Assembly (NCBI GenBank): GCA_023249225.1
Contig: JAHFDA010000021.1
Location: forward strand, 1-41,366
Reading direction: 5' to 3'
Length of the DNA stretch: 41,366 nt
From: a bacterium
GTDB lineage: Bacteria > Margulisbacteria > Marinamargulisbacteria > JAHFDA01
Below are positions 1-41,366 of this stretch, piece by piece (the stretch's first letter is position 1; the number at the start of each line of letters is the position of its first letter). Below the pieces are notes generated by a model. It was not told the DNA's origin. It made no database searches and saw only the letters and a program-made list of their open reading frames with translations. A program made the translations under genes and the position numbers.

Positions 1-1918
1 AACGCCATCGGTCGCCGTTCAGGTAAATGGCCAATGCGATTCCATTTAAAAGATAAAACAATGACAGCGTGGAGCTGATGCCAAAATTAAACAAGGTTTG
101 GCCCAGGTAAATCATGCCTGCTGCAGCAATACCGCCCAGTGCAAATTTAAGGGCATGATTGGAAAATTTTGCAAAGCCAAGACACCAGACGACAAAGATC
201 AGACCCATCAATGCGCCATAAAAAACTGAAAAACCCAGTAGCCCGTGGGTCATCAAGAGGTTTAGATAATCATTGTGCACTCGGTCGGGACTCGAGTTGT
301 GATGCCCTTCGAGCAGGCCAAAATCGGGGCGTCGGAAGCGTGGAAACGTATATCGAACTGTGTCCGGGCCAGCGCCCAGCAGAAACAGCTTGGGACTTGC
401 GGTCCATTGGGCGATGGCCGAATGCCATAAGCTTGGGCGGGCCGAGGCCAGGGCGCCAAAACTTTTTTGAGCGCTCACATTTTTAATTTTTGACGCCACG
501 TTGCCTTGCAGCGTGATATCGGCATCGGCAGCCGAGGCCTGGAACAGCCGTGAAATTCCCAATGTGAGCATCGGTACCAGGGCCAGCGTGATTAACATCA
601 ATGTAAGCCACAGCCACAAGCGTCTGGGCAGCCCGGACGTCTTGCCCAGGTATGCAATGCCAGCCACCGCCAAAAAATAAAACCCTCCCAGTGCCAGATT
701 GACGGCCACGTAATGCAAGGCCACGATGCTGCCTAAAATCAATAGGCGTTGCAGCAGTGTGCGCCAGGAACGGTTCAGCCACCATACGATGAATGCGTAA
801 AAGAGCAGGCCGCCAAGCAAAAGGGCGCCCGCAGCCGGTTTGCGTTCCAGCACGTGAAAGAGAAAAAGCAAAAGCAAGCTGCCCGATGCCAGCAGAGTCA
901 GGCCCAATTCAAGCGCAATCAGCCAGGGCGCGCGGCGGGTGTTTAAGTTTTCAAACGCCACGATAAAAAACAACACCAATGCCACATAAAATCCCAGCCA
1001 GGCGGCGCGGCTATAACTTAGCAACTGGGTGTAATAGGCCAGGCTGCCAACTGAAAATAAAATTCCTAACCCGCCCAATCGCCAAGCCGCCAAGCCTAGC
1101 ATGCCAAGCCCGATCAGCCAGGCCAGCCACAGTTCAGCTCCGGCCGGTTCGGCGTTGGCGGCCCACAACCACAGTGTGGCCGTGACGGACGCGGAGATGA
1201 TGACTTCCAATGTTGAATGTTTCCACGAAATGATGCGCATACTGGCCAGCGTCAACAGGGCGCCCCACAAGATGGGTACGGACATGGCGGCATACGCGCA
1301 GTAATGCACTGGGTTGCCGATAAAACCAAAGACCCGCTTGCTGATGTCTTCGGTCCAGGCCAGATAATCTACTCCCAGGCTTTGAATACCGGCATACCAG
1401 GCGTTGAGCAGTGCTGCCGCCGCAAAGGCTGTCAGCAACCAGGTCAATTGTTTCAGACTCTTTAAGGTCAGCGCAAAAATAGCCAATAAAAGTCCGTAGT
1501 GGCACAGCGTCCACAGGCCTTCCCAACGTTCGTATTCCCCCAGCAGCGCGATCCAGCGATTGACCGAAAATAAAGTGCTAAGCAGATTCGACAGGGCCCA
1601 AGCTGCCAGCGTGCCCCACAACAGCTTGCGTATGCGTGCAGTCCACGGGTCTGACAAAATGTCTGCGTCAGGCCTGGCAGAGGGTTTGTGTTTAGAGGCT
1701 TTGGTCAGAGCTGTTTTGACCGGAGAGGGCGTGTCTCCAAGCCAGGCTTGCAGCAGGGCCAGGATGGCTAGCACCAGAGTAAGGGCGCGCATCAAAGCCA
1801 GTTTATTGATTTCGAATACCGAATGAGTGGCGGAACTGTACACCAGCGGCAGACCGGCCACGAGAGCCACTTGAAAAAAAGTGATCCCAAGGTCAAGCGT
1901 GCGTTTTAACCCAGCCAT
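1..1918 (-). CDS. O-antigen ligase / polymerase (Wzy_C family), 3' end beyond the window
   Basis: I read this frame by reverse-complementing from the ATG at 1918. It stays open to base 1, giving about 639 codons with no stop. It encodes a polytopic membrane protein with many hydrophobic segments. The family signatures seen are FEINKLALMRAL near residue 35, GEYERWEGLW near 130, GNPVHYCAYAAM near 205, YSRAAWLG, then GAGPDTVRYTFPRFRRPDFG and HNDYLNLLMTHGLLGF in the large periplasmic loop and following helix. These are typical of the O-antigen ligase/polymerase superfamily, which joins or polymerises undecaprenyl-linked glycans in the periplasm; the loop Arg and His residues are those usually tied to activity. 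Upstream of the ATG is only a weak GAGGG ribosome-binding site. It is divergent from the GT-C gene at 2049. Whether it is a ligase or a polymerase cannot be decided, and a C-terminal TPR domain, common in long members, could lie past the edge. Confidence 0.87.
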   Translation of the reverse strand, partial: MAGLKRTLDLGITFFQVALVAGLPLVYSSATHSVFEINKLALMRALTLVLAILALLQAWLGDTPSPVKTALTKASKHKPSARPDADILSDPWTARIRKLLWGTLAAWALSNLLSTLFSVNRWIALLGEYERWEGLWTLCHYGLLLAIFALTLKSLKQLTWLLTAFAAAALLNAWYAGIQSLGVDYLAWTEDISKRVFGFIGNPVHYCAYAAMSVPILWGALLTLASMRIISWKHSTLEVIISASVTATLWLWAANAEPAGAELWLAWLIGLGMLGLAAWRLGGLGILFSVGSLAYYTQLLSYSRAAWLGFYVALVLFFIVAFENLNTRRAPWLIALELGLTLLASGSLLLLFLFHVLERKPAAGALLLGGLLFYAFIVWWLNRSWRTLLQRLLILGSIVALHYVAVNLALGGFYFLAVAGIAYLGKTSGLPRRLWLWLTLMLITLALVPMLTLGISRLFQASAADADITLQGNVASKIKNVSAQKSFGALASARPSLWHSAIAQWTASPKLFLLGAGPDTVRYTFPRFRRPDFGLLEGHHNSSPDRVHNDYLNLLMTHGLLGFSVFYGALMGLIFVVWCLGFAKFSNHALKFALGGIAAAGMIYLGQTLFNFGISSTLSLFYLLNGIALAIYLNGDRWR

Positions 1919-1954
1919 GAATACATTTAACCCTCGCTATTCATACATTAGCAG

Positions 1955-1960
1955 TAGAAT
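1955..1960 (+). promoter_or_regulatory. Putative -10 box (TAGAAT) upstream of the family-A GT-C genes
   Basis: TAGAAT lies 8 bases before an ATG at 1969. The surrounding block at 1935-1971 is repeated with small changes at 3999-4029, where TATGAT also sits 8 bases before the ATG of the next GT-C gene. No convincing -35 hexamer is visible. The conserved spacing and duplication are the only support. Confidence 0.35.
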
Positions 1961-1968
1961 ATATACAA

Positions 1969-2052
1969 ATGTTTAAGCGATTGGCCGCGTGCTTTTTTTG
2001 GCGCGGACACGCTTGATTTATGAGAAAAAAAGTTCGGGTGTATCAGCTATGA
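1969..2052 (+). pseudogene. Scar of a deleted family-A GT-C gene (start plus last codons)
   Basis: Bases 1993-2052 match 3931-3984 closely. Allowing a 2-base indel, they encode an ARTRLIYE...VRVYQL end followed by TGA. The intact family-A genes end in the same way: LIYDSGAVRIYRL at 3917, LIYDTAGASVYQV at 36062. The stretch begins with an ATG at 1969, placed exactly as in the promoter block repeated before the gene at 4027. It therefore looks like a former gene collapsed by internal deletion to its first and last codons. Its TGA (2050-2052) overlaps the ATG of the next gene (2049), which suggests the lost gene was translationally coupled to that gene. The alternative is a short leader peptide, MRKKVRVYQL, from 2020. 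Confidence 0.5.
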
Positions 2053-3917
2053 ATATTGCCAGCCTGGAATTTGTACTTTGGTGTCTGGTCTTAGCCGTGG
2101 GTGCTTTTGGTTTGGGTTATGAAGTCCTACGGCGGCTAAAGCTGCCATACCGCCGTGCGGCGGCTTTAAATTTGGGCTTGCTGCTGTATTGCGCTCTGGT
2201 TTTGGCTTTGGGGTGGCTGCACTTGCTGTATGCCAGGGCGCTGGTGGTTTTTGTGATTCTGATGGCCTTGGGGACGATCGGGCAATACCACCGGCTGTTC
2301 GGGGATGTGTGGCGGGATCTAAAGCAGATGTTTTTGCGCCAGGACAAGTCTGGCAAAATTCTATGCCTTGCTGCGTTGGGCCTGGGGCTGTTTCATGGCA
2401 TTCAGTCGCTTAACCCGCTTACCCTTGGGGACCCTTCTTATCAACTGTGCCGAGATTATTTAGAAGCGCATTATTTTTTGTTTCGGCCAGACATGTGGAT
2501 GGCGCTGTTGCCTCTGGGGTATTACGGATGGGGAATTTTGGCCTATGCTCTGCAAGGTTTTTCATTAACGGGGGGCATGACCGTGTTGCAAGTGCTGGGT
2601 ATGTGCGCTTTGCTGGCGGGTTTTGCCCGGCGGTGGTTGTCAGAGCGTGTGCTGCCGTATGCCTGGATCATCTTGCTGGCCATGCCGCTGGTGTTATCGG
2701 GCACCCGCGCCGTGCGCGAAGAAATACTGGATATGGCCATTGCGCTGCTGGTGGTGATATTTTTTCTTGAGGCCTGGTGGCAGGAGGATGCATCGATCCG
2801 CAGGCGGGCCATGGCTTTGGTGATTTTTTTAACGTGTTTTGCTTTAGGTGGAAAAGTCACCTCGCTGGCTTTGTTTGGAGCCATGAGTTTGGCAGGTTTG
2901 ATGTGGGTATGGCGGCAAGCGCAGCGTGGGCAGGCGCTGGCTTACGCTTTTGGGTGCGTGGTGGTTTTTTCATCTCTGTTGATTGTGCCGTGGCTGGCGC
3001 GGGCTTATTTTTATACCGGTAACCCGGTATGGCCCGAGGCCATTAAAATATTTGGCGGCCCGTACTGGCCAGCCGATGCTTGGAAAATATATTACAAGTA
3101 CCAGGTACAGTTTAAGCATTCGATGGCTGAATTTGTGCGTCTGCCGTATTTCTTTTTTAAGGGTTTTAAAAGCAACCGACCGGTGGGAACTTCGACGGGG
3201 ATTTGGGTTTTGGCGCTGGGCATTCCGGCCCTGTTTTTATGGCGACGGTATCCCGCCAACGGTATTTTAGGGCTCATTTTTATGCTGTTTATGTCGTGCG
3301 CTTATGTGGTATTGGTTCCGACGGATCGTTATTTTTCGGCCACCTATGGCATGCTTTTGCTGCTTTCCATGTTTGCATTGCATCGATGGGTTGTGGAGCT
3401 CCGTTGGGCGCGGACATGGCTATTTTTTCTGATCATGGTCACAAGCATGTTCGAAGTTGGGATTTCATGGATGCGCTGGATCAACCCCGATTGGCCCATC
3501 AGTCGCACTGACCTTGTTCGAAGCATCTGGAACCGCGATTTAGAATGGAAAATTCGCTGTACAGTGGTTCCAGATTACGCCGCTGCAGAATATATGCGTG
3601 TCCAGCATGACGATGGCCAGAGCGTACTGGTGCTGGGCGGTCGCGCCCTTCGTTACCGTTCCCCGGCATACACCGGGGATCCGGTCGTTCAATACTGGAT
3701 TGACTACCGCAATTACGATCACCCGCTGGCGCTGCTGCAGGACCTTAGGTCAAAAGGCATTGCTTATGTAAGCGTGGAATCAAATTTTTTTCAGCGCGAG
3801 GATTTTTTTGGTGATTTTCCGCAATCGGGACAGGTGCTTCAGGCAGCGCTGGCGCTTACTGAACTGATCTACGACAGCGGCGCCGTGCGGATTTACCGCT
3901 TAACGTCAGGCGGGTGA
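2049..3917 (+). CDS. Family-A polytopic membrane protein, GT-C glycosyltransferase-like (copy 1)
   Basis: This 622-residue protein has about ten to twelve hydrophobic segments and a soluble C-terminal domain of roughly 120 residues. It shares its architecture and motifs with the genes at 4027 and 34191: an LGDPS loop near residue 128, AVREE near 220, GGKVTS near 272, RAYFYTGNPVWP near 317-328, PTDRYF near 425, and a tail ending LIYDSGAVRIYRL. The TGNPxxP motif and early acidic loop residues recall GT-C enzymes, which use polyprenyl-phosphate sugars at the outer face of the membrane; no named family is certain. I chose the ATG at 2049 because the copy at 34191 aligns from there. A GTG at 1989 would add 20 residues that are better explained as the upstream scar. 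No clear ribosome-binding site is seen. A true hydrolase or flippase role is not excluded. Confidence 0.72.
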   Translation: MNIASLEFVLWCLVLAVGAFGLGYEVLRRLKLPYRRAAALNLGLLLYCALVLALGWLHLLYARALVVFVILMALGTIGQYHRLFGDVWRDLKQMFLRQDKSGKILCLAALGLGLFHGIQSLNPLTLGDPSYQLCRDYLEAHYFLFRPDMWMALLPLGYYGWGILAYALQGFSLTGGMTVLQVLGMCALLAGFARRWLSERVLPYAWIILLAMPLVLSGTRAVREEILDMAIALLVVIFFLEAWWQEDASIRRRAMALVIFLTCFALGGKVTSLALFGAMSLAGLMWVWRQAQRGQALAYAFGCVVVFSSLLIVPWLARAYFYTGNPVWPEAIKIFGGPYWPADAWKIYYKYQVQFKHSMAEFVRLPYFFFKGFKSNRPVGTSTGIWVLALGIPALFLWRRYPANGILGLIFMLFMSCAYVVLVPTDRYFSATYGMLLLLSMFALHRWVVELRWARTWLFFLIMVTSMFEVGISWMRWINPDWPISRTDLVRSIWNRDLEWKIRCTVVPDYAAAEYMRVQHDDGQSVLVLGGRALRYRSPAYTGDPVVQYWIDYRNYDHPLALLQDLRSKGIAYVSVESNFFQREDFFGDFPQSGQVLQAALALTELIYDSGAVRIYRLTSGG

Positions 3918-3918
3918 T

Positions 3919-3984
3919 GCGGCTTCATCGGTGCGGACAAGATTGCTTTATGAGCACAAGGGGGTTTGGGTATACCAACTTTGA
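3919..3984 (+). pseudogene. C-terminal scar of another family-A GT-C gene
   Basis: Immediately after the stop of copy 1, a different frame reads VRTRLLYEHKGVWVYQL followed by TGA at 3982-3984. This matches the C-terminus of family-A proteins (LIY, then an acidic or His residue, then GVxVYxL) and the scar at 1993-2052. No start codon or upstream body remains, so it is most simply the last codons of a deleted tandem copy lying between the genes at 2049 and 4027. Confidence 0.55.
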
Positions 3985-4012
3985 ATACCCATAGCCCGCG
4001 CTGTTCATGCAT

Positions 4013-4018
4013 TATGAT
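4013..4018 (+). promoter_or_regulatory. Putative -10 box (TATGAT) for the GT-C gene at 4027
   Basis: TATGAT ends 8 bases before the ATG, so a transcript would begin at or next to the start codon; no ribosome-binding site is present. The block resembles 1935-1971. The -35 region is unclear. Confidence 0.35.
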
Positions 4019-4026
4019 AAATACAA

Positions 4027-5922
4027 ATGTCTGCATACTCCGATTCGGTCTTTTTTCTGGCCCATCTAGGCCCACTATGGATTTTGTTCTGGGATCTTGC
4101 AGTGGCCTTGGGAGCCTTTGCGGTGGGGCACGCGTTTTTGAGGCGTTTTCACTTGCCTTATGCCCGTGCGGCGGCGCTTTTGGTGGGACTTATACTTTAC
4201 TGCACGGCGATTTTATTCTTGGGTTGGATGCATCTGTTGTACAACCTTCTGATTCAGGCCATGGTAGTCTTTACAGCGCTTTGGGGGGGCTGGACTTGCC
4301 GAGGGGTTTTAATCGATCTCGCTGCCCAGTTTAAGGCTTGGTTTTTTCGGCAGGCTTGGGTCGAACAGGCTTTGACATGGCTCGGTATAGGTTTGTTTGT
4401 CTTTCACATTTTTCAATCGTTGCTTCCCTTGTTTTTGGGCGATCCGTCATTTCACTTGTTTCGGGACTATGCCGAAGCGCATTATTTTGTATTCCGGCCA
4501 GACATATGGATGGTGCTGCTGCCGATGGGGTATTACGGGTGGGCTCAATTGGCATATGGTCTATACGACTTGTCCCTGGGAGCAGGCATGATGGTGTTGC
4601 AATTGCTGGGCATTTGCCTCTTGTTGGCGGGTTTTGCCCGCCGGGTCTTGTCAGAGCGGGTGATACCCTACGCATGGGTGATCTTGCTTTCCATGCCCAT
4701 GGTGCTTTCGAGCAGTCGCGCGGTGCGCGAAGAAATCATTGACCTGGCCATGGCCTTGATGCTGTTTGTCTATTTGTTTGAAGCCTGGCGCAGTGATTCC
4801 GCCACAGGGCTGCGCAAAAAGGCTATGGCTTTTGTGATTTTACTGGGTTGTTTTGCTTTGGGCGGAAAGGTGACGTCGATCGCCTTGTTTTTAAGTGTGG
4901 TGCTGCTGTGTCTTTTATGGGTCGGATGCCAGCAAAACAAGCGTGAATCTTTTTGGTTTTGCGTACAGGTGACCGTCCTGGGTTCGGTTTTATTTATTGT
5001 CCCGTGGTTGCTTCGGGCCTATGTGTATACCGGTAATCCGGTGTGGCCCAGAGCATATGAGATTTTTGGCGGGCCCTATTGGGCAGCAGACGGCTGGCAG
5101 AATTTTTATAAGTATCAGCTGCCTTTTAAATATTCCATGGCTGAAATAGCGCGGTTGCCCTATTTGTTTTGTAAAGCGTTTGAAGCTGACCGACCGGCGG
5201 GCACCTCATGCGGAATTTTGGTTTTAACCCTGGGCTTTCCGGCGGTTTTATGCTGGGGTCGACATGCCGCGTTGCGCTTGCTGGTGTTTATGTTTGCAAG
5301 TTTCTTTGTGCTGGCGTATTTGTTGCTTGTGCCCACCGACCGTTATTTTGCGGCAGCTTATCTGTTTTTATTATTGGCCGCATTGTTTTCTTTGGATTTT
5401 TTAGTTTTTAAAAGTCGTGTGGGGCGTCTGTGGGTACTGCTGATTTTTTGGGGAGTCAGCGTATTTGAGATCGGGTTGAATGTGACCCGCTGGATTAATC
5501 CAGATTTTTCAATTTCCCGGATGGATATGGTGCAGGGGGTTTTTGATTTAAATAAAAAACGTGCGGTGCTTTATGCGGGCTACCCCGACCAGCAGGTGGG
5601 CGATTATATGAGCGCATACCATCAGGACGGCAAAGGTATTCTGGTGATCGGGGGGCGCGCTTTTCGGTATCGTTCACCGGCTTACGATGGAGACCCGGTC
5701 ATTCAGTATTGGATCGATTACCGTTCTTATCATACTGCCGCTGACCTGATTCGAGCATTGCAGGATCGGAACATTGGATACATTGCCTTGTCTGATGCCA
5801 TTTTTGAGGGAGATTATTTTTTTAAAGACTTTCCCGCGACCAAGCAGTTAATCTACGAGACGGTGGCGTCCATGCGGGTGATCTATCATCAGGACGGGGT
5901 AAACGTGTATGCGTTTCCCTAA
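4027..5922 (+). CDS. Family-A polytopic membrane protein, GT-C glycosyltransferase-like (copy 2)
   Basis: This 631-residue close paralogue of the gene at 2049 is similar along its whole length. Its motifs are LGDPSFHLFRDY near residue 138, SRAVREEI, FALGGKVTSIALF, RAYVYTGNPVWP near 329-340, VPTDRYF, and a soluble tail with LVIGGRAFRYRSPAYDGDPV. It has many transmembrane helices with a periplasmic-type C-terminal domain expected. The role is inferred to be transfer of a sugar, or a similar group, from a lipid carrier during polysaccharide assembly. The N-terminus is about ten residues longer than copy 1, and the ATG directly follows a -10-like box, so the mRNA may be leaderless. It converges with the radical SAM gene, with 15 bases between stop codons and no clear terminator. 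Confidence 0.72.
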   Translation: MSAYSDSVFFLAHLGPLWILFWDLAVALGAFAVGHAFLRRFHLPYARAAALLVGLILYCTAILFLGWMHLLYNLLIQAMVVFTALWGGWTCRGVLIDLAAQFKAWFFRQAWVEQALTWLGIGLFVFHIFQSLLPLFLGDPSFHLFRDYAEAHYFVFRPDIWMVLLPMGYYGWAQLAYGLYDLSLGAGMMVLQLLGICLLLAGFARRVLSERVIPYAWVILLSMPMVLSSSRAVREEIIDLAMALMLFVYLFEAWRSDSATGLRKKAMAFVILLGCFALGGKVTSIALFLSVVLLCLLWVGCQQNKRESFWFCVQVTVLGSVLFIVPWLLRAYVYTGNPVWPRAYEIFGGPYWAADGWQNFYKYQLPFKYSMAEIARLPYLFCKAFEADRPAGTSCGILVLTLGFPAVLCWGRHAALRLLVFMFASFFVLAYLLLVPTDRYFAAAYLFLLLAALFSLDFLVFKSRVGRLWVLLIFWGVSVFEIGLNVTRWINPDFSISRMDMVQGVFDLNKKRAVLYAGYPDQQVGDYMSAYHQDGKGILVIGGRAFRYRSPAYDGDPVIQYWIDYRSYHTAADLIRALQDRNIGYIALSDAIFEGDYFFKDFPATKQLIYETVASMRVIYHQDGVNVYAFP

Positions 5923-5937
5923 GGATAAAAGGTTTGT

Positions 5938-7431
5938 TTACAGCGCCATATGGGCGACAAAATTGTTTGTAGGCTCTTGCAGCGACAAAGCGGGGTAAGT
6001 TTCTGAATGCACGCTGGCCAAGGTGGCTTTGCGCAGGGCGGTCAATGCTTCTTCCGAGACGTGCATCATCTGGGCAATCTTTTGACGTTTAGAGGGTGTG
6101 CCAAAGTTAATTCGTTCCCATTCATAAGCACGCAAATATTTAAGATCCTGGGGATTAAATTCGCTGGAGATAAGCCGACTTTCAGACCAGTTGACATCGG
6201 TTTTCATGTTATAGCCTTGCATGAGATTTTTGTCTTCCATCACTTTTTTATAAAGTGGGGTGTTGGGCAGGGGCTGATAGATAAAAAACTTGGTGTAGTC
6301 GGCGTCCAGGCTCTCGGCAAATCGTATGGTTTCACGAATTTCTTCCCAAGTTTCGCCCGGAAAACCGATAATAAAATGTGTGTTTACGTCGATCCCTAAA
6401 GATTTGGCTTTCTTTACCATATTCACCACATGGTTCAGCTTGACAGGCTTATGCACGATATCATTGAGAACCCGTTCGACACCTGATTCAACGGCCATAT
6501 CCAAGTACTGGCAGCCGCTTGCCTTCATGGTATCAAGCAAGGGGTCGCTTAAATAGAACACCGGAACAGCTATGGCGTTCCATTTTAAGTCCAGGTTTTC
6601 GTCGATCATGGCCTGGAACAAGGCGCGGGCACGGGCACGGCTGATGTACAAGTTGTCATCGTCAAAAATAAGCGCCTTGATGCCATAGTGTTCTTTCAGA
6701 AATTTCATTTCCTTAATGATATGGGGCACCGAACGGGCGCGGAACGGTTTTCCGGTGATAGATTCAATTTCGCAAAATGTGCATCCCACCGGGCAACCCC
6801 GTGACGTCATGATACGCGCATAGGGCAATGTGCGGGGCGAGTCGACACTGATGCGTTGTAAGGTACGGGTGTACCGCCCGTAATCAGCCAGGTGATAGGC
6901 CGGGTTAGGAAGGATGTCCAAGTCATGAATAAACGGAGATTTTTCTTGAACCACGCGTTCGCCATTTTTAAAATAAGCAATACCACGTTTCGGCAGGTCT
7001 CCCTGGCCGTTTAAAAAATGAAGCAGGGTTGGAAATGTAAATTCGCCCTCTCCCAAAACCATATAATCGATGTTTCCATCACGGCCGGCAATATCGGGCG
7101 CTTGGGTGGCATAAATCCCCCCCAAGACTGTGATGATGTCGGCATTTATCTGTTTGACCAGTTGAGCCGCAATGTGGGCCGTGGGACCATATTCCATGGT
7201 TAAAAGCGTGATGCCTACGAGGTCAGGGTTTAACGCTGCAATTTTTTTTTGGAATTCTTCCTGGCTTAAATTATCGATGTTGGCGTCTATGATATTGATG
7301 TCATAATCTTTTTCGATCATGGCAGCGACCAGACAGATGTTGATGGGGTGGATTTCCCAAAGGGTCTTGAAATTCCATGGAATCCATTTTAAATTAGGTT
7401 GTACAAATACAATTCGATTGATTTTTGTCAA
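5938..7431 (-). CDS. B12-binding-type radical SAM protein
   Basis: This 497-residue protein has an N-terminal Rossmann-like B12-binding-type domain (about 25-150, with LGGIYATQAPD and LGEGE motifs). A radical SAM barrel follows, with Cys213, Cys217 and Cys220 (CPVGCTFC) to hold a 4Fe-4S cluster. This is the BchE/P-methylase-like architecture, whose members methylate or rearrange unactivated carbons; the substrate here is unknown. The classic B12-ligating DxHxxG is not seen, so it may bind cobalamin base-off without a protein His, or not at all. The start is a TTG at 7431 with AAAGG seven bases upstream; no ATG fits ahead of the first conserved strand. It lies last in the minus-strand sugar operon, 109 bases after the SGNH gene, and may also have its own promoter. 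Confidence 0.85.
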   Translation of the reverse strand: MTKINRIVFVQPNLKWIPWNFKTLWEIHPINICLVAAMIEKDYDINIIDANIDNLSQEEFQKKIAALNPDLVGITLLTMEYGPTAHIAAQLVKQINADIITVLGGIYATQAPDIAGRDGNIDYMVLGEGEFTFPTLLHFLNGQGDLPKRGIAYFKNGERVVQEKSPFIHDLDILPNPAYHLADYGRYTRTLQRISVDSPRTLPYARIMTSRGCPVGCTFCEIESITGKPFRARSVPHIIKEMKFLKEHYGIKALIFDDDNLYISRARARALFQAMIDENLDLKWNAIAVPVFYLSDPLLDTMKASGCQYLDMAVESGVERVLNDIVHKPVKLNHVVNMVKKAKSLGIDVNTHFIIGFPGETWEEIRETIRFAESLDADYTKFFIYQPLPNTPLYKKVMEDKNLMQGYNMKTDVNWSESRLISSEFNPQDLKYLRAYEWERINFGTPSKRQKIAQMMHVSEEALTALRKATLASVHSETYPALSLQEPTNNFVAHMAL

Positions 7432-7475
7432 GATTGAGCCTTTGATTTTATATTTTATGCGAGGTTGAAGACTGA

Positions 7476-7481
7476 AGTATA
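7476..7481 (-). promoter_or_regulatory. Possible -10 box (TATACT) for the radical SAM gene
   Basis: TATACT on the minus strand lies in the 109-base AT-rich gap before the TTG start at 7431, giving a leader of about 38 bases that includes the AAAGG ribosome-binding site. No good -35 hexamer is evident at the usual spacing. Confidence 0.3.
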
Positions 7482-7540
7482 ACTTATTTTTTAGATGCTT
7501 TTAGTTTTAGAGTCGGTGCGGGATGTAATTTTTACAGATT

Positions 7541-8650
7541 TCATAGGTTAAATTTTGGATTTTGGGAAAGTTTGACATACAGGTAATCACCAATTTTTTG
7601 CGCTCCCTGGGGGGTGTAATGGGTCCAGTCATAATGGCCAGATGTTTCAAAAGGCAATTCATTTTCCAGGTCAATGCAGATTGCGTTGGTTTCATGGCAA
7701 AGCTCCAAGGTGCGCTGGTTGATCAGTTTCATGAAGTAAAAATAATCTACGCCATTGAGCGGTGTATCGAGAAATTCTGCATTGTTTGAAAAATCTTCGT
7801 GGACCACGCCGTATACAACACCGTTCTGTATTTTGTAGTAGAACAAGGGTTGGGTCACCAGGATGGGCATGGAGCCCATTTCATGGCAGCGCCGGATTAA
7901 TATTAAAAGGTTTTTTTGATAGGCTTCCAGAGTGGGCATTAACAGGGACTGATGGTTTTTGATCAGCGGACGAGTGGTCCAATGCAGTTTTTCAAACTGA
8001 ATTTTGCTATGCCGCAGTGACAGCAACTGCGCCCGATAGGTTCCACGGTATTGAAAATACAGATTCACCAGAGCGCTTTTGCGGTGAATCGCGCATTTAA
8101 GCTGGTTGACGTAAAATCGAAATCCAGACAAGTTCTCTGGGTCGCTGCTGTAGTAGGCGTGCAGATCATTGATGCCCACATAAAGCAGCACGTAACGTGG
8201 TTTCAGACCAGGAATTTGGCGCAGCCAAGGGTCAAAATTGGCAACGTAACCACGGGTCGACAGACCGTCACTGCCGGCGTTGACCACCCATACTGTCTGA
8301 CCGGAGCACCGTTTAAAATTTGCATGCAGTACGTCTTGCCAGGTTTCTCCTTCTGAAATAAAGCGCTGGTCGGTGGTGCTGCCACCCAGGGTTAGTATGT
8401 CGATGTGGTCAGTCTGCGGATAAGCGCCACGCAGGCCGTAACGGTCGCGGCGGTACAATATTTTTTGCGAGGTGGGATACAGGTGACTTGCATCAAGGTG
8501 CAGCGCCATGTTTCTTAATACACCCAACGGGTAAAAGCGGTCGGGGATGATCCAGTTGCCGAAGATCACTTCAAGTAAAACCAAAGACAAGAAGACAGCC
8601 GCAAGAGACAGCCATATGTTGATGAAGTATTTCAAGGCGAAACGTCCCAT
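7541..8650 (-). CDS. Membrane-anchored SGNH/GDSL-type hydrolase
   Basis: This 369-residue protein has one N-terminal hydrophobic helix (about residues 8-30), so the catalytic domain is likely periplasmic or outside. The SGNH blocks are present in order: GGSTT at 89-93 with the nucleophile Ser, NAGSDG at 124-129, GIND at 159-162, and DWTH at 341-344 supplying the catalytic Asp and His. Such proteins in polysaccharide loci act as O-acetyl esterases or acyl-group-handling enzymes on the glycan; that role is inferred. It starts with ATG at 8650 and a weak ribosome-binding site. The 71 bases ahead of it, up to the epimerase stop, contain a scar of a GT-C gene on the other strand, so this junction has been rearranged. 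Confidence 0.8.
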   Translation of the reverse strand: MGRFALKYFINIWLSLAAVFLSLVLLEVIFGNWIIPDRFYPLGVLRNMALHLDASHLYPTSQKILYRRDRYGLRGAYPQTDHIDILTLGGSTTDQRFISEGETWQDVLHANFKRCSGQTVWVVNAGSDGLSTRGYVANFDPWLRQIPGLKPRYVLLYVGINDLHAYYSSDPENLSGFRFYVNQLKCAIHRKSALVNLYFQYRGTYRAQLLSLRHSKIQFEKLHWTTRPLIKNHQSLLMPTLEAYQKNLLILIRRCHEMGSMPILVTQPLFYYKIQNGVVYGVVHEDFSNNAEFLDTPLNGVDYFYFMKLINQRTLELCHETNAICIDLENELPFETSGHYDWTHYTPQGAQKIGDYLYVKLSQNPKFNL

Positions 8651-8665
8651 TTTAGGGTAGCAAAG

Positions 8666-8746
8666 ACTTCAGCAGGGCTTGTGCTCACCTCATTGATCCA
8701 TGACAGCGGCACCGTGCGGGTTTACCGCTTAACGTCAGGCGGGTGA
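8666..8746 (+). pseudogene. C-terminal scar of a family-A GT-C gene between two minus-strand genes
   Basis: The plus strand encodes TSAGLVLTSLIHDSGTVRVY then RLTSGG and a TGA at 8744-8746. This is nearly the same as the end of the GT-C protein at 2049, which reads ALTELIYDSGAVRIY then RLTSGG. At DNA level 3869-3925 and 8693-8750 differ at only a few positions, and the match continues a few bases past the stop. Only about 80 bases of the gene remain. The last codons of the epimerase on the other strand are read from this scar. Confidence 0.7.
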
Positions 8747-9735
8747 TGCTGCTTGATAAAAGCCACATATTCAGCCAGCCCTTTATTTAAATCATAGTCA
8801 GGTACAAAACCCAAGCGTTGCCGGGCCTTGGCAATGTTTAGAGCGCCACGCCGGGGCAGGGTCTTGTCGCGCGGAAGGACTTCATACTTTAGGTCTGGAA
8901 AATGTGATTTTAACGCCTCGACATATTCCAAAAGGGTATAGGAATGTCCATGGGTGATGTTAAAGGTTTCGTTGATTCCGGCCGCGTGCGTGGCCGCCAG
9001 CACAAAACCCTTGGCGACGTCTTTGACATAGGTAAAATCCAAAGCCACATCTGTGCCAGCCACTTTTAAGGTTTCGCCTTTCAAAGCTTTTTCAATAAAG
9101 ATTTGCGAAACCCGCTGATTCATATCAGTGGGTCCATAAACGGCCGAGGGCCGGATAATGGTGTAGGGAATTTGGTATAAATGCGCGAGGCCACGGGTGA
9201 CCACTTCTCCGGCCAGCTTCATGGTGGCATAAAGTCCTTTGGGTTGGGTCGGGTGTTGTTCATCAGCCGGGTGGTACTGAAAGTCTCCGTAAACCATGCT
9301 AGAGGAGGTATACACAAAGCGGTTGGGTTTATACCCGTTGACTTGATACAGCGTATGGATACTTTCAAAAAGTGCCGCCGTCGAAATGATGTTGCCTTTC
9401 ATAGCTTCTTCGGACGACAGGTTTTCGAGCGAGGCGAGTGGCACGGCCGCCAGATGAAAAATAGTACTGGGCTTATATCTGGATAAGAGCGAATAGAGCA
9501 AGTGCGGTGAACTGGCTTCTCCGCGTTCGATCACCAGGTGTTTTTCCATGCCCTGGATGCGCAATTTGCGGTAGTCAAAAAAGTTGGGCTGCAGGGGGTT
9601 GATGTAACCGCCAAAATGATCTAGTAAAACCACCTGGTCTACCAGCTGATCCGAAAGTAAGCGCTTGGCAATGTGCGATCCGATAAACCCAAAGCCACCG
9701 GTAATTAAAGCGGATTGTGTCAAGGTTACAATCAA
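8722..9735 (-). CDS. NAD-dependent nucleotide-sugar epimerase/dehydratase (extended SDR)
   Basis: This protein of about 337 residues has GGFGFIGSHIA near the N-terminus for NAD(P) binding, TSSSMVYG for the catalytic Ser region, and YATMK for the Tyr-Lys pair. It is of the GalE/UDP-glucuronate-decarboxylase type; the exact sugar is unknown. The start is a TTG at 9735, 2 bases after the upstream GT2 stop, or a TTG at 9723; neither has a clear ribosome-binding site. The C-terminus, HHPPDVKR, is odd because it is encoded by the reverse strand of a GT-C gene scar. The native tail was therefore probably replaced or extended by recombination. Confidence 0.85.
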   Translation of the reverse strand: MIVTLTQSALITGGFGFIGSHIAKRLLSDQLVDQVVLLDHFGGYINPLQPNFFDYRKLRIQGMEKHLVIERGEASSPHLLYSLLSRYKPSTIFHLAAVPLASLENLSSEEAMKGNIISTAALFESIHTLYQVNGYKPNRFVYTSSSMVYGDFQYHPADEQHPTQPKGLYATMKLAGEVVTRGLAHLYQIPYTIIRPSAVYGPTDMNQRVSQIFIEKALKGETLKVAGTDVALDFTYVKDVAKGFVLAATHAAGINETFNITHGHSYTLLEYVEALKSHFPDLKYEVLPRDKTLPRRGALNIAKARQRLGFVPDYDLNKGLAEYVAFIKQHHPPDVKR

Positions 9736-9737
9736 TA

Positions 9738-10448
9738 CTATAGATGATAATGTCCGGCCTTGTAACGCATATAAAAACGAAAAATTTCGGGGATAGCGTG
9801 CAAGACCTTGGTTTTTTTGTAGTGTGATTGCCCGGTCACCCGGGCCGCATGGTGACAGGCAACTTCTTTAATGGTGGCGTTGCGTTGCTTGAAAATGGCC
9901 AGAATATAACGGTGGTCATTTTCGATCATGGGCAGGCGTTGAACAAACTTTCGACGTACGGCAAAAAAACTGCTGCTGGCGTCTTTGACGTTTAAATCGA
10001 AGGCCAAGCGCATGCCCGCATTCAATAGGCGCGTTGCCAGCCAATAATAAAAACCGTCTTTCCGGTTCTGGCGAAATCCAGTGCCGACATCCAGGCCCTC
10101 ATGTAATACCGGCTTGAGTAGCTTGGGTATTTCTTCAGGCGGTGCCTGCAAATCACCTGCCATAAGCACCACCACATCTCCGCACGCATGATCAAAAGCA
10201 GTCTGCCATGCGGCGCGCTCTTTCATTTGTGCACTGTGGGTATGCAGTTTGAGTGTTGAAAACCTGGCTTGAAGGGCTTGCATGCATTGGTTCGACCCGT
10301 CCGTACTGGCGTCATCGACCAGAATCTGTTCCCACTGTTGTCCAAACAAGGGAGTCATCACAGCCGATACCCGTGCCACCAGGGCGGGGATGTTCTCGAC
10401 TTCATTGTGGATCGGACTACAAACGCTGACGATGATTTTTTCAGACAT
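9738..10448 (-). CDS. Family 2 glycosyltransferase (DPM1-like)
   Basis: This single-domain GT-A enzyme has about 236 residues. SVCSPIHNEVENIPALV opens the fold, VDDASTDGS and MAGDLQAPPEE hold the metal and nucleotide site, and no C-terminal transmembrane pair is present. It probably moves a sugar from a nucleotide sugar to polyprenyl phosphate or a growing glycan on the cytosolic side. I chose the ATG at 10448 rather than the one at 10472. It overlaps the upstream methyltransferase stop by 8 bases, as expected for coupled genes, and the following residues begin the first strand. Confidence 0.85.
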   Translation of the reverse strand: MSEKIIVSVCSPIHNEVENIPALVARVSAVMTPLFGQQWEQILVDDASTDGSNQCMQALQARFSTLKLHTHSAQMKERAAWQTAFDHACGDVVVLMAGDLQAPPEEIPKLLKPVLHEGLDVGTGFRQNRKDGFYYWLATRLLNAGMRLAFDLNVKDASSSFFAVRRKFVQRLPMIENDHRYILAIFKQRNATIKEVACHHAARVTGQSHYKKTKVLHAIPEIFRFYMRYKAGHYHL

Positions 10449-11328
10449 CGGATTTTTGAAAAACAGCCACATGTTTGTAAGGGATCGAAAGGCGTATTAA
10501 ACGGGATCCCCATCCCCAGGGCGTCAACAACCGCTCGGCTGCCGGAAATGTTTTTTGCATCAGTTTTGCAAGCGTCAGATGGCGTATTTCATGGTTTTGG
10601 CGCAAAAATCTAAAACCATGGCGTTGCATCCACGCGCACAAGAGCGGCGCTGGATAAAAATACAAATGTTCGTCTGGAACCAGTACCCACCAGTGTGCTC
10701 CCATCATGCGGGCCATCCACGTGCCGGGATCGGGATACGAAACCACTGCCAGTCCTCCCGGATTTAACAGGGCATGTAATTTGGCAAACACGGCATCGGG
10801 GTCTGCCACGTGTTCCAATACGTCCCACAAGGTGATCACGTCATAGCGCCCGGGTGCGTTAAAGTCTGTAAACGCGCAGTGATGAATGGGGTAGGGCGTG
10901 GCATTGTGGGCCACGGCCCAGGCCGAAAGTTCCAATCCTTCAGGCTCGTAACCCGCTTTGGCCGCCGCTGCCAGGGATACACCGGTGGCACAGCCCACAT
11001 CCAAGAGCTTGCCACCTTTTTTCAGCGCGGTGAGGGCCAAAAACTTATGGCTAAAATCAACTTGTTTTTCAGCGCTTTCTGACCGGTAATCTTTAAAGGC
11101 GCCGTCAACGCCCCCATTAAAATAAGCTTCCTGGTAATACGCCGCAATGCCCTGGGCATTCCAGCGCCGGTCGGTATACCACAAACCGCAGTCTGGACAG
11201 CGGACAATCCGCAATAAATTTTTTTCAAGAATTTTTTCTTTGCTTTGCGAGCCGCAATAGGCGCAGGCGACTTCTTCGACCAGATCAGATTGCGCCGAAA
11301 GCACTGCTTTAACGGGTGGGTTTAGCAT
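10441..11328 (-). CDS. Class I SAM methyltransferase with N-terminal zinc-ribbon-like motif
   Basis: This protein of about 295 residues has Cys22/Cys25 and Cys44/Cys47 (two CxxC pairs) forming a likely zinc knuckle. SAM motif I, LLDVGCATGVS, follows, then WDVLEHVADP and a Methyltransf_23-like core. It is likely a sugar O-, N- or C-methyltransferase; the paired Cys module is shared by several sugar methyltransferases. The ATG at 11328 overlaps the upstream gene by 20 bases. An upstream TTG at 11355 is possible but adds nothing conserved. The gene at 13174 has a similar layout. Confidence 0.82.
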   Translation of the reverse strand: MLNPPVKAVLSAQSDLVEEVACAYCGSQSKEKILEKNLLRIVRCPDCGLWYTDRRWNAQGIAAYYQEAYFNGGVDGAFKDYRSESAEKQVDFSHKFLALTALKKGGKLLDVGCATGVSLAAAAKAGYEPEGLELSAWAVAHNATPYPIHHCAFTDFNAPGRYDVITLWDVLEHVADPDAVFAKLHALLNPGGLAVVSYPDPGTWMARMMGAHWWVLVPDEHLYFYPAPLLCAWMQRHGFRFLRQNHEIRHLTLAKLMQKTFPAAERLLTPWGWGSRLIRLSIPYKHVAVFQKSDV

Positions 11329-12016
11329 GGCAGACAAAGTGGTAACAGTGATCAAGCGTCATGTGGCGTTTGCCTTCTTCGTAAGCTTTTTTAGCGTGGG
11401 CCTGCGTGTCAGCACGCATGCTTTGGTCATACAGAGCTTGCGGTAACAAAGGACAAAAGGGCGTCATGGCAATGGATTTAAAACCGGCAGTCTGCAAGTG
11501 TGTCTTAAGCGCGGCTGCCGAAAGTTCGGCGGCGCTGGGGTTTGCCGGACGCAAGCGGCTGACGGATGGGTAGGTAAAGACAAATGATCCACCCGGTTTT
11601 AAGACGCGGTATATGCCATGCAAGGCACTTTCTAAATCATTCCCGATGAGATACATGAGCGACAACGAACACAGCACCCGGTCAAAATGCGCCTCTGGCA
11701 GGTCAGCAGAGTCCAAGTGTCGCAGGTCAGCCAAGATCAGTTGTTCGTAAGCCTGCGGATATAGTTTGCGGTTTAAATTTAAGGCTTCGGGCGAATGGTC
11801 GACACCCACCAAACGCTGTACGTTAAGAAAAGCGGCCAGACAACCCTCGCCGCAAGCCAGGTCTAATACCGTGTGGGTAGACTCACAAAAGGATGCGATC
11901 GCAAGATAGTTGTCCGTCAGAAACCAGGCTTTAAATCCCTGGGCATTTTTATGGTAGGCGCCAGCGTTAAGATACAAGGCGTTAAAGTCTTTTAATTGCT
12001 CATAGGTGGCGTTCAT
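11309..12016 (-). CDS. Class I SAM-dependent methyltransferase
   Basis: This 235-residue protein has motif I VLDLACGEGCLAAFL, motif II GVDHSPEAL, FDRVLCSLSLMYL and VLKPGGSFVFTYPS, the standard order for the Methyltransf_11 fold. It lacks the Cys pairs of its neighbour. It is probably a methyltransferase acting on a nucleotide sugar or on the glycan. Its ATG overlaps the aminotransferase stop as ATGA (12013-12016), so the two are translationally coupled. Confidence 0.83.
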   Translation of the reverse strand: MNATYEQLKDFNALYLNAGAYHKNAQGFKAWFLTDNYLAIASFCESTHTVLDLACGEGCLAAFLNVQRLVGVDHSPEALNLNRKLYPQAYEQLILADLRHLDSADLPEAHFDRVLCSLSLMYLIGNDLESALHGIYRVLKPGGSFVFTYPSVSRLRPANPSAAELSAAALKTHLQTAGFKSIAMTPFCPLLPQALYDQSMRADTQAHAKKAYEEGKRHMTLDHCYHFVCHAKPTR

Positions 12017-13173
12017 ACGATTGGAGTTCTTTTAAAATAAGCGTGCAAGGCATCGGCCATGTAAGTGAGTTGTGCGGAGTTTAAGCCAGGATACATGGGT
12101 AAGGTTAAGATGCAGGCAGAGAGGTTCTCTGTCTGGTCGAGGTCGCTGGTGTAATACGCGGGTTTGGCGCGGTAATAATCCTGGTAATAGCGGTGCTGGT
12201 GGACCGGAGGCTGAAAATGCACCGATGCTTCAATACCCTGCTGTTTCAAATAAGTAACAAGCTCGTCACGCCCTTTGGCGTGTGTCAATTGCAGGGTATA
12301 CATTTGAAACGCATGCGTGGCCTGGGGCTGGGTATAAGGCAAGGTCAGAAAGCCATCTTGCGCCAGCGGCTGTAAGAGAGCGCTCAACTGGTGGGCATGC
12401 TGCTGACGTTTTTGGGTGATTTCGGCCAATTTCTTCATCTGGGCGGTGCCTAGGGCGGCCAGAATATTCGACAGGCGAAAGTTATATCCGGCATACAGGG
12501 CATCGCGGAACCACGGACGGGTATCTTGCTGGCGTTCGTGGGTGATTCGGGGGATGCCATGGGCCATGAGTGCCCTCACCCGCGCTGCCAGATGATCATC
12601 ATGGGTGGTCAACATGCCGCCCTCACCGGTGGTGATATTTTTGGTGGGAAAAAATGAAAAACATCCAACGCCAAAAGATCCCGCTTGTTTTCCATTAAAG
12701 GTGGCGTTCAGGGTTTCGGCCGAGTCTTCGATGAGCAAGAGGCGGTGGGTCTCGGCCAGGGAGGCCAGGGCATCCATTGCGGCAGTCTGTCCGGCAAAAT
12801 GCACCACCATGAGAGCTTCGGTGCGCGGTGTGATCTTGGCCTTGATCGCATCCACGGCAAGCGTGCCGGTGCGCGGGTCAATGTCGGCCAATACGGGTGT
12901 GGCTCCGGCGGTGACCACGGCGTTAGCCGATGCCACAAAAGTAAAGGCGGGCAAGATCACCTCGCCACGGATGTCATGGGCAAGCAAGGCTAAAAAAAGT
13001 GCAGCGGTACATGAATTTAAACTGATGGCGTGGGGAACACCCAAAAGTTGGCAGAACTGCGCTTCAAATTGAGTGTTATACGGTCCGTGCGTGACCCAAC
13101 CAGATTGCAAAGCATCCTGAACCAACTGGAATTCTGATTCATCGAAATAGGTTTGACACAAGGGGATATGCAT
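12013..13173 (-). CDS. DegT/DnrJ/EryC1/StrS-type sugar aminotransferase
   Basis: This 386-residue PLP enzyme adds an amino group to a keto-sugar nucleotide. SGWVTHGP and NSCTAALFLAL near the N-terminus, ILPAFTFVASANAV, Asp150 (IEDSAE) and the PLP lysine Lys178 in FFPTKNITTGEGGML match the ArnB/PglE/RfbE-like family. The usual EDCAHA segment reads EDSAET, a mild departure. It starts with ATG at 13173, directly next to the stop of the upstream gene. The product could be N-modified later; a formyltransferase-like gene lies at 36059. The sugar position that is aminated cannot be told. Confidence 0.92.
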   Translation of the reverse strand: MHIPLCQTYFDESEFQLVQDALQSGWVTHGPYNTQFEAQFCQLLGVPHAISLNSCTAALFLALLAHDIRGEVILPAFTFVASANAVVTAGATPVLADIDPRTGTLAVDAIKAKITPRTEALMVVHFAGQTAAMDALASLAETHRLLLIEDSAETLNATFNGKQAGSFGVGCFSFFPTKNITTGEGGMLTTHDDHLAARVRALMAHGIPRITHERQQDTRPWFRDALYAGYNFRLSNILAALGTAQMKKLAEITQKRQQHAHQLSALLQPLAQDGFLTLPYTQPQATHAFQMYTLQLTHAKGRDELVTYLKQQGIEASVHFQPPVHQHRYYQDYYRAKPAYYTSDLDQTENLSACILTLPMYPGLNSAQLTYMADALHAYFKRTPIV

Positions 13174-14118
13174 CTACTTGATGATACTCGAAAGGGGAAC
13201 CGCTTTAAATTCGATTTCTCCCGAATTCCGTAACAAAAATACCTGCAGCGCCACCACCCCGGCTGCCAGCAATGTGGCCGGAATAAAAAACCAGCTACGC
13301 CGGGACAGGGTCTGCAGTTTTAAGGTGTCGGTGATCCAATTGCAAAACGAAACCGACAGATCTCCGGGGTCATAAACGTTGTGGACGGAGACCAGTTGAA
13401 ACCCGGTTTTTTCAAGCAGGCTGCGCAGTGTCTTGGCCGTAAAAAAATTTTGATGGCGTGGGATCTGTAATCCCGACCAGTGGCGTGAAAAACCGTGACG
13501 CCAGACCGAATTCCAGTTGGGCACCTGCCCGATCAGACTGCCCTGCGGCTCCAAATGTTTGTGCAGGTTTCGCAAGGCGATCAGCGGGTCGGCGATGTGT
13601 TCAAGGACATCGTACATCACGATGGTTTCAAAGCTTTGGCCCAGGTTCAAGCTGCCGACATCACCTTCGACCAGCCGGATGTTAAAGGATGGGTCGGGTG
13701 CATGGATGGCATGAATTTTGATGTCAGTTCCGGTCAACTGGCAGCGGCCCTTAAATTGCTGGCCCAGGAATTTGAGAAACTCCATGTTTCCGTGGCCGAC
13801 TTCGAGCAATGACTGGGGCATGCGCCCGTGCAAACGCAGCAGCCGGTGCATGCGCGCACGGGCTCGCAAGGCGTATAAAAATTGGCGGAAGCGGTTTTTG
13901 GGCGTGGCCACAGCAGTATAGTAGTTTTGGCCGTAGCACTGGTTTAAGCTTTCAGCGTCCGGGCGCCGCGATAAAAAAATAAACTGGCAGACCTGGCAGC
14001 GTGCAATGGTGTAACGCCCTTCAACGCGGTTTTCAACGTCTGTAAGCGGATCGCCCAGTGGCTGCGGGTCAGGGCACTGGCAGATGGGGCAGGCAACGTC
14101 GATGATCCGTAAAACCAT
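13174..14118 (-). CDS. Class I SAM methyltransferase with Cys pairs and a C-terminal hydrophobic helix
   Basis: This 314-residue protein has Cys10/Cys13 and Cys41/Cys44, likely binding zinc. A SAM fold follows, in which motif I is LLEVGHGNMEFLKFL (weaker than usual). After it come MYDVLEHIADP and a hydrophobic stretch near residues 280-297 that may touch the membrane. It resembles the methyltransferase family next to GT2 genes in glycan loci. The substrate is unknown. It abuts the aminotransferase gene with no gap. Confidence 0.8.
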   Translation of the reverse strand: MVLRIIDVACPICQCPDPQPLGDPLTDVENRVEGRYTIARCQVCQFIFLSRRPDAESLNQCYGQNYYTAVATPKNRFRQFLYALRARARMHRLLRLHGRMPQSLLEVGHGNMEFLKFLGQQFKGRCQLTGTDIKIHAIHAPDPSFNIRLVEGDVGSLNLGQSFETIVMYDVLEHIADPLIALRNLHKHLEPQGSLIGQVPNWNSVWRHGFSRHWSGLQIPRHQNFFTAKTLRSLLEKTGFQLVSVHNVYDPGDLSVSFCNWITDTLKLQTLSRRSWFFIPATLLAAGVVALQVFLLRNSGEIEFKAVPLSSIIK

Positions 14119-14120
14119 GG

Positions 14121-14639
14121 TCAGCTTTTGACGCCAAAAAGAACTTTAGAAAAATTAAAAACAGATGCCAGGGATTGTCCTTTGGGGGTCAGCTGACACA
14201 GGCCATCGGTACACTGTACCAAGCCGTTGCGGATCATATCGTCAAAGCGTTTCTGCACCATAAACTCCAAAGAGTAAACCTGGTCAAGCTGGCTGCGCGT
14301 CAAGCGTTGTCCTGGCGCTTTAAATATTTCGATGAACATACGAAAAGTAATCGGGCGGTCGATGTAAAAATAGACCTGGTACCAGGTCAATGCCAGCACG
14401 ATATACAGTACGGTGGCGGTGAATATTCCCACAGGGTTGGCGGTCTGGCTCCACGCGGCGGGCAGGCACCCCAGCTGCTTCGGGCTGACCCGGTAGACCC
14501 ACGCGAGCAGGGGCAAGGTCGGCACAAAACTATACAGCATCCATTTGGAACGGTGCCGGGCCTCAAACAGATTAAATAAAACGGCCTGCAGGGCAATCCA
14601 GAGCAGGGTGAAGACAAAAGCGAGTAGCACAGCTTTCAT
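14121..14639 (-). CDS. Small membrane protein with winged-helix-like C-terminal domain (1)
   Basis: This protein of about 172 residues has three predicted transmembrane segments (about 1-23, 33-50 and 70-92). They are followed by an 80-residue soluble tail whose pattern resembles a winged helix: LTRSQLDQVYSL, a long helix VQKRFDDMIRNGLV, then a short hairpin CTDGLCQLTPKGQSLA. The neighbour at 14641 has the same size and plan, so the two look like divergent paralogues. I do not recognise a named family. I chose the ATG at 14639 because GGGGGAT lies just upstream and the previous gene stops one base before it. The job could be regulatory or structural in glycan export; neither is shown. Confidence 0.7.
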   Translation of the reverse strand: MKAVLLAFVFTLLWIALQAVLFNLFEARHRSKWMLYSFVPTLPLLAWVYRVSPKQLGCLPAAWSQTANPVGIFTATVLYIVLALTWYQVYFYIDRPITFRMFIEIFKAPGQRLTRSQLDQVYSLEFMVQKRFDDMIRNGLVQCTDGLCQLTPKGQSLASVFNFSKVLFGVKS

Positions 14640-14640
14640 C

Positions 14641-15183
14641 TTATCCCCCGACACCCATCTTAAAAATTTTTTTTAGAAAATAGACGCTTTGGGTCAGATG
14701 GCGGCTCAAGGGGGTCAGGCCAAAACCTTCGGGCGTGTTGATCAGATAGCCTTTGCGTGTCAGTTGTTCCAGGCGCTTTAACACGGCGCGGTTTTCGCCT
14801 TGTTGCACGCCATACCAGTCCAGTGCTTCGGCAACAGACAAGGGCTGCGGGTGACGCTTGCGCATGGCCACCAGAATCCCAGCCGAGAATCCGGTCAGGG
14901 CTGCGCCGTGGGCAAAGTTCCAAAAGCCGTGCACGAGTAACGTGTAAAGCATAAAAGCAATGAGCAGGTCGGCCATGCGCGCGGGCTCTTGCCAAACAGC
15001 TGGCCAGAATGCGGAACCGGTTTTCCATAGATAAAACTGCAAGGCCAGCAATACCGGTATAAACGCCACATACACCCAGGCAAAAATTTTGTAGTAGTTT
15101 TGACCGCAATACAAACGCAGGCTGGCCAGGCAAGCCAATCCAAATAAGCCAAAGCTGCCTGTCCCGGCCAGCAGGCCGCTCAC
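14641..15183 (-). CDS. Small membrane protein with winged-helix-like C-terminal domain (2)
   Basis: This protein of about 180 residues has three hydrophobic segments (about 1-24, 34-52 and 70-100). They are followed by a basic linker MRKRHPQP and a tail LSVAEALDWYGVQQGENRAV, then LKRLEQLTRKGYLINTPEG and FGLTPLSRHL, which reads like a winged-helix domain. It resembles the next gene (14121) in size and plan. The start is the GTG at 15183, which overlaps the GT2 stop as GTGA; a TTG at 15207 is less likely. It has no named family that I recognise. A membrane-bound transcription factor or an assembly adaptor are both possible. Confidence 0.68.
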   Translation of the reverse strand: MSGLLAGTGSFGLFGLACLASLRLYCGQNYYKIFAWVYVAFIPVLLALQFYLWKTGSAFWPAVWQEPARMADLLIAFMLYTLLVHGFWNFAHGAALTGFSAGILVAMRKRHPQPLSVAEALDWYGVQQGENRAVLKRLEQLTRKGYLINTPEGFGLTPLSRHLTQSVYFLKKIFKMGVGG

Positions 15184-15908
15184 GGGCGCGGTGCCTGGCT
15201 GCGCCAAGTCAGCACCCGCAGGAAGCTTTTGGTGACCGACAAAAAATTCCGCAGTCTAAAGGCGCTGCTGCTTTCGGTGTGATACACGGTATGAATGCCA
15301 ATTTCTTTGTGGCGGGCCTTGTCTTGCAGGCCCCGGATGATCAACTCGGCAGAGTAGGCGAAACCCGTCGTGTTCGAACGCCAGCGGATAATATTATCGG
15401 TTTTGTGCAGCACCGGGCCGTTAAAGTAGGTGATCTGATAACCGCTGATCATACGCATGAAAAACGTAAAAGAAAGGGACACCAGTTGCCTGAAGAGGGG
15501 GCGGCGGCTCATGTGGTAGAGGTAGGGGATCACCATGTCGTATTCACTGGTGGTATAAGTGACAAATTCTTTCAGTGATTGGGGGGTTAAATCATTGTCG
15601 CCGTTGACGCATAAATAGTAACGCCCACGCGCCAGGTCGGCTGTTTTTAAATAATTGTGCCCCAGACCCAGGGTGCGTGGGTTTGCGATGAGCTTGATCG
15701 GCAGGGTGGGGTGCAAACGGATGTACCCTTGAATGCGTTCCACCGCATGATCGCTGGAGCCGTCATCGACCACAATCATTTCGTAACTTTGGGGCAGGGT
15801 GCTCATGACTTGCAGGATGCAGTCAAACGTGGCACAGATAAAGCGTTCCTCGTTGCGGCAAGGTATAAAAAACGTAATGTCCAGGTTGCGTACTGGCGGG
15901 GCTTCCAT
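15180..15908 (-). CDS. Family 2 glycosyltransferase
   Basis: This GT-A protein of about 242 residues shows DITFFIPCRNEERFI, then VVDDGSSD for nucleotide binding, GLGHNYLKTADLARG and NGDNDL as the acidic metal site. It probably adds a sugar to a lipid carrier or the repeat unit. I preferred the ATG at 15908, five bases after the upstream stop, over ATG 15938 and GTG 15942, which lie inside the upstream gene. Confidence 0.83.
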   Translation of the reverse strand: MEAPPVRNLDITFFIPCRNEERFICATFDCILQVMSTLPQSYEMIVVDDGSSDHAVERIQGYIRLHPTLPIKLIANPRTLGLGHNYLKTADLARGRYYLCVNGDNDLTPQSLKEFVTYTTSEYDMVIPYLYHMSRRPLFRQLVSLSFTFFMRMISGYQITYFNGPVLHKTDNIIRWRSNTTGFAYSAELIIRGLQDKARHKEIGIHTVYHTESSSAFRLRNFLSVTKSFLRVLTWRSQAPRP

Positions 15909-15913
15909 CGAAA

Positions 15914-16798
15914 TTATTGTACCCCCATTTGAATCCATTTCCACAATTTTTTAAGGCCTTCATCCAGCACCGTAAATCTGAAATCAGCACCCAGTGCGGA
16001 GCACAGTCTGGTGTTGTCAAAGTGGTGGTGACACAGCGGAATTTGGCGCGGCATGCTTTTAAGTTCGACCGGATAGGGCAATAAACAGCTTACTTTTTTG
16101 GCCAGTTCCGCAAAAGATAAGCTCTGGCCAGGTGTCAGTAAGTAGACACCGTGGGCTTTTAATTCGATCAGTTTAAACAGGGCTGCGGCCATGTCCTCAA
16201 TATACAAAAAGTCGCGTCGGTCTTCGCCTTGGCCAAATAGATAGATGCAGCGTTCTTTAAGGGCGCTGTGAAAAAACTGCAGCGGTCCGTAAAAGTTGTG
16301 CCGGTCTCCCGGGCCATATAACAACGAGATGCGGGCATGCAATACCGCAAAGCCCTGGCGTTGACCGCAGTCGGTCAAACGGTATTCGTTCTCAAGTTTA
16401 TTTTTTGCATAGGGGCGATCCGGGTTGACCGGGCTGCTTTCGCGGATGGGATCGGGTGGCTGCGGGCCGTAGAGCGATGTCGAAGACAAGAATACAAGCT
16501 GGGCCACGGGATGTTTGCTTAAAAAGTGCACCAGATGTTCGGTCATGAGTGCGTTTTCGGCCGCGGCCTCATGTTCGCGGGCCTTGCCGTAGCGATCCGG
16601 AGTGACTGCCGAACAAAATAACACTGTACTGTCTGGGGTCATGGTGCTGGCCATGTGCTAGGGTATGGGTTCTCGCAGATCAAGCTCTAAAGACGAAAAA
16701 CCGCTGATCGGACAAGCCGTATGGATTTTTCCGTAATCAAACAAGGCCTTTCCGGCAAAGCCGCGGTGGCCTAAGACCACAATGTTTTTCACTTTCAT
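15914..16798 (-). pseudogene. NAD-dependent sugar epimerase/reductase split by an in-frame TAG
   Basis: The frame from ATG 16798 reads MKVKNIVVLGHRGFAGKALF, a normal Rossmann start (GxxGxxG-like). It then hits TAG at 16660-16658 (codon 47) and continues in the same frame for about 247 codons: TVLFCSAVTPDR, FLSSTSLYG, PYAKNK (Tyr-Lys pair) and RRDFLYIEDMA. The two parts together make one complete extended-SDR protein of about 294 residues with no other damage. A CAG to TAG change would explain it. Reinitiation at ATG 16654 would give a protein lacking the NAD-binding loop. It is the first gene of the minus operon. A sequencing error, recent inactivation or readthrough are the options. Confidence 0.72.
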
Positions 16799-16818
16799 CA
16801 GTATGAATAGTACGGGCT

Positions 16819-16824
16819 TATAAT
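16819..16824 (+). promoter_or_regulatory. -10 box (TATAAT) for the HAD operon, start codon at the expected transcription start
   Basis: A perfect TATAAT ends six bases before the ATG at 16831, so a sigma70-type start would fall on or beside the start codon (leaderless mRNA). No ribosome-binding site is seen. The 32-base divergent gap also shows TACTAT on the minus strand, 8 bases before ATG 16798. Confidence 0.42.
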
Positions 16825-16830
16825 GGAAAC

Positions 16831-17454
16831 ATGCTTCGAAAGGGAATTTTGGGTGTTGATTTTGACAACACCATCATTCTTTATGATCGGGTCTTGCGTG
16901 ATCAGGCGTTGGCAGAATCCTTGATTGCAGCCGATACTCCCGTCGATAAAACGGCGGTTCGTGACAGCATCCGCGCGCGTCATAACAACGAGGTCTGGAT
17001 TCAGTTACAGGCCAAAGTGTATGGGCAGCAGCTGTTTCAGGCTGCTTTGGCGCCAGGTTTCACCGATTTTTTGCATTGGGCCCGGCAGAGTGGCCATACC
17101 GTTTACGTGATTAGCCACAAAACCCGATACCCCAACCGGGGACCCCAGGTCGACCTGCGTCTGCGATCCCTGCAGTGGATGGAAGCGCGCGGTTTGTTTG
17201 GAAGCTATTCGCCCTTGCATCCAACGAGGCACGTTTTCTTTGAAGATACCCGTGAAGCCAAGCTGTGCCGTATTGCCCGGACAAATTGCCAATGGTTCGT
17301 TGATGATTTGCCAGAATTACTTGGGGCACAAGATTTTCCGCCCGCAGTCAAACGCCTATGGTTTCATCAACAGGCGTCATGCAGTGAGTGGTATCGCGGG
17401 TGTCGTTCCTGGGCCGCAGTGCTGGCCACCCTTAAAAGTCACTACCATGGATGA
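16831..17454 (+). CDS. HAD-superfamily hydrolase
   Basis: This 207-residue protein carries the HAD nucleophile motif GVDFDNTI with Asp10 and Asp12, motif II around VISHKT (Ser95), a Lys near 144, and the acidic motif FVDDLPE (Asp158, Asp159). It is likely a phosphatase acting on a sugar phosphate. It is first in a plus-strand operon whose next gene is a kinase-like protein, overlapping as ATGGATGA. The pairing suggests phosphate trimming or addition on a sugar intermediate, but the substrate is not known. Confidence 0.82.
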   Translation: MLRKGILGVDFDNTIILYDRVLRDQALAESLIAADTPVDKTAVRDSIRARHNNEVWIQLQAKVYGQQLFQAALAPGFTDFLHWARQSGHTVYVISHKTRYPNRGPQVDLRLRSLQWMEARGLFGSYSPLHPTRHVFFEDTREAKLCRIARTNCQWFVDDLPELLGAQDFPPAVKRLWFHQQASCSEWYRGCRSWAAVLATLKSHYHG

Positions 17455-18466
17455 GCGTCTGACAGGCGTGGCCCGCAAACTGGGTTGGGAGATCCGTTCA
17501 AGCGCGGCGATGGAAGCGGGGGCCAACAGTTGCTTATGGCAGGTGCGCTGTGCCGATGGCCAGCGTTATGTGGTCAAAACTTATCGGACGCGTCCCGGAG
17601 ACACGCGTGATCGCCTCGAGACCGAATACCAGGCGCTGCTTTATTTGTGGCAGCAAGGCTGGCGCCAGATTCCAGAGCCGATTGTCAAAGATGAAACAGC
17701 CGGTCTGGCCGTGTTTCGGTTTATCGATGGCCGCCGTTTGGCGTCAGAGGAAATTACTGTGCTACAGACACAGCAGGCTGCACGGGTCTTGTTGGGGTTG
17801 CGCAACGTAAGTGCTGGCGCGGCACAGACATTTGCGCCAGCCTCGGAGGCTTGCCTGTGTCTGCAAGCGTATGTAGAAGCTGTCAGGGCGCGTCATGACC
17901 GGCTTTGTGCCATTGCCGATGCGGGCCTGCAGAAATTTTTAACCCAGGAATGGGAACCTTTTCTAGGAAGCTGTGTGCGTTGGTTTGAGCGTCAAGCGGG
18001 GATACAAAATTTAGACCTGCAGCTTGTGTTGCCACGGCAGGCACAAATATTAAGCCCTTCAGACGTGGGATTTCATAATATTTTATGGCAAGCCCAGTAA
18101 GGTCAGCTTTATTTGATTGATTTTGAATATTTTGGCTGGGATGATCCGGTCAAACTGGCGTGCGATTTTGTGCTCGAGCCAGGCGTCCCCTTGCCGCCAG
18201 GCCAGGCGCCCGCTTTTTTACAGACCTTTTTGGGTGGTTTTCCTGACCCACCGGCATTGCACCGCCGTTTTGGCCTCGTTTATCCTCTGGTAGGTCATAA
18301 ATGGTGTGGCATCATGCTCAACGCCTTTTTACCGGGGCATGCGGAGCAATTAGGAGACCTGGTTTCTGTGGTGCAAGCAACGCAGCTTGCCAAAGCGCGC
18401 GCTTACTTGAATGATTTAATACAGGTGGTTGAATCGGATACTTTCATTGAATGGGTGATTGGGTGA
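17447..18466 (+). pseudogene. APH/choline-kinase-like phosphotransferase split by an in-frame TAA
   Basis: The ATG at 17447 overlaps the HAD gene. The frame gives an N-lobe with VVKTY (Lys44), then SPSDVGFHNIL (Asp206 and Asn211 of the catalytic loop), and stops at TAA 18098-18100 (codon 218). It then continues in the same frame with GQLYLIDFEYFGWDD, the metal-binding IDFE segment (Asp225), to a second stop at 18466. Together it is one normal-length kinase of about 339 residues. The first part lacks the metal Asp and is probably inactive alone. CAA to TAA would explain the break. The family phosphorylates small hydroxyl compounds; the substrate here is unknown. A sequencing error cannot be excluded. 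Confidence 0.75.
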
Positions 18467-18478
18467 GCGGGAGTGCCA

Positions 18479-19141
18479 ATGGCTTACGTTGATTTTGTAT
18501 CGCTTGTGCACAAAAGCACCAAACGTGATTACCTGGCACGGGTGACCGAATTTCCCAAGGCCGAGGCAGCCAAAAAAGCTAAAAAGTTTGACTTTGACTA
18601 TTGGGACGGAGACCGCCGCTGGGGTTACGGCGGATACCGCTATGACGGCCGTTGGCAAAAAGTAGCCAAGGCCATGATAGACCATTACCAGATTAAGCCT
18701 GGCCAGCGCATTTTGGATGTCGGCTGTGGTAAAGGTTTTTTACTTTATGATTTTATGCAGGTGCTGCCAGGGGTCGAGGTCTGCGGTATCGATATTTCTG
18801 ATTACGCCATTACGCATTGCAAAGAAGAAGTGCGGCCTTACGTGCGGGTGGCGAATGCCAATGATCTGCCCTTTGCGGATAAATCTTTTGACCTGGTGCT
18901 ATCCATTACCACGCTGCACAACCTGTACTGTTATGACTTGTTCAAAGCGCTCAAAGAAATGGAGCGGGTAGGCAAAAAGCACAAATACATGTGCGTGGAG
19001 TCTTACCGTAACGAAGACGAAAAAGTGAATCTCATGTATTGGCAACTGACCTGCGAGTGTTTTTTAACGCCACAGGAATGGGAGTGGTGGTTTAAACTTA
19101 CGGGCTATACCGGCGACCATTCCTTGATTTATTTTGAATAA
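18479..19141 (+). CDS. Class I SAM-dependent methyltransferase
   Basis: This protein of about 220 residues has motif I ILDVGCGKGFLLYDF at 78-92, then GIDISDYAI, NDLPFADKSFDLVLSI and a family-specific tail with WWFKLTGYTGD. The N-terminal segment DYWDGDRRWGYGGYRYDGRW is a distinctive lead-in to the fold. I chose the ATG at 18479, five bases after GGGAG; the GTG at 18473 is too close to that site. It follows the kinase by 12 bases and precedes the dehydrogenase by 3, so it is part of one transcript. Confidence 0.85.
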   Translation: MAYVDFVSLVHKSTKRDYLARVTEFPKAEAAKKAKKFDFDYWDGDRRWGYGGYRYDGRWQKVAKAMIDHYQIKPGQRILDVGCGKGFLLYDFMQVLPGVEVCGIDISDYAITHCKEEVRPYVRVANANDLPFADKSFDLVLSITTLHNLYCYDLFKALKEMERVGKKHKYMCVESYRNEDEKVNLMYWQLTCECFLTPQEWEWWFKLTGYTGDHSLIYFE

Positions 19142-19144
19142 GCC

Positions 19145-20185
19145 ATGAAATTTAAAGCAGCCATTCTCGTTGAGCAACAAAAGCCGCTGGTGGTCGATCA
19201 GATTGAATGGAAACACACGCTCGAATACGGGCAGCTCCTGGTGCGGGTGCATTACACGGGGGTGTGCGGTTCCCAGTTGGGCGAGATCGATGGCGTTAAA
19301 GGTCCGGATCCCTATCTGCCGCATTTGCTTGGGCACGAGGCCGGCGGCGTTGTGCAAGAGGTGGGTCCTGGGGTTAAGTCGGTTAAGGCTGGCGATGCCG
19401 TGGTCTTGCACTGGCGCAAGGGCGCGGGTATCGAAGCAGCGACTCCCAAGTTTCATTGGAACGGGCGCGTGGTAAACGCGGGCTGGGTGACCACGTTTAG
19501 CGAATACACGGTGGTTTCAGAAAACCGGGTTACGGCTGTTCCCAAGGGTTTTGATCTTAAAATTGCGGCCTTGTACGGCTGCGCGATTCCGACCGGTTTT
19601 GGTTCGGTTTTTAATGATGCCCATCTCAAAATTGGCGAATCGATTGCCGTATTTGGCGTTGGCGGAGTGGGTTTGGCCACGCTGCTTGCGGCCAAATTGA
19701 GTTCGGCTTACCCCATCATCGGGGTCGATATTTACGATCATAAACTTGTAAAAGCAAAAACCTTTGGTGCCACGCATCTGATTAATTCACGCACGCAAGA
19801 CGTTAAAGCGGCGATTCAAGCGCTTCTGCCCCAAGGGGTCGATGTGGCCATCGACAACACCGGAGTGCGTCTGGTACGCGAGCTGGCTTACGAACTTACC
19901 AGCAAGCAAGGCCGTACGATACTGGTAGGCGTGCCGCATGTGCCGGGTGAAAAGATGAGCATCGAATCTTTGCCTTTGCACTTTACCAAAACCATTACCG
20001 GATCCTGGGGCGGCAATATTGATCCGGCGTACTTTATTCCGCGCATGCTGCGCTTGCAGCAGGCGCAAGCGCTCCCGCTGGCGGAGATGATTAGCCACAG
20101 CTTTACCCTGGATAAGATTAACGATGCCATTGCCGCCATGCGTCAGGGAGATGTGATCCGCTGTAGCATTGATATGGCGGCGTAA
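19145..20185 (+). CDS. Medium-chain (zinc-type) alcohol dehydrogenase
   Basis: This 346-residue protein has catalytic zinc ligands Cys41, His64-Glu65 (LGHEAGG) and Cys146 (YGCAIPTG), and the NAD site GVGGVG at 171-176 followed by GVDIYDHK. The four-Cys structural zinc loop usual near residues 95-110 is absent; that loop reads GAGIEAATPKFHWNG. It should oxidise or reduce a sugar or polyol hydroxyl. Its place between the methyltransferase and the GT-C array, in the same operon as a split transketolase, hints at a keto-sugar route. Confidence 0.88.
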   Translation: MKFKAAILVEQQKPLVVDQIEWKHTLEYGQLLVRVHYTGVCGSQLGEIDGVKGPDPYLPHLLGHEAGGVVQEVGPGVKSVKAGDAVVLHWRKGAGIEAATPKFHWNGRVVNAGWVTTFSEYTVVSENRVTAVPKGFDLKIAALYGCAIPTGFGSVFNDAHLKIGESIAVFGVGGVGLATLLAAKLSSAYPIIGVDIYDHKLVKAKTFGATHLINSRTQDVKAAIQALLPQGVDVAIDNTGVRLVRELAYELTSKQGRTILVGVPHVPGEKMSIESLPLHFTKTITGSWGGNIDPAYFIPRMLRLQQAQALPLAEMISHSFTLDKINDAIAAMRQGDVIRCSIDMAA

Positions 20186-20197
20186 GGTGAAGGTGAA

Positions 20198-21814
20198 GTG
20201 GGGGGCAGGGTGCGGGTGACCGCAAGGCTCGTTGAGCATTCACGTGTCGGAGTGGCCTTGCTCCTGGTGTTTGCCTTTGGCTTAAGCTGGTGGGGCGGCA
20301 GTCGAGGCTTTCATCCCTCGGACTCTAATATTTTGTTCGATGGTGGCTGGCGCATTCTTTCGGGCCAGATACCTTACAAAGACTTTGTGGCCCCTGTTAT
20401 TGTGCCCATGTATTTACAAGCCATTTTTTTTAAAATTTTTGGAGTTAACTTTAACGCGTATCGTTTACATGCGGCAGTGGTCAACATGGTGGCCACCGGT
20501 CTAAGCCTGATCGTGTTGCGTGGATTGTTGCCTGCCAGACCCTGGCTGTGGGGAACAGGTGCGCTGTTTACCGCGGTTTGGTTTTATCCTTTCTGGGGCA
20601 CCCCCTGGTATTATCAGAGCTCGGTTTTTTTTGGGTTGATCGGGGTGGCCTGTGTCTTGCGTGCGCGCAAACTTTGCTTGCATGAAACAAGCGGCAGCAG
20701 GTTGCCCCAGGCCTTGGGGTTTGCCATGAGTTCAGCTCCCTTTTTTGTGTTGTCGTTTTTATCTAAACAGACCAGCGGGGGCTTGTTTATGGTATTTCCG
20801 CTGTTGCTATGGCTGACACCGCCCTGGCCGCGCAAGCCAGGGTATTTGCTACTCGGGTATGGTTTTGCGTTGCTGGCGAGCAGCATGGCGGTGATAGCCT
20901 TGGTTGCGCATTTTGCAGATTGGAGTTTGTTTAAATATCACGTGTTCGAGCTTCCGCCGACCAATATGGCTCACGTGCTCTCGCGCCAGTATTACCTAAG
21001 CAAGTCATCCGGTCTGTTGCTTTTGATGGCCTTGAGCGTGCTGCTGCCAGTGGCTTTAAGGCTTTGGTTTGTTTCCGAGCGGCGCAGGGATATCTTTTTG
21101 CCACTCGTGTGTTTTGCGGCCATTTCAGTTTTTCACGAAATCAATATCGCCTTATCGACATCGCCGGCCTTTGGCAGTTTGTCGCTGCTGGGGATACAGA
21201 TCGTGCTGGGATATTATTTGCTTGATGAGATTTGCTTAAGTTTGACCTCGTTCCGTTGGCAAAGCCAAGGGCTGTTTCAGGGCCTGCGTGGCGGATATAT
21301 CGGCATGATGTGGCTGGTTTTTTTGGCGGGTTTGTTTCTCGTGCAGTCGGGTCGCTGGAAAACCGGTCCCAGCGCTATTTTAGCGCAGCCCATTGTCAGC
21401 GGTCCGTTAAGCGGCTTGCGTTGGCCCGAGACCATCGTTCCAATGAACAGGCAAAATGTGATTGATGCGCTTGATTTTGTGTGTCATACCCGCGAATCGG
21501 TATATATTTGGGGTAGCATGACCTTGTTTTATGGTGTCAGCGGAAAGGCATCCATTCCGCCGGTGCTGTGGTATCACGAGGGCAATTGTTTTCCAAGCAC
21601 CTATGACGCCAGAATGCGTGAGATTGACCTTTGGACCTTGCGTAAGATACAGCAGGCCAATCCACGTTACGTGATGGGTAATGAACCCTTGATGTTTTTT
21701 AATCCACACCCTTATTTCAAGGAAACCGTACGGTATCTACAAAACCATTATGCGCTGAAACACCAGCGTTTTGGCCCCTGGCTGACGCTTTTTGAGCGTA
21801 AGGACAATGTGTAA
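20198..21814 (+). CDS. Family-B GT-C-like membrane protein, array copy 1
   Basis: This 538-residue polytopic membrane protein has about ten helices, an early loop FDGGWRILSGQIPYKDF near residues 47-63, FWGTPWYYQSSVFFGL, LSKQTSGGLF, and a C-terminal soluble part with YIWGSMTLFYGVSGKASIPP and CFPSTYDARMREIDLWTL. The early Asp and GxxPYxDF resemble GT39/ArnT-type GT-C enzymes that take sugars from polyprenyl phosphate. The GTG at 20198 follows an AAGGTGAAGGTGAA stretch; a GTG at 20210 is possible. It follows the dehydrogenase by 12 bases. Confidence 0.72.
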   Translation: MGGRVRVTARLVEHSRVGVALLLVFAFGLSWWGGSRGFHPSDSNILFDGGWRILSGQIPYKDFVAPVIVPMYLQAIFFKIFGVNFNAYRLHAAVVNMVATGLSLIVLRGLLPARPWLWGTGALFTAVWFYPFWGTPWYYQSSVFFGLIGVACVLRARKLCLHETSGSRLPQALGFAMSSAPFFVLSFLSKQTSGGLFMVFPLLLWLTPPWPRKPGYLLLGYGFALLASSMAVIALVAHFADWSLFKYHVFELPPTNMAHVLSRQYYLSKSSGLLLLMALSVLLPVALRLWFVSERRRDIFLPLVCFAAISVFHEINIALSTSPAFGSLSLLGIQIVLGYYLLDEICLSLTSFRWQSQGLFQGLRGGYIGMMWLVFLAGLFLVQSGRWKTGPSAILAQPIVSGPLSGLRWPETIVPMNRQNVIDALDFVCHTRESVYIWGSMTLFYGVSGKASIPPVLWYHEGNCFPSTYDARMREIDLWTLRKIQQANPRYVMGNEPLMFFNPHPYFKETVRYLQNHYALKHQRFGPWLTLFERKDNV

Positions 21815-23412
21815 TGCTTGCTACCAAGCCAATCCGGATAGGTTATTTCAGCACCATTTGCCTTTTATCAGTAGCCTTTGGCCTTAGTTGGTGGGCAGGG
21901 GGGCGTGGTTTTCAGCCGGTAGAGTCCAGTATGGTTTTTGATGGGGGCTGGCGGATTTTGTCGGGCCAGCTGCCTTACAAGGATTTTGTCGCGCCCACGG
22001 TGCTTTCTTTTTATTTGCAAGCGCTTTTTTTTAAGCTGCTGGGGGTGAATTTATGGGCGTACCGCATGCATGCGGCGGTCGTAAACGTGTGTGTGACCGG
22101 ACTTGTGATTGCGATTCTGCGCGTGTTGCTTTCGACCTCTGCCGGACTTATCAAAGTAGGCGCCCTGCTCACGGCCATTTGGTTTTATGCATTTTTAGGT
22201 ATTCCGTCTGATTTCCAGACTTCCATTTTTTTGGGGCTCTGTGGCATCGCTGTAATTTTGTATGCGCGGCAGTCGCAGAATTCCTGGCGGGGTTATGGGC
22301 GCGATTCAATCTTTAGCCCAGTTTTTTTTGCGGCCCCATTGATGGGGCTGGCCTTTTTGGCTCACCCCACCAGCGGCGCGCCGTTTGTGGTGCTGCCTTT
22401 TTTTCTGCTGGCAACGCCGCCCTGGCCTGCAAAGTGGTGGCAGGCTCTGATCGACTATACGGTGGGCCTGGCGGCCAGTGCGCTGCTTTTGTTTGGGATC
22501 TTGTCTTATTTTACAGATTTATCTTTGTTCAAACATTACGCGCTTCTGCTTCCGCTGCTTGATAGCTTGCATATCGAGCCCGATCTAAACAGCTTGCTTC
22601 CATTCATGGCTGCCATGGTGCTGCTGTGCTTTTGGGTTTTAGTGCCACTGCTTTGGCGTCTCGGTCGGCGTCCGCAAGAACGTGAAGCCTTATGGCTGCC
22701 GCTTATATGTTTTTTAGCAATCTTAAGTTTTCAAGTGATTCAGCTTGTCCTGGCAGGCCCGGCCAGTTATGCAAAGTTTCCGCTGATGGGCTTGCTGCTG
22801 GTCTTGGCTTATGAGCTGGCCAACGGTTCCTGGCGCAGTTTGCTCGGCTCTAAAAAATGGTACATACGTTGGTTGTTGCGGACACTCTCTTTGGTGATGG
22901 TCTTGGTGATCTTATTGGCTTTGGGTGGGGGAGTCTATTTGGCCATGCTGCCACGTGCCAAAGGACATACTGCCCAACAGACCTTGGCCAAGGCCATCGA
23001 TCGGGAGCCGCTTAAAGGCTTGCGCTGGACAGAACCATCTGGCATCACCCGCCAGAACGTCCTTGAGGTGACGGATTTTGTGCGCAGCATGCCTGATGCC
23101 ATTTTTGTATGGAGTGGCTTTACGATTCTTTATGGCTTGGGCGGGCATATTTCAGTGGCCCCAGTGGTGGGAGATCCAGCGCATGCGGGTTTGGCGAACG
23201 GCAGCGGCACCGAGCAACGGGCGCTTGATTTATGGACGCTTGCCAGGCTGCAAGCATTTAATCCGCAGTATGTGATCGGTCCACAAAAACTGCTGTTGTA
23301 TGATGATCCTGCATTTCCAGAAACAATGAAATATCTCAACGGACATTTTGCGTATGAACACGAGCGTTTTGGAACTGCCCTGGCAGTCTTTAAACGCATG
23401 CCCGGACTTTGA
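21814..23412 (+). CDS. Family-B GT-C-like membrane protein, array copy 2 (divergent)
   Basis: This protein has 532 residues and the same topology. FDGGWRILSGQLPYKDF is kept, but two motifs shared by the other four copies are changed. SKQ(T/P)(S/T)G becomes AHPTSG. The tail segment with VLWxHxGxCFPxTYxAxMR becomes PVVGDPAHAGLANGSGTEQR, though DLWTL then resumes. It may have a different donor or acceptor, or be losing function; the reading frame is intact. Its ATG overlaps the previous stop as TAATG, and its TGA overlaps the next TTG start. Confidence 0.7.
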   Translation: MLATKPIRIGYFSTICLLSVAFGLSWWAGGRGFQPVESSMVFDGGWRILSGQLPYKDFVAPTVLSFYLQALFFKLLGVNLWAYRMHAAVVNVCVTGLVIAILRVLLSTSAGLIKVGALLTAIWFYAFLGIPSDFQTSIFLGLCGIAVILYARQSQNSWRGYGRDSIFSPVFFAAPLMGLAFLAHPTSGAPFVVLPFFLLATPPWPAKWWQALIDYTVGLAASALLLFGILSYFTDLSLFKHYALLLPLLDSLHIEPDLNSLLPFMAAMVLLCFWVLVPLLWRLGRRPQEREALWLPLICFLAILSFQVIQLVLAGPASYAKFPLMGLLLVLAYELANGSWRSLLGSKKWYIRWLLRTLSLVMVLVILLALGGGVYLAMLPRAKGHTAQQTLAKAIDREPLKGLRWTEPSGITRQNVLEVTDFVRSMPDAIFVWSGFTILYGLGGHISVAPVVGDPAHAGLANGSGTEQRALDLWTLARLQAFNPQYVIGPQKLLLYDDPAFPETMKYLNGHFAYEHERFGTALAVFKRMPGL

Positions 23413-25076
23413 CCCTGGGAGCTTCAGTTCAAAAGAGCTGGGCCCATCAATTTTTTTGGCCCATGACGGTCATGGTGCTGGCGTTTGCTTTTATGCTCTG
23501 CTGGTGGAGCGGCGGACGGGGTTTTAACCCCTTTGATTCCAGCATTATTTTTGATGGGGGCTGGCGCATCCTTTCAGGCCAGGTTCCGTATCGTGATTTT
23601 ATCAGCCCGGTGATTGCACCCATGTACCTGCAAGCCTTTTTCTTCAAGCTTTTGGGTGTGCATTTTTTTGCGCTGCGCTTTCATGCGGCTTTGGTTAACA
23701 TGCTGACGGTTGCTTTGTGCATGGCGCTGCTTCGGGCGGTGATTCCGGGATGGCCTAAGACCATCTTGGCCGGAGGCTTGCTGACCGGGATCTGGTTTTA
23801 TTCCATTTGGGGTATTCCCTGGTATTTCCAGACTTCGGTCTTTTTCGGGTTGATGGGTACAGCGCTGGCTTTGCGTGCACGTGTCACCATGCATGCAGGG
23901 CGCAGGGGCATGCTTTTGCTGGGGTCGGCGTCTGCGCCCATGATGTTGCTGGCGTTTTTATCAAAACAACCTACTGGAAGTCTGTTTTTTGCTTTTCCGT
24001 TTGTCCTTTGGCTCATTCCGCCTCGGAAAGACGGTTTTTTAAAGTTGTTGCTGGCCTACGGAATGGGATTTTTGTTTGCCGTGCTGGTGTTATATAGCTT
24101 ACTTAGCTATTACGCCGACTGGAATTGGTTTAAGTACATTGTCTTTGATTTACCGCCGGGCATTTTGGAGCAGCTTATGGCGGGGCGCTACTACTTAAGC
24201 AAGATGATGGCGCCTTTGCTGGCTTTGACGCTTGCCACCCTGGTGCCAGTCTTGTGGAGTTTTAGACGCTTTCCTCAAGACCGTCAAGCCCTGTATCTGC
24301 CGCTCGGTTTGTTTATGTCCACGGTATTCTTTCATGTGGTTTGCATCAGTGTCTCAACCGCCCCAGCCTTTACCAATCTGCCGCTTGTGGGCGTGATGCT
24401 TTCCCTGGCTCTCTACCTGGTGACTTCTGCTTGTGAGCGTATGGGTACACGCACCTATGCGGATCCCGTAGGTTGGATGCCATTGATTTTGGCAGTGGTC
24501 ATGGTGCTTAGCAGCGGTGTGGGGCTTCATCTGGTGTACTCGGCGCACGCCAAAGGCCACGATGAGACCATGATTTTAATGCCACCGATTGAAAGTGGAC
24601 CGCTTAAAGGCTTGCGGTGGTCTGAAAACTTTAGTCATATCACCCGTAAAAATCTCATGGATGTGGTTGATTTTATGCGGCACGAGCGTGAGCCTATTTG
24701 TGTGTGGGGCGGCTATTCAATGCTTTACGGGATCAGCGGACATCCGTCGGTGGGGCCGGTGCTGTGGTACCACCCGGGTTTATGTTTTCCAAGTACCTAT
24801 AATGCAAAAATGCGTGAGATCGACTTGTGGACACTGCATGACATACAGACGGTTAAACCCCGTTATGTGATCGCTACCGCTCCGTGGATGCTGGCGGTTG
24901 ATCAGGATACGGGATTGCCCGCGCCGGGCTATGTGCTGGGGCAGAACCCCTCATACTATTTTAAGGATCACCCGTATTTTAAAGAGACCTTACGTTACTT
25001 GCGAAAAAATTACCCGGTTAAACACCAACATTTTGGTCCATGGCTGACTCTTTTTGAGCGCAAGGATGCTGTGTAA
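23409..25076 (+). CDS. Family-B GT-C-like membrane protein, array copy 3
   Basis: This 555-residue protein is closest to copy 4. It has FDGGWRILSGQVPYRDF, FWGIPWYF-like IWGIPWYFQTSVFFGL, LSKQPTGSLFF, a soluble tail CVWGGYSMLYGISGHPSVGP and LCFPSTYNAKMREIDLWTL. Together with copy 4 it has an added segment of about 24 residues near the end, around AVDQDTGLPAPGYVLGQNPS, missing in copies 1, 2 and 5. The start is a TTG overlapping the previous TGA as TTGA; the next in-frame ATG would cut into the first helix. Confidence 0.71.
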   Translation: MTLGASVQKSWAHQFFWPMTVMVLAFAFMLCWWSGGRGFNPFDSSIIFDGGWRILSGQVPYRDFISPVIAPMYLQAFFFKLLGVHFFALRFHAALVNMLTVALCMALLRAVIPGWPKTILAGGLLTGIWFYSIWGIPWYFQTSVFFGLMGTALALRARVTMHAGRRGMLLLGSASAPMMLLAFLSKQPTGSLFFAFPFVLWLIPPRKDGFLKLLLAYGMGFLFAVLVLYSLLSYYADWNWFKYIVFDLPPGILEQLMAGRYYLSKMMAPLLALTLATLVPVLWSFRRFPQDRQALYLPLGLFMSTVFFHVVCISVSTAPAFTNLPLVGVMLSLALYLVTSACERMGTRTYADPVGWMPLILAVVMVLSSGVGLHLVYSAHAKGHDETMILMPPIESGPLKGLRWSENFSHITRKNLMDVVDFMRHEREPICVWGGYSMLYGISGHPSVGPVLWYHPGLCFPSTYNAKMREIDLWTLHDIQTVKPRYVIATAPWMLAVDQDTGLPAPGYVLGQNPSYYFKDHPYFKETLRYLRKNYPVKHQHFGPWLTLFERKDAV

Positions 25077-26749
25077 TGGTCTCTGATAAGTTGCAAAAAT
25101 TGAATTCGCAATTTTTCTGGTTTCTGGCGGCAGGGGTGCTGGCCTTTGCTTTTATGCTCTGCTGGTGGAGTGGCGGACGGGGTTTTTACCCTTCAGATTC
25201 CAGCATTGTTTTTGATGGCGCCTGGCGCATCCTTTCAGGCCAGGTTCCGTACCGCGACTTTATCAGTCCGGTGATTGTGCCGCTGTACTTGCAGGCACTT
25301 TTCTTCAAGATTTTAGGCGTGCATTTTTTTGCGCTGCGCTTTCACGCGGCCTTTGTCAATATGCTGACATCTGCTTTATGCATGGTGCTGCTTTCTTATG
25401 TGATTCCTGGATGGCGGCTGACCATCTTGGCGGGAGGCTTGCTTACGGGCATCTGGTTTTATTCATTTTGGGGCATACCCTGGTATTTTCAGACCTCGGT
25501 TTTTTTTGGATTGATCGGCTCGGTGCTGGCTTTGCGCGCTCGCACGACCATGAATGCGGGACGTATGGGCATATCTTTTGTTTTGCGAGAGCCGGCCTTT
25601 TGGTCTGCACCCATGATGTTGCTGGCGTTTTTATCAAAACAACCCACCGGGAGTCTGTTTTTGGCTTTTCCATTGATCCTTTGGCTGATTTCACCCCGGA
25701 AAGACGGATTTTGGAAGCTGTTTCTGGCCTACGGACTGGGGTTTTTGGTTGGCGCTTTGTCGTTCTATAGTCTGATCAGTGATTACGCCGACGCGAGATT
25801 GTTTAAGTACATTGTCTTTGATTTGCCACCGGGCATCCTGGAGCAGCTCATGAGGGAGCGGTATTACTTAAACAAGATGATGGGGCTCTTACTGACCTTG
25901 ACGGTGGCAACCTTGGGGCCAGTCTTGTGGCACATGGGTCGCTTTCCGCAAGACCGTCAAGACAGGTATCTACCGCTGGGTTTGTTTATGGCCACAGTGG
26001 GTTTTCATGTCGTTTGCATCGGTGTTTCAACCGCCCCGTCCTTTACCAATCTGCCGCTTGTGGGCGTGATGCTTGCCCTGGCTCTCTACCTTGTGAATTC
26101 TGCTTGTGAGCGTATGGGTACACGCAGCTATGCGGATCCCACATTTTGGATGCCATTCATTTTGGCAGGGGTCATGGTAGTGACGGGTGGAGCGGGGCTT
26201 TATCTGGTGTCCTCGGCACGCGCCAAGGGCCATAATGCGAGCATGGTTTTTATGCCACCGATTGAAAGTGGACCGCTCAAGGGTGTGCGTTGGTCAGAGC
26301 CCATCAGCGGCATCACGCGTCAGAATGTCATTGATGTGATTAATTTTGTGCAACACGTGCCTGAACCCATTTATGTGTGGGGCGGGTTTTCGATTCTTTA
26401 TGGGATCAGCGGACATACGTCGGTGGGGCCAGTATTGTGGCAACACGAAGGTTTATGCTTTCCAAACAGCTATAACGCAGAGATGCAGGCGATCGATTTA
26501 TGGACATTGCGTGATATCCAGGCGGTTAAACCTCGTTATGTGATTGGTGCCACCAAATGGTTGCTGGCTGTCGATCAGGATACGGGCGTTCCAGCGCCGG
26601 GCTATGTGCTGGGTCAGGAACCCTCGTTCTATTTTAAGGATCACCCGTATTTTAAAGAGACCATGCGCTATCTGCGAAAAGACTATCCGGTTAAACACCA
26701 ACGTTTTGGTCCCTGGCTCACACTTTTTGAGCGCAAGGATGCTGTGTAA
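25076..26749 (+). CDS. Family-B GT-C-like membrane protein, array copy 4
   Basis: This 557-residue protein shares FDGAWRILSGQVPYRDF (Ala replacing the second Gly), FWGIPWYFQTSVFFGL, LSKQPTGSLF, YVWGGFSILYGISGHTSVGP, and the extra AVDQDTGVPAPGYVLGQEPS segment of copy 3. Its first 90 or so residues are nearly the same as copy 5, while the rest is closer to copy 3. It looks like a mosaic from gene conversion or a recent duplication. Start and stop overlap the neighbours as TAATG. Confidence 0.72.
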   Translation: MVSDKLQKLNSQFFWFLAAGVLAFAFMLCWWSGGRGFYPSDSSIVFDGAWRILSGQVPYRDFISPVIVPLYLQALFFKILGVHFFALRFHAAFVNMLTSALCMVLLSYVIPGWRLTILAGGLLTGIWFYSFWGIPWYFQTSVFFGLIGSVLALRARTTMNAGRMGISFVLREPAFWSAPMMLLAFLSKQPTGSLFLAFPLILWLISPRKDGFWKLFLAYGLGFLVGALSFYSLISDYADARLFKYIVFDLPPGILEQLMRERYYLNKMMGLLLTLTVATLGPVLWHMGRFPQDRQDRYLPLGLFMATVGFHVVCIGVSTAPSFTNLPLVGVMLALALYLVNSACERMGTRSYADPTFWMPFILAGVMVVTGGAGLYLVSSARAKGHNASMVFMPPIESGPLKGVRWSEPISGITRQNVIDVINFVQHVPEPIYVWGGFSILYGISGHTSVGPVLWQHEGLCFPNSYNAEMQAIDLWTLRDIQAVKPRYVIGATKWLLAVDQDTGVPAPGYVLGQEPSFYFKDHPYFKETMRYLRKDYPVKHQRFGPWLTLFERKDAV

Positions 26750-28341
26750 TGGTTTCTGATAAGTTTCAAAAATTGAATCTGCATTTTTTTTGGCTTCTGG
26801 CCGCAGGGGTGCTGGCGTTTGCTTTTATGCTCTGCTGGTGGAGCGGCGGACGGGGTTTTTACCCTTCAGATTCCAGCATTGTTTTTGATGGGGGTTGGCG
26901 CATCCTTTCAGGCCAGGTTCCGTACCGCGATTTTATCAGTCCCGTGATTGTGCCGCTGTATCTGCAAGCGCTGTTCTTTAAGATGTTCGGAGTGTATTTT
27001 TTTGTGCTGCGTTTTCATGCGGCATTTGTAAATATGCTGGCAGCAGGGCTGGGAATGCTGTTGCTGCGTTTTATTTTACCAGCCGAACCGCTGCTGATCC
27101 TGGCGGGTGGGGCGCTGACTGGTATCTGGTTTTATTCATTCTGGGGTCTCCCATGGTACCTGCAGACTTCGGTTTTTTTTGGACTGGCAGGCGCTGTCTT
27201 GGCGCTGGCAGCACGGATTGAGGATAAAACTGATAGGCAGATGATGCTGGCAGTTTGGGTGGCTCCGCTTATGCTGCTTTCGTTTTTTTCAAAACAGACC
27301 AGTGGCGGACTTTTTTTAGCTTTGCCATTTTTCCTTTGGCTGATTCCGCCCCGAGGACGCGGTTTTTGGAAGTTGTTTCTGGGCTACGGCGGGGGACTTT
27401 TAGTCTGTGCCGGGGCGCTTTATGGCTTGGTGACTCATTATGCAGATTGGGACTTGTTTAAGTACCATGTCTTTGATTTGCCGCCGGGCAACCAGGCGCA
27501 GTTGATTGCAGGCCGGTATTACTTAAGCAAGATGATGGGGCTGCTGATGATCTTGACGGGAGCAACGTTGGGGCCAGTCTTGTGGCGTTTTCGCCGCTTT
27601 CCGCAAGACGGTCAAGATATGTATTTGCCGCTGGGAGTTTTTATGGCCACGGTGGTATTTCATGCCGTGTGTATCAGCCTTTCCACCGCTCCGGCCTTTA
27701 ACAATATGCCGCTGATGGGTGTGATGCTGGTGCTGGCTTTTTTTCTGGTGCTTTCTGCTTGCGAGCGTATGCTTCCGCGCACATACGGGAGCCCTGCATT
27801 CTGGTTGCCCTGGATTTTGGCGGGGGTCATGGTGCTGACGGGCACTGCGGGGATTTACCTGGTGGCTTCGGCGCAAGCCAAGGGCCACGATGCGACCATG
27901 GTTTTAATGCCGCCGATTAAAAGCGGCCCGCTCAAAGGCCTGCGCTGGTCAGAACCGATTAACCACATCACCCGTCAAAATGTAATCGATGTGGTGGATT
28001 TTGTGCAGCGTGTGCGCGAACCTATTTACGTGTGGGGCGGATTTTCGATTCTTTACGGAATCAGCGGGCATCCATCGGTGGGGCCGGTGCTGTGGCACCA
28101 CGAGGGGGTATGTTTTCCAGGCACCTACAACGCAAAGATGCGGGCGATCGACCTGTGGACCCGCGAGAGTATCCAAACAGCCAATCCGCTGTATGTGATC
28201 GGCGCAGAAGCGTTGTTATCCTACAAGGAACACCCGTACTTTAAAGAAACAGTGCGCTATCTGCAGACGCACTATGCTTTTGAGCATGACCGCTTTGGCC
28301 GCTGGTTGCTAGTATTGAAACGGAAAGACACACCCTCATGA
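26749..28341 (+). CDS. Family-B GT-C-like membrane protein, array copy 5
   Basis: This 530-residue last member has FDGGWRILSGQVPYRDF, FWGLPWYLQTSVFFGL, FSKQTSGGLFL, and a tail YVWGGFSILYGISGHPSVGP and VCFPGTYNAKMRAIDLWTRE. It lacks the 24-residue addition of copies 3 and 4. Its TGA overlaps the ATG of the transketolase subunit as ATGA, which ties glycan transfer and sugar synthesis into one coupled transcript. The function is inferred as for the other copies. Confidence 0.72.
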   Translation: MVSDKFQKLNLHFFWLLAAGVLAFAFMLCWWSGGRGFYPSDSSIVFDGGWRILSGQVPYRDFISPVIVPLYLQALFFKMFGVYFFVLRFHAAFVNMLAAGLGMLLLRFILPAEPLLILAGGALTGIWFYSFWGLPWYLQTSVFFGLAGAVLALAARIEDKTDRQMMLAVWVAPLMLLSFFSKQTSGGLFLALPFFLWLIPPRGRGFWKLFLGYGGGLLVCAGALYGLVTHYADWDLFKYHVFDLPPGNQAQLIAGRYYLSKMMGLLMILTGATLGPVLWRFRRFPQDGQDMYLPLGVFMATVVFHAVCISLSTAPAFNNMPLMGVMLVLAFFLVLSACERMLPRTYGSPAFWLPWILAGVMVLTGTAGIYLVASAQAKGHDATMVLMPPIKSGPLKGLRWSEPINHITRQNVIDVVDFVQRVREPIYVWGGFSILYGISGHPSVGPVLWHHEGVCFPGTYNAKMRAIDLWTRESIQTANPLYVIGAEALLSYKEHPYFKETVRYLQTHYAFEHDRFGRWLLVLKRKDTPS

Positions 28342-29147
28342 GCACTGCCGCCCTGGCCAAACAAATTCGCATTGGAGCCTTACGCATGACCAGCCGCGGG
28401 GGCGCTTCGCATATTGCCTCCATCCTCTCCATCGCAGACATCGTGGCGGTGCTTTACGGGCAGACCCTGCGGGTGGATCCCGCGCAGCCACGTTGGCCAG
28501 CGCGTGACCGTTTTATTATCAGCAAGGGACACGCCGGTGCAGCGGTTTACGTGGCATTGGCCGAAAGAGGTTTTTTTCCGGCCAGCTTACTAGACACGTA
28601 TTTTAAAGACGGGTCGGTTTTAAGCGGGCATTTTTCGCATAAAGAAGTTCCGGGATCCGAGTTTTCTACCGGATCACTGGGGCATGGCCTGCCGGTGGGC
28701 TGTGGTATGGCCTATGCGGCCAAACTCCAGTCCGGATCACAAAGGGTTTTTGTGCTTTTAAGTGATGGTGAATGCGACGAAGGTTCAAATTGGGAGGCTG
28801 CTTTGTTTGCCCCGCATCACCGCCTGGACAATCTGGTAGCCATTGTGGATTTTAATAAGTTCCAAAGCCTTGATGCGGTCGAAAAAACACTGAATCTGGA
28901 ACCTCTGGCAGACAAGTGGCGCAGTTTTGGCTGGGCTGTTAAAGAAGTAGACGGCCATGATCATGCCGCGTTGCAGCAGACCTTGGGTGCGCTGCCGTTT
29001 GAAAAAGAAAAACCGTCCTGTCTTATTGCCCACACCCTCAAGGGCAAGGGTGTTTCTTTTATGGAACAAAACCCCATCACCTGGCATTACCGCACAGCCA
29101 AAGGCGAAGAATTTGAAGCGGCGCTTAAAGAAATGGAGCGCGCCTAA
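28338..29147 (+). CDS. Transketolase N-terminal (TPP pyrophosphate-binding) subunit
   Basis: This 269-residue half-transketolase has KGHAGAAVY near 63-71, the TPP-binding SDGECDEGS (142-150) with Asn173 in DFNKFQS, and WHYRTAK near the end. It pairs with the C-terminal half encoded next. Split transketolases within glycan loci are thought to build or cleave keto-sugars by moving two-carbon units, rather than serve central metabolism; the actual substrate here is unknown. The ATG overlaps the stop of the last GT-C gene. Confidence 0.92.
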   Translation: MSTAALAKQIRIGALRMTSRGGASHIASILSIADIVAVLYGQTLRVDPAQPRWPARDRFIISKGHAGAAVYVALAERGFFPASLLDTYFKDGSVLSGHFSHKEVPGSEFSTGSLGHGLPVGCGMAYAAKLQSGSQRVFVLLSDGECDEGSNWEAALFAPHHRLDNLVAIVDFNKFQSLDAVEKTLNLEPLADKWRSFGWAVKEVDGHDHAALQQTLGALPFEKEKPSCLIAHTLKGKGVSFMEQNPITWHYRTAKGEEFEAALKEMERA

Positions 29148-30077
29148 ATGCGAAAGGTTTTTGCGGCCCAGTTGCTGGCAGAATTTAAACAAAACCAGCG
29201 CCTGATGTTGCTGGCGGGCGACCTGGGTTACGGCGTGCTCGAAGACATCGTTAAACAATGTCCACGGCAGTACCTTAACGTGGGCGTGGCCGAACAGAAC
29301 ATGATGGGCATCGCCACCGGTTTGGCGTTAGAGGGATACAGCGTGTTCGTGTATTCCATTGCCAACTTTCCAATCCTGCGCTGCCTTGAGCAGGTGCGTA
29401 ACGATGTGTGTTACCACGGGGCCAACGTAAAAATTGTCTCTATCGGGGGCGGGTTTAGTTACGGGGGCCTCGGATTTTCGCATCACGCCACCGAGGATCT
29501 GGCCATCATGCGCGCCATGCCGTACATGACCGTAGTGGCGCCTGGGGATCGTTTTGAAACAGCACAGGCAACGGCTGTGCTGGCCCGCCATGTGGGGCCG
29601 GCCTATCTACGTCTCGACAAGCTCGACAAGTCTCTTCCGGACAGCGCCGCAGCCGGAGATACTGGGTTTTCGCTCGGAAAGGCCCGTGTCCTGCGTCCCG
29701 GAAAAGATGTCACGCTGATGGCCAGCGGAGGTATTGTTTTTGAAGCGCTTAAAGCGGCGGAGTTGCTGGCTCAAGAAGGGGTAGATTGCCGCGTATTAAG
29801 CATGCATACCGTCAGCCCGCTGGATGTGGATGCGGTCACAAAGGCCGCCAGAGAGACCCGCGCCCTTGTGACGGTAGAAGAACATACCGTGACCGGAGGC
29901 CTGGGGTCAGCAGTGGCCGAAACTTGCCTTGAGGCGGCTGTGCTGCCGCACAAATTTTACCGCTTAGGTTTGCGAACGGGTTTTGCCACTGCCGTAGGCA
30001 GCCAGGAGTACTTAAGAAAGCAATACGGAATGGCGGCCATTCATATTCAAGATACCGTTAAACGATTATTGGGATAA
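29148..30077 (+). CDS. Transketolase C-terminal (pyrimidine-binding) subunit
   Basis: This 309-residue partner of the preceding gene starts directly after its stop. It has the TPP-activating Glu49 in NVGVAEQNMMG, the pyrimidine-binding core around GGGFSYGGLGFSHHATED, and a C-terminal transketolase domain with VTVEEHTVTGGLGSA. With the N-subunit it makes a full catalytic unit. It is the last gene of the plus-strand operon. The stop faces the epimerase stop on the other strand, with nine bases between; a weak CTCTT/AAGAG hairpin lies there. Confidence 0.92.
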   Translation: MRKVFAAQLLAEFKQNQRLMLLAGDLGYGVLEDIVKQCPRQYLNVGVAEQNMMGIATGLALEGYSVFVYSIANFPILRCLEQVRNDVCYHGANVKIVSIGGGFSYGGLGFSHHATEDLAIMRAMPYMTVVAPGDRFETAQATAVLARHVGPAYLRLDKLDKSLPDSAAAGDTGFSLGKARVLRPGKDVTLMASGGIVFEALKAAELLAQEGVDCRVLSMHTVSPLDVDAVTKAARETRALVTVEEHTVTGGLGSAVAETCLEAAVLPHKFYRLGLRTGFATAVGSQEYLRKQYGMAAIHIQDTVKRLLG

Positions 30078-30086
30078 CTCTTTGCA

Positions 30087-31052
30087 CTAAGAGCGAGATT
30101 GCTGCTGGGCATTCAGCAGCGCCCCAATTTCCATTGTGATTGTTTCCAGGGCGCTATAGCGCGGCTTGTAACCCAGCCAAGTCTGGGCCTTGCGATCCTT
30201 CGAAAAATAGAAAGATTTTTGTCCGGTCGAGGCCACCGTACGCGAATGGCCCTTTTCAATTCTAAAATTTAGCCCGAATGTTTTCTTTAAATGGTTAAGT
30301 AACTCAAATTTTTTAACCGGTTTACGGCTATAGACGTCCACAAAATCATTGCCTGCTTTTTTTTGGATGCATAGCTGAATCAGCCGAGAAAAATCCACGG
30401 GATGGACATAGTCGCGGGTGGAATCATCGGCGCTGACGGTCAAGGGTTTGCGCGCCAGCAGATGGGCAGCGATGGTGTTTACAAAAAAAGCCGAATTTAG
30501 ATCCGCAAAACGGTCAAAGTAATTAAACAGGCGCAGGTCCACAATACGTAGTTGCGGGTGGGCGCGGTGCTTGGCTTCGGCGTGCAACTTGGCGATGCCG
30601 TTAAACTGACTGGGCCGCAGCGCATGCAGGTCAAGCATCGTCACGGTGTGTGCGTTCACCGGATGGGAATAGTCCGGACCATAAACCGAACCGCTGCTTA
30701 AATGCAGGTAGAGGGTCTGGGGGTTCCGGAGCAAATATTTGATAATCCGGTTTTCAAACAATTCTGTCACTGCAAAAATTTGTGATCGATTCTTGATGAG
30801 CTTGGCCGGATCGGTAATGCCCACACAGTTGATGACCACATCGTAAGCATGTTTTTCAAAGCGGTTTAGATGCAACACGACACCGTTAAAATGGGGGGCC
30901 AGGGCTTTGACAAACAATTTCACACCCTGGGGGCGACGATCCAAAAGATAAAGCCGGTAGGGGGGCTTAAGCACAAACTGACTGATCAGGCTGCGGGCAA
31001 TCTGGCCGCTGGCGCCCAACAAGGCCACGCGGGTTTCTGGCGAGCGGGTCAT
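30087..31052 (-). CDS. NAD-dependent epimerase-like protein with catalytic Tyr replaced
   Basis: This protein of about 321 residues starts with VALLGASGQIARSLI (Rossmann loop GASGQIA, 13-19) and has LSSGSVYG for the Ser region. The expected YxxxK reads NGIAK: Lys155 is present, but Asn151 stands where the catalytic Tyr should be. A lower activity, a different chemistry or a reductase-like binding role are possible. I chose the ATG at 31052, which overlaps the GT2 stop as ATGA; upstream codons to 31196 lie inside that gene. It is co-transcribed with the GT2. Confidence 0.78.
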   Translation of the reverse strand: MTRSPETRVALLGASGQIARSLISQFVLKPPYRLYLLDRRPQGVKLFVKALAPHFNGVVLHLNRFEKHAYDVVINCVGITDPAKLIKNRSQIFAVTELFENRIIKYLLRNPQTLYLHLSSGSVYGPDYSHPVNAHTVTMLDLHALRPSQFNGIAKLHAEAKHRAHPQLRIVDLRLFNYFDRFADLNSAFFVNTIAAHLLARKPLTVSADDSTRDYVHPVDFSRLIQLCIQKKAGNDFVDVYSRKPVKKFELLNHLKKTFGLNFRIEKGHSRTVASTGQKSFYFSKDRKAQTWLGYKPRYSALETITMEIGALLNAQQQSRS

Positions 31053-32014
31053 AAGGGCATGTGTAAATTTGTGGTGTCCAGGTTCATGCTTTCCTGGACC
31101 ACAAACAAGGGACGGCGTTTGACCTCCAAATAAATGGCGCCAATATATTCGCCTAAAATTCCAATGCCCAGGCTTAATATGGCCAGCGTCAGGCATTGCA
31201 ATATCACCATGGTGGCAGCGCCGCGTGGAGGGTTAACCGTAAAATACATGCCAATGTAAACCACAATCGAAGCAAAGCTGTACAACATCATCAAAATTCC
31301 AAAAAAAGTAAAGGCGCGCAGGGGCTTTCGCGAAAAACTGGTGATGGCATTCAGCGTAAAGAACAAAAGATAAAGTGGATTGCCGCTATGGCTTTTGCCG
31401 GTCTTTCGTTTTTGGCGTTCGTAAGGGATGCCCACCTGCTTAAAACCCAACCATGCAATCAAGCCGCGTGTGTAGCGGTTGTACTCTCCGCAGCGCAAAA
31501 GGGCATCGCGTACGTCGCGGGTAATCAACCTAAAATCTCCGCTGTCCGGGGGGATGGATACCTCGGACAGCCACATAATCAGTCGATACCCCAGCAGGGT
31601 TCCCAGTCGACGGCCCAGGCTCTCGCTTTCTTTAGTGGAACGTACGCCATAGACCACATCAAAGCCCTGTTGCCATTGTTCAATAAATTTCGGAATAAGT
31701 TCTGGCGGATCCTGCATGTCAGAGTAAAGCGTCAGTATGGCATCGCCACGGGCTGCCAGGTAGCCCGCCGCCAGGGAGGCATCAACCATAAAATTGCGAC
31801 TAAAGCGCAAGTACTTCCAGCGCGCATCTCGCTGGCACAGTTGCTTGGCCAGGCTTCCGGTCTGGTCGCTGCTGTGGTTGTCGATCAGGATAAATTCAAA
31901 ATCGTAAGGCAACCCTGCGGCCACGGCGGTCAGGCGCTTTTCTAAAGTGTCCAGGCCGCCTTCTTCATTGCGTGCCGGGATGACAATCGAAATCAGAGAC
32001 CGATTTCCCACCAT
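31049..32014 (-). CDS. GtrB/DPM1-like glycosyltransferase family 2 with two C-terminal membrane helices
   Basis: This 321-residue protein has a GT-A domain (SIVIPARNEEGGL, LIDNHSSD, YSDMQDPP near 97-104, and RLGTLLGYRL), then two hydrophobic helices near 230-255 and 265-290. This is the GtrB/ArnC form that charges undecaprenyl phosphate with a sugar at the inner face. It could feed the eight GT-C-like proteins of this window, which would need such lipid-linked donors; that link is inferred. The ATG at 32014 is divergent from the RmlD-like gene. Confidence 0.88.
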   Translation of the reverse strand: MVGNRSLISIVIPARNEEGGLDTLEKRLTAVAAGLPYDFEFILIDNHSSDQTGSLAKQLCQRDARWKYLRFSRNFMVDASLAAGYLAARGDAILTLYSDMQDPPELIPKFIEQWQQGFDVVYGVRSTKESESLGRRLGTLLGYRLIMWLSEVSIPPDSGDFRLITRDVRDALLRCGEYNRYTRGLIAWLGFKQVGIPYERQKRKTGKSHSGNPLYLLFFTLNAITSFSRKPLRAFTFFGILMMLYSFASIVVYIGMYFTVNPPRGAATMVILQCLTLAILSLGIGILGEYIGAIYLEVKRRPLFVVQESMNLDTTNLHMPL

Positions 32015-32070
32015 TCAAAGTCTAACAAACGGTCTTATGTTTGCTGGTAATTTTTGCTAACGTAGAATAG

Positions 32071-32985
32071 ATGTCTGAACTTGAGTCGCTGGCCCAGGCG
32101 CGTTTTTTAATGACGGGTGCAGGCGGTATGTTAGGTTCGGCCTTTGCGGAAACGATTTTTAAACAACTGCCAGGAGCTGGGGTCAGGGCCCTGGAACACG
32201 CCCAACTCGATGTGACTGACCGCGATGCCATGCTTTTACAGGCTGACTTTAAACCTCATTTTATCATTCATTGTGCGGCCCGGGCGGATGCGGACGCTTG
32301 TGAGCGGGACCCCGAAATGTGCCGCAGGGTCAAAGTGGGGGGAATGCAAAATGTCATCTTGCTGGCACAGCATTGCGGCGCAAAAGTGCTTTATCCCCAG
32401 TCTTTTCTCATCTTTGGAGAGTCGGATCAGCCGTTGACCGAGTCAGCCCAGGCCAAGCCCCTCTCGGTCTATGGTCAGTGCAAATTAGAAGCCGAGCAAT
32501 TATTGCGGGCAGCGCTACCGGATAGCTTAATGGTGCGCATGGGAGCTTTGTTCGGAGCCTGTGCCAGGGACAAAAATTTTATCGGAAAATTTTTTACCAT
32601 CCTGCTCCGTTTGCGGGCCGAAAACAAGCGGCGCTGCCAAGTGGGAGACCGTATTTGGCAGCCCAGCTACACCCTTGATCTGGCTTATAACAGCCTCTTG
32701 CTGCTGGCGCTTCAAAAGCAAGGCGTGTATCACATGGCATCTCATGGACAGGCCTCGTTTTTTGAAGTGGCCCGTTTCATGGTGGATCAGCTTGGTTTGG
32801 CTACTGCGATCGACCTTGTTCCGGTTTCGGCAAAGCAGGTTCAAACCCAGGAGGCAGCGCGGCGGCCGTTCAAGGCCTTGCTCGAAAACGCGCGTCTCAA
32901 GCAAGAAGGGCTCGATCGCCAGCGTTCCTGGCGCAAGGCCTTGCAGGACTATCTGGCCTTGCCTTATTTTCGTGTTCATCCATGA
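32071..32985 (+). CDS. RmlD-like NAD(P)-dependent sugar-nucleotide reductase
   Basis: This 304-residue protein has TGAGGMLGSAF (15-24), HCAARADADACERDPE, and YGQCKLEAE with Tyr134 and Lys138, the pattern of dTDP-4-dehydrorhamnose reductase (RmlD) and its relatives. It should reduce a 4-keto (or similar) nucleotide sugar. RmlA, RmlB and RmlC are not in this window, so the substrate may differ. The upstream 56-base divergent region contains TAGAAT two bases before the ATG and no ribosome-binding site. The stop overlaps the OYE-like ATG. Confidence 0.85.
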   Translation: MSELESLAQARFLMTGAGGMLGSAFAETIFKQLPGAGVRALEHAQLDVTDRDAMLLQADFKPHFIIHCAARADADACERDPEMCRRVKVGGMQNVILLAQHCGAKVLYPQSFLIFGESDQPLTESAQAKPLSVYGQCKLEAEQLLRAALPDSLMVRMGALFGACARDKNFIGKFFTILLRLRAENKRRCQVGDRIWQPSYTLDLAYNSLLLLALQKQGVYHMASHGQASFFEVARFMVDQLGLATAIDLVPVSAKQVQTQEAARRPFKALLENARLKQEGLDRQRSWRKALQDYLALPYFRVHP

Positions 32986-34016
32986 AATTGCTTGAATCGT
33001 GCGAGTTGCCGGTGCTGGGATCATTAAAAAACCGCGTGGTTATGAGTGCCATGACGCGCAATTTTTCGCCTGACCATCACTGTAGCGCCGACATGGCTGC
33101 TTATTACGGTCGGCGGGCTCAACAGGGCGTTGCCCTGATCCTGACCGAAGGCGTGATTGTGTACCCGAGCGGAGATGGGTATAACCAGGTTCCGCATTTG
33201 TGTCAGCCCAGTCATGCGGCCAGTTGGAAGGCAGCAGTCGAGCAAGTGCATGCGGCCGGCAGTAAAATCTTTTGCCAGCTGTGGCACTGCGGGCGCATTT
33301 CACATTCTGATTATACGGGGGGTCTGCCTCCGGTGAGCTCCACCGCCCGTCCGGCGGCAGGCATCAATCGCCAAAACAACAAACCTTTTGGGATGCCGCG
33401 TGCTTTGCGTACAGAAGAAATCGCACACATTTGCCGACAGTTCCAGTATTCGGCCCAACTGGCTATTGAAGCTGGTTTTGATGGCGTTGAGCTGCACATG
33501 GGGCATGGTTATCTGCTCGATCAATTTTTCGACGCCAACATCAATGATCGGACCGATGTCTACGGCGGCTCTGTCCAAAACCGCTGCCGGTTTGCCTTAG
33601 AACTGGTCCAACTCATACTGGAGGCCCTCGGTTCCGGGCGCGTCATGGTGCGGATTTCGCCGTCACGCGACCTCAACGGAATCTACGATTGGCCCGATCT
33701 GACCCAGATGCTGGATGAGCTGATTCCGGGTTTAGACCGCCTGGGTTTGCGTTTGCTTGATGTCAGTTGTGCACGGTCAGACTATCACCAGACTTCTGGC
33801 CGGGTGATCCGCATGCTCCGTCCGCGCTGGCCACATGTGCTCCTTGGGGGGGCATCGTTGTCACCCGAACAAGCCGAGCAAGCCTTGTCATCAGGTCAGT
33901 TGGATTTGGTGACGTGGGGGCGTTTTATTTTGGCCAATCCAGATTTTGTCGAAAAAATCTGCCGGGGAGAGGCATTGACCGCCTTTGTACCAGAGCTGCT
34001 TAAGGCCTTAACGTAA
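32982..34016 (+). CDS. Old-yellow-enzyme-like NADH:flavin oxidoreductase
   Basis: This 344-residue FMN barrel has SAMTRNFSP near 22, GVALILTEG, WHCGRISH, HMGHGYLLDQF with His172 and His175, and NDRTDVYGGSVQNRCRF. The active-site pair, usually HxxN or HxxH, reads as His172 with His175. OYE-family enzymes reduce activated C=C bonds, so this one could act on an unsaturated sugar or lipid; such genes are unusual in glycan clusters. It overlaps the RmlD-like gene as ATGA, so they are coupled. Confidence 0.9.
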   Translation: MKLLESCELPVLGSLKNRVVMSAMTRNFSPDHHCSADMAAYYGRRAQQGVALILTEGVIVYPSGDGYNQVPHLCQPSHAASWKAAVEQVHAAGSKIFCQLWHCGRISHSDYTGGLPPVSSTARPAAGINRQNNKPFGMPRALRTEEIAHICRQFQYSAQLAIEAGFDGVELHMGHGYLLDQFFDANINDRTDVYGGSVQNRCRFALELVQLILEALGSGRVMVRISPSRDLNGIYDWPDLTQMLDELIPGLDRLGLRLLDVSCARSDYHQTSGRVIRMLRPRWPHVLLGGASLSPEQAEQALSSGQLDLVTWGRFILANPDFVEKICRGEALTAFVPELLKALT

Positions 34017-34047
34017 GATGCGCACGGGCTTGTTTTCTGCCAAAATT

Positions 34048-34054
34048 GAGGTGA
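34048..34054 (+). promoter_or_regulatory. Strong ribosome-binding site (GAGGTGA) for the 34-residue ORF
   Basis: GAGGTGA, four bases before the ATG at 34059, is among the best matches to the 16S rRNA tail in this window, where many genes lack such a site. It supports translation of the tiny ORF that follows. Confidence 0.6.
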
Positions 34055-34058
34055 GCCA

Positions 34059-34163
34059 ATGCGCGCAAAGCTAATTGATATTTTTTTTTGGGTATGGTTT
34101 CACGGGATGCTGTTCTGGTATGTCTGGTCTTATGCCGAGCGTATCTTTAAACGGTTTTTTTAA
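34059..34163 (+). CDS. 34-residue hydrophobic membrane peptide
   Basis: The translation begins MRAKLIDIFFWVWFHG, continues MLFWYVWSYAERIF and ends KRFF. It is one likely transmembrane helix, very rich in Trp, Phe and Tyr, with basic residues at both ends. It was too short for usual gene calling, but it sits between two plus-strand genes behind a near-perfect ribosome-binding site and 27 bases before the GT-C gene at 34191. It may be a small subunit or chaperone for that membrane protein. I recognise no family. Confidence 0.55.
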   Translation: MRAKLIDIFFWVWFHGMLFWYVWSYAERIFKRFF

Positions 34164-34190
34164 GCCCGTCAGTTTGTTTTAGGGCGCTTT

Positions 34191-36062
34191 GTGTATTCGT
34201 TAGAACGTCTGGCTTATCTTGGTGTGGTCGCGTTGGGGGCTTTTGGCGCTGGATCCGAGTTGTTGCGCCGTGCGCGCCTGCCCTATGTGCGCGGGGCGGC
34301 CCTGGCCACCGGTCTGGCGCTGTATTCGCTGATCATCTTGTTTTTGGGATTGACGCATCTGTTGTACCAGTCATTGATTCTTCAAATGGTATGGATCTTC
34401 TTTTTGGGGACGCTGGTTTTTCGGTACCGTGACCTGACTGAATGCCTGCGCGACGCCTGGCGCATGCTGTGCGCGCTGAATGGCTTGGGGCGCGTGATGA
34501 TCGGCATGGCTGTAGCGATTTTGGCCTTTCATCTATTACAGTCGCTGATGCCGCTTTACGAGTTTGATGATTCTTACGACCTATGCCGCAGCGGATTGCA
34601 TTATCATTTTTTGCATTTTCGTCCAGATTTGTTCAGCACCAACCTGCCCAGCACTTTTTTCATGTTTGGGGTGCTGGGGGTCAGCTTGCACGGATTTGGC
34701 ATGATCGCTTCGATCAGCGTGCTCGAATTACTGGCGCTGGGTCTTTTGGCGTCAGCGTATGTCTGGCGCCATCTCACGCTGTCCCTGGTGCCCTGGGTGC
34801 TTGTCATGATTTTTTCGCTGCCGATGGCCTTTAACGTGACCAAAGCTGTTTTCGAAGAACTGGCGGTGTGTATGACGGTGCTGGCGGCGCTGTTGTATTT
34901 GATCGAGGCGTATTCGCAATCTGATCCACGGTCGGCCCGGGCCTGCATGGCAGCGGCCGTGTTATGGACGGTCTACAGTTTTAGCGGAAAAACGACGACA
35001 TTGGCTTTAGGTGTGGCCATCGGCGTGGTGGCCTGCTGCTGGGCCACGGGACATTCTGATAAGCGCCGTGCCTGGGTTACAGTGCTTGCCAGCGGTTGTC
35101 TGGGTTTTATGCTCATGGGGGCACCATGGCTGGCGCGCTCCTATTTTTACACCGGTAATCCGGTCTGGCCTTTTGCACAGTCTATTTTTCCTACGCCGTA
35201 TTGGCCGTCCGATGCCATGAGTAGTTTCGAACAGTACTTGACCAAACCTTTTGAACATCGCTGGCACGAAGCGCTTATGCTACCAGTCAACTTTGCGCGA
35301 TCTTTTGAAGCGGCCCGTCCGGTGGGAGCCGATTGGGGCGTGTGGATTTTTGCCTGCTCGGTGCCCACATTGTTTTTATGCACAAGGCGGCAACACGTAC
35401 GCTTGCTGTGGAGCGGACTACTGATATTTACCGGAGTGGCTTACATTAGTTTATACCCCGTCGGTCGTTACTGGTCGCCTGCCGCCATGATTTTATTGAT
35501 CATGGCCTTGCATGCAATGGATGCATGGGTCTTGCCAGGCCGATGGCGTCATCACACGGTAGGTTTTTTGCTTGTCGCGGTGGCGCTGTTTGAAACAGGG
35601 GTGGCCTATCAACGCTGGATACCGACCGGATACCGGGATGCAGGCATCACCCAGCGATCGTTTTTGCGTGCCGTGTTTGACGATGTCTACGCCCGCGACT
35701 TGCCTTACAAGGTGATTCCCGACGAGGCGGCCATGTTTTTTCTTAACAATCAGCATGACGATGGTCGCGGGGTGCTGGTGATTGGCGGGCGTATTTACCG
35801 CTACCGTACGCCGGCTTATTTTGGGGATCCCCGTCTGCAATACTGGGTAGATTTCAGGGCTTTAAATAGGCCGGGGGCCTTTGTTGCGGATCTGCAGGCC
35901 AAGCACATCGGCTATGTCAGCATCGAAAAACGCTGGTGGGAAAGCAATACTTGGTTACAGAAACAACCGCAAGCCAAAAACAATTTAGAACAGGCTTTAA
36001 GCCAAATGACGCTTATTTATGACACAGCCGGCGCCAGCGTGTATCAGGTGCCCCTTTTTTAA
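34191..36062 (+). CDS. Family-A GT-C-like membrane protein (copy 3)
   Basis: This 623-residue protein is related to the genes at 2049 and 4027, but more distant. It has ALGAFGAGSELLRRARLPY, FDDSYDLCRSG near 124, TKAVFEEL, SGKTTTLALG, RSYFYTGNPVWP near 315-326, YPVGRYWSP, and a tail with GRIYRYRTPAYFGDP ending LIYDTAGASVYQVPLF. The start is a GTG with AGGG seven bases upstream. The stop overlaps that of the formyltransferase on the other strand by four bases (TTAA). The function is inferred to be GT-C glycosyl transfer, like the copies 30 kb away. Confidence 0.72.
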   Translation: MYSLERLAYLGVVALGAFGAGSELLRRARLPYVRGAALATGLALYSLIILFLGLTHLLYQSLILQMVWIFFLGTLVFRYRDLTECLRDAWRMLCALNGLGRVMIGMAVAILAFHLLQSLMPLYEFDDSYDLCRSGLHYHFLHFRPDLFSTNLPSTFFMFGVLGVSLHGFGMIASISVLELLALGLLASAYVWRHLTLSLVPWVLVMIFSLPMAFNVTKAVFEELAVCMTVLAALLYLIEAYSQSDPRSARACMAAAVLWTVYSFSGKTTTLALGVAIGVVACCWATGHSDKRRAWVTVLASGCLGFMLMGAPWLARSYFYTGNPVWPFAQSIFPTPYWPSDAMSSFEQYLTKPFEHRWHEALMLPVNFARSFEAARPVGADWGVWIFACSVPTLFLCTRRQHVRLLWSGLLIFTGVAYISLYPVGRYWSPAAMILLIMALHAMDAWVLPGRWRHHTVGFLLVAVALFETGVAYQRWIPTGYRDAGITQRSFLRAVFDDVYARDLPYKVIPDEAAMFFLNNQHDDGRGVLVIGGRIYRYRTPAYFGDPRLQYWVDFRALNRPGAFVADLQAKHIGYVSIEKRWWESNTWLQKQPQAKNNLEQALSQMTLIYDTAGASVYQVPLF

Positions 36063-36946
36063 AGAACAAATAGTTTCTTTAATGCCTCGGCCCGCTGGTT
36101 TTCATTCATAAAACGATACGTTTTTCCCTGGGAGGTGTCTTGGGGTGTGCAGGGCAGTCGGGTGGGATCGTGGTTTTTGTAATCCAGAAACACACGCGTC
36201 AAAAAGTCGGCGCGCAGCAAGGGGTCGTAGTAGCCAAATAAGGCGCGATACAGCATTTGAGTGTCAGGCGGAGGCATGCCTGCCAGATTAAAACGCGGCA
36301 GAGGCTGATCACTGGCGCGGATCAAGTCGCCCGTATCAAGGCCGGCTTCCATATAAAAGAGGCTTACTCCCGGACAACCGCGTTCAGCAATCGACCACAA
36401 AACACCGTCTGCGCCACGTACGTGCGGCAGGTGTCCCGGATGCACGTGGAGGATACGCAGCCCCGGGATCGTAAAAATATCTTTGGGTACAATTCCTCCT
36501 CCGGTAAAGAGCACCGTTTTATATTCCAAGGCTTCCAGCGCTGTTTTAAGGCGGGGGTCTTTGATGCCACTCAAGGTGACGCGTTTTACTTGGGGGGAAA
36601 AGTCCCGCCAGTCCAAGGCGCCTAGCATGGCTTGCAACGTGGCAGGAACATCGCCATAAAGCGGCTCAAGACCATGCTGGACGGCATCAAACAGCGGCCG
36701 CATGTGCATGTGGATGTGCCGCGCCCAATGATTCAGTGATAGTCCCTGCATTTTTTCGGCGTACCAGCGCCAGCCCGGAATCCACTGCGGATAAGTTTTT
36801 TTTGTACCGGGGTGTTTATCGAGCACCATCAGCAGGATGCACGCGGGTGTCAGCCCGGCCTGGCGCAGGCGCAGCAGATAAGCCCGCGCCATAGGCCCTT
36901 CGTACAACAACAGGGTCAGCGGAAGCTTAGAATATCCAGCTTGCAA
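36059..36946 (-). CDS. Formyltransferase-like protein with altered active site
   Basis: This protein of about 295 residues has a formyltransferase core with GGGIVPKDI, then ILHVHPGHLPHVRGADG and AGLDTGDLI (Asp204). In sugar N-formyltransferases the loop normally reads NxHP; here it is HVHP, so the Asn is His167, while His169 and Asp204 remain. It may formylate an amino sugar made by the aminotransferase, or bind a different carrier. The first strand LTLLLYEGPMA needs a start at or near the TTG at 36946, which overlaps the upstream gene by 20 bases; the ATG at 36892 would remove that strand. Confidence 0.78.
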   Translation of the reverse strand: MQAGYSKLPLTLLLYEGPMARAYLLRLRQAGLTPACILLMVLDKHPGTKKTYPQWIPGWRWYAEKMQGLSLNHWARHIHMHMRPLFDAVQHGLEPLYGDVPATLQAMLGALDWRDFSPQVKRVTLSGIKDPRLKTALEALEYKTVLFTGGGIVPKDIFTIPGLRILHVHPGHLPHVRGADGVLWSIAERGCPGVSLFYMEAGLDTGDLIRASDQPLPRFNLAGMPPPDTQMLYRALFGYYDPLLRADFLTRVFLDYKNHDPTRLPCTPQDTSQGKTYRFMNENQRAEALKKLFVL

Positions 36947-38450
36947 ACTGAGTTTTAAATACTTTTGCGGGGTGACGCGTGAAGATCGTTTTTACAAAGC
37001 TTTTAATAAATACCCCGGCGTAGTGCAACACGCGATGAGGTTTGGTCATGATATTCAAGGCAATTCTAAAGGCCGGTACATGGCGCATATGCACCTTAAA
37101 GTGCAGTTTTTCCATAACTTCTTTAATTTCAAAAAAGAGCACATTAAAGTCTTCCTGCGCGCAGGCACCCTTGTACCAAAGCTCGGGGGGGGCATCGTAG
37201 TGGTCGTGCGTCAAATCTAAAAGTTCCCAGTTCATGTGTTCGTCGCTGACCATGTTTTGTTCCATGGCCATTTCCCAGAAATCGGTGTTGGGCAAAGGCA
37301 CCGCGCAGCCATACCAAAAACGCAGTACATTGGGTTGATCGGTCATCCAGCGCATAAAGGCCACGGTCTTGCGCATTTCCTCGATGGTTTCGCCCGGAGC
37401 GCCTAAGATAAATGAACCCGAGGCGCCCAGGCCGTAGCGGCCCAAAGTCTCGATGGCCGTGCGGTTATCGGCAGCGGTCACTTTGCCTTCTTTAAGCGTC
37501 ACCAAAGATTTGTTCGACGCGCTTTCCAATCCAAAGGTCACGTTCACAATGCCCATGCGCTTAAAGGCTGCGCACAGCTCATCGTCAATTTGGTTGGCGC
37601 GGGCCTGGGCGATAAAATTCACTTTCCCCAGTAGGCCGCGACGTTCCAGTTCGTCGGCCATATCCCAGATTCTTTTTTTGTTAAGCGAAAACAAGTCGTC
37701 GCAGATGCTAAACATGTCAATGCCATAAGTGCGGTAAAGATGCTCAATTTCATCCACACTGCGCTTGGGAGAATGTGCCCGCACAGTATTCCAAAAAACT
37801 TTGGTGGAACAAAAGGCACAGGCATACGGACAGCCACGGGAGGTAAACAAATCGATGATCTTGTAGCGTCCCAGGCGCCGCAGTTCAATGGCATCGGGGT
37901 CGTAGCGGTAAAACTGCCCTTTAATCAATGAATAATCCGGCATCGGAATATCATCTAAATTTGCCACCGGCGGACGCTTGGGGGTATGTACCACAGCGCC
38001 ACGCTCATCTGTAAAAATTAATCCTTTGATGCTTTTCAACTTGGCCGGAACAAAACGTTGTCCTTCAGCTTCAAAGCAGCGCATCAGCTCGCCACAAGTT
38101 TCTTCGCCTTCATCGATGACCGCCACGTCAAACAGTTCTGGTTTATAACTGGGTGTATGCGTAGAGATATGCACGCCTCCAATGACCACTTTGACTTTCG
38201 GAAAGCGCTGGCGGATTTCCTTGGCAATTTCTACGGCGTTGGTGTAGGTTGACGTCATTGCCGACAAGCCCACCACATCGGGCTTAAATTCTTGCAGTTG
38301 CTGCATGACGTCGTCGTGAAAGACATCTAAAATAAGCAAGTCTTCGCGGCGCATGATTTTGTAATGAATCAGCCACGTTGAAATATAAACCAGGCCCATG
38401 CTGGTGCTGTTGCGTGAACGTGTCGAATTGACGATGGCAAAACGAGCCAT
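36927..38450 (-). CDS. B12-binding-type radical SAM protein (second)
   Basis: This 507-residue protein has an N-terminal B12-type Rossmann domain with GGVHISTHTP (91-100) and DEGEETCGE, and radical SAM cysteines Cys207, Cys211 and Cys214 (CPYACAFC). A C-terminal extension of about 100 residues follows. It resembles the protein at 5938 in architecture but is clearly not a copy. Probable roles are C-methylation or other radical change of a sugar or lipid; cobalamin use is uncertain because DxHxxG is not seen. The ATG at 38450 has AAAGGGG four bases upstream. Confidence 0.86.
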   Translation of the reverse strand: MARFAIVNSTRSRNSTSMGLVYISTWLIHYKIMRREDLLILDVFHDDVMQQLQEFKPDVVGLSAMTSTYTNAVEIAKEIRQRFPKVKVVIGGVHISTHTPSYKPELFDVAVIDEGEETCGELMRCFEAEGQRFVPAKLKSIKGLIFTDERGAVVHTPKRPPVANLDDIPMPDYSLIKGQFYRYDPDAIELRRLGRYKIIDLFTSRGCPYACAFCSTKVFWNTVRAHSPKRSVDEIEHLYRTYGIDMFSICDDLFSLNKKRIWDMADELERRGLLGKVNFIAQARANQIDDELCAAFKRMGIVNVTFGLESASNKSLVTLKEGKVTAADNRTAIETLGRYGLGASGSFILGAPGETIEEMRKTVAFMRWMTDQPNVLRFWYGCAVPLPNTDFWEMAMEQNMVSDEHMNWELLDLTHDHYDAPPELWYKGACAQEDFNVLFFEIKEVMEKLHFKVHMRHVPAFRIALNIMTKPHRVLHYAGVFIKSFVKTIFTRHPAKVFKTQFASWIF

Positions 38451-38454
38451 ACTA

Positions 38455-38504
38455 CCCCTTTGTTTAGCTTATGTTCAGGTATTTCCCGTACGAGTTTTAT
38501 TATA
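38455..38504 (-). promoter_or_regulatory. Promoter -10 (TATAAT) and ribosome-binding site for the radical SAM operon
   Basis: On the minus strand TATAAT is at 38504-38499 and AAAGGGG at 38461-38455, giving a normal leader of about 40 bases to the ATG at 38450. The -35 region is not consensus. This contrasts with other promoters in the window that sit right at the start codon. Confidence 0.5.
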
Positions 38505-38582
38505 AACCCCGCCCGACCAGCGGCATATGCTTTCTTTGCGCCTCTATTTAGATGCGCTTAAGACCAGGTCTGCTGTAAATTC

Positions 38583-38612
38583 TTGTTTCATAAATTTTAC
38601 GCATTTGATATT
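38583..38612 (+). promoter_or_regulatory. Putative purA promoter (TTGTTT, 18 bases, GATATT)
   Basis: A moderate -35/-10 pair with 18-base spacing lies ahead of the ATG at 38625. The predicted leader is only a few bases long and there is no clear ribosome-binding site. Weak support. Confidence 0.3.
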
Positions 38613-38624
38613 CTTGGGCGCTGA

Positions 38625-39890
<1,266 letters not shown>

Positions 39891-39985
39891 TTTATTAAAT
39901 CACGTATAAAATTTACATAAATCTAAAACAAATAACATAATTAACCTGAAATAGGCCTCGATTTAAGGCGATAAGTACATGAGCC

Positions 39986-41366
39986 ATGTTTTCGCTTCAT
40001 TTTAATCGTTATACGACTCTTTTTAAGGCGCAATTTTTCCTGGCCCTGATTTTTTTAGGTTGTGGTTGCGGCCAGGTGGCTCAAATCACAGGTGCTTTAA
40101 GTAACAGTACACCCGTGGATGCAACGCTTAGCTTAAGCACCAATCGGGTGGTGCTCAATTCGCCTGTGGCCAGTGTCGTAGAAATCAGCGCCTCGGCCAG
40201 CGATCCTGACAATGACACATTGACCTATACGTTTTCGGTATCTAGCGGTAATTTGCAAGCGGGTTCGGACGTTAACCAAAAAATCTACGAGTATCCGCAG
40301 GCGGAGGGCAGTTATCTGGTGACAGTGGTGATCAGTGATGGGCAACACAGTGTGCAACTTTCATCGCTGGTGCATGTGTATGCCGATGAACCGGGTAATA
40401 CCAGCTCGGGTTTGGGAATTTATGGCCTGGTGAGCAGCGTGGGTTTTGGCAATGCTTATTTTGCGTGGACCAATCCCGATAACACGCAGTACGTCTATGT
40501 GCGCCGCGACACCCAGACCTATCCCCAATCGCTTTCAGAAGGCACACTGGTGGCGCAACGTAAAACACTCACCAATGTTTCGACCACAGGCTTGGCAGAT
40601 GGGGCGCATTATTTTTCATTTTTTGTGCTCTATGGCAACACCGTGCAGGAACCGGTGCAGGCCAACATTACCGTACCATCAAGCATTGATGATTTTGAGG
40701 ATGGCGATCTGGCAGCCGACGGGCAAACCTGGACGGTTTACAGTGGCGCTGAAGGCAATCTGGCAGCAGAAGTGGTAAGCCGTGCTGATGGTGCTGGCAA
40801 AGCCCTGAATCTTTCGGGTGAAAGCAGCAACTATTACTTGGGCGGCATGGCGCTTTATACCGGAAAAGGCCTCGACCCATCCCGGTATTTCAGTGTGGAT
40901 ATCTATAATCCATCAGGGACGGACGTCCAGCTTAAAGTAACCCTGTATGACGACGACAACCGTGATGCCGCTAACGTTGTCAACGGTTTTAGTCACAACA
41001 CGGCGGCCGACGATATCTTTGAAACGACGATTAGCGTGCCAGCCAGCGTTTACGGCAGCGGGTTTGTGCGTTTGTCGCTGCCCTTAAGCGCTTTTACCGA
41101 TGCCAATGCAGGTGGAGACGGAATTTTTAACCCCACCTGCAACCTGTCGCAAGATGGCAGCGCCGGACTGATTCAATTGACGCTTGATGTGATCGGAACC
41201 GAGGCCAGTCAAACGGTGGAACTGCAGCTCGATGATCTGGCTTTTAGCGTGGGAGATGAAACCGAGGTCGTGAGCGGTGATGAATCGGGGGTGTCGTCCG
41301 ATGAACAGGTTTCCGGGGACGAGGACGAGATGGGTGGGGAGGAAACACCGACGGATTCTGATACGG
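39986..41366 (+). CDS. Probable surface lipoprotein with beta-sandwich domains, 3' end beyond the window
   Basis: I read this as an open frame of 460 codons from the ATG at 39986 to the window edge. A hydrophobic signal ending FLGCGCG suggests lipidation at Cys26, although the lipobox is not ideal. Next come a cadherin/PKD-like domain (about 45-130, with ASDPDNDTLTYTFSVSSG), an FN3-like domain (about 145-230, IYGLVSSVGFGNAYFAWTN) and a carbohydrate-binding-like sandwich beginning IDDFEDGDLAADGQTW (about 233-420). The final visible part is a very acidic Asp/Glu/Ser/Gly tail, perhaps calcium-binding or a spacer. AAGG lies about 16 bases ahead of the ATG, and the next ATG (39979) is out of frame. 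Confidence 0.75.
   Translation, partial: MFSLHFNRYTTLFKAQFFLALIFLGCGCGQVAQITGALSNSTPVDATLSLSTNRVVLNSPVASVVEISASASDPDNDTLTYTFSVSSGNLQAGSDVNQKIYEYPQAEGSYLVTVVISDGQHSVQLSSLVHVYADEPGNTSSGLGIYGLVSSVGFGNAYFAWTNPDNTQYVYVRRDTQTYPQSLSEGTLVAQRKTLTNVSTTGLADGAHYFSFFVLYGNTVQEPVQANITVPSSIDDFEDGDLAADGQTWTVYSGAEGNLAAEVVSRADGAGKALNLSGESSNYYLGGMALYTGKGLDPSRYFSVDIYNPSGTDVQLKVTLYDDDNRDAANVVNGFSHNTAADDIFETTISVPASVYGSGFVRLSLPLSAFTDANAGGDGIFNPTCNLSQDGSAGLIQLTLDVIGTEASQTVELQLDDLAFSVGDETEVVSGDESGVSSDEQVSGDEDEMGGEETPTDSDT

Follow-up and report, generated by a model that had tools for sequence, protein, structure and literature searches.

Three partial 3′ copies of GT-C-like membrane protein genes at a polysaccharide-type locus, and a possible history of duplication and loss

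Intact paralogues and their surroundings

The DNA analysed here, referred to below as the window, is one entire contig of 41,366 nucleotides from a draft Marinamargulisbacteria genome of 2.83 Mb in 121 contigs. It carries three intact genes, all on the plus strand, for a family of polytopic membrane proteins that are GT-C-like by architecture. Gene 1 (2049–3917) is an open reading frame for 622 residues, gene 2 (4027–5922) encodes a paralogue of 631 residues that is 50% identical to the gene 1 product, and gene 3 (34191–36062) encodes a third paralogue, about 36–37% identical to that of gene 1. A distant fourth paralogue, 25% identical, lies on a different contig. Within the window only the three intact genes contain the family's N-terminal, middle and DPxxQYW motifs, and alignment of the three paralogues places D128, R135 and E224/E225 among their invariant positions. 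The structural model of the gene 1 product is helix-rich with a C-terminal alpha/beta part and has low confidence (mean pLDDT 45); the C-terminal tail of the family is predicted to form the last two β-strands, residues 605–609 and 613–617, of that weakly modelled C-terminal part.

The neighbourhood of the paralogues includes genes for an O-antigen ligase-like protein, an epimerase and aminotransferases. The NAD-dependent epimerase/dehydratase gene (8722–9735, minus strand; Pfam PF01370, E 4e-40) encodes a protein ending in IKQHHPPDVKR. Two B12-binding radical SAM proteins with about 28% mutual identity are encoded at 5938–7431 and 36927–38450, in both cases close to a member of the gene 1–3 family. 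Elsewhere on the contig, at 20198–28341, five paralogous membrane protein genes (530–557 residues) are arranged head to tail, with up to 79% DNA identity over 3.1 kb; one member matches PMT_2, and no sequence similarity between this array and genes 1–3 is detectable. Beside the array, 28338–29147 matches the transketolase N-terminal domain, and 29148–30077 resembles the partner C-terminal half of transketolase, as judged from its sequence alone.

Three tails and the blocks beside them

In addition to the intact genes, the plus strand carries three short stretches in which the tails of family genes are present alone, and which we call scars. The clearest is scar 3 (8667–8757), which sits between a GDSL gene and the epimerase gene and is a copy of the 3′ end of gene 1 together with 11 nt of its flank (3837–3928). 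The two are 84% identical over 92 nt, through the stop codon and 11 bases past it. The match is found at E 7e-21 in a whole-genome DNA search, in which scar 3 matches the coding end of gene 1 only, and at E 4e-20 in a self-comparison of the window. Its local alignment score of 121 compares with 34 for the best of 1000 dinucleotide shuffles and with at most 30 elsewhere in the window. The homology does not extend significantly to the left (p=0.95). Since the 84% identity exceeds that of any window of comparable length between genes 1 and 2 (maximum 83%), scar 3 is not the tail of gene 2 and is younger than the split between genes 1 and 2.

The antisense strand of scar 3 encodes the last 11 residues of the epimerase and its stop codon. 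Homologues of the epimerase in the class align up to about residue 331 of 337, and the overlap with scar 3 therefore begins within the conserved end of the protein. Differences between scar 3 and gene 1 are fewer inside this overlap (2 of 36 sites) than outside it (12 of 50; Fisher p=0.036), and those outside are spread across the codon positions (5, 3 and 4), as would be expected of decay.

Scar 2 (3930–3986) is a tail of a second type, here called tail X, and reads RTRLLYEHKGVWVYQL followed by a stop codon. As the earlier note had observed of one of its tails, it directly follows an intact copy: the homology between gene 1 and scar 3 ends at 3928, and scar 2 begins one base past it. When all 6619 stop-proximal 16-mers in the six frames were ranked for likeness to the family tail, the scar 2 peptide came fifth with a score of 30, the other members of the top five being the three intact genes and scar 3; the next best score was 12.

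Scar 1 (2000–2054) is a frameshifted copy of tail X. It matches scar 2 at 42 of 55 positions (76%) with one 2-nt gap, and the score of 51 stands against a shuffle maximum of 30 and no more than 29 at other places in the window. The gap corresponds to a 2-nt deletion in an A-run of scar 1, so that the upstream half of scar 1 is in the frame of gene 1, while its last ten residues, MRKKVRVYQL, and the stop (2020–2052) are in another. The earlier note was mistaken in reading 1993–2052 as a tail in frame to the usual stop, since the deletion breaks the frame after the LIYE motif. The TGA of scar 1 overlaps the ATG of gene 1 as ATGA. Compared directly with the end of an intact gene, scar 1 does not reach significance across the window (26 against a background of 27), and its membership of the family would thus come through its match to scar 2. 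Of the three C-terminal tails that the note had described, then, scar 3 is real by its DNA, scar 2 by its peptide and scar 1 by way of scar 2, with the frame of scar 1 needing correction.

What kind of sequence is shared by scars 1 and 2? Their match does not extend significantly leftward (p=0.24), and a genome-wide search for their core, allowing up to 3 mismatches, finds these two occurrences and no third. Within the V-Y-Q-L codons the two scars differ only at third positions (GTG/GTA, TAT/TAC, CAG/CAA and CTA/CTT), and these synonymous differences suggest that they diverged at least partly while coding. This would be the strongest point in favour of two separate former genes, or of an X and a copy of it that were both coding long before they decayed. 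Since scars 1 and 2 are copies of a single tail type, they do not testify independently to two different lost genes.

That the blocks might instead be a regulatory RNA or a mobile short repeat is a very improbable reading. Scar 1 does fall in the would-be 5′ untranslated region of gene 1, but the folding energies of the blocks are like those of shuffled sequence (z between −1.1 and 0.2), no Rfam family is found at gathering score, the core of scars 1 and 2 occurs only twice in the genome, and scar 3 pairs only with the coding end of gene 1. We rejected the regulatory RNA on folding and Rfam, and the dispersed repeat on genome-wide copy number. With the tail motif right, the V-Y-Q-L changes synonymous and no RNA signal from folding or Rfam, the reading of the scars as protein-gene remnants of the gene 1–3 family is well supported by sequence comparison, in agreement with the earlier note.

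A further homology lies upstream of scar 1. The block at 1918–1972 (TGAATAC ... ATACAAATG T) is homologous to the start-proximal block that precedes gene 2 (3982–4030), with a local score of 45 where the next best in the window is 26, and the match continues weakly to about 2004 and 4063, respectively (p=0.017). One scar does retain a start-proximal block, which the earlier note had described as its former start and promoter block. The order of the elements differs between the two sites: before gene 2 it is scar, block, start, and before gene 1 it is block, scar, start. Further left, where the O-antigen ligase-like gene starts, a candidate fourth remnant lying within that gene was rejected as not significant (p=0.09 and 0.17). 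The 7-mer ATGAATA, at 1917–1923 and 2049–2055, borders the unit of block plus scar 1 on both sides and is a possible microhomology for recombination; it occurs five times on the plus strand of the window.

Arrangement of the tails and possible histories

The paired blocks are collinear: scar 1, gene 1 and its tail are followed by scar 2, gene 2 and scar 3, and the homology between gene 1 and scar 3 stops at 3928 where that between scars 1 and 2 starts at 3930. A single tandem duplication that ran from within the tail of a gene X to a point just beyond gene 1 would produce this order and abutment. We propose that the end of a gene X once overlapped the first four bases of gene 1, with the ATGA still seen today, and that a tandem duplication then copied the segment from the last 17 codons of X, through gene 1, to just past its stop, the two copies meeting at 3928/3929–3930. 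In the left copy the body of X would later have disappeared, so that its start-proximal block and its tail (scar 1) remained before gene 1. In the right copy the duplicate of gene 1 would have lost its body and been replaced by gene 2, its upstream block and two minus-strand genes, leaving the X tail (scar 2) at the left and the gene 1 tail (scar 3) at the right. We regard such a history of duplication and loss, in a small birth-and-death array of GT-C-like paralogues, as about evenly balanced between right and wrong. The three tails, their pairing, their order and their abutting ends are observed; from them, in one genome, we infer that there was a single tandem duplication, in what order the events took place, and that the mechanism was ordinary recombination, either illegitimate or assisted by homology. 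Small changes of this sort are well known to arise in bacteria by illegitimate recombination, whether or not homology at one end assists it (PMC2884548).

Several observations bear on this proposal. The two tail pairs have diverged to a similar degree, with 38 of 50 sites identical in the scar 3 pair outside the epimerase overlap and 42 of 55 in the scar 1/scar 2 pair, although both pairs are short and their equal age is only approximate. The five-gene array at 20198–28341 on the same contig, in which similar genes have duplicated head to tail, counts in its favour. A tandem duplication accounts for the ends only, as the bodies between them do not form a pair of matching age. Gene 2 occupies the place expected of a second gene 1 copy, between scars 2 and 3, but was not itself born in the duplication of the tails, because the divergence of genes 1 and 2, whose third codon positions are only 40% identical, is older. 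A single duplication that would account for the gene 1/gene 2 pair and all of the tails together was rejected as well, since the tail of gene 2 does not resemble scar 3 and the two genes differ much more at third positions. Against a tandem history, too, the start-proximal block lies to the left of scar 1 but to the right of scar 2, and further events are needed to explain this. Neither X nor a second gene 1 copy is seen in the related genomes compared, none of them from the same order: public genomes yielded five relatives at about 30% identity and no close one, and viral contigs and plasmids gave none. For the epimerase and radical SAM genes, matches within the class are about 20–33% identical, none of them close enough to mark the same locus.

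Three independent deletions could give the same picture. On this account three full-length genes, one at each scar site, were each removed by deletion, which we consider rather unlikely. All three tails are significant, scar 1 retains a start-proximal block, which an internal deletion of a gene would leave in place, and within V-Y-Q-L scars 1 and 2 differ only synonymously, as though each had once been coding. Two coincidences would have to be accepted, however, in that the starting points of scars 1 and 2 agree almost to the codon and scar 2 starts where the repeat of gene 1 ends, and prior duplications would be required on top of the three deletions. Three lost genes are not in fact required, because one tandem duplication can put a tail, in this case scar 2, where a full gene never stood. 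At the least, two gene bodies were lost or replaced, those of X and of the duplicate of gene 1, and a third loss is possible but unneeded. The earlier note had argued that at least three more GT-C genes were excised here. Protein-gene remnants they do appear to be, but the number falls to a minimum of two, and the locus gives no signal of an excision mechanism: the block of scars 1 and 2 is present just twice in the genome, and a recombinase-like repeat was not seen.

Direct repeats of 91/92 bp flank the 4.8-kb segment that contains scar 2, gene 2 and the genes for the radical SAM and GDSL proteins. They raise another possibility, namely that homology-assisted recombination brought this segment in at the 3′ end of gene 1. 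Gene 1 would then have gained the incoming 3′ end, its old end would be scar 3, and X alone would have been lost. It is in keeping with such an insertion that scar 3 still adjoins the epimerase gene that it overlaps, and that one-sided homologous plus illegitimate joining is known in bacteria (PMC2884548). The insertion is nonetheless improbable: neither an integrase nor an att-like or empty site was found, and scars 1 and 2 would require a separate explanation.

Persistence of the tails and comparison with known systems

Why should such short tails have survived? The overlap of scar 3 with the epimerase and that of scar 1 with the start of gene 1 could have protected these leftovers. A more specific suggestion, which we put forward as a doubtful one, is that the tails persist through the work that they do for adjacent genes: scar 1 would act as a short leader whose translation (MRKKVRVYQL) is coupled to that of gene 1 by the ATGA overlap, and scar 3 would supply, on the opposite strand, the last codons and the stop of the epimerase gene. 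In this region one can read how membrane glycosyltransferase-like genes are gained and lost at a polysaccharide-type locus, and it suggests that short tails can survive where they overlap live genes. What it records is the ordinary birth and death of paralogues, a trace of routine bacterial duplication and deletion that reveals no new mechanism.

The nearest comparison for the proteins is with the GT-C and PMT-like membrane glycosyltransferases of polysaccharide loci. Genes 1–3 resemble these in their size (about 620 residues), their many predicted helices, their small C-terminal alpha/beta part and their polysaccharide-type neighbours. They differ in that, at the thresholds used, they match no Pfam or NCBIfam model, GT-C families included, and no solved structure among the PDB sequences. 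The GT-C label thus derives from size, helix content and neighbourhood. Where the earlier note assigned the tails to family-A GT-C proteins, their place in the gene 1–3 family stands and the GT-C designation is one of architecture.

Finally, the scars themselves can be compared with the pseudogene remnants found in tandem arrays of paralogues. As in such arrays, the paralogues here lie head to tail and are accompanied by partial 3′ copies in the same orientation, and the decay of scar 3 looks neutral outside the epimerase overlap. In contrast to those remnants, the ones described here keep only the last 17–26 codons of the gene, and two of the leftovers overlap live genes.
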